A DNA stretch of 64,000 nucleotides, taken from positions 1 to 64,000 of the forward strand of contig JAPJBO010000380.1 in the NCBI GenBank assembly GCA_030068145.1, in the 5' to 3' direction. Shown here piece by piece: positions 1 through 64,000 of the stretch. Under the pieces are notes generated by a model, which saw only the letters and a list, made by a program, of their open reading frames with translations, was not told the origin of the DNA and made no database searches. The stretch comes from Diplonema papillatum. Taxonomy: Eukaryota; Euglenozoa; Diplonemea; Diplonemida; Diplonemidae. Made by a program: the position numbers and the translations under genes. Within the stretch, counting starts at the first letter, position 1. Each line of letters starts with the position of its first letter.

Positions 1-414
1 GGACATGGGCCAAAAAAAAAAAACCGCCTACCCTCACTGCTACCAGTGAGAGAAACTTTTTTCTCTCACTGCTACCAGTGAGAGAAACTTTTAACAACTC
101 ACTGGTCCCAGTTTTTATCTCAATGGTACTGTACTGGTACAGTGGCGGCCAAAAAAGCCAAAAAAAGCAACGGTTTGGCCCGAGAACGCTTCCTGTGAGT
201 TTTGATTTTTTGCCCCCCAGCCCCCACACTTCCTTCCACCCTTTCCTGTAACTACCTAGCCTTGCCAGAACAACAAAGTTGGTTTCTCTTCCTCATTCCC
301 CCCTGCACCGTGACCTCTATGGTGGTGTGGAATCCGACCTGGTAGTTCGGAAAAACTGCTGCTTGTGTGAGAAAAATAGTCACTCACTGGTAAAAATGCT
401 CGAAACTCAGATCG
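1..414. repeat. Short hairpin direct repeat, otherwise unassigned
   Basis: A 29-bp unit occurs twice (about 32-60 and 64-92); each contains CTCACTGCTACCAGTGAG, a short hairpin. A third, partial CACTGGT motif follows near 107. No protein-coding signal is recognised in the rest of this stretch. Confidence 0.5.
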
Positions 415-1501
415 ATGGCAGGCCCTGACTCGGGCCCTTTTACTGATTCTGGTTCCGACCCTCCACGGGTCACACAACGATCGCGCCCTCCCGCCGGCTC
501 TTCCCGGCTACTCGCGGCGGGTGTCAGATTTTGCAAACGCGAAATCTCAGATTTTGCAAAATCTGAGATTGGCGAACCCAGGAATTTTTTTTTGCTGGGC
601 CAAATCTCAGATTTTGCAAACCTGAAAATCTCAGATTTTGCAAACCTGAAATCTCAGATTTTGCAAATCTCAGATTTTGCAAATCTCAGATTTTGCAAAA
701 TGGGCCAATCTCAGATTTTGCGTATTTCACCAAAATCTCAGATTTTGCAAAATCTGAGATTTTGGTGTGAGTGCAAAATCTGAGATTTTCAGAACTACAA
801 CAACAAAAATTTTGGGTCAAATTTTTTTGGGCTCAGCTTTAGGACAGTTCCAGGCAGTGTGTTCTGTCGGATTGGGGGGGTTGCGCCTTCGGCGCTTAAA
901 ATTTTTATTATAAGAGATGGCAGGAGGTTGCCACCAGTTGATTTCAGTGTGTGGGGTCCCTATTTCAGGTGTTAAAATTTCGTTTGCAACACTCAAATTT
1001 CGTCTGCTTAGGAGCACTTGATTTCAGTGTGTGGGGTCCCAATTTCAGTTGGTGAAAATTTCGTTTGCAACACTCAAGTTTTGTCTGCACAGGAGCACTG
1101 CATTGTGTGAGGAAATCGAAAACCTCAGATTTTGCAGACCTGAAATCTCAGATTTTGCAAAATCGAAAATCTCAGATTTTGCAAATCTCAGATTTTGCAA
1201 AATGGGCCAATCTCAGATTTTGCATATTTCGCCAAAATCTCAGATTTTGCAAATCTCAGATTTTGCAAAATCTGAGATTTTCGATTTTGCAAAATCTGAG
1301 ATTTCGCGTTTGCAAAATCTGACACCCGCCCTACTCGCGTCCTCCGCATCGCGGCGTGCCTATCGGCGCAAGCGAGAAAGCGAAGACTCCGATTCCTTTT
1401 CGGATTATGAGATCGTGAGCAACTGCCAACAACAGTTGCAGCCGACTAGAGTTGTGCCGCGCCGAAAGCGCGGAAAAAGTGACCCTTCTGGAGTCACGTA
1501 G
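415..1501 (+). pseudogene. Basic C-terminal protein tail, split by a foldback element
   Basis: Codons from MAGPDSGPF run to SSRLLA at about 515 and resume at about 1331 with SASRRAYRRKRESEDSD, ending in PSGVT and a stop at 1501. The two halves are continuous in the paralogous copy on the opposite strand at 5402-5767, so the gene is broken by the element at 516-1330. The tail is rich in Arg/Lys with an acidic Ser/Asp block (SEDSDSFSDYE), so it could be nucleic-acid binding, but no known domain is visible. Related tails ending in PSAVT or PSGVT occur at 4040-4250 and 5791-6435, and their 3' flanks are shared too. I infer the 3' end of a dispersed retroelement rather than a host gene. Confidence 0.6.
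516..1330. mobile_element. MULE-like foldback DNA element, 815 bp
   Basis: The ends are perfect inverted repeats of about 48 bp starting GGCGGGTGTCAG. The 8-bp sequence CTACTCGC (9 bp if the following G is counted) lies on both sides, at 508-515 and 1331-1338. The uninterrupted site is present on the other strand near 5670, so this is a demonstrable insertion. Target duplications of 8-9 bp with long terminal inverted repeats fit the Mutator superfamily. The interior consists of many AAATCTCAGATTTTGC units in both orientations, plus a central pair of ~80-bp direct repeats (about 938-1100). There is no transposase, so the element is non-autonomous. Confidence 0.75.
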
Positions 1502-1524
1502 CGAAAAGCTGGCATAGTGTGGTA

Positions 1525-1714
1525 CCATGCAGGGTCAGAACCTTGTGTCTTTTTGAAACGCTCCCGCGGGGCCGATGGACCCCAAAAAAAAAATTTGGCA
1601 AAAAAAAATTTTGCTCAACTTCCGCAAACTTTTAAAAATCAAAAAACCCATTTTTTTTCCGGAAATTTTTTTTTTGCCATTTTCAAAAAGACACAAGGTT
1701 TTGACCCTGCATGG
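1525..1714 (+). mobile_element. TA-flanked MITE, copy 1
   Basis: Terminal inverted repeats begin (C/A/T)CATGCAGGGTCA and continue through AACCTTGTGTCTTTTT. TA lies immediately outside both ends (1523-1524, 1715-1716). The empty site, with a single TA, is found at 5379-5380 in the opposite-strand paralog of the flanking DNA. The interior is A/T homopolymers around GGGGCCGATGG and a TTTAAAATTCAAAAAAC block; this copy is slightly shorter than the other six. TA duplication suggests Tc1/mariner mobilisation. Confidence 0.8.
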
Positions 1715-1778
1715 TACTCATTTGCTTGCAAATGACTCCCCACTAACGCAACAAGACGACGAAATTTTGTAAAAAATA

Positions 1779-2015
1779 GTGACTGTGCGTTGTCCTTGGG
1801 AGTGGGGGTGTGTGGCCCTTTTTGAGGTGAATTGCGCCTGTCGTTGCTTCTCCCTGAGGTTGCAGCCTAAGGAAACCAGCTGTGAGACAAAACTCGGCGC
1901 CAGTCTCGTCGGATTGCACCAGAAAGAACTTCACGGGTTACAAAACACCCGCCCAACACGAGGCACACGCCCAAGAACGTGCACGGCCACCGTAGCACCC
2001 GAAATCCTTTTTCGG
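1779..2015. repeat. Dispersed repeat shared with 55975-56180
   Basis: About 200 bp containing CTGAGGTTGCAGCCTAAGG, GGATTGCACCAGAAAGAAC and CACGAGGCACACGCCCAAG are readily aligned with 55975-56180 in the same orientation. No ORF is conserved between them. It is probably a 3' untranslated part of a retroelement, because it follows the tail pseudogene at 415-1501. Confidence 0.55.
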
Positions 2016-2056
2016 TTCTGGTAGACTATAACCTAGTCCAGTTTCACATGTAGGTA

Positions 2057-2270
2057 ACATGCAGGGTCAAAACCTTGTGTCTTTTCAAAACGCTCCCGCG
2101 GGGCCGATGGACCCCAAAAAAAAAAGTTGGGAAAAAAAAAAATTGCTCAACTTCATCAAAAAATACTGCAGAGTTTGTTCCAAACTTTTAAAATTCAAAA
2201 AACCCATTTTTTTTCCAGAAATTTTTTTTTTGCCATTTTCAAAAAGACACAAGGTTTTGACCCTGCATGG
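2057..2270 (+). mobile_element. TA-flanked MITE, copy 2
   Basis: Same inverted ends (ACATGCAGGGTC ... GACCCTGCATGG) and TA on both sides (2055-2056, 2271-2272). The internal order is the same as in copy 1. The 2273-2669 stretch that follows has no recognisable gene. Confidence 0.8.
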
Positions 2271-2669
2271 TAAGGCAACAGACTGAACAAGCCGACAACG
2301 CTTCTCAGCTTGGGTTGATTCGACACACACGCTGCTCTCTCCACCCTGCTCGCGTTTCCGCGATTTCGAAACGGGTAAGTTTGTCTGCTACCTCCGATGC
2401 AGTGTCCCTCCACTTCTTTGTGACTAAAGCACGTGTCAGAGCATCCTGCAGACACTGCTTCTTACCCCTTCGCGGTTTTGTCATAGAAGAGCTTTGCGGC
2501 CTCCGGCATCTCATCGAGGTTACGGTCCTCAAGATTCATCGGGCCTGCACGAGCCTCAGGCTCGTGATCGGGCTCCGGGTCGCAACGAAATCTGTTGTTG
2601 CCACGGAGCCAGCGGATTTCGAATCAGTGAGTCGGAATCAGTGGAATCGGACATTCCGAGACGAGGATA

Positions 2670-2883
2670 TCATGCAGGGTCAAAACCTTGTGTCTTTTTA
2701 AAATGCTCCCGCAGGGCCGATGGAGCCCTAAAATTTTTTTTGGAAAAAAAAAATTTTGCTCAACTTCCTCAAAAATTACTGCAGAGTTTGTTCCAAACTT
2801 TTAAAATTCAAAAAACCAATTTTTTTCCCGGAATTTTTTTTTTGGCCATTTCCAAAAAGACACAAGGTTTTGACCCTGCATGA
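2670..2883 (+). mobile_element. TA-flanked MITE, copy 3
   Basis: Ends TCATGCAGGG ... CCCTGCATGA, flanked by TA at 2668-2669 and 2884-2885. Forward orientation like copies 1 and 2. Confidence 0.8.
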
Positions 2884-3019
2884 TATGCTAATGAGCCAAC
2901 CCCACTTTTTAGGGGGTCGGGGGCGAAGCCCGGGGACACTTTTTTAGCCTACCGTCGTACGCGTTTTTCTAGTAGTCCATTTCCCCCGCTCCGGGTTTTT
3001 CTCGATCCGTGACTCGGCA

Positions 3020-3206
3020 CCGGGTATTTGCCGCACAATTCAGGCCTGAAGGCCCGGGTTCGAACCCGGCCGAGGACACCCGGGCAAGGCACTTTTCCGG
3101 TCGAAAATGATTTTCGGGGGTTGTTGGTTTTCGGGGTCTTTCATGCCCGAAATTTGCGTTTTTTGCAGAGGTTCTCAATAACTCGCGGTATTTGGGTCCC
3201 TTTGGG
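3020..3206 (+). mobile_element. tRNA-derived SINE-like element
   Basis: A pol III box B (GGGTTCGAACCCGG) at about 3056-3069 is followed by a tail beginning GGCACTTTTCCGGTCGA. The same box B plus tail is found in reverse at 3560-3668, so the conserved unit is longer than a tRNA and neither is a tRNA gene. The distal part (TTTGCGTTTTTTGCAGAGG to ACTCGCGG) recurs near 3795-3865. MITE copy 4 abuts the 3' side. Confidence 0.6.
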
Positions 3207-3208
3207 TA

Positions 3209-3422
3209 ACATGCAGGGTCAAAACCTTGTGTCTTTTTGAAAATGGCAAAAAAAAAATTTCCGGAAAAAAATTGGGTTTTTTGAATTTTAAAAGTTTGGA
3301 ACAAACTCTGCAGTAATTTTTGAGGAAGTTGAGCAAAATTTTTTTTTCCCAAAAATTTTTTTAGGGCTCCATCGGCCCCGCAGGAGCGTTTTAAAAAGAC
3401 ACAAGGTTTTGACCCTGCATGG
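3209..3422 (-). mobile_element. TA-flanked MITE, copy 4 (reverse)
   Basis: Ends ACATGCAGGG ... CCCTGCATGG with TA at 3207-3208 and 3423-3424. The interior reads in the opposite order to copies 1-3. Confidence 0.8.
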
Positions 3423-3559
3423 TAACGTGAGTCAGTCTACCAGAACTGAGCATCGCCCGAACTTTGCTTCACCAGAAGTTAGCTTCGCCCGAACTTTGCT
3501 TTTGCATCACCACAACTTAGCAACTTGGTTTCACCCGAACTTTGCTGCTTTCCGAACTT

Positions 3560-3668
3560 TACAAACCCCGTAAATCATTGTCGACCGGAAAAGTGCCTCG
3601 CCCGGGTTCGAACCCGGGACCTCCAGCCGTGAAGGCTTGCGCTGTTCACTCTGCCATCACGGTGTCAT
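3560..3668 (-). mobile_element. tRNA-derived SINE-like element, reverse copy
   Basis: On the minus strand there is an A-box-like TGGCAGAGTGAACAGCG, an anticodon-arm-like AGCCTTCACGGCT and a perfect T arm (CCGGGTTCGAACCCGG). The acceptor ends do not pair, so this is not an active tRNA. The downstream GGCACTTTTCCGGTCGA tail is shared with the copy at 3020-3206. Confidence 0.6.
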
Positions 3669-3714
3669 TTCCAGGGGGAAAACTTCCTGTTATGGAGACC
3701 GTTGAAATGACGCT

Positions 3715-3770
3715 ATAAAAAGTTCCCCGGAGCTTCAAGCGAACTTTCACTCTAAAAAGTGCTGCGCTTT
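3715..3770 (+). repeat. CCCCGGAG...CAAGCGAACTTTCACTCTAAAAAG motif, copy 1
   Basis: A ~50-bp motif (CCCCGGAGCTTCAAGCGAAC followed by TTTCACTCTAAAAAG) recurs at about 35087-35147, 35788-35850 and 58905-58962, the last ~200 bp upstream of the methyltransferase gene. It may be a core-promoter piece carried by a repeat or a repeat consensus; the sequence alone does not decide. Confidence 0.45.
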
Positions 3771-4039
3771 GCGCGTAGAGGCAGCAGTTTGGGTTTCGGG
3801 GTCTAATGTGCCCGACATTTGCGTTTTTTTGCCGAGTTTCTCAATATCTCGTGGCCTTGGGTAATTTGAGTCAGTCTACCAGATTCTGGTCCAGAACTTA
3901 GCATCGCCCGAACTTTGCTTCGCCCGAACTTTACGGTTTCCCGAACTTTAACTGCTGCCTTTAGTCTCGCCTTACCGGCGCACATGTACTTTTTCTCCTG
4001 TGGTGTTTACGCACTTGCTTCATTCCATCCGAGCGTTCC

Positions 4040-4250
4040 GTCTGTTCATTTCTACCCTGAGCAACGCACTGTGCACATAGTCGGTGTCTACGTAACAGCA
4101 GATGGGTCGAGCTGCGGGGGCGGCTCATGGGTGAACGTCGTTGTCCGCAGAAGGGGGTCGTGCCATGTCGGCAGGTGTCCGCCGCTTCTTCTCACCGCGT
4201 TTGCGGAGCCCTCACCCAGCTTTGTTGGCCGTGTGAGCAACCATTAAAGC
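4040..4250 (-). pseudogene. Decayed copy of the PSAVT tail
   Basis: On the minus strand this reads through Arg-rich, stop-containing frames to DPSAVT and a stop near 4090, followed by a 3' flank (GTGCGTTGCTCAGGGTA) shared with the 3' flank of 5791-6435. It is therefore a degraded member of the same tail family. Confidence 0.5.
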
Positions 4251-4316
4251 ACAGAAACTGCACTACTACCTTGACGTTTTTTCACAAAATTTCGTCGTCT
4301 TGTTGCGTTAGTGGTA

Positions 4317-4531
4317 TCATGCAGGGTCAAAACCTTGTGTCTTTTTGGAAATGGCAAAAAAAAAATTTCCAGAAAAAAATTGGGTTTTTTTGAATTTTAA
4401 AAGTTTGGAACAAACTCTGCAGTAATTTTTGCTGAACTTGAGCGATTTTTTTTTTTTCCAACTTTTTTTTTTGGGGTCCATCGGCCCCGCGGGAGCGTTT
4501 TAAAAAGACACAAGGTTTTGACCCTGCATGG
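4317..4531 (-). mobile_element. TA-flanked MITE, copy 5 (reverse)
   Basis: Ends TCATGCAGGG ... CCCTGCATGG with TA at 4315-4316 and 4532-4533. The left flank (CGTCTTGTTGCGTTAGTGG) is the same host sequence that lies near the end of MITE copy 1 and at 5338-5355, so the same retroelement 3' region was hit more than once. Confidence 0.8.
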
Positions 4532-4695
4532 TATGGTCCTTTGACAGAGTGAGCCGATGCCTCTCATCTCACCTTTAAAACACGGCTGAGTCGCGCATGC
4601 TCTTGACAGACGCTAACGTCCGACATTTCGCACGCGCGTCGCAGTCGTTGGGTGGTATTGACAAGGGGTTTCATCGGACACTCGGATGAGCTTCG

Positions 4696-5373
4696 TTACT
4701 TCACTGCCGCAGGTTCCCCCCTGCCCTGGGAGGTCCGCTTGGCTGCCTTCGGGTTGCGTTTCCGCGTTGGTGTTGTTGCTTCGCTTTTGGACTCCCTCTT
4801 CGACTTCGCACGGTCCCAACGTCCTGGTCTGCCCTTGGTGCACGTCTTGCGCTCAGTCTGCGCAGTTCGTCTCTCCTGCTTGACCTCGTGCTTCCATCGA
4901 GCCTGCTTGCGCTCCCATCCCGACGGGTAGTGCGTCTGCGGTCGAAAACTGCCATTCAGTGTTGCAGCTTTGCGGAGCCCAGCCTGCGGTATGGCTCGCA
5001 CCTTGTCGCCGGCCTTCTTCGCCGTCTGCTCTCGTGCGGCGGCTTCGTAGGCGCGCATCACGGCTTCAAACGCCTGCTGGCTCGCCATCTGTGGCCTCTT
5101 GTCGAGTCCGGCCATGTTTCCGCCTCCGAGAGACGTCAGGACGTTGACTTGCATCTCAAGCGCCGGGTGAATCGGCGTCTGCACGATACTCGTCAGCCGT
5201 CGCATCGCGCTCTTCATCGCGTACGATTTCGCGGTCGCCGAGTCCCGATACTCGGCTGTCGCTCGTCTCTGGACTTCATCCATCGCACGATTCGATAGAG
5301 CATCGGCGTCGATATTCTGCTCGCGCGGCACGTGCTCGTCTTGTTGCGTTAGTGGGGAGTCATTTGCAAGCAA
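4696..5373 (-). CDS. Retroelement RNase H C-terminus with basic tail
   Basis: The 225-codon frame contains HVPREQNIDADALSNRAMD near residues 14-32. This is the last catalytic segment of the archaeal/plant-type RNase H found in some retrotransposons. The core of RNase H and any reverse transcriptase are missing: upstream of the motif the sequence switches to DNA shared with 1715-1760, so the element is truncated or rearranged at about 5341. After the motif come about 190 residues without a recognised domain, then a Lys/Arg-rich tail ending GRGEPAAVK. The ending GRGEPGAVK recurs in the insertion at 11712-12166, marking both as 3' ends of one element family. It is probably not a functional gene. 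Confidence 0.6.
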   Translation of the reverse strand: MLANDSPLTQQDEHVPREQNIDADALSNRAMDEVQRRATAEYRDSATAKSYAMKSAMRRLTSIVQTPIHPALEMQVNVLTSLGGGNMAGLDKRPQMASQQAFEAVMRAYEAAAREQTAKKAGDKVRAIPQAGLRKAATLNGSFRPQTHYPSGWERKQARWKHEVKQERRTAQTERKTCTKGRPGRWDRAKSKRESKSEATTPTRKRNPKAAKRTSQGRGEPAAVK

Positions 5374-5401
5374 ATGAGTACCACACTATGCCAGCTTTTC
5401 G

Positions 5402-5767
5402 CTACGTGACTCCAGAAGGGTCACTTTTTCCGCGCTTTCGGCGCGGCGCAACTCTAGTCGGTTGCAACTGTTCTTGGAAATTACTGACGATTTCATAATC
5501 CGAAAAGGAATCGGAATCTTCGCTTTCTCGTTCGCGCTTTCGGCGCGGCGCAACTCTAGTCGGTTGCAACTGTTCTTGGAAATTACTGACGATTTCATAA
5601 TCCGAAAAGGAATCGGAATCTTCGCTTTCTCGTTTGCGCCGATAGGCACGCCGCGATGCGGAGGTCGCGAGTAGCCGGGAAGAGCCGGCGGGAGGGCGCG
5701 ATCGTTGTGTGACCCGTGGAGGGTCGGAACCAGAATCAGTAAAAGGGCCCGAGTCAGGGCCTGCCAT
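5402..5767 (-). pseudogene. Basic-tail copy with internal duplication
   Basis: From MAGPDSGPF to PSGVT, parallel to the split copy at 415-1501 but without the insertion; it therefore provides the empty site. A ~100-bp block encoding ESEDSDSFSDYEIVSN through APRRKR is duplicated in tandem and in frame (about 5430-5630). The frame stays open upstream to about 6439, but that extension is antisense to the copy at 5791-6435 and is not trusted. It is the 3' end of a retroelement or similar repeat; function unknown. Confidence 0.5.
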
Positions 5768-5790
5768 CGAAGAGGGCCGGGCGGGGCCGG

Positions 5791-6435
5791 GTGGGCGCGG
5801 TGTGTTCGGGCCGGCGAGGCCAGTGCCGTCGTCGCCGAGATCGGCGCGTCGTCGTCGTCGTCGTGCGCGCAGCGCGGCTGCGGGAGAGGCCGTGGGGGTG
5901 CAGGGCGCGGGTCGCTTACTGCCTGCTGGCCAATGCCTCCGTGTGCTGCCGGAGTGGCCACCACCGGGCGGGAGACCGGCCGGACGACGCCGACGACGAG
6001 AACGAGGCACCTGCACCTCCGGCGGGACCTCAACCGGCACCGGCAGCGCCCCGACGCGGGCTCCGACGCAAACGCGGGGAGACGAGCGAGGAATCCTCCG
6101 GCTCCGGCCAGGGAGACTCACCAACGATCGATCGCGCTGCGCCGCTGCGGCGGCGTGCTGCGGAGGACCCTTCCGTCCCACGCACCCCCCCAGCGCGGCG
6201 GCGCCGACGCACTCAACTGCCAACGCCGCAACTCCGGGCCAACACCCCCGCCCGACGAACGCCGCCCAATGCGCAGCCCCCGGCTGCGTCCATCCGACGC
6301 GCGAACCGACGCAAACGCGAAGAAACGAGCGAAGGGTCATCCAACGATGGCTCCGGCCGGGAGGCCACAATGACACCCACTCGTAGGCCGCCTCCGCGGC
6401 GACGTAACAGACGCGTTCCATCTGCTGTGACGTAG
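5791..6435 (+). pseudogene. Arg/Pro/Ser-rich tail ending PSAVT, head-to-head with 5402-5767
   Basis: This frame ends RRRNRRVPSAVT and aligns with the C-terminus of the opposite-strand copy (QPTRVAPRRKRGKSDPSGVT). Two RRKR(G/E)ETSE blocks lie near the middle and end. The 3' flank also matches that of 4040-4250. The two copies point away from each other, so 5402-6435 is a diverged inverted pair. The start codon is uncertain, and only the last ~130 codons are supported by comparison. Confidence 0.45.
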
Positions 6436-6489
6436 ACACGGAGTGTGCATAGTGCGTTGCTCAGGGTAGTCGGAGGCCTGACAATCACA

Positions 6490-7374
6490 CTAATGCAACA
6501 AATTTACGCCTGCTGGCGGGGGGGCGCGCTTCGGGGGCGACTTCGTCGTCCGCCTCCTCCGGCCACGGCTGGTAGGTGTTCCAGGTGGGGACGGCGCGCG
6601 CCGCTTCCGGCCTGTGAGGCCGTCGCTCTCGCCTAGGCTGCGACCGCCACCGCCGCCGCCGCCGCGATCCCCGCCGCGTCCGCTGCCGCGACCGCCGCCG
6701 CGTGCGCGGCCGCGACCAGTGCCGCGGCCGCCGCCACCGTCTCCGTCACTGTCGTCTCCGCCGCCTCGGCCGCCGCGGCCGCGGCCACGGCCGCAGCAGC
6801 GGCCGCCACGACCACCGCCACCCCCGTCGCCACTGCTGCTGTCGCGGCCAGCACCACCCCTGTGATGCCCCCGTCCGCAGCACGCGTCAGCGTTCGGGCA
6901 GGTCCCGCATCGCGTCAGCCGATGCGCCCGGCAGCACTGAATGCGCAGGCCGTCGTCCGGTTGGTGGTGCACCTGGCAGCACTGGTCCACTACAAGGCTG
7001 TAGTTTCTCCGCATGCCCGAGCACATTGCGCACTTCTGCTTCGCGCACGCGTGACAGACGGACTGTGAGCGGAGCAGGGGGTCTGCCTGCGACTCCGGGA
7101 CGAGCACCGGGAGGCGTGGTCGTTGCGGCATTGGTGTGGGCTCGGCCCAGCGCGCCGAACGCTGCGCTCGCCTCGTCGCGTCATAGAGCGGGAACACGTC
7201 CCCGCCCCCGAGCGCCGCACGCGGGAAGTTCATCTCCAAGACTTCGAACGTCTCCTCCCCCCCAGCGAAATGTGGCCGCGGTGTCAAAATTTCAAGATTT
7301 TTTTTTTCTTCAAGATGTGAAAAAAAATGGGCAAATCCAACAACTTCTGAAAAGGAGTTTGTCAATCCATCCAT
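6490..7374 (-). CDS. Cys-rich / RGG-rich protein of a repeated family
   Basis: A 294-codon frame. Residues 107-166 hold a dense Cys/His cluster (VCHACAKQKCAMC, QCCQVHH, QCCRAHRLTRCGTCP, ACCGRGHH), which suggests zinc binding. Residues ~172-260 are almost entirely Gly/Arg (RGG-like), as in RNA-binding proteins, and the C-terminus is basic. Homology to the decayed copies at 7880-8935 and 40720-41230 starts around residue 38 (GGEETFEVLE), so the first ~37 residues may not be coding. Three copies in one window suggest a mobile-element protein (gag- or ORF1-like nucleic-acid binder) rather than a single host gene. It is the only copy with an intact frame. Confidence 0.5.
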   Translation of the reverse strand: MDGLTNSFSEVVGFAHFFSHLEEKKNLEILTPRPHFAGGEETFEVLEMNFPRAALGGGDVFPLYDATRRAQRSARWAEPTPMPQRPRLPVLVPESQADPLLRSQSVCHACAKQKCAMCSGMRRNYSLVVDQCCQVHHQPDDGLRIQCCRAHRLTRCGTCPNADACCGRGHHRGGAGRDSSSGDGGGGGRGGRCCGRGRGRGGRGGGDDSDGDGGGGRGTGRGRARGGGRGSGRGGDRGGGGGGGRSLGESDGLTGRKRRAPSPPGTPTSRGRRRRTTKSPPKRAPPPAGVNLLH

Positions 7375-7378
7375 GGTT

Positions 7379-7480
7379 CCCGGGATGGTAAAAAATGCTT
7401 TCCGGGGAAAAAGTACATTTTTTGGTGTGGTCGGTGGGCCAGTTCCCCGTAGTTCCCCCGTAGTTCAACACGAGGGGGGG
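7379..7480. repeat. Segment inverted relative to 10215-10290
   Basis: GGGAAAAAGTACATTTTTTGGTGTGGTCGG followed by AGTTCCCCGTAGTTCCC corresponds to the reverse complement (first part) and a direct match (second part) of 10215-10290. CCCGGGATGGTAAAAAATGC recurs at 11087. These are dispersed fragments of the 10-12 kb repeat. 7480-7880 shows nothing recognisable. Confidence 0.4.
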
Positions 7481-7879
7481 GTGTCTTTTTTTTTTTCGTT
7501 CTTGTTTTTTTGCTGAGTGCTTCAGGGATGCAGCCTTGGGTCCTGGAGAGCATTTCTAAGCTACCTTGCACTTTTTCGTCACAAAATAAGGACAATTTTG
7601 GGTAATTCGAGCGTCTTAAGATCAGAAACCCCAGGAGACAAGCCACCTGGTCCAGGCCAGAATCGGTGATCTTCGGGGGGGAATTCCGTTGTGGTGACCA
7701 CTTCCCTGCAGTCAGCCCTGGCGGAGGTGGGACGGAAGAGCTACAAAGGTGCAGCACTAGCTCCGAAGAGGAACGAATAGGATGAGAAGGAAGGACAGAC
7801 TGGGAGTCACGGTTTGACAGGTAGTGACAGGATTAGCTGCGGCAAGTGACCAGCAAAAAGGAGAGCAGGAACGGCTCTA

Positions 7880-8935
7880 TCAGAGGCCCCGCGCCGGCCG
7901 GGTCGAAGTGATCGCGGGACCGGAGACCTTCGCGGCGGTCGGAGGAGAGAGGTAGTTCCGGGCGCTGCAGTATTGGCTGGATGGGAAGTGCTGATCGGTC
8001 GCCGTCGACTTTGAAGTGTGCACCGGACTGGATCTTCCGGGCAGTGTCGTAGCGACGACGGACCGGACACTGTTGAGCATGCGCGCGAGGGTACTCGCAA
8101 AACTTTTAAAAACCGTCAGTGATGCGCTGGTGCGAAACGGCGACGGACCGCTTCTGCCAGGCAGGAAACTGGAGAAGATAGGGTCGCTGAGAACGGTGGA
8201 AGCCTCACGGGGTACGAGATGAGGCCGATCTTCCGTGGTGGTACGGAGACGATGGAAGTGCTCGAGACACAGCTGACGACGGCACGAGTTCAGCGGCGAG
8301 GCGCGGGGGATGGATCTTTTCCCGACGTACGGAGGTGGAAGGGCGAAGCGTGCGGCGAGATGGACGGTGTTCAACGACGCTACGGAACACGAAAGGTGGA
8401 GTGAGCGGGTGTGCCACGAGCACCAGAAAGTGAAGTGCGGCGTGTGAAAGCGTCGGGGCAAGTCGGTGGCGTGGTGCTGTGAGGCCCACCACAAGGATGA
8501 CGACGGCCTAGCGGTGAAGTTCTGCCGGCAACACCGCATGACGCAATGCGCGACGTGTAAGACGATAGCATAGTGCTGCCGCAACGAACACCTGACCATG
8601 GCATGCCGACGTGCGCACTGCAGCCGGCTCGCGGACTTGCGAAGTCGAAGGCCCAAACTGTGCTGTCGGAAGGGGCTGGTGCTCCCGGAAGCAGCGGGAG
8701 AAGTTGGGACCGAAGAGCGGGAAACCTCATCGCCACCGAGAGCGAAGGTCGAGAAGACGGCGCCAACGCGAGCGAAGAAGCGGCAATCGGACTCCGGCGG
8801 AGCCGGTATCAAAAGGCGCAAAGGACGCATCAAAGCGCAAGCGAAGAAGTCGAGCGGGCAGACGACCCCACAGAAGGCAACGCGGTCATCGCCCTAGCGC
8901 CTTGAAGAAGCAGAAATCGACGCGCAAGCGATGAA
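7880..8935 (+). pseudogene. Decayed second copy of the Cys-rich family
   Basis: From about 8240 the + strand reads METMEVLE-like sequence, then VCHEHQKVKCGV-stop, CCEAHHKDDDG, FCRQHRMTQCATC, stop and CCRNEH, matching the Cys/His spacing of the ORF at 6490-7374 with in-frame stops. It continues into a Lys/Arg-rich end (8598-8897). 7880-8220 has similar GC-rich, coding-like composition and is probably its upstream part, but I cannot align it. Confidence 0.55.
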
Positions 8936-8989
8936 CCTGGACGAGCAAACGAAGAAGAAGCGAGGCACCAAACGCGCGCCTGAGCGCGA

Positions 8990-9112
8990 CGATCAAGACG
9001 AGCTAAAGAGGCGAAAGCATGACACATCACGTACGAAGAGATAACCGCGACACCTGCGATGCAAATTATCGCCCCAGATTGTTTGCATTCAAACCCAAAC
9101 TATCAGAGGCGG
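8990..9112. repeat. Repeat shared with 26196-26310
   Basis: Both copies contain GGCGAAAGCATGACACATCA, then GATAACCGCG, a GATTATCGCC-like block, CCCAAACTA and GGCGG in the same order. A short piece (GCATGACACATCACGTGCGA) recurs at 50526. No coding frame is conserved. Confidence 0.5.
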
Positions 9113-9240
9113 TCGCGGTCGAAGACGGCAACCCGAGCGAGGAGTAAGGTTGGTAATCAGAATGACAGTCAGAATGGCCATGCTGAAGACAAGGTTGCGT
9201 TGCAGGAGGAGAAACTGGTGCTTGGCCGAGGATAAGATGG

Positions 9241-10143
9241 CTATGGCGGCAGGGACAGAACAGAGACAGCGAGTCCTTCTTGTGTGGGGTAGTCACGCCT
9301 TCGCAGTCCCAGGACCTCCACCCACTTGCTTTCCGGATTGGAATGCAGGTACCGTGTCCAAACAACACAACAAACAGCGAAAGAAGCAAACAAGCCAAGA
9401 GCCTCTCCTTGCGCGTCATTCCGACACTCCAATCCCTCTTGGGTTTGGGCAAGAAGGTGATCCGCAATCACGTTCAGAGGCCCAGGTGGCGTTTGCTTCA
9501 GCTCCTCTACTCTGGGAGAAACCGGAAGCTCTCCGGACTGCATCCTTCTGTTCCAGAGATCGTAGAGCAGTTTGCCCACAACAACATTAGCCTTGAATCG
9601 CATGCTTCGGGTGAGGGCATGCAGTTTATCAAGAAGTAACTTCTTATCAGCTTCCCTTCCATGCAGACACAAGTTGGACTCAGCTTGCTGAGCAAACACA
9701 TCCTTTCGTCTATGACTGTCCACATCAAATCACCATGGGACTCTTGATTGCGTGCTGCCGGCCAATTTTACCTGTGGGCTGTCCAAGATATCCTGCAGAT
9801 CTTGATCGGCCTCTGCCATCCGTCATTATAACGCGATTATTTTCAAGGATCTGTACAAGCACGCAATGGTCGTAGCTGAGCTTTTCCTTCAGTCCTCCTG
9901 GCGAACGTTGAAGGGCCGGTAGCGAGCTTTGCTTAGGTTCTTGCAAACGTGAGCCAACCGACTTTTGCGAGTCCTACGATAGCGTTCGAGTCTACTATTC
10001 AACAAATCCTTCATGCGCAGTCCACGGCGGCACGAAAGCACCACCCCCGACACCCCCTGTCCACCGACACCCCGAAGGCTCCATTTTTCAAAAGGCTTGG
10101 GCCTTTTGTGGAAGGCCCAAGCAAGAGGAACCGTTTTGGTCAC
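9241..10143 (-). pseudogene. Unrecognised gene remnant with frameshifts
   Basis: Three consecutive minus-strand frames (10143-9889, 9946-9725 and 9723-9241) have coding-like composition and overlap or abut at their ends, as expected for one gene with two frameshifts. The last frame (160 codons) contains DSHRRKDVFAQQAESN near its start and a hydrophobic LGLFASFAVCCVVW segment near its end. I recognise no family. The shifts could instead be short introns, but no clear GT/AG pairs stand out. Confidence 0.35.
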
Positions 10144-10264
10144 TCCAAAGCTCCGGGTTTTGCGCCGATGCGTGGCGTTTGAAAAAATTCCCCTACAAAA
10201 AAAAAGGACACCCCAAGGTCAGTTCCCCGTAGTTCCCGTAGTTCCCCTTGGCTATACCGACCAC

Positions 10265-11049
10265 ACCATTTTTGTACTTTTTTTCCCGGCAAAAAAGCAC
10301 GATTTCCCGGATATTCTTAAAGGCAAATTCCAGCCAATAGGTGTCCAAAAACGATGGAAACCATGAAAAACTGCCGACAGAGCGCCATGCCAAGAGCTGC
10401 TGGTCCTGCTCTGCATCATCAAGCATGATTTTTGGTGAAATACTCCTGTCCTGCAGCAGGGTTGTACTTTTTTTCCCGGAAACAAAGCGCCATTTTTCGG
10501 ACTTTCCTAAAGGCAACCTGCAGGCAACAGATGTCCAAAAGTGACAGCACCCACGAAAATCTGTTGACAGAGCGCCATAGCAAGAGTTTCTCATCCAATT
10601 CTGTGCCATCAAGCATGAGTCGTGGTGAAAAGGAACGCGCCCGCCCTGCAGTAGCAGAGACGAGTGCACAGCACTTGTAGTCATGGTGTGTGCGTGTATG
10701 TGGGCGTGTGTATGTGTGCCCATAGACTTTCACATCCCCACATTAGTCGTTATTTGCCTGCACACATTCTTAGATCTGGTGACATTCCTTCTTTCTTGCT
10801 TTGCTGGTCGGGAAAAATACGTACACACCCGGAAAAAAAATCACGTTTTACCGGGAAAAAGAGTGTGTTGGCCCTCAAAAAATGTTTTCCCCTCGGGCTT
10901 CGCCCTCGGGGAAAACATTTTTTCGGGCCAACTTTTCCCCCTCGGGCTGTTTTCGCCCTCGGGCTGACGCCCTCGGGCGAAAACAGCCCTCGGGGGAAAA
11001 AAGCACTCTTGTTTCCCGGTAAAAATAACTATTTTTTTCCGGGTGTGTA
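10265..11049. repeat. Tandem duplication, copy 1 (unoccupied)
   Basis: This ~785-bp segment is repeated at 11286-12537. It begins with TTTGTACTTTTTTTCCCGGC and ends in a small element with inverted ends GTACACACCCGG (about 10820-11049). That element contains two hairpins built from CCCTCGGGC units flanked by AAAACATTTTTT and CGAAAACAGCC. Copy 1 retains the uninterrupted site (10671-10692) of the insertion found in copy 2. Confidence 0.75.
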
Positions 11050-11099
11050 CTTTTTTTCCCTCCTCCCCATATAACAGTCCATAGCTCCCGGGATGGTAA

Positions 11100-11235
11100 A
11101 AAATGCTTTCCGGGATGATTTCTGTCTCATAGTCCCCTCTTTGCGCACAGCACGGCCTCCCGGGAAAATAAGGATTTACCGGGAAAATAAGGATTTTGCG
11201 GGAAAATAAGGCTTTATTTTGTCCCGCTTTTTCTT
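11100..11235. repeat. CGGGAAAATAAGGATTT triplication
   Basis: Three close tandem units of CGGGAAAATAAGG(A/C)TTT lie between the two duplicated segments, about 11158-11222. No gene is visible. Confidence 0.5.
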
Positions 11236-11285
11236 AACTTTTGTGTGGCAGCCGGGAAAAAAGTTCCCAGCCGGTAATAAAGTAC

Positions 11286-12537
11286 ATTTTTGTACTTTTT
11301 TCCCCGGCAAAAAAGCACGATTTCCCGGATATTCTTAAAGGCAAATTACAGCCAATAGGTGTCCAGAAACGATGGAAACCACGAAAAACTGCCGACAGAG
11401 CGCCATGCCAAGAGCTGCTCGTCCTGCTCTGCGTCATCAAGCATGATTTTTGGTGAAATACTCCTGTCCTGCAGCAGGGGTTGTACTTTTTTTCCCGGAA
11501 ACAAAGCGCCATTTTTCGGACTTTCCTAAAGGCAACCTGCAGGCAACGGATGTCCAAAAGTGACAGCACCCACGAAAATCTGTTGACAGAGCGCCATAGC
11601 AAGAGTATCTCATCCAATTCTGTGTCATCAAGCATGAGTCGTGGTGAAAAGGAACGCGCTCACCCTGCAGTAGCAGAGACGAGTGCACAGCACTTGTAGT
11701 CATGGTGTGTGGGCCTTTGAAGCGTGGATGATGCCTCTCGCGCTGCTCCCCTTGAGGTTCCTGTTTCATGCCAAAGCGCCGCCGCCCGGGTTAAGGGGTT
11801 GCGGCATCAGGCGTGGGCCAGGGCCAGGGAGACTGTTCGGAGGGGTCACCACCCACCGTTCGCGGGCTTCGTTACTTCACTGCCCCCGGCTCTCCCCGGC
11901 CTTCGTCATCCCGGGGGAGGGTTCCACGGCCATCTCCCCCCGCGTGGGGAATGGACTGGTGCTGTGCCGCGGGTCCTTCCGTGCGTCCTCGCGACGCCAC
12001 TGTCGATGTCGCTGCCGCTGTTGCTGCCGCTGCAGCCGCTGTCGGGCGGTTGGTTGACGATCCCGGTCTGCACCCGCCCGTTGCGCGTCGGCATTCGGCG
12101 TTCGCTAGGACGTCCCAAAGGTGGCGGCTGCCGCCGCCGCGTGCGCGGCGGTGCGTCGCCCGGTCGGCACTTGTAGTCATGGTGTGTGCGTGTATGTGGG
12201 CGTGTGTATGTGTGCCCATAGACTTTCACATCCCCACACTAGTCGTTATTTGCCTGCACACATGCTTAGATCTGGTGACATTCCTTCTTTCTTGCTTTGC
12301 GCTGTGGTCAGGAAAAAAACGTACACACCCGGAAAAAAAATCACGTTTTACCGGGAAAAAGAGTGTGTTGGCCCTCAAAAAATGTCTTCCCCTCGGGCTT
12401 CGCCCTCGGGGAAAACATTTTTTCGGGCCAACTTCTCCCCCTCGGGCTGTTTTCGCCCTCGGGCTGACGCCCTCGGGCGAAAACAGCCCTCGGGGGAAAA
12501 AAGCACTCTTGTTTCCCGGTAAAAAATAGTTATTTTT
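11286..12537. repeat. Tandem duplication, copy 2 (interrupted)
   Basis: Nearly identical to 10265-11049 but split by an insertion at 11712-12166. The right end lacks the terminal CCGGGTGTGTAC of copy 1 and breaks off into the TAATAAT tract at about 12537. Confidence 0.75.
11712..12166 (-). mobile_element. 5'-truncated retroelement insertion with 22-bp target duplication
   Basis: A 22-bp sequence (GCACTTGTAG, TCATGGTGTGTG) flanks the insert at 11690-11711 and 12167-12188 and occurs once at the empty site 10671-10692. On the minus strand the insert encodes an Ala/Arg-rich C-terminus ending GRGEPGAVK plus stop at about 11872, like the ending of 4696-5373, followed by ~160 bp of 3' untranslated sequence. 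Long target duplication, 5' truncation and no terminal repeats fit target-primed reverse transcription of a non-LTR element lacking a poly(A) tail. Confidence 0.7.
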
Positions 12538-12539
12538 AT

Positions 12540-12656
12540 CACGGTTGGCATGTAATAATTATTATTAGATTCGATTAGATTTTATTAGATATTATTAGCC
12601 TGATTATTACGTATTATTAGATCTAATAATGGATAATAACTAATAATTTCTAGGGA
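12540..12656. repeat. TAATAAT/ATTAG-rich tract
   Basis: Imperfect repetition of (C)TAATAAT and ATTAGAT words. The same low-complexity family appears at 19035-19155 and 20155-20330, on the outer sides of the foldback DNA. Confidence 0.6.
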
Positions 12657-14075
12657 TAATTAGCTTATAGCCACCAAGAAACTTTTTATTTAGCTTATAG
12701 CCACAAAAAACTTTTTATTTAGCTTATAGCCAGGAGGGCCTGAAACTTTTTATTTAGCTTATAGCCACAAAAAACTTTTTCTTTAGCTTATAGCCACAAA
12801 AAACTTTTTTATTAGCTTCGAGCCACATTTTGCAAATTTTTGGTCATTTTTCTGAGTTGGCAAAATTTTGGCCGAAATTTTGGTCGAATTTTTGGTCAAA
12901 TTTTTGGTCAAATTTTGGTCGATTTTTTTTGGTCAAAATTTTGGCCGAAAATTTGGTCAATTTTTTTGGTCTACAATTAGACTCCAATCCCGGAGAACAC
13001 ACCCATGGCGGGATTCGAACCATTTCCCCAGCCATTGACTGTGACAACTGTGCGATTTGGATTCGAACTCAAGTTTCCAATTTCAAGTTTCAAGTTGCAA
13101 GTTTTAAGCTTCAATGTGTGGGATACGTTTGGGGGAGTCAAGGTGATTCTGGGGTAGTCTAATCTCATCCCATTTCAACTTTGCATAGGTCTCGTTTACT
13201 TGGACCCCCTTTCTGCCGATTTGCGACTGCCGCGCAACACTTTGGCAACCATTGCGTTGTTAACTCTCTTCATCAGATTCCTGCAACCCGGCGGCATCTG
13301 GACGGCCGTAGTGGGAGCAAGGGGTGCAACACGCTAAAAGACTGGAAGTACCGGGCATGAATGTTGCGAGCATACGGGTGCTGAAAGAGAAACCGGGAAA
13401 CATGATACATAGCTCGCAGAGTTCAGACCAGGGTACTTTTCGGTGACACTCTCTTTAACGCAAACGGCGGCAAGCTCTTTGTGGACGATTTTTCAAGTCG
13501 GTTCTTATGTAGCCTTCGGGCGTAAACACACGTGGGTGACCCTATCTAGACTGTTTCGAGTATCAGACTCCAAAAATTCAAGCAATGATAAGATGATACG
13601 ACTGTTTCGAGTGATGAGATGATAAGACGTGGAGAAGGTTGGACTCGCTCCGGGTGGGCCCGAGGACCCTTACCTGCAGCGAAGATGAACGTGTGCAAAT
13701 AGGTGTGGCCACTCCAGTAGCTGGCACAGCACGGCAAAGGGTTTTCTGGGTTCGAATTCCGTGTGTGATTTTTCTCAGATTGGCTAACAATTGACCAATT
13801 TTTTTGACCAACAGTTTTGACCGATTTTTCTTGAACAAATTTTTTGGCCAAAAAATTTGACCGATTTTTTTTGACCGATCTTTTTTGACCAAAATTTTTG
13901 GCCAATTTTTTGACCAAAAATTTTTGACCAAAATTTTCGACCAAATTTTCACCAGGTGGCTATAAGCTAAAAAAAATGTTTCAGGACCTCCTGGCTATAG
14001 GCTAAATAAAAAGTTTTTTTGTGGCTATAAGCTAAATAAAAAGTTTTTTGTGGCTATAAGCTAAATAAAAAGATT
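12657..14075. mobile_element. Foldback element with (TAGCTTATAGCCACAAAAAAC)n and (TTTGGTC)n arms
   Basis: The left arm has five TTAGCTTATAGCCACAAAAA-type units (12657-12825) then a TTTTTGGTCAAATTTTTGGTC array (12838-12970). The right arm is the reverse: TTGACCAAAA array at 13790-13950, then GGCTATAAGCTAAATAAAAAG units (13955-14070). Just inside each array lies a box-B-like GGTTCGAATCC (minus strand near 13010, plus strand near 13750), so each arm resembles a tRNA-headed SINE with a tandem tail, joined tail-out. The centre (13170-13680) has no recognised gene. Confidence 0.6.
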
Positions 14076-15336
14076 TGAAAGTGCTATGGGACAGCGGATT
14101 ATTACCCGGGCAGGCCAACTGCCCACTACTTTCGCCAAAATTTTGGTGGGTGGGTCCCCCCCCCCCTCTGGTGGGAATATTTTTTCCCCAAAACTGCATG
14201 AAGATTTTCCGACGGAAACCCACTGTTGCATCAATGTAATGGCCCAAATCTGACCGAAAACCGCTGTTACATCAATGTAATGGGCCAAATCTGGCGGAAA
14301 ACCACTGTTACATCACTGTAATGGGCTGGATTTCACAGAAACCAACGGTTACATCAATGTAATGGCCCAAATTTGACGGAAAACCACTGTTACATTGATG
14401 TGATGGGCAGAATCTGACGGAAAACCACTGTTACATCAATGTAATGGCCCAAGTTTGACGGAAAACCACTGTTACATTGATGTAATGGGCAGAATCTGAC
14501 CGAAAACCACTGTTACATCAAATGTAATGACCCAAATTTGACCGAAAACCACTGTTACATCGATGTAATGGGCAGAATCTGACGGAAAACCACTGTTACA
14601 TCAATGTAATGGGCCAAATTTGACCGAAAACCACTGTTACATCAATGTAATGGCCCAAATTTGACCGAAAACCACTGGTACATCGATGTAATGGGCAGAA
14701 TTTGACGGAAAACCACTGTTACGTCGATGTAATGGGCAGAATCTGACGGAAAACCACTGTTACATCAATGTAATGGCCCAAATCTGACCGAAAACCACTG
14801 TTACATCGATGTAATGGGCAGAATTTGACGGAAAACCACTGTCACATCAATGTAATGGCCCAAATCTGACCGAAAACCACTGTTACATCAATGTAATGGC
14901 CCAAATTTGACAGAAAACCACTGTTACATCGATGTAATGGGCAGAATCTGACGGAAAACCACTGTTACATCAATGTAATGGCCCAAATTTGACCGAAAAC
15001 CACTGTTACATCGATGTCATGGGCAGAATTTGACGGAAAACCACTGTTACATCGATGTAATGGGCAGAATCTGACGGAAAACCACTGTTACATCGATGTA
15101 ATGGGCAGAATTTGACGGAAAACCACTGTTACATCGATGTAATGGGCAGAATCTGACGGAAAACCGCTGTTACATCGATGTAATGGGCAGAATCTGACGG
15201 AAAACCACTGTTACATCAATGTAATGGGCCAAATTTGACCGAAAACCACTGTTACATCGATGTAATGGGCAGAATTTGACGGAAAACCACTGTTACATCG
15301 ATGTAATGGCCCAAATTTGACCGAAAACCACTGTTA

Positions 15337-15550
15337 CCATGCAGGGTCAGAACCTTGTGTCTTTTTGGAAATGGCCAAAATTTTATTTCCAGAAAAAAAA
15401 TGGGTTTTTTGAATTTTAAAAGTTTGGAACAAACTCTGCGGTAATTTTTGCGGAAGTTGAGCAAAATTTTTTTTTGCCAAAATTTTTTTTTGGGGTCCAT
15501 CGGCCCCGCGGGAGCGTTTTAAAAAGACACAAGGTTCTGACCCTGCATGT
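15337..15550 (-). mobile_element. TA-flanked MITE, copy 6, nested in the 41-bp array
   Basis: The target is the TTA of one unit: ...CTGTTA then CCATGCAGGG on the left and CCCTGCATGT then TACATCGATG on the right. Reverse orientation. This insertion postdates the array. Confidence 0.8.
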
Positions 15551-15649
15551 TACATCGATGTAATGGGCAGAATTTGACGGAAAACCACTATTACACCAAT
15601 GTAACGGGCCGAATTTCACAGAAAACCACTGTTACATCAAAGGCGCAAA

Positions 15650-15850
15650 AACTGAAAAAGACAGTTTTTTGAACAGTCGGCCACGAATGAAAGGTTTTTT
15701 TTTTTTTTTTTGCCAGAGCTCCTGTGGTTGATGCAGTAGTACCTTGGGTACCAAGCTCTGACGACCTGGGTTCGAACCCCGCAAGTAGACTTTTTTCGGT
15801 TTTCGTGCCACTTTTCGAAAAATCCGGATTTTGGTCATTTTAGCCGATTT
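15650..15850 (+). other. Central spacer of the giant foldback, with tRNA-like box B
   Basis: The stretch between the opposed arrays holds a T-run and a tRNA-like segment from GCCAGAGCTCC (about 15714) to GGGTTCGAACCCCGC (15768-15782). The T arm is good, but the acceptor and D arms are poor. It is a SINE-like remnant rather than a tRNA gene. Confidence 0.45.
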
Positions 15851-17810
15851 GGCCCACTACATTGATGCAAGTTGCAACAGTGGTTTTCGGTCAAATTTGG
15901 CCCATTACATTGATGTAACAGTGGGTTTCCGTCAAATTTGGGCCATTACATTGATGTAACAGCGGTTTTCCGTCAGATTCTGCCCATTACATCAATGTAA
16001 CAGTGGTTTTCCGTCAGATTCTGCCCATTACATTCATGTAACAGTGGTTTTCGGTCAAATTTGGCCCATTACATTGATGTAACAGTGGTTTTCGGTCAAA
16101 TTTGCCCATTACACTGATGTAACAGTGGTTTTCCGTCAAATTCTGCCCATTACATCGATGTAACAGTGGTTTTCCGTCAAATTTGGGCCATTACATTGAT
16201 GTAACAGTGGCTTTGCGTCAAATTTGGCATTACATTGATGTAACAGTGGTCAAATTTGGGCCATTACATTGATGTAACAGTGGTTTTCGGTCAGATTCGG
16301 CCCATTACATTGATGTAACAGTGGTTTTCCGTCAGATTCTGCCCATTACATCAATGTAACAGTGGTTTTCCGTCAGATTTGGGCCATTACATTGATGTAA
16401 CAGTGGTTTTCCGTCAGATTTGGGCCATTACATTGATGTAACAGTGGTTTTCGGTCAAATTTGGCCATTACATTGATGTAACAGTGGTTTTCCGTCAAAT
16501 TCTGGCCATTACATTGATGTAACAGTGGTTTTCGGTCAAATTTGGCCCATTACATTGATGTAACAGTGGTTTTCGTCAAATTTGGCCCATTACATTGATG
16601 TAACAGTGTTTTCCGTCAAATTTGCCCATTACATCGATGTAACAGTGGTTTTCGGTCAAATTTGGCCCATTACATTGATGTAACAGTGGTTTTCCGTCAG
16701 ATTCTGCCCATTACATCGATGTAACAGTGGTTTTCCGTCAAGATTCTGCCATTACATCGATGTAACAGTGGTTTTCCGTCAGATTCTGCCCATTACATCG
16801 ATGTAACAGCGGTTTTCCGTCAGATTCTGGCCATTACATCGATGTAACAGTGGTTTTCGGTCAAATTTGGGCCATTACATTGATGTAACAGTGGTTTTCG
16901 GTCAAATTTTGCCCATTACATTGATGTAACAGTGGTTTTCCGTCAGATTTGGCCCATTACATCGATGTAACAGTGGTTTTCCGTCAAATTTGGGCCATTA
17001 CATCGATGTAACAGTGGTTTTCGGTCAAATTCTGCCCATTACATTGATGTAACAGTGGTTTTCGGTCAAATTTGGGCCATTACATTGATGTAACAGTGGT
17101 TTTCCGTCAAATTCTGCCCATTACATTGATGTAACAGTGGTTTTCCGTCAAATTTGGCCCATTACATCGATGTAACAGTGGTTTTCCGTCAAATTTGGGC
17201 CATTACATTGATGTAACAGTGGTTTTCGGTCAAATTTGCCCATTACATTGATGTAACAGTGGTTTTCGGTCAGATTCTGCCCATTACATCGATGTAACAG
17301 TGGGTTTCCGTCAAATTTGGGCCATTACATTGATGTAACAGTGGTTTTCCGTCAGATTCTGCCCATTACATCGATGTAACAGTGGTTTTCGGTCAAATTT
17401 GGGCCATTACATTGATGTAACAGTGGTTTTCCGTCAAATTCTGGCCATTACATTGATGTAACAGTGGTTTTCGGTCAAATTTGGGCCATTACATTGATGT
17501 AACAGTGGTTTTCCGTCAAATTCTGGCCATTACATTGATGTAACAGTGGTTTTCGGTCAAATTTGGGCCATTACATTGATGTAACAGTGGTTTTCCGTCA
17601 GATTCTGCCCATTACATCGATGTAACAGCGGTTTTCCGTCAGATTCTGGCCATTACATCGATGTAACAGTGGTTTTCGGTCAAATTTGGGCCATTACATT
17701 GATGTAACAGTGGTTTTCTGTCAAATTCTGCCCGTTACATTGATGTAATGGCCCAAGTTTGGGCCATTGCGTTGATGTTTTTGGGGAGGGCCAGTGCAAC
17801 TTGGACCTGA

Positions 17811-17860
17811 TAGAGCCGTACCGTTCGGCCGGGGGGCAAAGCCCCCCGAACCCCCCCTTA
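17811..17860 (+). repeat. GC-cluster hairpin, copy 1
   Basis: GTACCGTTCGGCC followed by GGGGGGCAAAGCCCCCC and GAACCCCCC. Same family as 29366-29420, 33766-33812, 38856-38905 and 38994-39040. Confidence 0.6.
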
Positions 17861-18010
17861 TTTCGACTTTCCAGAACAAACCAAACCCGTACATTTCAGC
17901 GGTGTCGGAAGCCTAAGCTAAACCATTATACAACGACCCCCCCCCCCTTTGGGCGGGCAGTTGGCCCGCCCGGGTAATAATCCGGCGTCCCTATAAGCTA
18001 ATTAATAAGC

Positions 18011-18168
18011 ATTTATTCGGCAAGATAATTTCCGTTTATTTTGCCGAGGTGTCGGTTTTAGTCCCGAGGGAGGCCCGAGGGGGGGTTTGCAAACCCCCCC
18101 GAGGGCCTCCCGAGGGACTAAAACCGACACCGAGGCAAAATTGGCGGAAATTATTGCCGAATAAATGA
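18011..18168. repeat. ~158-bp near-perfect palindrome
   Basis: Arms of ~78 bp meet without a loop at 18089/18090 (GTTTGCAAAC). The inner ~45 bp (TGTCGGTTTTAGTCCC, GAGGGAGGCCCGAGG) pair almost perfectly; the outer part pairs through ATTTATTCGGCAA. 23516-23559 has a smaller hairpin using the same TTTAGTCCCGAGG word. Confidence 0.75.
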
Positions 18169-18204
18169 TTTTATTGGGAAAAATAAATTCCCGAGGATGG
18201 AAAG

Positions 18205-18400
18205 AAAACCATACTGCTTTGCAGTTATGTTGGTGTCTAGCAGAACGTTGCGTAGCAAATGTGCACGGCAGAACGTTGTGTAAGACGTTGAGCATATTGC
18301 TTTGCAGTTACGTTGGTGTTTAGCAGAACGTTGCGTAGCAGAACGTTGTGTGTCTGAGACATTGCGTAGCAGAACGTTGTGTAGGAGTGGAGTTGTTGTA
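18205..18400. repeat. Tandem repeat with CAGAACGTTG(C/T)GTAGCA
   Basis: A ~100-bp unit (TGCTTTGCAGTTA, GTTGGTGT, TAGCAGAACGTTGCGTAGCA) is present about twice, with extra CAGAACGTTGTGT sub-copies. 18400-18700 shows no gene. Confidence 0.6.
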
Positions 18401-18719
18401 AGTGACGGGTCACAGATCAATGTGCCTGGTTGTTCTGCTGCAACTGGGGGAGTCCCGGCAGGTTGACGTTGTAGTTCACAACATACGATGCTGCTTGCAT
18501 GGGCGCTTGCATGAAGGACTGCACAGGTGATGTCGTGCTGGGTAGGACTGTTGGATGAGCGCTGCTGACAAGTGCTGCGGTTTTCTTTCTGCGAGGTCTT
18601 GATATGGATCAGAAAGGATGAATTAGACTCAAAACGAGCTCAAAACACGCGATTTCACTCACCACAGGGAGAAAAAAAAATTTGCGAGGGGTCTCCCCTA
18701 CAGATTTCTGCCTACGACC

Positions 18720-18833
18720 TTATTTTGCGCCGCCAGCTATTTTCAGTCGGAAAAATAAACGAATTTATTTCCCTAGGGACAATAAATTTCATTTATTTGT
18801 TTCGACTGAAAATAGCTGGCGGCGCAAAATAAA
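18720..18833. repeat. Hairpin with 50-bp arms
   Basis: TTTTGCGCCGCCAGCTATTT and its complement close around CCCTAGGG at about 18771-18778. The inner flanks are AATAAA/TTTATT-rich. Confidence 0.7.
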
Positions 18834-19034
18834 TTCCGAGATCGGAAAAAATAAATTCGTTTATTTGTCCGGCCTGTGTAAACACAACGGAATCCTGTCA
18901 AAAAATAAACGAAATTTATTGTCACGCTCCTCCAGCCATTTCCACCAGAGGGAATTTATTTTTCCCAATAAAAAGTTTTACTTCAGGTGGCTTTAAGCTA
19001 AATAAAAAGTTAGCAGGTGGCTATTAGATAAAAA

Positions 19035-20330
19035 GCCCTAATTTCTAATAATATCTAATAATAATTATTATCTGGTAATAATTTCTAATAATTTCTCATA
19101 ATTTCTAATAAAATCTAATAATTTCTAATAATTTCTAATAATCTAATAATCGCCTGTTGAGAGTCCCCAGGATGTGGGAGGATCCGGGAAAGACTACTCA
19201 GTCGGACTAGGATCTTGGCAATGAAGCCGCGAAAATGGAGGGAACCCAGAAATCAAAGTAGCTACACCCAAATCTCAGACTTGTACTCAGTGAAAATATC
19301 TGATTTAGCTCTCGGTGAAAATCTCAGATTCAGCTTTCGGTGAAGATCTGCAGATTGTTCCTCCAATCTCAGATTATGCACTCAGCCCAAAACTCACATG
19401 CGAGTTCAAAATCTGCGAGTTTGTGAGCGAAAACCCGGCGCCCGCCCAGAAAACATCACGGTCCCGGACGATGCTCAATGGCGACGAACGCAAAGAAGAA
19501 GAAACACGAAAACAACACCAGAATCCATGCCAGGCAAGGCCTGGCAGTGCAAGCCAAGCGGTGACGCCAAGGTGTTTTTAAGCAATGGTATTGTATTAAT
19601 GTCGCCCCATAATGTACTTAATCACCGCAAGTCCCAGCGCTTCATCAAAGCGGTTGTGGGTAAGCCGCGGTGAAAAAGGCAGGACGTGACTATGGTGCTT
19701 GCAGAAGACAGTCCGAAGAACCGGCAGAAGATCACAAGCAGGCCGTACATTCCGCGTGCAGATGAACGTGAAATGACACGGGATCTTATTGTCTGCTTCG
19801 GTCGGGTTCCAGCGAATGCCGATCATCAAAGGCCACATGCAACGGACTGTATGCCCAGCGAACGGGATTCGTGCTCAAAAGAAGGTTTCCCAGATGGAGT
19901 TAGACCCCCATTCTGCCCTAAGAATACGGGTTCTGGCGGGTAGAGGTCGCATACCCCACGTGCCACATCATCGTCCTCTGCCAGGATCTTGCCTCAAACC
20001 TCTCCTACCTCTTTTGGCATCCTTCCATTTCGACTTAGCAACAAACGGAATTGCGAACGGGGTGAAAGGAATGGTTTGGACGCACGAACACCCACCGTGA
20101 CGATCACCTTCCACTCCTAGGGGCACTTTTGCTGTGAGAATGCATGGGAAAGTCAGGTAATAATGGATTATTACCTGGTAATAATATCTAATAATGGGTA
20201 ATAACTTCTAATAATCAGGTAATAATATCTAATAATTTCAGGAACCAGGTAATAATATCTAATAATTTCTAATAAAATCTAATAATTTGGGGCGGATTTC
20301 GGAAATCTAATAATAGGTAATAATCGTGAT
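19035..20330. other. AT-rich repeats around a gene-free stretch
   Basis: TAATAATTTC repeats fill 19035-19155 and 20155-20330. Between them, 19255-19440 has several AATCTCAGATT words like those inside the MULE-like element at 516-1330. 19580-20150 has moderate-length open frames on both strands but nothing I can recognise or support as a gene. Confidence 0.4.
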
Positions 20331-20359
20331 TATCTGCCAACCGTGTTTTATGGTGTAAT

Positions 20360-20450
20360 TCCCTTATATCCCAACACTTGAAATTCTGTTCTAATCCACA
20401 AATAACGCTAAAATTTGTTGTCCCATTGGGATATAAGGGAACAAAATTTG
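20360..20450. repeat. CCCTTATATCCCA inverted repeat
   Basis: CCCTTATATCCCA near 20363 faces GGGATATAAGGGAAC near 20428, with AAATTTGTTG words beside them. The family recurs at 22170-22220, 29618-29715 and 32768-32905. Confidence 0.55.
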
Positions 20451-20459
20451 TTGACCACA

Positions 20460-20880
20460 GAACCTGGCCAGACCAGTCAGTCCGACCAGCCCGGACTGAC
20501 CAGACAGTCCAACCAGCCTGGGCAAACCAGACAGCCTGGACAGCCTGACCAGACCAGTCAGTCCGACCAGCCCGGACTGACCAGATAGTCCAACCAGCCT
20601 GGGCAAACCAGACAGCCTGGACAGCCTGACCAGACCAGTCAGTCCGACCAGCCCGGACTGACCAGATAGTCCAACCAGCCTGGGCAAACCAGACAGCCTG
20701 GACAGCCTGACCAGACCAGTCAGTCCGACCAGCCCGGACTGACCAGACAGCCCGGACAGCCTGGACAGACCAGACAGTCCGACAAGCTTGGCAGGCTGGA
20801 GGCTGGAGCCTGACCAGTCTAGTCCGGCTGACCCAGAGTCCGACCAGCCTGGACTGCCTGACCAGACCAAGCCCTGCTGC
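20460..20880. repeat. 81-bp tandem repeat (CCAGACCAGTCAGTCCGACC)
   Basis: Three nearly identical 81-bp units and flanking partial units built from GACCAG/CAGCCTGGAC words. Because 81 is divisible by 3, long repetitive frames exist on both strands, but their low complexity argues against coding. Confidence 0.8.
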
Positions 20881-21123
20881 AAGATCAACAGGAAGGGTGG
20901 GTCTTCTAGGTCCTTGGTTTCTTTCAATGGGAAGAACGGGAACAAAATTAGTTACCCAATGAACAGATGCAGAACCTGTCCTGCTGTAGGAAGGTACAAG
21001 GTTGTTAAAAGTCCACACGAATCACAGGAGGTAGAACATGATTCATGGATTAAGTTTGAAAGTACGAATCACAGGACGTGGAACATGATTCGTAGGACCG
21101 CTGAGCACAAAGTTACCAAGTTT

Positions 21124-21525
21124 TCAAAACACCGCAACGGAGCAGGCGCCCGGCAGGCAATAGGCTCGGTCAGGACTGATCCCTCACACCGAAGTGATCA
21201 CGGGTTGCCTTGTGAGCGTAGATGCGCGGGGCTGAACTCAGGCTGCATGAGTGGGTTTTGTCAGGTAACAATGGCCCTCCACACCGGATCTCAAGAGTAA
21301 GCTTCGTTTCCAAAAGTCGTGATCAAGTCTGTATACCCACAGAAGGCGCGAACTTAACGCAAGGACCCTTCAGACGTGGAACGCATTGGTCAGAAAAGCA
21401 AACACCGCAACGGAGCAGGCGCCCGGCAGGCATTAGGCTCGGTCAGGACTGATCCCTCACACCGAAGTGATCATGGGTTGCCTTGTGAGCGTAGATGCGC
21501 GGGGCTGAACTCAGGCTGCATAGTG
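21124..21525. repeat. 125-bp direct repeat, two copies
   Basis: AACACCGCAACGGAGCAGGC through GCGGGGCTGAACTCAGGCTG occurs at about 21128-21248 and 21402-21522 with only a few differences. 21525-22250 has no recognised gene; 22170-22220 carries two CCCTTATATC words. Confidence 0.7.
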
Positions 21526-22354
21526 GGTTTGCGGAACTGCCGTAGCATCGATCAGCGAGTAAACGTATCCATCCCTGGCCGTGGCGCTCGATGGCTTCGG
21601 TAAACCGCATCGCGTATACAGACGAGACTTGACTCCGTACTTAGAGAGCGAATTCCGTCGATCATGGTGCAGATGACTTTACGCAGGACGATGCAATATT
21701 ACCCCTCCCTTCCCTCTTTGCCCTCCCGAAAAGAAAAGGCGTCGTTGAGCAGAGTGTGTGTAAAAAAAAGGATACGGGTGCACGAGCACGCGGGGCTCAT
21801 GCAGATGGAAAAAATCGGCCAATTTATCCGTAACGTAAAACACGCAAACATGCAAGAAGCTGCAGCGCAACCGGATGCGAAGTAGGGCAGTGCTAAACAT
21901 GTGCTGACTGCTTTCAGAATTGAAATTGCTGGTGCTGGTCCTGCTGCCAATCTTGTTACGACAGTTGCTTCCTCATCCTCTGGCCGCATGACCACAAGGG
22001 CCGAAGTGGCAGTGAAATTTGAGAAATTGAAACCTCATTTTGGAGGTGAACGCAGCCTCAGATTTGGAATTCTTTTGTTTCAATGGCACCATACGTCCCC
22101 GAATAGTCACTTTGACCCCCGGGAATTCTTTTCAAAGGGGTCCCCCAAAAATCGTCATGACCACAAAGTTTGTTCCCTTATATCCCAATGGGACAACAAA
22201 TTGTGTTCCCTTATATCAGGGGATTATACGGGCTTAGTTTAGCGGTCTGAGAGACCGGAACCCAAATTCTTCCGGTCTGAGGAAAAAAAAAAAAAAAACC
22301 ACATAGCGTTCGGGTTGGGGCTTACCGGGTGGGAGCGGTAGCGGGAGGGCCAGT

Positions 22355-23362
22355 ATGCCACCAAAGAAGCTACAGCGTGTGGATCCAAAGAAGGAGGGGA
22401 TTCCCCGGGACATCGCAAGCATGTTCGGGCTCGCATCTCGGCAAACAGGACGGCAGACCAACGTCCCGAAAGAGGGGACAAACACGGAGTACGAGCGGTG
22501 GACAAAGGAGTCGTACTCAGAAGTTGAGAAGGCCAACTCCCTGCACGACTTTCTGCACGAAAATCACCCGACCTACTTCCTTTGCGATGTCGTGATAAAC
22601 CGCGCAACTGAAGGTTTAGCAGGCTTTACCCGCGTGACACCCCAGACAGTCCAGGCCTATCATGCCGAAGTGGCCACGCCCTACGTTAACGGGCTAATCT
22701 CTGACCTTCGTTCGGGTTTGAAGAGCAACCTGGGTGTCATGGAGGGATTCAGCCTTTTTGACCTGAGTGGGCCTGTGGCTGGAAACCAACCTGAGGCGGT
22801 CAGACTTGTTGATATTCTTGTCGCCCATTACGGCGAGGAAAAGGTCCGACCAACCCAGGAAGGCAGATCCGCACGTTCTCCTCCCTTTCTCAATGCCCGC
22901 TTCATTGCAGATTTCAGGAATGAGGTTTTTCCCCGAGCCGACGACGAGCACAGATCTGTTCTCGAGGAGCTCAAAACTGTTGCAAACACACTGACTCGCT
23001 ACAGCTATACCGCAGCCCTAAAGCTGTTTCTCATGGATGTCACACTGACCTCTCGGTACCCGTGCACAAGCCTCCTCATGAACGCGGCCCTTTCGACACC
23101 TCTCGGAACGGCATCGGTTGAAAGACTGTTCAGTTTGATGAAGCTGATCAAAACGAGGCAAAGGTGGCATACAGCATGCAGTTGCAGCAAAAAAAAAAAA
23201 CACGCCCAGACCGGAACTCAGAATTTTTTCGAAGCCCCGTATAAACCCCTGCCTTATATGCTAGGAATAAAAGAAATTATAGTCCTGGCAGGAAATAAAG
23301 GCTTTTTTATAAAACGGATTTTTGCTTGCGAGGCCAGTATGAAAAGTGCCGTCCAGAAATAA
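22355..23362 (+). pseudogene. hAT transposase C-terminal derivative
   Basis: A 335-codon frame starting MPPKKLQRVDPKK. Residues ~225-275 contain LLMNAALSTPLGTASVERLF and SLMKLIKTRQR, the hAT dimerisation domain. The middle (FSLFDLSGPVAG, IADFRNEVFPRADDE) resembles the region preceding that domain in ZNF862-like hAT proteins. The BED finger and the catalytic RNase H-like core are absent, and the last ~60 residues (Lys-rich, then KEIIVLAGNK) run into a short tandem repeat, so the true end is lost. A nonfunctional internal-deletion derivative is likeliest; a domesticated dimerisation-domain protein is possible. Confidence 0.6.
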
Positions 23363-23460
23363 AAAGATTTATAGTCCTGGCAGGAAACAAAGGCTTTTTT
23401 ATAGAACGGATTTTTGCTTGCGAGGCCAGTATGAAAAGTGCCGTTCAGAAATAAAAAAAT
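23262..23460. repeat. ~97-bp tandem duplication
   Basis: ATAGTCCTGGCAGGAAA(T/C)AAAGG through AAAAGTGCCGT(C/T)CAGAAATAAA appears twice in a row, immediately after the hAT frame. 23516-23559 then holds a hairpin of CCCTTCCTCGGGACTAAA. Confidence 0.7.
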
Positions 23461-23699
23461 TATTTCCTGGACATTCTAATGCACTAAAGGGGGGGTTGAC
23501 CTACTATCCAGGGGACCCTTCCTCGGGACTAAAAAAAGTCTTTTAGTCCCGAGGAAGGGTTTATTGTCCCGAGGAAGTTTTTTTTGCCCGAGGGGCCCCC
23601 GAAATGTCATGTGGCAAAGGCTCTGAATGTCCGCACAAGCAAACCTTTCCAAGCAGGACCTTTTTAGCTCTCTCACACACGAACACAAACACCCGCACA

Positions 23700-23739
23700 C
23701 ACACATCAAACTTTAACTCTAACAAAGTAGTAGCGCAAA
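23700..23739 (+). promoter_or_regulatory. Possible initiator motif upstream of the glycosyltransferase gene
   Basis: AAACTTTAACTCTAACAAAG lies ~30 bp before the start codon. Close variants (AACTTTCACTCTAAAAAG, AACTTTAACTCTAAAAG) occur at ~3745, 35130, 35835, 58946 and 61226. Role inferred only from position and recurrence. Confidence 0.3.
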
Positions 23740-25443
23740 ATGCATGAGGTGGAGCCAACCCCACGTCGATGCAAGCCGATCGTGGCTCGTGTTGTGGTGG
23801 GCATCGTATTGCTGATATTCATAGCACGCTGGCACTCTGTACGGCCCCTGTTCGTAGAGGGGCTCCAAGGACAAAGCCCTCTCAGCCCCGTCGAATCATT
23901 CACCTCTTCTCCTCAAGAGGGAGTCACCCGCACACCTTCTGTCAGTGGGAAGGGAATTTCTACTGGCAAAGAGAAGACCCGCGCGCCTGCCACAAAAAGC
24001 ACACCGCTGCCGTCTGCAGATGAGCATAGCACCTCTGCACCCTCTGCTGACAACGAGGCGCCCTCTAAAAAGAGTAACAAGAAGACCACTGCTACCACCG
24101 ATCCTGCTAAAGAGAAGACCCCCGCGCCTGCCGAAAAGAGCACACCGCTGCCGTCTGCAGATGAGCATAGCACCTCTGTACCCTCTGCTGGCAAAGAGGC
24201 ACCCTCTCAAAAGAGTAGCAAGAAGACCGATGCTACCACCGTTCCTGCTCCTGGCAAAGAGAAGACCCGCGCGCCTGCCAAAAAGAACACACCGCCGTCT
24301 GAAAATGAGCGAAGCACCTCTGTACCTTCTGCTGACAAAGAGGCGCCCTCTAAAAAGGGTAACAAGAAGACCACCGTTCTTACTCCTGGCCCAGCAACCG
24401 AAAGCCCAGCAACAGAGTCGCCCCCATCATTCTCGTACTACAGGCCTGCACCGCCTGGCGAGCCACATTTCTACGTGAACAACCTGCGCAGTGCGTGTAC
24501 CGAGTGGAAAAAAGGCAAGCCAAGTGTCACGTTCAAGGCTGAGTTCGGCATGGAGCTGATCATCGCGTTGCCGTACTTGTACAGCTTGCACACGCAGTGC
24601 TACGAGACGTCGGTTGTCAGTGGCCCAGGTACCAAGTCGTTGTATTTCTTTGTGCAGAACCACGTGTCCAATGCAAATCAAGAGAGAGTTGTACAACTTC
24701 GCTTCGACTGTTGTTCGCTCGCCCAGATCCACGTTCCAGAACTCCCCAAAGAGAATTACGCGCCACCTCCGTTGAAGAGGCACTACCAAAACAACTATTT
24801 CGTCTTCCCGAAGCCGCTGCTGGTGATCACAAATAAGTACCAGACCGAATGGAGTTCCAAACCGATCAACTTCATCCCGCTGGACGTCCTCGAAACCCTC
24901 GTCGACATGCTTTCTCCGTACTATACCATAGTTTACAGCCGACCGACTGAAGATATTATCCATGACAATTCCAAACTGATGCAGTACGGGGACAAAGCCA
25001 TGTTGGCAAAGAAGAATGGCACGTATTTCGTAACCGACCTCTGGCATTCAACCCGCGATCGATGGGGAGAGGCGATGGGTAAGGAGTTGACGTTTAACTT
25101 GTTCCAGATGTGGCTGTACGCGAACACCGACAAGTACATTTCGGTGCAAGGGGGAAACAGCGCGGTCACCTCGTATATGGCTGGCGAGAACGGCACTGTG
25201 ATTGTGTACTCTCGGGCAGGGAATGAGTTTCTTCACGACTCGATCGCAACATGGTACTCCAACTTCTCAAACGCCACCGTCGTGGACGTGCACGATCCGG
25301 TGCGTCTCGTATGGCAAGTTGCGCATCGCTACATTCCCGACGCGGCCGTTGTTGCACGCATCAAAAAGGAATTGCCCCGCGCGCCGAAAATGTTACTCCG
25401 ACTCAAAGGGTCCCATCACATTCCGGAATACGTAGAGGTCTAA
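23740..25443 (+). CDS. Type II membrane glycosyltransferase-like protein
   Basis: 567 codons, no intron. The N-terminus is cytosolic and basic, followed by one hydrophobic span (IVARVVVGIVLLIFIA, residues ~14-29), the layout of a Golgi type II enzyme. Residues ~40-225 form a Lys/Thr/Pro/Ser stem with about three diverged ~50-residue repeats (PLPSADEHSTS, APSKKSNKK). The globular part (~240-560) contains NFIPLDVLETLVD, a YTIVYSRP strand and KYISVQGGNSAVTSYMAGEN near residue 465. This arrangement resembles a poorly characterised GT-B-like family of capsule or glycan enzymes in which the Gly-Gly-Asn-Ser segment is conserved. Donor and acceptor cannot be told from the sequence. NGT and NFSNAT provide N-glycosylation sites on the lumenal side. 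The first ATG follows the possible initiator motif; MHEVEPT is the only plausible start ahead of the membrane span. Well supported as a real gene, less so for exact activity. Confidence 0.8.
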   Translation: MHEVEPTPRRCKPIVARVVVGIVLLIFIARWHSVRPLFVEGLQGQSPLSPVESFTSSPQEGVTRTPSVSGKGISTGKEKTRAPATKSTPLPSADEHSTSAPSADNEAPSKKSNKKTTATTDPAKEKTPAPAEKSTPLPSADEHSTSVPSAGKEAPSQKSSKKTDATTVPAPGKEKTRAPAKKNTPPSENERSTSVPSADKEAPSKKGNKKTTVLTPGPATESPATESPPSFSYYRPAPPGEPHFYVNNLRSACTEWKKGKPSVTFKAEFGMELIIALPYLYSLHTQCYETSVVSGPGTKSLYFFVQNHVSNANQERVVQLRFDCCSLAQIHVPELPKENYAPPPLKRHYQNNYFVFPKPLLVITNKYQTEWSSKPINFIPLDVLETLVDMLSPYYTIVYSRPTEDIIHDNSKLMQYGDKAMLAKKNGTYFVTDLWHSTRDRWGEAMGKELTFNLFQMWLYANTDKYISVQGGNSAVTSYMAGENGTVIVYSRAGNEFLHDSIATWYSNFSNATVVDVHDPVRLVWQVAHRYIPDAAVVARIKKELPRAPKMLLRLKGSHHIPEYVEV

Positions 25444-26195
25444 CGTTAGCAGTAGAGCTCAACAAGTCAGCAGCTCTCGGATAGGCGAGTTCGTTCACGA
25501 CTTAGTCGCAACGTGACACACCTAGCCCTCGAACGGTACCACACGTTCACACGTTACAGTAGCAGAGCCGCAACCTGCAGCGCGCCTCAGAGCGACTTAC
25601 GCCCGCCGTAGCAGTACGAAGAGAAGTGACGAGACCGGCAACTCCCCGGAGAGGTGGTCCCTGCTCTCTCTCTCTCTCTCTCTCTGTTTCTCGATATGAA
25701 CGCATGCTTGACACTTGCAGTCGCTCACGAGAGATCACTGTTCAAAATAGTCCGTCCACAAAGTTGCTTCGGCGGCATACTCAATTATTTTTCACCCACG
25801 TATGGTTCTTTGGGCACGCTGCATACACATACTGGCCCCATGGGCTCAGCATTGATTGCACAGAACGAAGCAAACAAAAAGAGGGGAGAGCTGCAGGGAC
25901 AACGGTGGAGCTGGCGCGTCGGAGTGCGGCGACCCTTTGAAATGATCCCAACGACGGGTGTCGGTGTTCAACAGCGTGGCGAGCATCAACAACACGCTCA
26001 AGCTGACGAATGCGCAGGTGGCCGCGACGCTGGGCCGCGTGAAGCCCGGCGCCGATCTGCTCCCACTCCTCGGTCATAATGTGAGAAGCCAGCACGCCTC
26101 CGCCACGAGCCAGTGGGCTGTCGACACGTCTAGGGCCTGTACGCGAACTCTTTCTGGAGCGACGACAACGCTTCTGGTTCGTATAACACTTAACC
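25444..26195. other. Gene-free stretch with a repeat and a coding-like fragment
   Basis: 25625-25690 (CCGGCAACTCCCCGGAGAGG then a CT run) recurs at 61747-61815. 25958-26080 reads FNSVASINNTLKLTNAQVAA on the + strand without an ATG, a coding-like scrap of unknown origin. Nothing else is recognised. Confidence 0.35.
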
Positions 26196-26310
26196 CTACT
26201 AGGGCGAAACTAGAGGCGAAAGCATGACACATCACGTGCGACAAGATAACCGCGCTGCGATGATTATCGCCACCGTTTCTTTACATTCTAGCCCAAACTA
26301 CTAGGGCGGA
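26196..26310. repeat. Repeat shared with 8990-9112
   Basis: Same order of GGCGAAAGCATGACACATCA, GATAACCGCG and a GGCGGA end as in the 8990-9112 copy. Confidence 0.5.
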
Positions 26311-26654
26311 ACACAGCCGAATCTTGTCGTTTTGTAGTCTGGATTGGCCCGCTGGAGGCCAGAAAGTGTTTGACTAGCTTGAGTGGCGGCGAGGGCTTCG
26401 AAATGACTCCATTTTGGGGGCTCCCACCCTCGCGCTGTGCTCCGGGGCCCACCTGGGCCCATTTGTGGGCCTTCAGAGACCTCACTACCTCTACTTAGCC
26501 CGCCAAAGACCGTTTGGAGCCGTGTACATCAGCAAACATTGCCTTCGACATGGTTTTACTCTACTCGACAACTAACAAGTAAAACCATAAAACACGCACT
26601 TCTTTTGGTTCCGTGGCTTTCCGGTTCAGTTCATTATCTAAGATTCAGTCATGT

Positions 26655-27140
26655 AGGTATCGCCAAAACTGGCGTCTTGCACCACTGCAGTGCGTTCGGC
26701 CCAGATGAAAGAGCACTAAAAACCTTGATAAGCATGATTCCGCGCCATCGGGAATAACAGCGCTCCTGCCAGTCAGTTTTGGCGTTGAACGTGTCAAAGA
26801 TGCACAACACATGGATGCAAATCCTCGTTGCCTGCCACGGTGTAACGGTTTGAACGCAATGAAAATATGATGGCCTCAATATGGAAATTATTGACAAGCT
26901 AAAATATCCGCGCCGCAAGCGCGGATTTCTTTTCGTCGCTTTTGGGCCAGTCAGACTAGGTACGAATTATTTCGCTGAAAGCTGGCATTTTGCCACTGCA
27001 GTCCGTTCAGCCCAAATGAGCTGTTTGGGAGCAGCAGAACTGCCAACCTGATAGGCATAATTCTGCGTAATCGGGGATACATCACTGCTCTCCTTTCAGT
27101 CAGGTTGACGCCGAATGTGTCAAGAAGTCTTGTTACAGTT
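26655..27140. repeat. Diverged ~305-bp direct duplication
   Basis: Copy 1 (26655-26830) and copy 2 (26965-27140) share CCACTGCAGT(G/C)CGTTC, GATAAGCATGATTC/GATAGGCATAATTC, CATCGGGAATA/AATCGGGGATA and GAA(C/T)GTGTCAA in order. A CGCGGATTT hairpin sits between. 26310-26655 shows nothing recognisable apart from ACAACTAACAAGTAAAACC, a scrap of the 61 kb repeat. Confidence 0.55.
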
Positions 27141-27444
27141 CGAATGCTCGTACTATCATCATGGAGCAGTAAACAGCAGCAAATATTCGTGCACCGAAGC
27201 GTCCATGGCAGATGGCCCGGCTACGCACTTTACCAGCCATTTCCTTCCAAATCCAGCTCCCCCTCAGCAGGCCACCCGCCACTTCCGCCCGAGTTTGTGT
27301 TTAGTTTCTTTGTGGTAACATGGTTGCAACCGCGGTTGCCATCGTCAAAAAGTGACGGTCGGCAGCGTATTGTGGAAATTACCAAAACAAGTGATAGCTC
27401 ATACACACCACAAAACCCGGCTGTGCGTAAAAGAAGAGCCGCGT

Positions 27445-27690
27445 CACGTTTTTTGTATGAGCACCTGCTTTGTAAGAGGAGGCTGCCAGTTGCGAAGTAT
27501 CAAAGGGACCACGGCAAAGAGAGTCCAATACCAAAGGAGGTGTCTATGCTGTATCTCACACGAAACACAGGTAAATCTGGGTTCAGTGGCGAGCGTAAGC
27601 GTTCAACAAAAAAAAAACCCTCTTAGTTGTGTGGGTCTCCCCCTGTAGCCTCCTTCGGAGTAAGCACAAAGCAGCCCTCGAGTGTTTTTT
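27445..27690. repeat. Repeat shared with 56600-56820
   Basis: GAGCACCTGCTTTGTA, CAAAGGAGGT, CACAGGTAAATCTGGGTT, AGTGGCG(A/G)GCGTAAGCG and CAACAAAAAA occur in the same order in both places. No conserved frame. 27690-27970 is unassigned. Confidence 0.6.
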
Positions 27691-27974
27691 CTTGCACCAC
27701 TGGAAACGACCCCCTATATAACCCTCTGCTATCCTGGACGCCTGCTTTGGGGTGCCACTGAGTACCTCGGAGCGGGCGGCCTTGCGTATGTAGGAAACGT
27801 TTCTGCACACTCACCGCCCAGCCAGAGGAGGCTGGATGGCTTCTTGTCCCTGGTGCCTCCTCTGAGGGCTGATCCTTTGGGTAAGGATCACAAGTTCGCG
27901 GGGGCCTCCTACCCTGCTGAAGCCCTGTTGTGGAGACCTGTCCTCCCATCGCGACATATAGAAAGGGCGAAATA

Positions 27975-28586
27975 TACTCCAGTCCGTAATTAATCAATTT
28001 CTAATTCGTGAAGACCGCCAAATCCTTGAAAAAATAATTAATTCCTTTACGAAAGCAGGACCCCCAAAAGCACCCCCTGAACCCGATCTTTGCGTGGCAG
28101 CTGTCCGGCAGCAGGGCCAAGATGAATGCGGAGCGCCCCAACAAAACCGTGGGCGTGGCTGTGGTGTCCAGGTGCGTGAACTACAATCGAGCACAACGAG
28201 TACTTTTTCCCAGGCAACGCGGCCCGAAGCCGCTGCTGACTCCCCCGCCGTCTCGGGTGGCCGGAAACGGCCAATCGATTCACCGCGCTCGCGAGGGGAG
28301 CAACGAAGGCGCGCGGCGCGGCTGCTGTCCCGTGGGTTCCCGGGCTGCACATGTACTCGCACCGCTGGGGTATATGCGATTGCTGCGTGGTTGTTCTGCC
28401 TCCCTCTCACCTGGCTTTTACACCCGCGCAACCGCACTGTGGCCTGGCCCACCACCAGACTCCAGCAAAAATAAATTAAAAACCCCCAGAAGCGCCCGTC
28501 AGAAATAATAATTAATTCCTTCACGAAATAGCTCTTACAAAATACAATTTCACAAGATATTACTTGATACATTACGGACTGGAGTG
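27975..28586. mobile_element. 612-bp TIR element flanked by TA
   Basis: Terminal repeats (T/C)ACTCCAGTCCGTAAT at both ends with TA outside (27973-27974, 28587-28588), a Tc1/mariner-type signature. Subterminal AATTAATTCCTT(T/C)ACGAAA is repeated near both ends. The interior (about 28090-28430) is GC-rich and coding-like; one frame reads AKMNAERPNKTVGVAVVSRC, which may be a captured gene fragment or transposase scrap. Confidence 0.65.
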
Positions 28587-28599
28587 TAAAACGGGACAA

Positions 28600-29250
28600 A
28601 GAGCGGGTTTTCAGGAAAAGAACCCGCGAGAAGCCTGGAGGCAAGAAGTTTCCGAAGACACCGCAGCACGCAGACCGTCCTAGTTTGTGGTTAGCTGGCA
28701 GGTGCGTCACGGCACCTCCAGACGACGACTTACACTCTGAAAACAACGAAGTATCCGTAGGAGTCATCTGTCTCCAGTCCATCGCGGGGGCCTGGTGCCT
28801 GCGTCCCCCTTTTGTAGTACTATCACGACACGTGCAATGAGGTAATCGGTAGCGACTTGTTGCAGTCTATCGTCACAGATTGTTGCTGCGTATAAAGGTC
28901 AAACTGCTAAAGGAGGGTCGACTCATCGTGCGGGTCCACTCATTATGCTGCGAGTCCCACCCTTTTTTTAGTCACACAATTTTATAAATCTTCTGACCGC
29001 TTATGGTCGAACCACTATGCAGTACACTGCTAGGTGCGGTGCGTGGATCCCCTGTATTCCGTTCTGACCCGGCAGGAAGAATAGTCGAGCATCTTGTGAC
29101 TCCCGGACGGTGGCCGTCACTTGGGTGTATGATTACTTGACCCCCCTTGGGGAGCCTGTTTTTTTTGTTTCCGAGAGGAAAACAGGCAGGGATTTATATA
29201 GCTTTTCCCCCTCTGTAGAAAAGTCTTTTTTGCCCTCGGGGTCCTGTGGC
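28600..29250. other. No gene recognised
   Basis: 28864-28895 is the reverse complement of 42918-42948 (GCAGCAACAATCTGTGACGA...), a short dispersed repeat. The rest shows nothing I can assign. Confidence 0.3.
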
Positions 29251-29615
29251 GGATCCAAAATTAATTAGAATTGGATTGTCAAGAGGCAAGCACTACCATG
29301 CCAGCCCAGCCCAACCTCAGTGTTGGCAATAAGAATCAGACAAATGGTCAAGGTAAATTGTAAGAGAGGGGGGTCTGGCGGGCAGCCCCCCAGACCCCCT
29401 TCAGCGCACGGTACGGTACAGCGAAGAATTCCCGAGCCAGTCAACGTCCAATTTCGGATCCAAATTCAATTAGAATCGGTAGTCACACAACGTCTGATGC
29501 CAAATCCCAAATCTATTTAGTATTGGTAGTCAACGTCCAATGTCGGATCCGAATTCAATTAGAATTGCTAGTCAACGTTCAAGTTTGGATCCAAACCTAA
29601 TTAGAATTGGTGTAA
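29250..29615. repeat. Diverged ~62-bp tandem repeat with GC-cluster hairpin
   Basis: Units of GTCAACGTCCAA, GGATCCAAATTCAATTAG and AAT(T/C)GGTAGTC occur about four times. A GC-cluster hairpin (GGGGGGTCTGGCGGGCAGCC ... CGGTACGGTAC) interrupts at 29366-29420. Confidence 0.6.
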
Positions 29616-29617
29616 TG

Positions 29618-29715
29618 CCCTTATATCCCACTCAAAACATATTTGTGCCCTTATATCCCACTTCAAACAAATTTTGTGCCCTTATATCCCAAACTGGGAT
29701 ATAAGGGCACAAATT
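29618..29715. repeat. GCCCTTATATCCCA array folding back at its end
   Basis: Three direct units of TGCCCTTATATCCCA spaced ~33 bp apart, then the reverse unit TGGGATATAAGGGCACAAA. This is mirrored by the array at 32768-32905. Confidence 0.7.
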
Positions 29716-30229
29716 TGTTTTGACAAATTTGAATCGAGGAAAATGCTGGAAAACTTGCCGAGGAGGGACCGCTCACCTTGAAACTCAAGGGTGGTTGGCT
29801 CGACCATCCGGATACCTACGGCGAAAAACAAACTTTTTCGTCCAGCCGGGTCCCGACGCTGGACTCCTGTTGCTGTTGCTATTGCCACGTGCATGCGTGC
29901 ACACTGCAGCACAGCCCCTGTCACGGGCCTGTGCGCCCCTGCCAGGCGGCCTTGTTGAAACCCTGACCTTTAGTCAGCTCTCGGTTGATGGACTTCATCC
30001 CCGTTGTCAGTCGTGCTGACTCGCAGCATAGCTGGACAAGCGAAAACTTTGACCACGTGTCAGTCTCGTGCGTACTCGCAGCGAACGAAGGAGGAGAGCG
30101 GGCGCGTGCGCTTTGACTCAAAGTTTGAGTGCTCAGACAGGAACAACAGCGAAAGGTGGCGTTTGAGTGCACTGCCATGCTCCACGCTGACATTGGCAGT
30201 GACATGGAGACATCACGTGTCGCGAGTTG

Positions 30230-30520
30230 ACGCCCACGGCGAGCCAAACCCGAAATCGAACCCGAACCCAGAAGTTCGGGTGAGGAGTGATGGTGGCAGA
30301 ACCGAACCCGAAACCGAACCAGTGCCCGATAGCCTCGGATAGGAAACCAAACTCGGAACTGAACCCAGATTACAAGACAGATGGCCAGAACCGCGGAGGA
30401 CGGTGGGCTAACAACCCAAGGTGGCGACACAGTCGGACACTGTTGCCGACAGACGGAATCTGCAGCTCACGCAAGAATGGCTGATTCCTTCCTGAAGTCA
30501 TCAACTGTCGTTGTGCCCAC
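30230..30520 (+). repeat. Repeat, inverted copy at 34690-34915
   Basis: An AACCGAACCCGAAACCGAA stretch followed by CCGCGGAGGACGGTGGGCTA, CAACCCAAGGTGGC, CAGACGGAATCTGCAG and CTTCCTGAAGTCATCA. The same order appears reversed at 34690-34915. 29720-30230 and 30520-31270 contain no recognisable gene. Confidence 0.65.
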
Positions 30521-31267
30521 GCCTGCACCGCAACTGGTTGCACACACACCGGTTGCACGACGGTGGACACAGCTTCCTTCACTGCAGGCTTCACTGCGTA
30601 AGTGAAATCAGCTGTGACTGTGGCTGACTCACAGCCGCGTGACAGCGGCGCCTTCACTCCACTGAGCCAGTAGTCCCGGTCCTGCTGCTGTTCCTTGCTG
30701 CAGCTGCTGCTCCATTGTCCAGCCTCTCCACTCCAGGCACTCGGAGTCGGACAGCTATAGCTACCCTGTGTTCTGGAGGTGAATCCTGCAGACGGTGGGT
30801 GTGCAGTTTACGGCTGCCGCGACACTGTCCGGTCACTGACACTGTGACAGTCACAGTGTGACACAGCCTCAACAAGGACAGTGGAGAATGACCGTGGTCA
30901 CTGGTATGCAAGAAACGGATCATGAGTCTGATGAGATCATGTCTCGCCTGACTCTCGGCTGTAGCATCTGGCCAGCTACTACAGTTCTGTCACCGCGATT
31001 AGCCCCGAACGTCAGCGTGGCACGCCGTGACACGCCGCACGGGTCAGACGGTGCAGCCAGGCACCTGGCTCTGATGCGGTTCTCTTGAGTACTTGCTTGA
31101 GGCACCCGATCGGGGATCGAGTGTGGCCGCGGTGGCCAGCTTGAAGTTGTGAAACGGTGCAACCAGTCGCTCTGAGGCACCCAGAACGTCTTGAGATGTC
31201 TCGGGTGGGGCATTGAAGCCAGCTTTATGCCTACAGACAAGGAAACACCAAAAACGAATGGAAGGGG

Positions 31268-31545
31268 CTGGACTGGGTCAAAAAAATTGGTCGAATTTTT
31301 TGGTCGAAATTTTTTGGGGTCCAATTTTTTGGCGTCGACATTTTTGGGTCGAGATTTTTGGTCCAAATTTTGGGTCCAAATTTTTGGTCGAAATTTTTGG
31401 GGTCCAAAATTTTTGGTCGAAATTTTGGGTCCAAAATTTTGGTCGAGATTTTTGGTCGAATTTTTTGGGTCCAGATTTTTGGTCGAAATCTCGTTGGGCA
31501 AAAATTTGTGGGCAAATTTTGGTCGAAAAATTTGCCCTGGATTTT
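31268..31545. repeat. (GGTCGAAATTTTTGG)n tract
   Basis: About 17 imperfect units of TTTTTGGTCGAAA and TTTTTGGGGTCCAAA. Related in word composition to the arms of the foldback at 12657-14075 but without an opposed arm here. 31745-31830 has a ~50-bp duplication (CGTTTCTACATTAACACTG). Confidence 0.6.
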
Positions 31546-31863
31546 TTTTTTTGTGTCAGGACTGACAACCAGCCATACGGAGGCGAATGAACGGGACCGA
31601 GCCGACTGGAAAATCAGCGGTCAGTTGGGAGACTGGGTTAGACGAGTGAACGAACAATTCCAGAAGCTGACCTGGTCAAGGGGGCAATTCCCCTAGGAGA
31701 GCGGTAGAGAACGAGGACGGAAGGCGTTTCTACATTAACACTGTGCATATTGGTTTTTGGGTGTAGGTCATTCACATGGACGTTTCTACATTAACACTGC
31801 ACATGTTGGTCCTTGGTTGTGAGTCAATCACACTTTTTGGCATATCTATTTCTTTACAACTGG

Positions 31864-32664
31864 TTATGCTAGTAGCCTGCGGGCAATGACTGGGAAATCA
31901 GGCAGGTCTTTCGTCTTCTGCAAGAGCAGCAGTAGGCCGACAGAGTTGCATTGTGTGAAGACCTGGGACAATGTGGACGGGGGAGGGAATCTAAGGGCAG
32001 CACGTCTAAGGGGTTCAAGTACCGCACAACGAAGCAATAGGTGTTCAAGCATGGTTACAGTAATTCCCAGTTTGCAGTGCCAGCAGACACCCTGCAGGAT
32101 TGAGTTTTTTCTAGTGTTATCACAAAGGAAGTGCTTGTTTATTGTGCTGTGGCCAGTGCGCAGCGCGATTATATTAACCTCGGCTTGCCTGGACAGGATC
32201 GGTTGCAGCCAGGTTGGTTGGTGGCCATCTGTGGCTCTGAAGTGAAAATTGTGCGGCCGGGAAGACAGCCATTCTTTTTTCAGGGTCTCTAAAACACGTG
32301 CCTTAGCAGAGTTAAAGTCAAGTGGGGCGGGAGTAATTAAGCCAGTGGCAAGGCGGGCAGCATTGGCGATCCTGTCTGCGTGTTCGTTCCCCATTATGCC
32401 ACAATGAGCAGGGACATGGTGCAGGACAATTTCTGCAGACTCATTGTCGACTACTTCCCTCAGGAGAAGTAGGATTTGCGTCGCCAGAGAGTCAGTTTGT
32501 CTGAGACCGTTTTTAAGGGTCTGCAGACAGCACTGAGAATCAGACAGCAAAACAATCTTTTTCCCAGACAAACACGGAAGCACATGCTTGACTGCATTCA
32601 TGCCAAGAAGTATGGCAACGAGTTCGGCACGGTCAATGGTGGCAAACTTCCCGCCACTCGTCAT
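31864..32664 (-). pseudogene. LINE 3' end: RNase H domain plus CCHC motif
   Basis: A 266-codon frame that begins inside an RNase H domain. IDRAELVAI carries the catalytic Glu (E14), LLSDSQ the Asp (D42) and HVPAHCGIMGNEHADRIAN the final Asp (D97). After it come LRTGHSTINKH and CWHCKLGIT...HLLLRC (C194, C197, H208, C213), the C-terminal zinc motif of I/Jockey/Tad-type non-LTR elements. The first catalytic Asp and all of the reverse transcriptase are missing. Just upstream the Gly-rich strand (GGVCAL) is readable only in another frame before the sequence ends in the TATATCCC array at ~32765. This is a 5'-truncated, frameshifted copy. Confidence 0.8.
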
Positions 32665-32767
32665 GACCTGGAATTTTTGGACGTTGTGGCCGAGTCAAAG
32701 CACACACACCACCGGCACCACAGGTGGCCGGTTCGGTTCCCTCAAAAGACTTTTTACACGACCAAAC

Positions 32768-32905
32768 AAAATTTGTGCCCTTATATCCCAGATTGGGATA
32801 CAAGGGCACAAAATTTGTTTGAAGTGGGATATAAGGGCACAAATTTTTTTTGAAGTGGGATATAAGGGCACAAATTTGTTTGGGGTGGGATATAAGGGAA
32901 ATTTA
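32768..32905. repeat. TATATCCC/GGGATATA foldback array
   Basis: One GCCCTTATATCCCA unit is followed, across AGATTGGGATAC, by three reversed GGGATATAAGGGCAC units ~34 bp apart. It is the mirror image of the array at 29618-29715. Confidence 0.7.
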
Positions 32906-33201
32906 CCTTTTATTATCCTGCCACAAACAGGTAACCACCCATACACCTCTCCCCCTTTTCCTGTGGTTTGCGACGTCTTTTTTTTAGCAAAGCTACCCAT
33001 TTCTTTGTTCCTTTTATTTTGTTTCCCCCGCCAGTGCGCACAACAAAAGAAAGCGCCCACCTTCTTCCTCGGTTATTGTGCGGTTGCACGGCAACAGGAA
33101 GCTGTACCACCTTTTTGTCAACTCTTGCCGGCATTGACCGACATTGGATGGCCGGGATGATCCATGTTTTCTCTTTCATCGTTTCGGGCCGCCGTGAGGA
33201 G

Positions 33202-33474
33202 CTACGTAGATCTTCTTCCTCGGCTGTGAGGATGGTGTCTGCCTCTTTTTGGTGGCTTGGAGAAGGGTTCCTTCGACTGCTTGCAGAATCTCACAGCAGT
33301 TGCATCGGTGAGTCGTCGGTTAGACGGATCGCGGTTCCACTGCTTAATGACAGAGGACTGCCCGTACTTCGCAACAAGGCGGGCGATACGCTCTTTGTCG
33401 GCTTCGGGCGTATGAAGTCGAACGCCAGTGGTCCTCACCTTTTTCCCGTTGGTGGTATCGTGTAGCCAAAGCAC
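33202..33474 (-). CDS. Hypothetical coding fragment
   Basis: A 90-codon frame with coding-like residues (DTTNGKKVRTTGVRLHTPEA, RIARLVAKYGQSSVIKQWNR) and a Lys/Arg/His-rich end (KRGRHHPHSRGRRST). The frame may extend upstream to about 33540 without an ATG. I recognise no family. The basic tail recalls the retroelement tails at 4-6 kb, so it could be another element's 3' end. Confidence 0.3.
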   Translation of the reverse strand: MLWLHDTTNGKKVRTTGVRLHTPEADKERIARLVAKYGQSSVIKQWNRDPSNRRLTDATAVRFCKQSKEPFSKPPKRGRHHPHSRGRRST

Positions 33475-33765
33475 TGCATCACAGTCTACTCGTGGGCTGG
33501 CGGGCAGAAGTCTGGGGCTGCCACGGGGGCTGGAGCCGAGAAAGAGAGTCGAGGATCAGAAGCAGCCCCGGATTTCTTGACAGATTCTCTCCGAGTCGAC
33601 ACAAGTGCCTTGTTCCATGTGATCTCTGGTCTGCGTCTAATCGTGCCAATGATGTACCAGCACGCAGTATCGAGTTTTGGTTGAATTTGAAATGGGCTGT
33701 TGCCTCCAGGAATGTGCAGTGTTTATTGTGACAAACAGACTGAGAAGTGCAAACTTTCTCCACCT

Positions 33766-33812
33766 GTACCGTACCGTTCGTCGGGGGGCAAAGCCCCCCG
33801 GACCCCCCCTGG
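33766..33812 (+). repeat. GC-cluster hairpin, copy 3
   Basis: GTACCGTACCGTTCGTCG then GGGGGGCAAAGCCCCCCGG and ACCCCCCC. The 33820-34690 stretch has open frames on both strands but none I can support. Confidence 0.65.
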
Positions 33813-34689
33813 AGAAAAGCTTTCTCCGTCTCAGAGCGGCATAAGAAAATTGGTCGGGAATCCAAGGCAAAAACGACGCTTATAACCTGCACAACACGGG
33901 GGGTGAAAATATTTGGGGGACACCAAAAAAAAGCAACCCAAAACAGGTATTTGAATTCCTCACCAAAAGTGAGGTTAGCGGGAGCACTGAATACGGTACA
34001 TACAAAACAAAACCTTTTTTTCCAAAACGCAAGGCAAACCGTCGTAAGTTTTTTTCCAAACACAAACAGGAGCCAAAGTCTTTTCCCAAGCACAAACATA
34101 CGTCGAACCTTTTCCCCAAACTGTAGTAGTCTTGGACCAAAGTTGGGTCATTTTCTACTGGGGGCCCGCACTGGGGCTCAGCCCCGGAGAGCCTCGGCTG
34201 CCGGTGCTCTCCGGCTGAGAACGGAACTACTGGAGCAACAGGGGATACTTTCTGCACTGACATGAACCTTATGCCAGAAAGAACACTCCGGCACTTGGGT
34301 CACCAATCGGAAAAACAGTCTGACCCCTGTTAGTCTGACGCGGAGCCCAGGCTCTCCGGGCTGGAAATCTACTGTGAAAAGACACTGCGAGTCATGAGCA
34401 CTGTTGCTGCCTTCAAGACAAGCAGACCAGACACCCGGACCAGGCTCTGCGCCAGTCTGACCGGTCAGATCAACCGCTGGCAATTCGGTTGTCCAACAGG
34501 TGTGTCGGGCAGTGGGGACTCGGAAACTTGTGCATATTGGGTCAACAAATTGCAATGCAGTCTGACATCAACGGCCTATGTGGGCAATGCACTGGCAAGT
34601 CGTAAGCTTTTAGCGAAAAACTGAACTACTTGTGGCCGCCTGCTCCGTTGCGTGGTCTTCTCTCCGTGCAATGTTCCACGTCTGAAAGG

Positions 34690-34915
34690 TCCTTGCGTTC
34701 AGTTCGCGCTTCCTGTGGGCACAAAGACAAATGATGACTTCAGGAAGGAATCAGCCGTTCTTGCGTGATGTAATGTGGAGAGCTGCAGATTCCGTCTGTT
34801 GCCACCTTGGGTTGTTAGCCCACCGTCCTCCCCGGTTCTGAGTTCGGTTCCGACTTCGGTTTCTATCGGATTGGAAGGTTCGGTTTTGGGTTCGGTTTCG
34901 GTTTCAAAACCGAAC
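34690..34915 (-). repeat. Inverted partner of 30230-30520
   Basis: Reads on the minus strand through the same ordered blocks as 30230-30520, ending in a GGTTCGGTTTCGGTTTC-type tract. The two copies are ~4.2 kb apart in opposite orientation with the second LINE remnant between them. Confidence 0.65.
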
Positions 34916-34992
34916 CCTTCCAAACACGCGAAACTTAGATTTCCCCCTCAAAACCAGAGCCAATTACAACGGCCGGCAACGAACGAAAACTA

Positions 34993-35855
34993 CCGTAAGT
35001 AAGGTATGTGGACAATGGCCGAAACCACCGATCCTCTTACCTCGTGTAGCCACCACTCTTGCACAAACGATATCTTCCCATAACGACGAAAGTCACCCGG
35101 AGACTTTAAACCCCCGGAGTTTCAAGCGAACTTTCACTCTGAAAAAGAGACGGACGAACCGCGGGGAAACCACAGTTCGTTAGTTTACGGCACCACGAAC
35201 ATTGGTGCAAAAAGAAGCACCGAAGAATGGTCGCCCGAAAGCAACCATCCCAGACTACAGGCACCGAAGAACCTCTCCCTGACCAATCGTAGAAACGGCT
35301 TGCTTGGATAGCCTTCCTACCATGACGACATGCAACCTGGCAGATGCAGATACAGGTTACGCTTACATATACTCCACGGGTACCTAGTGTGCCCAGAGAG
35401 CCTTTTCTGTGGCGAGCAACGAACAGACTAACCTCCCTGTATGTTTTAAAAAAAATTTTTCTTTCTTTATTTACTTCTATTCGCGACTCCTTGCTACGTT
35501 AATTGTAGCACCCCACCCGTATTGCAATACGATATAGTTACGGATATTCAACCTGCGCAAACCATAAGCAGCACAACAAATACACGAAAAGAGACGGTCA
35601 GACGGTACCAAGAAGACAGACAGTCACCTACTGCGGCACCATACTGAGGAGGGCCCACCGTAAGTAAGGTATGTGGACAATGGCCGAAACCACCAACGAC
35701 CAACGACCAAGGTACCCACCGATCCTCTTACCTCGTGTAACCACCACTCTTACGACACTCAGAGCACAAAGAATATCTTCCCTTAACGACGAAGGTCACC
35801 CGGAGACTTTAAAACCCCGGAGTTTCAAGCGAACTTTCACTCTAAAAAGAGTCTG
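34993..35855. repeat. ~160-200-bp direct repeat (34993-35147, 35658-35855)
   Basis: Both copies run CCGTAAGTAAGGTATGTGGA, CAATGGCCGAAACCACC, CCGATCCTCTTACCTCGTGT and then the CACCCGGAGACTTTAAA...ACTTTCACTCT motif. The second copy has two short insertions. No gene is recognised in 35150-35655. Confidence 0.7.
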
Positions 35856-35904
35856 TCACAGAGAAAGCCTTTTACTGCCGGACAATTTACTTTTCTGCAT
35901 CACC

Positions 35905-36000
35905 GTGAGCTACTTTTCTACACTCCAAGCTACTTTTCTTACACTCCAAGCTACTTTTCTTACACTTCAAGCTAATTTTCTTACACCTCCAAGCAAAACT
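35905..36000. repeat. ~27-bp tandem repeat (CTACTTTTCTTACACTCCAAG)
   Basis: Four imperfect units of GCTACTTTTCTTACACTCCA. A perfect-stemmed hairpin follows at 36158-36222 (GAGTGATAAGTTTGACAATCG with its complement). Confidence 0.6.
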
Positions 36001-36449
36001 GGTTTCCAGCGGTGATTAGCCTGTCATACTGACATCTTAAGGGGGAAAAAGCGGGCACTCCGCGAAGAATCTACCTCTACGAGAGCATTTTTTGCCAGAC
36101 CATGCTCCCCGCCTGCAGACTGGCGGGCCCGCAAACATGGACCAAATGCGAAGAAGGAGTGATAAGTTTGACAATCGGAAGATAAAACGGTTTATCTTGC
36201 GATTGTCAAACTTATCACTCCAAGACCACGAGGTTGCCACTTGAAATTGGAAAGCACATCTGTACATCAACCTGGCAAGCAGATTTGCAAAAGCTATGAG
36301 TCAAACCTGCACCGACTGCGATGTTGTACACAACAGAAGCATTCCAAATGTTGTCGACACAGCGTTGGGCCTGGCTGGCCGTGTAGCTCACTCGTGATGC
36401 AGAAAAGTAGTTGCCCCTGGCAGTAAAGCTATCTTCTTACCTCGCGAAC

Positions 36450-36540
36450 GTTGTTTTCTTGCACTCGGGTTTTCCAGATTGCCACTCGAGCCCTACGGGC
36501 TCTCGTGGCAATCTGGAAAACCCTCGTGCAAGAAAACAAC
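36450..36540. repeat. 91-bp hairpin with minimal loop
   Basis: GTTGTTTTCTTGCAC, GGGTTTTCCAGATTGCCA and CTCGAGCCC pair with their complements around TA at ~36495. Same style as the palindromes at 18011, 18720 and 61172. 36545-37185 has no recognised gene. Confidence 0.75.
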
Positions 36541-37184
36541 TTTTCTCGGTGAATAAACAGCTATTTTTACCGAGAGGCGTACTTTTCCTCCCCCGTACCA
36601 GTTTGAAGCAGGGGGAACAACCCCTTATTCCGGCCGGCGGACTTTGCTTCCTTCGTACAGTGAAGTTGGGAAATAAGGTCCGTTCTTTCGCTACCAGGAA
36701 ATTCCTTTCTTCTCCCTGGAACTGCTTGTCCCCTACTTCTCCGACAGACTACGTGGGTTTCTTGCCACGCTCTTACCACGCGTACCAAGCGCGTAGCGCG
36801 CTTGATTTATGCACACAAAAACGGGCTTTTTGGGTACGCGGCCCACGCTCACGCCTGCAGACCTCCTCCGAAAAAATACTCGACGTAGCTGCTTCGACTC
36901 CGAATGGAAGGGAGGAAATATAGAGGTAAGGGGCAAATACATACAAACTTACTTGTAAGCGAAGAACAAATCAGATCCGCCACCGTGCGTTGTTTTCTCA
37001 CTCAGGACTTTGACCTATTGTGTTTGTGTGATTTGTCGTGTAGGGGTAGACCCACGTCTTCAACACGTGCTTCGGTAGTTACAGCACTTGGGATCCCTTC
37101 TGTTCTTTGTCGGGCAGCCAGGCCTTACGTTCAGCATGCTGAACGTACTGATTTCAGCACGTTAATTTTTTTAGTTTCTTTTTG

Positions 37185-38110
37185 TACACATGCTGGCCCC
37201 AACGCTGTTCAACCTCGTGATCGATGCGATCATGAGAGAAGTTGAGGGGGTAGACATTCCGAACGCGGGCGTGTGCTTTGGTCCTACGCGTGGACGATGG
37301 CATATCCGCCTAAAGCACCTTGAATTTGTCGATGACATTGTTCTAATAGCCCGATCCGCAGCAGCAGCCAGAGTGCTCCTGCACAAGCTCACTGCGGCAG
37401 CCGCGAAGTATGGCCTGAAGGTCAACTACGGCGTAGGCAAGACAGAGGTAGTCGTGGGTTCGCCAGTTGTACGTACCGTAACGCGTCCAGATGGGGCCTC
37501 CCTCCGTGAGGTTCCGGACTACAAATACCTCGGCTCCATGCTCTAGACAGCAGAGCGGATTTCCTACGGAACAAGTCTTTGGCCTGGGTAGTACACAGAC
37601 TGAAGTCTGTTTGGCGGTCCACGATTAGGCTCGACCTAAAGGTTTTGTTTTTCAAGACGCTCGTGGTTCCCGTCTTTCTGTCAGGCGCCGAAACTTGGAT
37701 CGTTGGCACTTCCCTGCTTCCTGAGATCACGGGAGCATACACTTGTCTAGTTCGGTTTGTTCGAGGCATTAAGGTCTACAGTCGCGAACGCGCTGTAGCA
37801 ATAATGACCTTTTTGCGGATCAGTTCCCGAGGATCGAAGTTGAGTTGCGGAGAAAGCGGCTGCTTCGCTGGGCACTGCCTGAGGGCGGACCAGCCAGCAT
37901 CGAGCGTGCTTCTTGCAACGACACGTCGAAAGAAGAAACGCGGTCGACCTCCGCTTTCTTATCTCGATGTGCTCCAACGCGACCTCGGCATGTCGAACAG
38001 GAGATCCGGGAGCTGATGGCAGACAGGGTAGCATGGGACGCGAAGGTCCAGCGGGTGGTGGAGGCCACCAGGCAGAGAACCGTGCGGCCGCCGCGGAAGA
38101 CGCGGAAAGG
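37185..38110 (+). pseudogene. LINE reverse transcriptase remnant with frameshifts
   Basis: The frame from 37190 reads LAPTLFNLVIDAIMRE, then FVDDIVLIARSAAAARVLLH (the FADD catalytic block with Ala changed to Val), then VNYGVGKTEVVV and YKYLGSML before a stop at 37546. Shifting frame, 37579-38016 continues with FLSGAETWIVG and a C-terminal TRRKKKRGRPPLSYLDVLQR. Another frame (37845-38110) supplies LRRKRLLRWALPEGGPA and EIRELMADRVAWDAKV. This order (catalytic palm, GSETW-like thumb, RLRWxGH-like C-terminus) is that of RTE/R2-type non-LTR elements. The 5' two thirds are missing and at least two frameshifts make it nonfunctional. Confidence 0.75.
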
Positions 38111-38849
38111 CATGAAGGCACGTGGGACCGGATCCGGACGACCCCCGGAAGCGCGTGATCTCGCAGGCTGCGCGGCGCATGCGCAAGGTTAATGCGCTGA
38201 AGTACATCGACCAACTCATTTGTGCGGCACCGACCTGCCACGTTCAAGCTTGCTCCGACCACTGCACCCTCTGCCGACACTCGCTAGCCTTCGACGCTCA
38301 TGACGGCAGCCCCATCCTGAAGTGCAAATATTGCCGACGCGTCACTGCTGCCGTGTGCGCTCGGATTGGCGCCGCTCAAGCGGTGACCAACATGTCGGCA
38401 ACTGCTCTTGTACGTCCGCGCGGCTTGAACTCGTGGTTCCTCTGCATGTCCTTTCCGTCCAGTTTTGGACACAGTTTGAGATCTCCACCGCCATTGGGAA
38501 CGTGCACTACTGCCTGCTCCGGAAGCTATCAAACATGGCCGCAGGAGGCGGGGCTTCTGTTCCGGACGAAATGCACACCGTGACAAAGGATGTGGGGTAC
38601 GAGGCTGACTGCGATGGACGGTCGGGTTCCAAGCCAGCTACTGCTGAAAAGCCACACAAGGTGCTCAAACGTTGATGCTGGTGAAGGCTGACTGCAGCCC
38701 CACACAAGACAAGCTTAGGGGAAAATAATTCTACTACTCGGATGGCACCACGGCTCGTGTATTTTTTTTTTTTACCACTTCACGAGCAGGACCTTATGCA
38801 GCCCATTTCTCCTTCAGACTAGACACCAAGCCCATTTTCTCTGGTGAGT

Positions 38850-39060
38850 CTTAATGCAGGGGGGGTCCGGGGGGCACCGCCCCCCGGGAGACGGTACGGT
38901 ACATGGCACTTCAGATTCTGTCTTGTTCGGAACCTGTAACAGGAAACTGATGCCTGGTAACAGGCCTCTGGCGAAAATTCGAAATCTTGTTTATGGGGGG
39001 TCCAGGGGGCACCGCCCCCTGGGAGACGGTATGGTACATGGTGCCTCAGAATCTGATGTC
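38850..39060 (-). repeat. GC-cluster hairpins, copies 4 and 5
   Basis: Two units ~140 bp apart: GGGGTCCGGGGGGCACCGCC, then CGGGAGACGGTACGGTAC and a CATGG(C/T)(A/G)C(C/T)TCAGA flank in each. They are reversed relative to 33766-33812. 38110-38850 has no supported gene. Confidence 0.65.
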
Positions 39061-40720
39061 CTGGCTAAGGCAGGACCTTCTGCAGCCAGTGTTCTCCTCC
39101 AGAAGACACCTAGCCTACTGATGATTGTTCTGATGAAAGGTCGGGTTTTTTTTTTTTGGGTGAGTTACCTCACCAGGGTATTAGTTTGAAGGCTTCCGGG
39201 ATTTGCAGATTTAGACCGTTACTATGGGGTGGTTTTGGGCGGTGTTTCAGTGCCGTTTTCGCCGATGTACGGCGTCTTGGGGCAGAGCCGACACATCTCC
39301 ACAACTTCGTTCGGCAAAAGAGGGGTCTTCATGGGTCCTTCATGGGTCAATTATGGTCACCCCGTCAGGGCGTTTTTTCAACCTACACCAGCCTGGATCA
39401 AGCTTTTCGGGGTTTTCCGAATGCTTCTGGGTTCCCTGTGGGGGGACGCGCTCCAAAAACAGTCAAAATCGTAAACAGACAGTCTCGTCAGGCAGCTGAA
39501 GGGGCTGAAGGGGGGCGACCTGGGGACCTATTTTCCTATGATTCTTATGATAATAGGTCCACGGTTTTGGTGTGCACCGCCGTGCTTACAACAACATTTT
39601 TAGCGTTATTTTTAGCAACATCGCGCCGAAGGCGCGGCGGAAAATTTGGGCAAAAATAACTCCGCCCCCCCTTTATCATGTGGGCAACTCTTAGCTCGTG
39701 TGTGATACTCAACTGTCAAACAGGACCTTGGCCCGGTAATGAAGCACAGTGGCTGCCGACCCTCAGCTGAACGCAATTGAACGGCAGCGGCTGGGTCTCA
39801 GCAGCGGAGGCTCAGCAGCCTTCCAGCACCTTCAGCACACTGCTAAACACCACACCCCCCGCCTATATTTACTTTGAACACCGTTTTTTGAACATTTTTT
39901 TTTTTTTTTCCCGGCCAAGTCCGGTTTGCAGATTTAGACCGTCGGTCTAAATCTGCAACAGAAACTAATCCCCTGTACCTCACCCAACCGCTGCAGTGCA
40001 TAACCCCCTGTTCACGAGCGTCTGCCTCCGCAAGTTAGCGCCATGTATGACTTCATTCTCTGCTCAGTGCCACAACCCCGTCCGCTCTGCTCTGTGGCTA
40101 ACCGTCTCGACGTGCTTGTGTTCAGCGCAAGCGCCAAGCCCCAAGGCCTTGATGCTTTAGTTTGGGAAATCGGTAGCCACTTGACCGTAGGCCCGTGGCT
40201 CTGCAGTACCGCCGAACACGTGAAGCTTGGCTCGAGAGCGTAACGTGCGTTTCACTACCACGTCAAGAGTGTTTTTTCTCCCTTGGTTGAGGTTTCAGAA
40301 AACCCCCTCTCTGCATACCTTCGAGAGAAGATAGGCGCCTTGTTTGTTTGTACCCTTCGGTACGTAGCTTTGTCTTCGTATTGCCTCCGTCAACTCCTCT
40401 CTCTCTCTCTCTCGGAAAGTCAGCGCGATAGCGATGACAGCGAGCATACAAAAAAATGACAGGGGTGGGACCGGGCCCTAGGACAGCTAAGGCCGCCCCC
40501 GTCCCTCCCAGGAAACCCGGTACGAGTCTAGCCAGCCCCCCGACACGGGAATTTTTTTTGTTTTATGTTCTCTTTCTCTCCCTCTCTCTCTCTCTCGCGT
40601 TTCATCCGAAACCAGGTTGGCTTGATTCTGGCACCAACGGCTTGGACAGAGCACGAAGGATACGGTCAAAAAATCCCTGTTGATGCCAGGAAGGGGCAGA
40701 AGCTGGCGGTTCAGGGAGGC
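39060..40720. other. No gene recognised; CT runs and short repeats
   Basis: TTTGCAGATTTAGACCG occurs near 39203 and 39926, the second time facing CGGTCTAAATCTGC. CT-microsatellites lie at 40395-40415 and 40568-40600. Frames of up to 167 codons (39156-39659) lack recognisable content. Confidence 0.3.
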
Positions 40721-41230
40721 GACCCGAAGCGAATTCTGGCGGTGTCCCCGGGGAGGGAAACCAGCGCGTGTGTCCGCTGCACGGCAAGCCGAGGTGGGCT
40801 GCACCCACCAGAAATTGAAGCTGGGAAGGATGCTGCTCCAACCACCACGAGGAAGGGGCCAGTAGCACTACACAGCAGCGGATGGATATGCTGTTGATGC
40901 TCAGCAGAGCGGTGCGTAGGTATCTACCACCACAGCTGCTAGTGCTCTACACAGTGTGCAGATTGTGCACGAAGCACCGCATGGTGGCACTTGCAGGTCT
41001 GTGACGGCATGTTGCAAACATTCGTTTGTCACAAGTGCCTGATTCACGAGCTGCCGACGTGGACTGCGGACCTAGGTCCCGGCAGTGCTGCAAGCGAGGG
41101 CACCACGGAGCACGGCCAGCGGTCCTGTTGGCCAGCGGGCGAGCGCGCGTGCGTGCCGGAGCCGAAGCCGCGGCCACAGGGCTGACAACCAACGGATCGG
41201 ACGCGTGTCGGGGTAAGCAGGTCGACCGCG
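40720..41230 (+). pseudogene. Third, decayed copy of the Cys-rich family
   Basis: Fragments CCSNHHEEGASS, VCRLCTKHRM and CCKRGHHGARPAVLLASGRA line up in order with CCQVHH, CCRAHRLTRC and CCGRGHHRGG of the intact ORF at 6490-7374, but in different frames and with stops. It ends ~240 bp before the WD40 gene. Confidence 0.5.
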
Positions 41231-41476
41231 GGACCACCGAACGGTAAACGTGCATTAGGGACGGACGGCGCCTACCCTCCGGAAGCGCGGACGCTACGAC
41301 GAGCAAGCAGGTGAAAGCGCCCGCAAGAAGCCGCCCCGCACCAATCTTCCGATTACAGATGTGAATGTACAGCCAGTAACAAAGTAACGCTACAACACAG
41401 CATCAGCAAAGTGCAATTTTAAGCCAAACTCCCCACCCACCACCAGGTTCGGAGATCTTGGGGACGGGTATGCCGG

Positions 41477-42725
41477 ATGAACACGAACGACCTCCTGGCG
41501 CCGGACGCACTGCTGCGCATCGACCAGATCTTCAAAGCGGCGCCGACCGGCGAGCTGGGGGAGGAAGACTTCATCCGCGCGTTCTCGTCGGTCCTCGGCG
41601 ATGCCGCCGGGCGGGAGGACCTGCGGATGTGGTTCCGCCACGTCGACGCCAATTCGAACGGGTCCGTCGACTGGGAGGAGTTTTCCAACCACCTCCTGTA
41701 CCACCAGTCTGCCCCCATGACCAACGTGCAGAACCACCAGTTCGTCCCTGGCGAGGCCCCGGACAACCGAGCATGGGTCGCGCACAAAACGGACCTGACC
41801 AAGCTGATCGTCAGCAACCGCGCGGGGGTGTACTGGACGGTGTCCACGGACGGCCTCGTCAAGGTGTGGTCGTCGTCGACTTTGAAGCACCTCCACACCA
41901 TCAACAACACCGCGAATGTGCCTAGGTCGTCCACGAAGCACACCCCGATTCGCCTGACGGACATGACGCTGTCCAGGGCGAATAACTTGTACGTGTCGAC
42001 CGCCGACAAGACGATCAACGTCTACGACTGCCGCTACGCGCACGTGCGGCAGTACGTCGGCCGCCGGCAGTACCACGAAAAACGGCGAGACCCGCCGCCG
42101 CCTGCGGTGCGGGCCGGCGGCGGGATTGACGCGGCGACGTTCCGGCGCCCGGAACGTGTCGTGCTGCTGCGCATGGACGAGCCACCCAGTGCGCTGTGCT
42201 CGCTCATGCTCGACGACCGAGAGCTGCTGCTGACCGGGTTGTTCGGCGGGCAGGTCCTGGCGTACAAGCCGCCGCGGGTCGGCTCCGGCGAGGAGCCGCT
42301 GCACCCGGTGCAGACGCTGCGGCTGCAGGACGGGTTCATCACCGGGATCCTGCCGCTGCCGTCGCTCTCCGGCACGCTCCTGGCCACGTCGTCGTGGGAC
42401 AAGACGGTGAAGATCGTCGACCTCGCGTGCGGCGCCGCGGTGCAGACGCTCGCGGCGTCGCCGGCGGTCCTGCACATGGACTGGGACCCGCAGAGCAAGC
42501 TACTCGCCACCTGCGGCTCCGAGCGCACTGTGCACCTGCGCAACCCTTTCATCAACCGGCCCTTCGCGGCGCTCGCCGGGCTCACCGCCAATGCGGTCTG
42601 CGTCGCGTTCAACTCCGCAGACCGGCAGGTCGTGGCGCTGTCGGCCGACCACTCCATCTGCGTGTGGGACCTCCGCACGCTGAAGCCCTTCCAAACCATC
42701 GTCAACGCCATCGACGGGCCCCAAG
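41477..42725 (+). CDS. EF-hand/WD40 protein, exon 1
   Basis: Codons 1-416 of a predicted 1511-residue protein. Residues 57-68 (DANSNGSVDWEE) form a canonical EF-hand loop, preceded by a degenerate EF-hand (EEDFIRAFSSVLG, ~29-41). From ~95 on there are WD40 blades: VYWTVSTDGLVKVWSS, LYVSTADKTINVYD, LLATSSWDKTVKIVDL, LLATCGSERTVHL and VVALSADHSICVWDL. EF-hand plus many WD40 repeats is the layout of WDR49/WDR64-type proteins, which are large scaffolds often linked to cilia; that link is only by family. Read through, the frame ends at 42757, in the middle of a blade. Splicing at CAAG|GTTTCC (42725/42726) joins it in phase to 43731. The start is the first ATG of the frame. Confidence 0.75.
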
Positions 42726-43730
42726 GTTTCCCCACCGCTTTTCTGTCAGTTATCTAAGTTTACTACGGGAATTCTGCAAGCACAGTTTGGGGGATCCCTA
42801 ACTCACCATGAGCCCAGGTTTGGGTGGTGGCGGCGGTGGGTTTGTCATCTTCTTGTTGCCCGCCCGACCTGCGTGGGTGGGAGGGGTATAGTAGTAGTAG
42901 CAGTAGTTTGAACTTGATATGCAGCAACAATCTGTGACGATAGACTGCGCAATTCTGATATGCAGCAGCCAGTCTTTTTTAGCTTGTACATTATATTGAA
43001 GGGCAACCCGCAAGATTGTTATCTGTCGTGGGGTATCGCGGTGCTTGCATGTTATGACTGCAGAGCTCGCGTGTGTAGCGGGAGCAGGAAAATCCCGTCG
43101 GTCCTCCTGCTCCCCCCGCCGGCCCCCCGCACCTGACTTTTGGATATCAGCGAAACGAAATCTGGCCCACTGGATATAGCCGAAGCGAAACTTTGGCCCA
43201 TTGGATATCAAGAGTGAGAACCGGGAATTTGGGGGTTTGGATGCTTTTGGGACAGAAGCGCGATTTTCCCTCAGAACTGCTACTACTCTCCTGTCCCGGC
43301 GTTTACCTTCCCGTGAGACCTACACGGCCCTCCTGCGCCCCCGCACTTGACTTTTGGATATAAGCGAAGCGAAATTTGGCCCACTGGATATAACCGAAGC
43401 GAAATTTGGCCCATTGGGATATCAGAGAAACGGAACTTTGGGGTTTTGGATGACACCACTATACCATGCAGGGTCAAAACCTTGTGTCTTTTTAAAACGC
43501 TCCCGCGGGGCCGATGGAGCCCTAAAATTTTTTTTGGAATTTTTTTTTTTTTGCTCAACTTCCTCAAAAATTACTGCAGAGTTTGTTCCAAACTTTTAAA
43601 ATTCAAAAAACCCAATTTTTTTCCGGATTTTTTTTTTTTTGCCATTTTCAAAAAGACACAAGGTTTTGACCCTGCATGATACACAACCCGAATAGAGACG
43701 ACTCATTTCACCTTCCTGTGAAACATACAG
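42726..43730 (+). other. Predicted 1005-bp intron of the EF-hand/WD40 gene
   Basis: GT at 42726-42727 and AG at 43729-43730 (ACATACAG|GT), phase 1, restoring a Gly codon and a continuous WD40 frame. The intron holds a ~213-bp direct duplication (43100-43220 and 43320-43440) made of GGATATAAGCGAAGCGAAAT, TTGGCCCA units, and MITE copy 7 near its 3' end. An alternative AG lies at 43738-43739. No other gene in this window shows an intron. Confidence 0.6.
43464..43679 (+). mobile_element. TA-flanked MITE, copy 7, inside the intron
   Basis: Ends CCATGCAGGG ... CCCTGCATGA with TA at 43462-43463 and 43680-43681. Its right end lies only 51 bp before the predicted splice acceptor. Confidence 0.8.
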
Positions 43731-44239
43731 GTCTTGCAGCTCAGTTGCGATACGACGAAAAGCTGCAGAAGATCGTGGCTGGGGGAGCGAAGGTGCAGGC
43801 CTTCCCCGTGCGCCGGTCGCTGTCGAGCTTTCCGCCGGAGTACGAGGGCCACACGGACCCGATCGTCGCGGTGCTGGTTGCCCCGGCCTTCTCGCAGACG
43901 GTCACCGTCGACGCGAGCGGCTGCGTGCAGGTGTGGAGCACCGCGACCGGCCGCCGGGACCACCTCTTTTTCACCGCGCCGGCGGCGGCCGCGGCCGGCG
44001 GCGGGCACAAGCGCGCCGAGGCGCCGGCGACCACGTGCGCCTGCTTCGACGACAGCCAGCGGCGGCTGTTCCTCGGCACGTCGCACGGCAGGGTCGCAGC
44101 GTACAACTACACCAGCGGGCAGGAAATTGCGTCGACGCTCCTGCGCCCCCGCCGCAGGCCCCGCAGCGCAAGCGCCGCCCAGGGATTCGAGCCAGAGTCC
44201 CCCGCCAAGACCCAACCCCCCGACGCCACTCCCGCCACC

Positions 44240-44277
<38 letters not shown>

Positions 44278-45871
44278 GTCTGACCCGTGTGTGGGCAGAG
44301 TGGTGGGCCTCGAGAAAGGCGGTCGGTCGCGGCGGCGGGAGCGTGCGGCCGCGCGGAGGGAGCGGAAGCGGCAGCGGGGGTACAAAGGCATCGCGAGACG
44401 CGGCGGCGGCGGTGGCAGCAAGCCGCAAGGGAGCACGGCCCCGTTTGCGGGCGCCGAGGCCGCGCAGGAGCGCAGCGACCAGAACCCCGGCGGCGGGCTC
44501 GAAGCGGGCCACCCCATCGTGCACCGTCCGAACGCGGCGGTCAGGCAGTTGTCCGAGCCGACGAGTCTCCTCGCGCCGGCCGCTCACGAGGCGCACCATC
44601 CGAGCACAGCGGGCCGGCAGTTGTCCCAGTTCGCGGGCCTCCACGCGCCGGTGTCTCTCAGCCCCAGAACCACACACCATCCGAGCACAGCAGGCCGGCA
44701 GTTGTCCCAGTACGCGGGTCTCCACGCGCCGGCGGCTCTCAGCCCCAGAGCCGTGCATCCTCCGAACGCCGCGGGCCGGCAGGTCTCCCATGCGACGAGT
44801 GTTCACGCGCAAGCCACCCTCGAGGCGCACCCCCGATCCGCCCACCACCCGAGCACAGCGGGCCGGCAAATGTCCCAGTTCGCGGGCCTCCACGCGCCGG
44901 CGGCTCTCAGCCCCAGAACCGTGTGTGTGCATCCTCCGAACGCTGCGGGCCGGCAGGTGTCCCAGCTCGCGGGTCTCCACGCACCGGCCGCCCTCGAGGC
45001 GCACCTGGCTGGGGAAACCAGCCACCCACCGGCGAGGAGGCAGCAGCGCCCGACGATGCGCGGGGCGCCGGGTGAGCGCGGTGTCGACGGCAAGCCTGCC
45101 GTAACGAGCGGCGCGGATGTCGGCTGCGAACCTCCGGCGAAGAAGCGTGGGGCGCCGCCGTGCGGAGGCGGCGGCAGCGACCGGGAAGGAGTCGGAATGC
45201 TGGCGTATTTAAGCGGGGCCGAAGGAGTGCCTTGCACGGGGCGAGTGGTCGCAGCCTGCGGAGACCTGCTGCACATCGTGCACGAGCCGACGAAGACCCG
45301 CCTGGTGCTGGTCTGCCGCCACGGCCCCGTGGCTTGCCTGTCCGGGCTGACAGCGAACCGCAAGCCGACCCTGCTCGTCGCCACGCAGAAGGGCGTCATC
45401 GTGCAGTACAACCTGCTGACCCTCGCCGAAATGACGGTCACCTCCCGCCGCGCCGCGGCCCTCGGCCGCATCATCGCCAGCCCCCTGGCAGCCCCCGCCG
45501 GAGCAAGCTTCGGCAGTGTGCCCACCACCGCCGCGCGCTCCACCCCGCTGGTACCCCCTTCGAACGCCCCCGCTGGAGGCACCTGCGTTTTGCCCGCCGC
45601 GCGCGGGGAAAAAGGCTCGGATCCGGTGGTTTCCAGCCCCCTGACACCCCCCCCTTCGAATCAACCCCCTGGAAGCACCGGGAGTTTGCCCGCCGTGCGT
45701 GGGGAAAAAGGCTCGAATCTGATGGCTTCCAGCCCCCTGGCACCCCCTTCGAAACGACACCCTGGAAGCAGCGGGGGAAGAGGCGGATCCGACGCGTGCC
45801 GCTCGGGCCCGGTGTTCCTCACGCAGAGGCCGGCACGCGACTGCGAGGAGGAGGAGGAGGAGGAGGAAGAA

Positions 45872-45915
<44 letters not shown>

Positions 45916-47017
45916 CGACGACGGGCCCGAAGGCAACCCGCTCGAGGACCTCCGGCGGGGGCCGAGCGCGGTGGGGGTGAAGGCCAAGGCGCTGCAGGGC
46001 AGGCTGGGGGCCCCTCCGCGGTATGAGGCTGCGTGCCACCTGCCGGCCCGCGGCGTCTGGGCCCTGCTGAATTTCGAGCGGCTGGACCTCTGGCGCCTGC
46101 ACGAGGGCGCGTGCGGGGTGCACCGGTTCCCGTACAGGACGAGCCTCCCCCGGCTCGCCGCTGTGTGCAGCAACCGCGGTGAGACACTCCTCGCAGTCGG
46201 CGACGCCGGCGGGTGCGTGCACGTCCTCGGGTTGGGCCCCGGCCGCGGGAAACCCTCCGGGTTGGCCGTCCGTGAAGAGTCGATGTTCCAGGCGTGCGAG
46301 CGGGGGGGTGTGCTGGCCGTGCAGTTGGTTGACCACGGGGAGCCCCCCGCCCACTGCGGGGTCCCGTTCGTGGTCACGTCCGGGACCGACTTCGTCGTCC
46401 GCGTGCACACCGCGGCCGGTGCCGCCGTCGGGTTCTTCGGCCAGGAGCGGCCGTGGCGCCTCGCCGCCTACGCCGCCTCCTCCTCCTCCTCCCCCCCCCC
46501 TTCCCCCGGCGGCGGCACGCCCCCGTCACCCCGCGCCCCGGCACCGTGGCTACCCGAACTCGGGGCCCCGCCCTCGCCCGGCAAGCCTTCCCCCAAGGCC
46601 CGCCTGCCCGCTCGTGGGTCCGGCGTGTGCAAGCTGGCGCCCATGCCTGGCGGCGGCTCCAGGCGCGCGGGCGGAGGCGCGAAGCACGCGTCTTTCCGCG
46701 ACGACGTTTCTCCTCCCCCCGCGGCGGCTGCGCGGGGGACCGATGCGTTCGGCGGCGGCGGCGGGCATCCGGACTGCGCGGATGCCGCAACCGGGCGGAA
46801 CGCGCACTACCGCGGCGGCCCGCGGCACGTCAGCGAGGTTGTGCGCGCGGTGCAAGTGTCGAGGGGGCTGCACCCGAAGCAGGACTGGGTCCCGCGGGCC
46901 GTGTCTCTGCTCCCGCTCAAGGGGAAGCCGGGGTTTCAAGAAGTCGCGCCTCCGGCGGCCTCGTGGTCTGCCGTGGCGAAGCTGATCGCCAAGAAGAGCA
47001 CGAGGAAAAAGAAGTGA
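43731..47017 (+). CDS. EF-hand/WD40 protein, exon 2
   Basis: Codons 417-1511. Opens with LAAQLRYDEKLQKIVAGGAK and a WD40 blade ending SGCVQVWS, continuing the propeller of exon 1; LLVATQKGVIVQYNLLTL and LLAVGDAGGCVHVLGLG are later blades. Three low-complexity insertions interrupt it: a run of eleven Gln (about 44240-44275), six ~28-residue repeats of the type HHPSTAGRQLSQFAGLHAP (44515-45010), and an acidic run of over 20 Glu then Asp (45845-45925). The C-terminal third is Pro/Ser/Gly-rich and ends KLIAKKSTRKKK. The frame would stay open upstream into the MITE, so the exon start depends on the splice prediction. If the intron is wrong these are two adjacent genes. Degraded copies of its last ~120 codons follow downstream. 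Confidence 0.75.
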
Positions 47018-47039
47018 GGCGGGTAGGAAGACGAAAAAT

Positions 47040-47215
47040 TAACTTCTACCTAGTAGTATAAGATGGATAAAAACTCGGGTTTTGGCGGTATCCATCTTAA
47101 ACACGGGGGCACTCGTGTAGTCACTTTGCACAGGGGTACCTCACCCCGTGTTTAAGATGGATTGGCATTCTCGCCCGTTATCCATCTTAATCAAGGGGGT
47201 TTGGCTATCCATCTT
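47040..47215. repeat. TATCCATCTTA foldback mini-array
   Basis: TAAGATGGAT and ATCCATCTTA alternate five times with CACGGGG beside several of them, between the true gene end and its first 3' copy. Confidence 0.6.
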
Positions 47216-47235
47216 ATGCACGGGGGGGGCTAGGT

Positions 47236-48450
47236 ATGCGAAATAATTCGACAAGTATCGTGTCTTCATCATTTATCGAAGACACCGGGGCCCGGGGTGT
47301 GTAAGCTGACGCCCACCTTGAACGGAGTGGCGAAGCACCCGTCTTTCCGTGACGATCTTCCTCGTTCCCCCGCGGCGGCGGCGCGGCGGCCGGTGGATTC
47401 CGGGCGATGCGTTCGGCGGCGGCGGCGGGCATCCGGACGGCGCGGATGCCGCAACCGGGCGGAACGCGCACTACCGCGGCGGCCCGCGGCACGTCAGCGA
47501 GGTTGTGCGCGCGGTGCAAGTGTCGAGGGGGCTGAGGACTGGGTCCCGCGGGCCGTGTATCTGCTCCGCTCAAGGGGAAGCCGGGGTTTCAAGAAGTCGC
47601 GCCTCCGGCGGCCTCGTGGTCTGCCGTGGCGAAGCTGATCACCAAGAAGAGCACGGGGAAAAAGAAGTGAGGCGGGTAAGAAGACGAAAAATTACCTTCT
47701 GTGCGAAATAATTCGAGTATATAGTGTCTTCATTTATCGAAGACACCGGGGTCCGGCGCGTGCAAGCTGGCGCCCACCTTGAACGGAGTGGCGAAGCACC
47801 CGTCTCTTTCCGTGACGATCTTCCTCCTTCGGCGGGCATCCGGACGGCGCGGATGCCGCAACCGGGCGGAACGCGCACTACCGCGGCACGTCAGCGAGGT
47901 TGTGCGCGCGGTGCAAGTGTCGAGGGGGCTGCACCCGAAGCAGGACTGGGTCCCGCGGGCCGTGTCTCTGCTCCCCTTCAAGGGGAAGCCGGAGTTTCAA
48001 GAAGTCGCGCCTCCGGCGGCCTCGTGGTCTGCCGTGGCGAAGCTGATCGCCAAGAAGAGCACGGGGAAAAATAAATGAGGTGGTCGGACTTCACCAGACT
48101 CAGAAGCTGATGTCGAAAAAGGCAGGTGAGATAAAATCTTCGTAATCGTCGGCGTGTGCTTCTCGTTGTCGGATGCGATAATACGCGCCGCAGTCCCAAA
48201 AGATGTGCCTCTCGTCCTCGGTCGCATTGCTCTCACAGTGCCTGCTGCTGGGAGTTCTATCGCGGCGGCCCGCGACATGTCAACGAGATCTTTTGCGTGG
48301 TGCAAAGAACGAGGGAGCTGCACCCGAAGCAGGACTGGATCGCGGTGTCTCTGCTCCCGCTCAAGGGAAGCCGGGGTTTCAAGAAGTCGCGCCTCCGCCG
48401 GTCTCGTGGTCCTGCCGTGGCGCTGATCGCCAAGAAGTGGCAGTGAACGG
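47236..48450 (+). pseudogene. Three degraded 3'-end copies of the WD40 gene
   Basis: Copy 1 (47236-47700), copy 2 (47701-48100) and copy 3 (about 48230-48450) each reproduce the last codons of the WD40 gene (QVSRGLHPKQDWVPRAV, GFQEVAPPAASWSAVAKL) and, for copies 1 and 2, the adjacent 3' flank. Each also has internal deletions. In copy 2 the last ~60 codons remain in frame to the stop (KKSTGKNK at 48078). The fragments start from the same internal place, GTGTGCAAGCTGGCGCCCA, preceded by a shared TTATCGAAGACACCGGGG leader. None has the propeller, so they are not independent genes. Confidence 0.75.
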
Positions 48451-48529
48451 TGTGGGGTCGTACGTACTCCTACCGCCAGAGGTGAAATTATAAAATTGTG
48501 GGAAGGCGAACTTCTCTGCGAAAGCGTGC

Positions 48530-48690
48530 GACGAATCGAAGAACTGGAGCGTGGAGCTCGTAGCAACCACCGTGCTGCCGCGATAGCAACGCGCAAGGAA
48601 TGTCTTCATCATTCGAAGAACGCGAGCGTGGGGTCCGTAACAACCAACCGCGCTGCCGCGGCAGCAACGCGCAATGTTAAATCTGAGGAC
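48530..48690. repeat. 80-bp direct repeat
   Basis: CGAAGAAC(T/G) ... GAGCGTGG(A/G)G then GTAGCAACCACCGTGCTGCC / GTAACAACCAACCGCGCTGC, twice in a row. The remaining stretch to 48890 has no recognised gene. Confidence 0.55.
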
Positions 48691-48892
48691 GCGATCGGCG
48701 GCCTTTCTGTTTGTTTCAACAGCCACTTCCGCGGCTCGTTCTCCATCCCCAGCCCACCTACCGGCCCGCCTGAAGCGAGTCATAACACAGATAGATCACC
48801 GTTTTCCCCCGCTTCGTTTTCCGTTCCGGCGTCTGTTCATCGACAGCCAAATCGCTGAAGCTCCGCCTAGTCCGCTGAGGTCTTGCGTATAG

Positions 48893-49490
48893 TATATTCC
48901 CCGGGAAGCCAAAAGAACGAAAATCGAAAAAGCGCCAGCTTTATCAATTTCCGCCAGATGAGAAAACCTGCCCACAGGAACCAACAACCTTCGGGTGGGC
49001 CAGTCTGAAACAGGTCGTGCGTAAAGCATAATCCCCGGGAGGCCAAAAAGAACGAAAAAATTAAAAGCGCCAGCTCTATCAGTTTCCGCCAGACGTCAAA
49101 ACTCTATAGCCTGCCTACAGGAACCAAGTGCCTTCGGGTGGGCTAGTCTGACACTCGTTCGTTGGGGGGAAAACTATAGAAAGGCGCAGGCTGGCAGAGA
49201 TGTCATGAGCGAGCCGATGCTGCGGAATGGAGAAGCCAACGTTGAGGGGACGCCCCCTTGCAGCGAGCACGGCCGGGCCCCAGACGAAGAAGCGGTCGAA
49301 ATCGAGCGGGTTGAGGCGCCGCTGCCCGCCGCCGAGAACCCCTCCGCGGATGGCAGCTCGTACAACGCGTGCACACGCGTCGTCCCGCCGCCGGCGGAGC
49401 CCAGCGTGCAGCTGTTGTTCGGCCTGTTCGGGTGCTGCTTCGGGCCGCCGGAGGCGGTCCTGGGCAAGGCTCGCCGGCTCGCGTGCTGAG
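48893..49490 (+). pseudogene. Two 5'-end copies of the DHHC gene
   Basis: 49022-49490 repeats the promoter-proximal region and first 94 codons of the gene at 51798: the flank CAGGAACCAAGTGCCTTCGG through GGGGGGAAAACTATAGAAAG, then MSEPMLRNGEANVEG. There are a few amino-acid changes (A36V, L46P). It diverges abruptly after CTCGCGTGCTG, so a stop follows at once. A shorter copy of only the upstream flank lies at 48893-49010. No transmembrane or DHHC segment is present. Confidence 0.8.
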
Positions 49491-51600
49491 CCTCGAATAC
49501 TCCCCAAGACGTAGTCCCACACTTTCCGCCTGGTCCACGGACAGAAGCACGAACACAAGCAAACTCACGCAAAACATCAGAACTACGAAAATCATCGGCC
49601 CGCAGAATTAAAAACTGCAGTGCGCTAGATCAGCAGTCTACTACGCAACTCGAGAACTTAGCCCTCCACAGAGAAGTAGCTTCATATACCCTATGTTGAC
49701 CCCATCCAACCAGTGGCTTATATATGGGTCTGGTGCTCGGACCAAGTCCGAGCAACCAAAAAAAAAAAAAAAGGACAGAATGCCCCGGCTGAGGGGCCCA
49801 GTAGTAGTGCTACAGTACAGCAGTCACACTAGCAGTACACAGCACCGGTTACTGCACCTTTGGATCATCGTTGAAGCAACGTACAGCCTCAATTTCGGAA
49901 CCTGCGACTGGCCCAATAGCTTGAAAAAATTTTCGGCGCCTGCGGCGCTGGTATTTCTGGCTTGTGTATTGTTTCATGACGTGTTGCCAAGAAAGCGAAG
50001 ACCGCGGCTGCTGTTGCAGATTACTGCCAAGTGTTCTTGAATGATCCCGGCACACTGCTACAGTACCCCAACACTCGCTTTCTTCGCATGGCTCTTTTGC
50101 TTCCGAAGGTGATGGACAGTAGTGCCAACCACAAAAAGGTGCACCCTGTCGGATATATAAACGTGCAGTTGTGCCGCAACTGGGATTTTTAGTAACTCCG
50201 AGCAACTTGTGGACAGTTACGTGGGAGGAATTTTTATATATAAGGCCCTGCATACAACCAGGGGATAAGCTTCTATATCCACATTTGGACCGTCGGTCAG
50301 AATTTGGAAAGGCCGCCGGAAAAAAAAAAAAAAAAATGGCACTACCGTGACTGCATCGTCCCCCAGGCGCCGGCAGCGGTGGCCAATGTGCAATTGGAGG
50401 GGCAACCACTGCACCAGCAAAGGCTACAGAAGTGTGCACGCAGGGGGAATCCCACTTCCCAGCACCAGTAGAAGTGGCCAGTTTGGATGCAAGTTGGACG
50501 GGCACGGGGGAAAGAACAACAGCTCTGCATGACACATCACGTGCGACACCGGCAGGCGAGCCAACTCAGTGCAAAAATTGCAGAAAAACAGTGAAAACGC
50601 AAAAAAGCCGTTATCGGTCTAAATTTGGAAAATGGGCCGGAGACCAAGCTAATGCCCAAAAGCCCTGCCTCAGGGATTTTGGGCATATATATATATTTAT
50701 ACGCCGGTCTAGATGGGCGGGTCACCCGTCCATCCTCAAAAAAAAAAAAAAAAAAAAACCCACGGGCTGGCGGGTGTGGGTAGGCTACCACAGCAGTCAT
50801 AGGGGGTCATGGGGGGGCCCATAGGGGGTCCATAGGGGGGTCCATAGGGGGTCCCAGGGGGGTCATAGGGGGGGGGGGGTCATGGAGGCGAGCAAGCGGC
50901 CCAACCCGGCGAGACACAGCCGAACTTCCAACCGCAGTGGTGGATTCTATCACGCCGAACTCAGGATGGGGCCGGGACAATGCCGGGGAAAAGGAAGGAC
51001 ATGCTAGGGCAACATACGTTGTTCAGCTCCTGGAAGAGACAGTGCACGGCAACCGCAAAGAGAGAGCAGTTGGCACGACGCCCCATGCCCTTATTCTCCA
51101 ACTCTTCCTTGTAATCCAACTGCTGTGTTTTCCCCCTCACGCGCCCTTTGCCGGACAACTGCTGGTTCTCCCACCTCTCTGCTGCACCCTCCACCCTCTG
51201 GAACATCTGGCTCGGAATCTATACACGGTGCGCAGTGATGCACGGTGATGCACAGTGATCCACGCTAGTGCGGTGTGCACAGTGACACGATAGCGCATGG
51301 TGGTGCATAGTGATCCACAGTGGAGGACAGTGGTGGCACTAATTTTCGGGCCCTCAACGACTTTGCAGGGCTGGCTGGGGTGGCTGGACAGGCTGGACCA
51401 CCACTGGGGGGGGGGGGTCTGGGGGGTCGACAAACACGTGCTCGGCACCCCGGTGCAAAAGACGGGTACCCGTCCATCTACATGGACTATTGCTCTAGGC
51501 CGAAATCCCCTTATAAATCCCTGCCCTGCCTCCATTCAAAAAAAAAAAAAAAAAAGAAAACGGGCCTCAAAAGGCAACTGACTCAGCGGTTAGACTGTCG
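49491..51600. other. Gene-free stretch with A-runs and G-rich repeats
   Basis: Runs of 14-20 A occur at about 49757, 50322, 50739 and 51538. 50800-50885 is a G-rich repeat of (CATAGGGGGGTC), a possible quadruplex former. 51230-51330 repeats GTGATGCACGGTGATGCAC-type words. No convincing coding frame. Confidence 0.4.
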
Positions 51601-51797
51601 AAGTCGTGCGTAAAGCATAATCCCCAAGGAGGCCGAAAAGAACGAAAAATAAAAAAGCGCCAGCTCTATCAATTTCCGCCAGATGAAATAAATTCTAAAA
51701 CCTGCCTACAGGAACCAAGTGCCTTCGGGTGGGCTAGTCTGACACTCGCTGTCGTTGGGGGGAAAACTATAGAAAGGCGCAGGCTGGCAGAGGTGTC

Positions 51798-52871
51798 ATG
51801 AGCGAGCCGATGCTGCGGAATGGAGAAGCCAACGTTGAGGGGACGCCCCCTTGCAGCGAGCACGGCCGGGCCCCGGACGAAGAAGCGGTCGAAATCGAGC
51901 GGGCTGAGGCGCCGCTGCCCGCCGCCGAGAACCTCTCCGCGGATGGCAGCTCGTACAACGCGTACACACGCGTCGTCCCGCCGCCGGCGGAGCCCAGCGC
52001 GCAGCTGATGTACGGCCCGTTCGGGTGCTGCTTCGGGCCGCCGGAGGCGGTCCTGGGTAAGGCCCGGCGACTCGCGTGCTGCGACCTGCTGCTCACACCC
52101 TACTTCTACGGCGGGTGGATCGTGCAGCTGGTGCACGTGGTCACCGTCGTCGGATACGCCGTCTTCACCCCGGCCCACCGCCACCCTTGGTTGATGGCCG
52201 TGGTCGGGGTGTTATTCGTCGTGTCGGTGTTTCTCCTGTGCAAATCGCAGTGCATCGACCCCGGTGTGGTTCCGAGGGGGCGGGTCTCGCCCGACTTCCC
52301 GACGGGTCCGAACCTGGTCGGAAGCCACGTGGGGACGAAGGTGAACGGCCTGCTTGTGGGGGAGCATGATTACGTGGGCCTGGTGGGTACCGGCGATACC
52401 CTCGTGGTGTGGAGGTGGTGCCAGACGTGTCTGGTGCACCGGCCGCCGCGGGCCGCGCACTGCAGCGTGTGCGGCTGGTGCGTGAAGGAGTACGACCACC
52501 ACTGCCCCGTGGTCGGGTGCTGCGTTGCGGAGCGGACGTTTCGGTACTTCACGCTGCTGCTCCTCCTGCTCGCTGCGCAATGCCTCGTCGTGTTCGTGTC
52601 GTCAGCTTACTTCGTCTTCCAGCACGACTGGGACGACGCAGCCGGAACCGACGTGCCGGCCCTGACCGTCTTCGCCATGTTCGCCTCCGGGCTGGTCGCA
52701 TGCATGTCCGGGTGCTGGACCTTCAGCATGGGCACACACTACCTCACCCTGTCCTGCAAGGACATGACCCTCCGCGAAGAAGTCCGCGGCCTCGCGCACA
52801 AGAAGCGCAGCAACGGGTGCCGCAACTGCACCACGCGCCTCTGCGGCCCGGAGACGCCCGCTACCATATGA
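51798..52871 (+). CDS. DHHC-type protein S-acyltransferase (palmitoyltransferase)
   Basis: 357 codons, no intron. It transfers a fatty acyl chain, usually palmitate, from acyl-CoA to protein cysteines at membranes. Four hydrophobic spans: ~107-123, 131-147, 251-274 and 287-308. Between spans 2 and 3 lie the DPG motif (D154-G156) and the Cys-rich domain: WCQTCLVHRPPRAAHC...CVKEYDHHCPVVGCCV, with the catalytic DHHC at 233-236 and the zinc-ligand Cys/His in place. After span 4, MTLREE (323-328) matches the TTxE position. A soluble ~95-residue N-terminus contains acidic stretches and the Cys pair at 77-78, possible acyl sites. The ATG at 51798 follows GGCAGAGGTGTC, and the same context precedes the 5' copy at 49205. 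Complete and probably active; the substrate is unknown. Confidence 0.92.
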   Translation: MSEPMLRNGEANVEGTPPCSEHGRAPDEEAVEIERAEAPLPAAENLSADGSSYNAYTRVVPPPAEPSAQLMYGPFGCCFGPPEAVLGKARRLACCDLLLTPYFYGGWIVQLVHVVTVVGYAVFTPAHRHPWLMAVVGVLFVVSVFLLCKSQCIDPGVVPRGRVSPDFPTGPNLVGSHVGTKVNGLLVGEHDYVGLVGTGDTLVVWRWCQTCLVHRPPRAAHCSVCGWCVKEYDHHCPVVGCCVAERTFRYFTLLLLLLAAQCLVVFVSSAYFVFQHDWDDAAGTDVPALTVFAMFASGLVACMSGCWTFSMGTHYLTLSCKDMTLREEVRGLAHKKRSNGCRNCTTRLCGPETPATI

Positions 52872-53035
52872 GAGGAGGGGAGGCGAGACGCCATGCTTCC
52901 TTGAAGGAGGGTCAGATCCGACAGCTCTTGCTGTTTACAGTACACGGTAGAGTTCAGCCTCAGAAGCTGAAGCTGAAGAGGGTTTTCTACGTGTGCAGGT
53001 ATGCTGCTACTGCGAGTTTCACTGGAAAATACACC

Positions 53036-53425
53036 CGACGATGCTGCCGGCACCAACGTGCCGGCCCTGACCGTCGTCGCCATGTTCGCCTCCGGGCTGG
53101 TCGCATGCATGTCCGGGTGCTGGACCTTACACACACTACCTCACCCTGTCCTGCAAGGACATGACCCTCCGCGAAGAAGTCCGCGGCCTACGCACAAGAA
53201 GCACAGCAACGGGTGCCACGCGGGGCTCTGCGGCCCGGAGACGCCCGCTACCATATGAGAGGGGGGGAGGCGAGGCGCCATGCTTCCTTGAAGGAGGGTC
53301 GGATCCGTTGGTGTTTTACAGTACACAGTGGAGCTCAGCCTCACGAAGCTGAAGCTGAAGAGGGATTTCTACGTGTGCAGACACTGCTGCTGCTGCTACT
53401 GCAAGTTTCACTGGAAAATACACCA
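53036..53425 (+). pseudogene. DHHC gene 3'-end copy A with its 3' flank
   Basis: Begins CACCCGACGATGCTGCCGGC and follows the parent from VPALTV to the stop, with two small deletions (after SGCWT, and in the NGCRNC region). It is then followed by the parent's ~160-bp 3' flank (GGCGCCATGCTTCCTTGAAG). It encodes only span 4 and the tail. Confidence 0.8.
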
Positions 53426-53990
53426 CCAACGCGCCGGCCCTGACCGTCGTCGCCATGTTCGCCTCCGGGCTGGTGGGTAGCGGCGATACCCTCGTGGTGT
53501 GGCGGTGGTGCCATGCCAGATGTGCCTGGTGCACCGGCCGCCGCGGGGGCTCACTGCAGCGTGTGCGGCTGGTGCGTGAAGGAGTACGACCACCGCTGCC
53601 CCGTGATCGGGTGCTGCGTTGCGGAGCGGTCGTTTCGGTACTTCCTTCACGCTCCCACCGCGAAGAAGTCCGCGGGCTCGCGCACAAGAAGCGCAGCAAC
53701 GGGTGCCGCAACTGCACCACGCGCCTCTGCAGCCTGGAGACGCCCGCTACCATATGAGAGGAGGGGAGGCGAGGCGCCATGCTTCCTTTAAGGAGGGTCG
53801 AATCCGACAGCTCTTGCTGTTTTACAGTACACGGTAGAGTTCAGCCTCAGAAGCTGAAGTTGAAGAGGGATTTCTACGTGTGCTCACTCCCGCATGAAGC
53901 TGGAGTTGAAGAGGGAATTCTCCGTCTCCTACTCACTCCTGCATTAGGAGAATGCTGCTACTGCAAGTTTAACTGGAATACAGAAAAAGG
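53426..53990 (+). pseudogene. DHHC gene 3'-end copy B, rearranged
   Basis: Starts like copy A (CGCGCCGGCCCTGACCGTCG), but at GGGCTGGT it jumps back to the earlier parental sequence GGTAGCGGCGATACCCTCGT and reads the DHHC region (shifted frame; DHHC changed to DHRC). It then jumps from TTCGGTACTTC forward to CGCGAAGAAGTCCGCGGG. Each jump is at a short identical stretch in the parent. The parental 3' flank follows (53758-53990), with one extra internal repeat. Confidence 0.8.
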
Positions 53991-54284
53991 GGAAAACAAG
54001 GGTCTAACGTACGATGTGGTAGCCCCCCGAGATGACCATGTGTGAGAGAATAGGCCATCCCAGGAGGTCACGGGGGGACGGAGGGTGGGAACCCCAAATC
54101 TCCCGGACCTCGCCACTAAAGCGGCGGCAACAAAGCTAGTGACAACCCGCGCGCGAGGGTAACAGGGGCCGCACGGCCTCGTATACAAACAGCAAGGGAG
54201 GGTGGAGGAAATAGCTATTTACCTACAGTAGATAATGGGCCATTGTACACAACGAGCTTCCCGAATTATTGCACGAGTGCCCCG

Positions 54285-54350
54285 AAGCTAGCAACAGCGA
54301 TGCTCCTAGTAACGGCGAGTGAACAGGGCAGAGCCCAAGCCAGAACCGGT
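54285..54350 (+). rRNA. LSU rRNA fragment (5' domain)
   Basis: CCTAGTAACGGCGAGTGAAC followed by AGGGCAGAGCCCA is the universally conserved start of eukaryotic LSU rRNA domain I. Only ~60 bp match, so it is a fragment. Palindromes of TACTTGTCATATGACAAGTA (54382-54401, 54432-54451) follow. Confidence 0.65.
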
Positions 54351-54459
54351 GTTCTACGGATATCCGGAATGTGGCGCAACTTACTTGTCATATGACAAGT
54401 ACCTACTTGTCATGGATTGTACTTGTCATTGTACTTGTCATATGACAAGTACAACGTAC

Positions 54460-54735
54460 TGTGGACGTCAGAGTCCGAACCTGCCCTTTCATAGCCCGGT
54501 AGGCCTTCTTCCGCAATGAAGTGTCAGCTTGGAACTGTTACGAACAAGAGGAATCCAACTGGTTACTTTAGCGACAGCATTTCGCATTTCGCTTCATCAC
54601 AGCGGTGGCGAGTGGAATGACTTCTGCTGACAGAACAATGTAGGTAAGGGAAGTCGGCAAACTGGATTCCGTAACTTCGGGAAAAGGATTGCCTCTGAGG
54701 ACACACGCGATCCTTGTCTTCCCCCTACCTAAACT
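54460..54735 (+). rRNA. LSU rRNA fragments, permuted order
   Basis: GGAACTGTTACGAACAAGAG...GGTGGCGAGTGGAATGACTT matches the LSU segment that normally lies downstream of AAGGGAAGTCGGCAAACTGG and CCGTAACTTCGGGAAAAGGA, but here it comes first (54530-54622 before 54645-54700). Fragmented pseudogene; not transcribable as a normal rRNA. Confidence 0.7.
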
Positions 54736-54807
54736 GCTGTTTCGCCAGATAGTAGGTAGGGACAGAAGGAATCTCATTGGCCTATTCATGCGCGTCTTTA
54801 AATAGAA

Positions 54808-54867
<60 letters not shown>

Positions 54868-55075
54868 ACCTGAACTCTCAGCGTTGACATTCAGGGCACT
54901 GGGCAGAAGTCACATTCCACTCGCCACCGCTGTGATGAAGCGAAATGCTGTGGTTTGATTAGCCAGTTGGGTTCTTCTTGTTTGTAACAGTTCCAAGCTG
55001 ACACTTCATTGCGGGCACAACATGCAAGAAGGCCTACCGGGCTATGAAAGGGCAGGTTCGGACTCTGACGTCCTC
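54736..55075 (-). rRNA. LSU rRNA fragment, inverted
   Basis: On the minus strand it runs from CAGAGTCCGAACCTGCCC through GACTTCTGCCCAGTGCCCTG, CGCGGGTAAACGGCGGGAG, CTCTTAAGGTAGCCAAATGC and CTACCTACTATCTGGCGAAA. This is a ~330-bp continuous stretch of the most conserved central part of LSU rRNA. The first ~150 bp also occur in the + orientation at 54468-54622, so the two form an inverted repeat. Confidence 0.8.
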
Positions 55076-55335
55076 GCGATCCTTTTCTTCCCCCTTTTTG
55101 AGCAAGCCTCCCACTTGGTGGAAAAGTACTCCAGCTGGCCGCTTCGGGCGAGTTGCAAAGGAAGAAACAAGGCTGCAACCCCCCGCACACCAGGCACAGG
55201 CGAATCTGGGTCTTGTATCCATCGTGTTGCTGGGGGGCTGGGGTTGCAAGCGTTCAACAGCAGAAGGACCCATCTTGCAGTTGCCGTTTTCTTTTTACAT
55301 AGCACTGAGGGAAAGCTTGTGGGCCGCGCGCGAAA

Positions 55336-55965
55336 ATGTTAAACGAAGCCAACGAAAAACGTGCCAGCACGGCGCCGGAGCGGAAGGCGTTCAATGCAAT
55401 TCCTCTGTGCTCTCGTGGCATGGGATGTCCCGGGCCGCGGCGATCGCTACGAACAGCCACCTGAACGGACTCACGTTACTCTCCTGTCTGCGCCGGCTGC
55501 TCAGGTCCCGCGCTGTCATGGTCCGCCTTGTGCGTCGGCGGCTTAAAGGACCGAAACACAGCGCAGACAGAACACAGTGTGCGGTCATGCACTTTCCAGA
55601 AAGAAATGTTAAGCGAAGCCAACGAAAACGTGCCAGCACGGCGCCGGAGCGGAAGGCGTTCAATGAAATTCCTCTGTGCTCTCGTGGCATGGGATGTCCC
55701 GGGCCTACGAACAGCCACCTGAACGGACTCACGTCACTCTCCTGTCTGCGCCCTGCTCAGGTCCCTGGTCCGCCTTGTGCGTCGGCGGCTTAAAGGACCG
55801 AAACACGGCGCAGTGTGCGGTCATGCACTTTCCAGAAAGCTCCGCTATTACAACCTGCCTCCGTCAGCAATGCGCGCTGGGCCGTAAAAAGAAGACACGC
55901 CAGCGCTGCGAGCACTAGCGAGTCGCAGTCACAATCGGGGCGGCGGCCCTGAGCTTTTTATCGGA
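55336..55965. repeat. Degenerate tandem pair (unit ~270 bp)
   Basis: AATGTTAA(A/G)CGAAGCCAACG through CGGTCATGCACTTTCCAGAA occurs at 55336-55604 and again, with several deletions, at 55607-55840. The end (CGCAATGCGCGCTGGGC, GCGAGTCGCAGTCACAATCG) is shared with 56840-57300. Frames differ between copies. Confidence 0.65.
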
Positions 55966-55974
55966 TCGCTCCAG

Positions 55975-56180
55975 TGTGTGGTCCTTTTTAGGATGGATTG
56001 TGTCTGGCGCTCTCTCTCCCTTAAGGTTGCCGCCCGAGGGAACCGGCTGTGAGCCGAAACTCGACGCCGGTCTCTCCGGATTGCACCAGGAGAGAACTTC
56101 GCGGCGGATCACAAAGCACCCGCCCTGCACGAGGCACGCGCCCAAGACCCATGCATGGCTACCGCAGCACCCTCCATGTT
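55975..56180. repeat. Repeat shared with 1779-2015
   Basis: CTTAAGGTTGCCGCCCGAGG, GGATTGCACCAGGAGAGAAC and ACGAGGCACGCGCCCAAGA in the same order as in the copy at 1779-2015. Confidence 0.55.
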
Positions 56181-56599
56181 TGCACCTTCCTCGGATGCTA
56201 CGGTCGGGAAGGGGCTTCAATGTAGTTGGGAAAGCACGTTCCCCTTACCCGCGTTCTGCGTGTGGGGTTGCCACCGGGCAACTGCCGCAGCAGCCGCTGA
56301 TACGTCCTTCGCCCTTGGCTCACTTTCGGGAGGTGTCGCTGCTCACCTACCAGTGTGTTCCTGGTTGTTGCCCTATATCTGATCGATCCAGTGTGCGCGC
56401 GATCAGCCGGCTTGCCGGCTGTTTAAATTTCGAGCCCGACTCGCACAAATCAGCCGATTTTCAACAGTGTAAGCTTTGGCCATGCCGCTCAATCAGGTTG
56501 ATGCGCCGGCAAGATGTTGTCGTAAACCCCTTCTGATCGGCAGACCTCCCAAAAATAAGCCGGCTGAGTATCAGCCGGTCAGTTATTCAAGTTTTTTTT

Positions 56600-57300
56600 T
56601 TTCTTTTTGTATAAGCACCTGGCACCTGCTTTGTAGGAAATGCTCGAGGAGACTGCCAGTCGCGATAGATCAAAGGAGGTAAATGTCACACGACACACAG
56701 GTAAATCTGGGTTTAGTGGCGGGCGTAAGCGTTCAACAAAAAATACCCACTTTGTAGTTGTATTGTTTTCTCCCCCTCTAGCCTCCTTCGAAATGAGCAC
56801 AAGGCAGTCCCTCGAGTATTTCCGGCTGAAATCAGCCGCTTTTTTCCTTAGCGCGAACACTGGATCGCTCAGACACGGTCGTAGGGGCCTCCTCCCAGTA
56901 GCACGGGTGGTCCTGGCTGTGACGAGCTACGAACAGCCGCCTGACGAACCAGACTCACGCCGCTGTCCTGTCACAAGCCAGCGCTGCCTGGCGAGTCGCA
57001 GTCACAATCGGGGCGGGGGCCCTGATTTTTTTATCTGGTCGCTCAGACACGGTTGTAAGGGCCTCCTCAGTAGCAAGGGTGGTCCTGGCTGTGACGAGCT
57101 ACGAACAGCCGCCTGAAAAACCAGACTCACACCGCTGTCCTGTCTGCAGACACTCAGGTACCGCGCCGATGATGGTCCGCCTGTGGCTTAAAGAACCGAA
57201 ACACGGCGCAGACGGGACCAGTGCGGTGTTGAGCACATATCCATTCCAAGCACGCTCTTGCGATCCCCCTCCGTCAGTATTGCGCGCTGGGCGGCCCCCC
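56600..57300. repeat. Repeat cluster (56600-56820; pair at 56860-57060/57061-57300)
   Basis: 56600-56820 matches 27445-27690. After it, TCGCTCAGACACGGT, AGGGCCTCCTC, GTGGTCCTGGCTGTGACGAG and CTACGAACAGCCGCCTGA occur twice in tandem and are related to 55430-55800. 57300-57780 shows no recognised gene. Confidence 0.6.
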
Positions 57301-57786
57301 GAGTATTTCCTCCTGTTGCCCTTATCCCTCGCTCTAACTTCGCCGCCTCGGTTTCTGTCTCCCAAGCAAGCTTCTTCGATGCCGATCGCCAGTTTCTTTT
57401 CTTTTTGCGCAGCTTTTTCGAGTAATGATACCGATGGGCGGGCAACAGTAGCGCACATTTTTCTGTATTGCACACAGATACGCATCAGCACGCGGCTCGG
57501 AAAAAGTGGCATGTGTTTTGTGGCCGATCAGAGTTCCCAACCTGATGACGAATTGGGATAGCGATGTGAACGCGGAAACGCCCTGGGACTGCCACAGCGT
57601 TACCATACAGCATCACTATGCCTATCCCGTCTACTTGCTTTGCTGTGGGTTCTTCTTCTCTCCAGGAAGCTCAAGCGCAGTAGCGATGACTCTGAGAACA
57701 CATGCTAGGTGGGAGGGGAGAGGCCCTGGGCTGCTGAAGGCGGGACCACGCCCTTTAAGTCAATCAACCGGTACGCACAAACATAC

Positions 57787-58477
57787 AGCAATCCGAAGCC
57801 GTACGAGTGGTACGTAGGGTACGCGGCGCTGTGCACGGTGCTGAAGAAGTGGATGCGTGGTACGTAGGGTACGCGGCGCTGTGCACGGTGCTGAAGAAGT
57901 GGATGCGTGGTACGTAGGGTACGCGGCGCTGTGCACGGTGCTGAAGAAGTGGATGCGTGGTACGTAGGGTACGCGGCGCTGTGCACGGTGCTGAAGAAGT
58001 GGATGCGTGGTACGTAGGGTACGCGGCGCTGTGCACGGTGCTGAAGAAGTGGATGCGTGGTACGTAGGGTACGCGGCGCTGTGCACGGTGCTGAAGAAGT
58101 GGATGCGTGGTACGTAGGGTACGCGGCGCTGTGCACGGTGCTGAAGAAGTGGATGCGTGGTACGTAGGGTACGCGGCGCTGTGCACGGTGCTGAAGAAGT
58201 GGATGCGTGGTACGTAGGGTACGCGGCGCTGTGCACGGTGCTGAAGAAGTGGATGCGTGGTACGTAGGGTACGCGGCGCTGTGCACGGTGCTGAAGAAGT
58301 GGATGCGTGGTACGTAGGGTACGCGGCGCTGTGCACGGTGCTGAAGAAGTGGATGCGTGGTACGTAGGGTACGCGGCGCTGTGCACGGTGCTGAAGAAGT
58401 GGATGCGGCAGGGAGCTGGTCGCCGGCTGCGGGAACAGCAACCTGTGCGAGGACCTGTACGATAACGCGGGGTTCAC
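57787..58477 (+). repeat. 5' methyltransferase gene copy expanded to twelve 50-bp units
   Basis: Starts with ATCCGAAGCCGTACGAGTGG (codons 17-23 of the gene at 59167), then a 50-bp block (TACGTAGGGTACGCGGCGCT, GTGCACGGTGCTGAAGAAGT, GGATGCGTGG) occurs twelve times without visible variation (57811-58407). It then continues as the gene to about codon 64 (AACGCGGGGTTCACG) and diverges. 50 is not a multiple of 3, so no frame is preserved. The join is at GTGG, present at both edges of the parental block. Confidence 0.9.
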
Positions 58478-58479
58478 GT

Positions 58480-59166
58480 ATTTGGTCGTCACGAGTCGTT
58501 GGGGCTAGGAATTACTAGTTAGCAGCGTCCTACATGAAATCTATCAAAAAACCTTATGTTAGGGCGGAAACAACCCGCACCACGTGAAGCACCGCAAGTG
58601 TCGCGAAACCCAAGTACCACACTGCGAGAAAATACATATAAACGCGGACAACAGACCGGTACGGCTACAAGGCAACCCCTGCTCAACTAGTGCTCGCCTG
58701 CCTTGATGGCACTTGCACCTTAAAGAACTCAATGCTCAACTTGTAGAACGTGGGGGGCCCAAGACTACACTCCACGAAGGAATGTACTTGGTGTCGGTCA
58801 CAAACAGTCCCGGACATGGCTAGCCATAACCCATAACGAAAGCGTGCACTAAATATACAACCCGTAACCACATAGCCCTTTCTTGCTCTAAGAGAACCCC
58901 TTCATGAACGGTCACACGGAGACCCTAAAACCCCGGAATTTCAAGCGAACTTCAACTCTAAAAAGAAACCGAGTTCCGCTTGTTGCGCACGCACAAACAC
59001 TTTTTAGGCAAACCCTCCGCAGGGCCAATAATCACTGGTTGGCAGCGTCCTACACGAAATTTGCCAAAGCAAAACTGAGTTCCACTAGTGCGCCCGCGAG
59101 CAAACACATTTAGGCTAACCCTCCGCACAGTCCCAACACTGCACGGACACGTGAGCAGTTGATGAT
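58480..59166 (+). promoter_or_regulatory. 5' flank of the methyltransferase gene, internally repeated
   Basis: GTTGGCAGCGTCCTACACGA / GTTAGCAGCGTCCTACATGA occurs at ~59038 and ~58519. A ~55-bp block (GAGTTCC, CACAAACAC, TTTAGGCAAACCCTCCGCA) occurs at 58970 and 59080. The ACTTCAACTCTAAAAAG motif is at 58946. These are probably upstream-flank copies like those of the DHHC gene; promoter function is inferred only from position. Confidence 0.4.
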
Positions 59167-59793
59167 ATGGCCCACTACAGCAACAAAGACTACTGGGAAG
59201 CTCGGTACGAGGCGAATCCGAAGCCGTACGAGTGGTACGTAGGGTACGCGGCGCTGTGCACGGTGCTGAAGAAGTGGATGCGGCAGGGGAGCCGGGTGAT
59301 GGTCGCCGGCTGCGGGAACAGCACCCTGTGCGAGGACCTGTACGACAACGCGGGGTTCACGAACGTCGTGGGCGTCGATTTCAGCACAACTGTGGTCCAG
59401 GCGATGCGGGATCGAGTCGGAAGGCGCGAGGGGGTCAGCTACATAGCAGAGGACTTACGGTCCCTGCCCTTCCCGCCTGGCACGTTCGATTGCATCATCG
59501 ACAAGGCAACCCTCGACTCGTGCCTTTGCGGCACAGACAGCTCGGCGGCGCAGCGCTCCGGCGGCCGCGTGATAGCGGAGGTGGTCCGGATGCTGAAGCC
59601 CGGCGGCGTGTTTCTGTCGCTGTCGCACAGCGCGCGGCAGGAGCGGCAGCTCTACACCGCGCCGCACCTCCCGTGGCAGGTCACCGTCGACACGGTCCCG
59701 AAGGACTACGGCACCGGCTCCCTGCCCGAGGAGCAAGTCGTCGATGACCACCCGCACTACTTCCTCTATGCGTGCACGAAGGCCATCAAGTGA
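59167..59793 (+). CDS. Class I SAM methyltransferase, EEF1AKMT4/METTL13-like
   Basis: 208 codons, intronless. YWEARYEANPKPYEWYVGY (9-27) is the hallmark N-terminus of the family that methylates lysines of translation elongation factor eEF1A. VMVAGCGNS (44-52) is SAM-binding motif I, VGVDFS (69-73) has the acidic ribose-contacting D71, FDCIIDKATLDS (108-119) is the motif in place of the catalytic post-II loop, and RMLKPGGVFLSLSH (141-154) is the motif III region. Length and architecture fit the single-domain type; the C-terminus (YFLYACTKAIK) is the expected last strand. The ATG at 59167 is four codons before the conserved SNKDYW block. Upstream and downstream lie degraded copies of its own ends. 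Cytosolic action and eEF1A as target are family-based inference. Confidence 0.88.
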   Translation: MAHYSNKDYWEARYEANPKPYEWYVGYAALCTVLKKWMRQGSRVMVAGCGNSTLCEDLYDNAGFTNVVGVDFSTTVVQAMRDRVGRREGVSYIAEDLRSLPFPPGTFDCIIDKATLDSCLCGTDSSAAQRSGGRVIAEVVRMLKPGGVFLSLSHSARQERQLYTAPHLPWQVTVDTVPKDYGTGSLPEEQVVDDHPHYFLYACTKAIK

Positions 59794-59874
59794 CGGCCCT
59801 TCTAGCGTCAATCCTGCCATGTGTAACAGCAGAGCACCAAAAATGTAGCATACAGTGAGCGCACTGTATATTGC

Positions 59875-60240
59875 ACATGCCAATTCACCGTCGGCCACCT
59901 TCGACACGGTCCCGAAGGACTACAACACCGGCTCCCTGCCCGAAGAGCAAGCCGTCGATGACCACCCGCGCTACTTCCTCTACGCGTGCACGAAGGCCAT
60001 CAAGTGACGGCCCTTCTAGCGTCAATCCCGCCATGTGTATTGCGCATGCCAATTCACCGTCGGCCACCGTCGACACGATCCCGAAGGACTACGGCACCGG
60101 CTCCGTGCCCGAGGAGCAAGTCGTCGATGACTACCCGCACTACTTCCTCTATACGTGCACGAAGGCCATCAAGTGACGACCCTTCTAGCGTCAATCCTGC
60201 CATGTGTAACATAGCCTCGCGGCGACCCCGAGGCTCAGCC
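59875..60240 (+). pseudogene. Two 3'-end copies of the methyltransferase gene
   Basis: Copy 1 (59875-60050) and copy 2 (60051-60240) each carry the last ~36 codons (FDTVPKDYNTGSLPEE; VDTIPKDYGTGSVPEE, both ending CTKAIK and stop) and the parental 3' flank (CGGCCCTTCTAGCGTCAATC). Both remain in frame to the stop, with mainly conservative changes. Neither has a SAM-binding core. Confidence 0.85.
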
Positions 60241-60950
60241 CGCAGCCCCGCGGGGCCGGGGCTTCCGGAACTGGGAGTGGATCCACTTGAAGTTCCAGTG
60301 GACAACAGATGCCGCCAGCGCTGGGAAAGATCGAGTGACCGCCTCATCCCGGGACGGCTTGGGCGGGGCTGTCGGGGTTGACGGTAGAAGATCCCCAGCG
60401 CGTCCTCCAAGTTGCTTTGTTGCTGTTTCTTCCTTACCACCTTGTGCGGTGTCACGGGATGTTTGGCAGCCGCTGCTAAACAACATTGCATGCTAATCCA
60501 TGTGGTTCATGTACTTAAAAGAACTTAATGCTAAACAAACATAACGTAGGCGGCGCCGAAGCTTTACCAGCTTCGGCGGACACCATTTGCGCACTTAACC
60601 ATGGTTAAGAAGACGACTGAAAGCATAGACACAAAGATAGCTCAAAGCATCTGCAGAATAACACGAAAAGCCCCCAGGCAAAAACCCGTTTTCACGCTTC
60701 TTCTTCTTTTTCTCGGGCGGCTGGTACAACGGCATTGCGAGGCCCTTTGCAGATTGTGTGTGAAGAGAGAGTGTTGATATGCCTGTGCGGGTTCCACGCG
60801 AAGAGTGAAAGAGGGGTGTTCATATGGCTGTGCAGTGTGCACTAGGGTGGGGAAACATCATCCAAAGGGAAACATGGCTTTCACGTTCGCAAACTGGTTC
60901 GGTGTAGGCATACACGAGAGAACTTGCGACGGAAACCCAAGAGGACTTCA
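60240..60950. other. No gene recognised
   Basis: 60240-60480 is GC-rich and open on both strands but matches nothing I know. 60455-60510 (GTGTCACGGGATGTTTGGCA, GCCGCTGCTAAACAA) is the first of four related repeats at 60455, 61078, 61585 and 62248. Confidence 0.3.
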
Positions 60951-61740
60951 CAGTCCGAGCCCAGACAGGAATTAGCCCAGCACGTACCTGGCGCGCCTGA
61001 CCCAGCGAGCTACGAGGCTCCCAACAAAGGATCAACTTCCCAATTACTCCCAACCTTCTCCTTTACCTTGCATCAAATAGGTGTCACGGCAAGTTTTGGC
61101 AGCCGCCGCTTAACAAAAAAATTGACGTGGGCGGCTTTAGATCTACATCTGAATGACACCTCAACCACAATATGTTGTCGAAAACAAACAAGTAAAAGAA
61201 TTACTTGTTTGTTTTCGACAACATGCTAACTTTAACTCTAAAAGAATTAAACAAACCACGCATTTCTTCAACCAGCCACACCCCGAAGGCTGCGAGAAGC
61301 CGTTGTGGGAAGACTGTACTCTACGCAGGATCTGTTTTTGAGTTATTGCCTACCCTGGCACAAGGCCAAAGCTGGATGATGACGACCATTGCGATGAGGG
61401 CTGACAAGGAAGCAACCTGGTCACTTACAGCTTTTCCCCCCCCAAGCCCAAGCCCAGACCGAAATTAGCCCAGCACCTACCTGGCGCGCCTGACCCAGCG
61501 AGCTACGAGGGTCGAAAAAATATCACCTACCCCCATTTCTTTTTTTTATACAACCTTTCTCCTTTCCTACTTACTTTGATCATAGGTGTCACGGCAAGTT
61601 TTGGCAGCCGCTGCTTAACAAAATTTGACGTGCGGCTTTAGATTTACATCTGAATGACACCTCAACACAAAACAAGTTGTCGACAACTAACAAGTAAAAG
61701 AATAAAACAAAACTACGCATTTCTTCCCCATGGATGGAAC
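60950..61740. repeat. ~500-bp direct duplication with a 24-bp hairpin
   Basis: CCCAGCACGTACCTGGCGCG, CTGACCCAGCGAGCTACGAG, then GTGTCACGGCAAGTTTTGGC, AGCCGC(C/T)GCTTAACAAAA and GACACCTCAACCACA/GACACCTCAACACA occur at 60960-61200 and again at 61468-61700. In the first copy ATGTTGTCGAAAACAAACAA with its perfect complement makes a hairpin (61172-61224). Confidence 0.65.
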
Positions 61741-62497
61741 TGGGTAGTGAGGCGACCGGATACTCCCCGGAGAGATGGTCCCTGCACTCTAACTCGTCTC
61801 TCTCTCTCTCTTTCGTTGTCGGCCTTCGTGGTGCATCAACCACCTCCGTGAAATTGTGAAACCGGTGGTCGATGTCATCCCGCGTGGCACAATGCGCATT
61901 GGCGGTCGCTTCGCACGATGTGTGACACTTCGAACCGTCGGCTTTTGGCAAGCACCTACGATTCCCCAAACAAATGCACCAAGGCCTGGAGGACCTTGAA
62001 GCCCAATCCTTTCGCGACGCACAAACTCGCGGGAGTCAGCTAGTCACAGGACAGAGCGGAGGGGGGGTATCGGCACTGTGCGAATCCCTACGCAAGCTTT
62101 GTATGCTGCGGTTGACCGTGCCGCTCTCCCCCTGTGCTCCCCGGGGCGAAATTGTATTTTTCTGGCCTTCTCCCCCCCCCCCCCCGCACCAAACCCACCA
62201 CCCTCCCCAACCCGGGCTTCCTTTTTACCCCTGCAAACCCGTGAATAGGTGCTACGGGAGTATCTGGCAACCGCTGCTTAACACTCAATGCTAAACAGTC
62301 TGTACTTTATTGGTGGCTTACCGTGGTCGCCGGCAAGCTCCCTCGGGCTTGTTAGGAAACATACGGTACCGGACCCCTCCGGTGAAAGCAACACACCAAG
62401 AAAGCGCGGAAAGATACGAAAAAAGAAAAAAAAAAAAAAAAAAAAAGAGAGAGAACAGAGAGAATCAGAGAAGACAGAAGGCCAGCCTCCCCACGGG
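61741..62497. other. Repeats and presumed 5' UTR of the ORF that follows
   Basis: 61747-61815 matches 25625-25690 (CTCCCCGGAGAGATGGTCCC then CT run). 62248-62310 is another GGCAACCGCTGCTTAACA repeat. A run of over 20 A at ~62421-62446 and GAGAGAACAGAGAGAATCAG precede the ATG at 62498. Confidence 0.4.
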
Positions 62498-64000
62498 ATG
62501 GAGGAGCTCCAACGCTTCATCGCGAGGGCGCAGCACCTTGCGGAGAAGGCGGTGAGCGAGGCGGACATCAGCGCCGCGTACGGGATCGTCAAGATCCTGC
62601 TCGTTCTTGCGGAGAAGGCGGCGGGGCAGCCCGTGAAGGCAGAGCAGACGCAGCCTGCGAAGGCAGGGCGGAAGCAGGCTGCGAAGCAGACGGCGGCGAC
62701 ACCGGCGGCGAAGGAGACGAGGGCCGACGACGCCCGCGACGTGCAGACTGACCGGGAGGACGCAACGCAGCGGCCGGGCGTGACATGGGCGAACGTGGTG
62801 ACGAGAAGTCCGCAGGCGAGGGGCGGATACGTGAAAGCGCCGGGAGTCAGCCGCGGAAAGAGGCTGAGGCCATGCGACTGGCATGTCGAGGTGGTCGAGG
62901 CGGAGAAGGCGGAAGACATCCGGCAGGGGGTGGTCTACGCCGGAAGAAAGGAAACGGGGGAGCAGCTTGGTGCGGGGTACCGAGAGCTGTTGGAGATGGA
63001 GGCGAAGGACCTTAGGGTCGCGCTGGTGACGCCGGGCAGGCTGACGGACGAGAGTCGGGAGCGGATCGTCAGATTCGACAACGGCACGGAGGCGTCGTGT
63101 TACGTGACGCAGTGGGGTGGAGCCGACGTCGGGCGTGTACCGATCGCGAAGGAGGTCGAGGTGGGAGATGCGACCACGGTCATGTGGTGTACAGTAATGT
63201 ACAAGGACGTCGACGAGAAGACACGCACCTCGCTGAAGAGTGCCGCGACGGGAGCAGGAGCAGCAGACGTGCTGTGTCGAAGAGCAGCGGCGGCCGCGGG
63301 GGTCACCATCGAGAGGAGGCATCGGTTTAACCACCGTTGCACGTCGACGCGGCACACGGTGTCAGTGCGGGTCACGACGCGCGAGGCGCCGACTCTACTG
63401 CGCTCCAGCGGCAAGGGGGGCGTGTACTGGGCCGCGCCATCCTTCGTCAATGGCAACGAGTTGCACCCCGTCGTGTGGCTGGCGGAGGATGCCAAGCTGG
63501 AGCAGGCGATGGAGATCGCCGGACACGCCGACGCGCTCGGGGTGGCAGCGGCGAGGACGCGGTACGGGGTGCGCTACTCCGCCAGCAACCCGGCGGCCCG
63601 CAGGACGCTCATCGACAGGGCCGGCTCCTTGGCAGCGCCGGAGCGCCAGGGCCCCCCCGAGGCGAGGTTCCTGGTGGAGAGCGAGGTCGGTGAGCATCAG
63701 GAGGAGATGCTCGCCGCACTGCGTGCGGTGCAGTGGGACTGCCGGGTCACGAAGTGCTTCGTGACAGGCAGGCGCACCAACCTGGTGGTCAACGCCAGCA
63801 CGGACCCGCCAGCCGAGGTGGTGAAGAGGGCGAACAGGACGCCGCTCTACATCCGGAGGGTGAGGGTCGGCGACGTACCTAGCGGTACGAAGCATTGGAA
63901 GGGCCGCATCCCCAACGCGCGGCTACCCCAGGGGGAACAGGATGCCCCACCGGCGGCTCGGCAGGAGGACGTGGCGCCGAGCGCGAAGCGGAAGGCGGGC
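62498..64000 (+). CDS. Incomplete ORF, probably non-LTR retrotransposon ORF1
   Basis: 501 codons are open from ATG at 62498 to the end of the window without a stop, so the gene is cut by the window edge. The N-terminus (MEELQRFIARAQHLAEKAVS) is helical, then comes an Ala/Lys/Gln-rich linker, then RPGVTWANVVTRSPQARGGY. The TWANVV(x)R phrase is common in the ORF1 proteins of L1-like elements of protists and plants. The rest (HVEVVEAEKAEDIRQGVVY, RYGVRYSASNPAARRT) is Arg/Glu-rich with alternating strand/helix patterns, compatible with RNA-binding domains but without a visible zinc knuckle so far. The adenine-rich, purine-biased leader fits a LINE 5' UTR. The assignment would be settled by endonuclease/reverse transcriptase sequence beyond 64000. 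Confidence 0.5.
   Translation, partial: MEELQRFIARAQHLAEKAVSEADISAAYGIVKILLVLAEKAAGQPVKAEQTQPAKAGRKQAAKQTAATPAAKETRADDARDVQTDREDATQRPGVTWANVVTRSPQARGGYVKAPGVSRGKRLRPCDWHVEVVEAEKAEDIRQGVVYAGRKETGEQLGAGYRELLEMEAKDLRVALVTPGRLTDESRERIVRFDNGTEASCYVTQWGGADVGRVPIAKEVEVGDATTVMWCTVMYKDVDEKTRTSLKSAATGAGAADVLCRRAAAAAGVTIERRHRFNHRCTSTRHTVSVRVTTREAPTLLRSSGKGGVYWAAPSFVNGNELHPVVWLAEDAKLEQAMEIAGHADALGVAAARTRYGVRYSASNPAARRTLIDRAGSLAAPERQGPPEARFLVESEVGEHQEEMLAALRAVQWDCRVTKCFVTGRRTNLVVNASTDPPAEVVKRANRTPLYIRRVRVGDVPSGTKHWKGRIPNARLPQGEQDAPPAARQEDVAPSAKRKAG

What the first reader, a model, noticed from the sequence alone, without database searches (positions are those of the whole stretch)
47236..60240. Edge echoes: three unrelated genes are each flanked by degraded copies of their own ends
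The WD40, DHHC and methyltransferase genes have nothing in common, yet each is followed by two or three tandem copies of its last codons plus 3' flank. Two of them are preceded by copies of their 5' part. Polarity is kept: 5' pieces lie upstream and 3' pieces downstream. No copy has a poly(A) tail or target duplication, so retroposition is unlikely. Decay of whole-gene tandem duplicates by internal deletion, or re-replication with template switching, would give this. If it is genome-wide it would be a distinct mode of gene-end amplification.
Basis: partly seen in the sequence, partly recalled or inferred. Interest (0 to 1): 0.9.

Follow-up and report, generated by a model that had tools for sequence, protein, structure and literature searches.

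The report
Partial tandem duplicates at gene ends
In this marine protist many genes are flanked by short, decaying head-to-tail copies of their own beginning or end, a published but unexplained habit of its genome that looks like frequent small tandem duplications tolerated only when they leave the gene whole.

Summary
The last 114-401 coding bases plus 3' flank of three genes recur downstream as head-to-tail units; two genes also have 5' copies upstream. The largest gaps between copies and genes are mostly inserted dispersed repeats. The genome matches the published Diplonema papillatum assembly: contig lengths reproduce its N50, and the paper's example gene, SufC, has the published row of upstream copies. 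That paper (PMC10161547) already reports such "repeat-bounded gene structures" in "dozens of gene models". New here: of 53 sampled genes from two families, 21 carry direct copies of part of themselves nearby, at 8 5' ends and 18 3' ends; upstream pieces come from the first half of the gene, downstream pieces from the second. Best reading: frequent small tandem duplications straddling gene ends. Polarity then follows from geometry, since such duplications leave the gene intact. The window copies decay like neutral DNA. Whole-gene duplicates decaying by internal deletion are not supported. A lean of 3' units toward the coding side leaves a mechanism aimed at gene ends possible but unproven.

The parts
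43676..47017 (+).
46616..47057 (+). Unit 1: 3' coding end plus 3' flank, the gene's own copy
47058..47236 (.). Dispersed repeat with inverted terminal matches (40 places scored of 580 candidates, own place included) between the gene and unit 2
47237..47701 (+). Unit 2, 3' echo (gene-like part 47288-47700, 93.8%); 5 of 5 CDS indels shift the frame
47702..48083 (+). Unit 3, 3' echo (gene-like part 47749-48083, 95.2%); 7 of 8 CDS indels shift the frame
48257..48437 (+). Unit 4, more diverged 3' echo (89.4%)
48877..49011 (+). Copy of the DHHC gene's 5' flank only (86.7% to 51600-51745)
49014..49488 (+). 5' echo of the DHHC gene: 5' flank plus the first ~284 bp of CDS (94.5%); keeps a 94-codon open frame 49205-49489
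49666..51564 (.). Dispersed repeats (2157 candidates, 40 scored) between the 5' echo and the DHHC gene
51798..52871 (+). Intact DHHC palmitoyltransferase gene (357 aa, PF01529)
52632..53036 (+). DHHC 3' unit 1 (405 bp), the gene's own copy
53037..53424 (+). DHHC 3' echo, unit 2 (94.7%); 4 of 4 CDS indels shift the frame
53425..53474 (+). Start of DHHC unit 3 (copy of 52647-52696); joins the next piece at a shared CTGGT
53467..53644 (+). DHHC core piece (copy of 52377-52550) inside unit 3
53654..53883 (+). 3' end of DHHC unit 3 (copy of 52768-52996)
57790..58478 (+). 5' echo of the methyltransferase gene (copies of 59215-59282 and 59232-59361) with a perfect 12 x 50-bp array at 57807-58407
58502..58552 (+). 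Weak copy (80%) of the methyltransferase 5' flank 59022-59075
59167..59793 (+). Intact methyltransferase gene (208 aa, PF08241)
59893..60035 (+). Methyltransferase 3' echo, unit 2 (93.7%)
60062..60211 (+). Methyltransferase 3' echo, unit 3 (96.0%); 60041-60460 has a 100% identical copy on contig C679

Best explanation
These are partial tandem duplications. In this genome segments of roughly 150-630 bp are often duplicated head-to-tail. When such a segment straddles a gene end, the gene stays complete and the surplus copy, coding end plus flank, lies outside it: 5' pieces upstream, 3' pieces downstream. Duplications wholly inside a coding sequence are removed unless short and in frame. The surplus copies then decay as neutral DNA, lose pieces by small deletions, sometimes expand (12 x 50 bp), receive mobile-element insertions that separate them from the gene, and are now and then copied elsewhere. 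I infer that transcription in long polycistronic RNAs cut by spliced-leader trans-splicing makes extra 5' and 3' ends cheap, so they persist. Shown: tandem structure at most affected ends, polarity, decay of the window copies, insertions, occurrence outside this locus. Inferred: the selection filter, the tolerance argument and the molecular duplication step.
For: In 21 of 53 sampled genes (20 of 52 without the window's own DHHC gene) part of the gene recurs as a direct copy in the flank; 26 affected ends, all of the expected polarity; at 23 of 26 the matched stretch crosses the start or stop codon; at 15 of 18 3' ends and 4 of 8 5' ends the two arms overlap or lie within 113 bp. One gene (L037) has inverted own-gene matches only. 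Window copies are not coding: 23 of 26 CDS indels shift the frame and substitutions are 35 synonymous to 75 nonsynonymous, at the neutral expectation (p 0.39). Unit lengths of 20 3' units show no triplet preference (remainders 0, 1, 2: 6, 6, 8), while 8 of 9 repeat-finder rows inside the ORFs 43676-47017 and 23740-25443 have periods divisible by three (and the rows; the exception is 31 bp long, period 16). Inserts explain the large gaps: 47058-47236, 49666-51564. Array coverage over 47 loci does not step at the start or stop and fades over about 300-400 bp into the CDS. The published SufC example has the same structure at its 5' end and also at its 3' end. Polycistrons, SL on essentially all mRNAs and 3'-UTRs of median ~800 bp: PMC10161547, sections 7 and 9.
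Against: At 7 of 26 ends (4 of them 5' ends) the arms are 173-971 bp apart, and at 3 5' ends (L018, L025, L081) the match lies wholly inside the CDS, so simple tandem structure is not shown there. The stop codon is not uniformly placed within 3' units: the coding side averages 0.64 of the unit (20 units, KS p 0.016; 10 units of 90% identity or more, mean 0.67, p 0.12). Units of 200 bp or more straddling the stop outnumber flank-only ones 14 to 2 (two of the 14 counted by their larger spacing): p 0.0045, or 0.09 if flank-only copies are half as detectable; but without a cut-off, which I chose after seeing the data, it is 15 to 7, p 0.12. Of the 9 repeat rows outside these ORFs that I picked for comparison, 3 also have periods divisible by three. 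No outgroup, read or population data were available, so rates and the selection filter are untested.
Confidence: 0.75

Rival explanations
1. Amplification aimed at gene ends: a mechanism tied to transcript 3' or 5' ends (polyadenylation or trans-splice sites, R-loops, replication-transcription conflict, or high GC of coding ends) makes tandem duplications preferentially there.
For: 3' units favour the coding side of the stop; stop-straddling units of 200 bp or more outnumber flank-only ones; array coverage is about 0.3-0.37 in the 500 bp after the stop against about 0.12-0.18 in the 900 bp upstream of the start, except 0.10 at its far end; CDS is GC-richer than flanks, 0.61 against 0.53-0.54.
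Against: Copies with both arms in neutral DNA decay faster and are missed more often, which mimics this bias; without a length cut-off the excess is 15 to 7, p 0.12; upstream coverage is flat across the start; tandem duplicates also occur elsewhere in the window.
Confidence: 0.15
2. Whole-gene tandem duplicates that decayed by internal deletion.
For: Copies carry many deletions; the DHHC unit 3 is a composite with an internal deletion; pieces near mid-gene occur at L018 (0.50) and L079 (0.51) downstream and L081 (0.46) upstream.
Against: No piece with its midpoint in the far gene half at 26 affected ends. Most 3' units follow the gene closely (15 of 18 within 113 bp).
Confidence: 0.04
3. Retroposed or transposon-captured gene ends.
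For: Dispersed repeats abut several copies; small copies of echo plus flank occur elsewhere (C679, C507, C380:77368-77543); a T-run lies shortly before the C679 copy.
Against: No poly(A) at the ends of the window copies, read by eye; the long A-runs seen lie in the inserted repeats. Units join head-to-tail to coding sequence. Target-site duplications were not sought.
Confidence: 0.02
4. The copies are functional: alternative 3' ends, regulatory 3'-UTR modules, or short proteins.
For: The DHHC 5' echo keeps a 94-codon frame with a stop at its junction; methyltransferase 3' copies have no indels in the coding part.
Against: Neutral substitution pattern overall, and frameshifts in most of the longer copies. 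[quoted passage not shown]
Confidence: 0.02
5. Assembly artefact.
For: The 50-bp array is perfect and its copy number could be wrong; some contigs look redundant.
Against: Most window copies differ by 4-13%; the paper reports PacBio support for the SufC array, which is reproduced here.
Confidence: 0.02

Closest known systems
Repeat-bounded gene structures of Diplonema papillatum (Valach et al. 2023, PMC10161547; abstract and outline, passages, and sections 7 and 9 read)
   Same: Same genome. Degenerate tandem copies of a gene's own 5' region (UTR plus CDS) upstream, or of a first exon's 3' end in the first intron or 3'-UTR; the example, SufC, is found here with 12 near-complete and one fragmentary upstream copy by my grouping of 19 match rows.
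   Different: The paper gives 'dozens of gene models' and one figure; the parts read give no polarity rule, frequency or mechanism, and do not name the three window genes. SufC also has 3' copies.
Partial gene duplicates (Katju 2012, PMC3449122; passages read)
   Same: Incomplete copy of one ancestral gene; the review cites partial duplicates as 76% of duplications segregating in 15 D. melanogaster lines.
   Different: Here units are a few hundred bp, mostly tandem, often multi-copy, and found next to 21 of 53 sampled genes.
Small segmental duplications in Drosophila (PMC6380325; passages read)
   Same: The paper states that 5'-UTR partial gene duplications are less frequent than 3'-UTR ones (citing Emerson et al. 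2008, not read); here 8 5' ends against 18 3' ends.
   Different: Those are polymorphic duplications; here copies as low as 76% identity are seen.
Processed pseudogenes (recalled)
   Same: Degraded gene copies.
   Different: No poly(A) at copy ends, tandem, same strand, flank included.

Membership tests
Repeat-bounded gene structures (D. [quoted passage not shown]
Repeat-bounded gene structures (D. papillatum) | Lies in the D. papillatum nuclear genome | tested here: met
   Contig lengths interpolate to N50 190,143-191,113 for a 280.29-Mb total against the published 190,080 (assumes a longest contig of 1.0-1.3 Mb); SufC with upstream units of about 400 bp as published.
Repeat-bounded gene structures (D. 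papillatum) | Copies degenerate (paper: 71-96% for the SufC copies 1-12) | tested here: met
   86.7-96.0% for most window copies; two pieces of the methyltransferase 5' copy are 98.4 and 100%, one flank piece 80.4%
Repeat-bounded gene structures (D. papillatum) | Supported by long reads and absent from mature mRNA (shown in the paper for SufC) | not testable with these tools
   no reads or RNA available
Partial gene duplicate | Truncated copy of a single ancestral gene whose full-length form is ancestral | tested here: met
   The intact copies match homologues over 99-100% (methyltransferase, 6 homologues besides itself) and 46-100% (DHHC, 9 homologues) of their length; not tested for the 1113-aa ORF
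Processed pseudogene | Poly(A) tail at the copy's end | tested here: not met
   Copy ends of the window read by eye and aligned
Processed pseudogene | Target-site duplication; loss of introns | not tested
   Not sought; the copied parts come from single ORFs
Whole-gene tandem duplicate with decay | Both gene ends present in the extra copy | tested here: not met
   26 affected ends show only pieces with midpoints in the near half, within flanks of 0.16-1.9 kb

The most novel reading that the evidence does not exclude
Gene ends are themselves duplication hotspots. Something at transcript ends in this trans-splicing, polycistronic genome (RNA-DNA hybrids, polyadenylation-linked pausing, GC-rich coding ends) repeatedly makes head-to-tail duplications centred on the last few hundred coding bases, so that about two genes in five carry a decaying record of it.
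Probability: 0.15. Interest if true: 0.75.

Novelty: new member of a known kind. Interest (0 to 1): 0.42.

Why it matters
If the sample holds, roughly 40% of genes in a diplonemid, a member of an abundant marine protist group, sit beside fragments of themselves. That is an unusually clear record of how often small tandem duplications arise and which survive. It also disturbs automatic gene annotation and read mapping, as the genome paper notes, and makes it testable whether gene ends are mutation hotspots or only safe places for duplicates.

Tried and rejected
Rejected: alternative terminal exons (frameshifts, neutral substitutions); retroposition; whole-gene duplicates. The two large gaps were first taken for spacer; genome searches showed dispersed repeats.

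Two first sample scripts left loci of minus-strand matches unturned; some of their odd cases vanished when this was corrected, and only searches are used for the counts. The spanning against flank-only comparison depends on unit-length cut-off and on decay, so it is reported as inconclusive; it used 47 loci, not the six added later. On checking, I lowered the gene-end hotspot reading from 0.17 to 0.15 because the excess is not significant without the cut-off, and raised whole-gene decay and assembly artefact by 0.01 each for the mid-gene pieces and the unread long reads. L055 and L058 have weak second matches (68%) and may include paralogous exons; the polarity still fits.

The sample is 29 DHHC loci (L041 is the window's own gene) and 24 mitochondrial-carrier loci, best family matches, not picked for echoes. 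Duplicate loci of one gene were dropped: 13 of 60, leaving 47, plus 6 fetched by place. Flanks reach 156-1799 bp upstream and 654-1852 bp downstream of the CDS, so 21 of 53 is likely a lower bound; CDS starts are first ATGs of ORFs, not annotated. DHHC matches beyond the 30 cut loci, and many carrier matches, were not examined.

Literature searches for prior reports; among the listings returned only PMC10161547 was found to describe the pattern, and the other listed papers were not read for it, except passages of PMC6380325 and PMC3449122. Supplements could not be read, so whether these three genes are listed there is unknown.
Full report
What is there. Self-comparison of the window and pairwise alignments confirm copies beside three genes: the ORF ending at 47017, the DHHC gene 51798-52871 and the methyltransferase gene 59167-59793. 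Most 3' copies begin inside the coding sequence and run through the stop codon into the 3' flank; further copies follow. The DHHC and methyltransferase genes also have upstream copies containing their 5' coding part; for DHHC the 5' flank is included. One shuffle of each of 47 loci gave 0 self-pairs of 41 bp or more against 119 real ones.

Why the copies look scattered. Between the first gene and its second unit lies a 179-bp repeat (47058-47236) with inverted terminal matches, seen at 40 scored places of 580 candidates, its own included. The join between units 2 and 3 lacks it. Between the DHHC 5' copy and the gene lie dispersed repeats filling most of 49666-51564 (2157 candidates, 40 scored); about 215 bp on either side of them remain in all. 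In the methyltransferase 5' copy a 50-bp unit has expanded to 12 perfect copies. In the third DHHC unit a jump back to the DHHC core joins at a shared CTGGT, which fits template switching or end joining at short homology; this is one junction.

The copies are decaying. Summed over the window copies, 23 of 26 indels in coding parts shift the frame, and substitutions (35 synonymous, 75 nonsynonymous, no new stop) match the neutral expectation. Copies share ancestry, so these counts are not independent. The DHHC 5' copy keeps a 94-codon frame, and the methyltransferase 3' copies have no coding indels.

Which organism. The window lies on contig C380 of an unnamed 271-Mb genome in 2910 contigs. The closest homologues of the DHHC and methyltransferase proteins are EukProt and ENA entries without organism names. 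Contig lengths, interpolated and set against a 280.29-Mb total, give an N50 of 190,143-191,113; the D. papillatum paper gives 190,080. The paper's example, SufC, was found as the only match over the family cut-off among 13, at C37:309421-310137, with 12 near-complete and one fragmentary upstream copy at about 400-bp spacing, which fits the published 12 copies plus a distal thirteenth. A fragment of 28S rRNA in the window fits the roughly 3600 scattered pieces that the paper reports. A check by the SL-5S-U2 array did not complete by the tool.

Already in print. [quoted passage not shown] In the parts read it offers no mechanism and no frequency. A search for 'repeat-bounded' listed four papers, and the other three are by title on other matters.

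How common. I took the best-scoring DHHC and mitochondrial-carrier loci plus six more carriers. Of 53 distinct genes, 21 have a direct copy of part of themselves in the flank: 10 of 29 DHHC, 8 of 18 and 3 of 6 carriers. Eight 5' ends and eighteen 3' ends are affected. Upstream copies have midpoints at 0.02-0.46 of the coding sequence, downstream copies at 0.50-0.98. The match crosses the start or stop at 23 of 26 ends. The arms overlap or lie within 113 bp at 15 of 18 3' ends and 4 of 8 5' ends; the other seven are 173-971 bp apart. One further gene has inverted matches only (L037). SufC, outside the sample, has copies at both ends.

What it means. A head-to-tail duplication that crosses a gene end leaves the gene whole and puts the surplus on the expected side, so polarity needs no special machinery. 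It speaks against random insertion of fragments and against whole-gene duplicates that lost their middles. Tandem repeats inside two long window ORFs are nearly all in frame (8 of 9 repeat-finder rows; the exception is 31 bp long), while the 20 3' units show no triplet preference. Fewer 5' than 3' cases agrees with the statement in PMC6380325 that 5'-UTR partial duplications are less frequent (passages read).

What is unsettled. Units sit unevenly around the stop, with more coding than flanking sequence (mean 0.64, p 0.016, 20 units, two of them from the window outside the sample; p 0.12 for the 10 with 90% identity or more). Stop-straddling units of 200 bp or more outnumber flank-only ones 14 to 2 (p 0.0045), but with faster decay of flank-only pairs p is 0.09, and without the cut-off, chosen afterwards, the count is 15 to 7, p 0.12. 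GC-rich coding ends (0.61 against 0.53-0.54) could also promote duplication.

Verdict. The phenomenon is a reported feature of D. papillatum, now seen in two fifths of a small gene sample and best read as small tandem duplications filtered by selection. A hotspot at gene ends remains possible.

Noticed in passing
window 60041-60460 and G000:C679:91219-91638: A 420-bp stretch holding the last methyltransferase echo and its flank is 100% identical on another contig, where the methyltransferase search found only this 3' piece. The stretch ends about 27 bp into DNA that has many genome copies (60434 onward).
   Followed up: partly
L007 1502-1646 (C507) and G000:C380:77368-77543: Further small dispersed copies of echo-plus-flank DNA: 93% to window 58408-58554, and 98% inverted to window 48788-48963.
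   Followed up: partly
window 54463-55073: A 28S rRNA fragment (54767-54981, minus strand) overlapping the second arm of an inverted repeat; fits the scattered 28S pieces reported for this genome.
   Followed up: no
window 44521-45005, 45554-45747, 23968-24374: In-frame tandem repeats of 81, 96 and 141 bp inside long ORFs.
   Followed up: partly
L083 1970-3396: The published SufC example also has 3' copies downstream (593-bp offset, 95%), not mentioned in the paper sections read.
   Followed up: yes
L037 (C128): A DHHC gene with inverted rather than direct upstream matches (63 bp at 90%, 30 bp at 87%).
   Followed up: no
window 14211-15337 and 15876-17748: Two large 41-bp satellite arrays in opposite orientations.
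   Followed up: no
contigs C1110/C2795, C1288/C2312, C410/C596: The same gene core occurs on two contigs, suggesting redundant contigs or recent large duplications.
   Followed up: no
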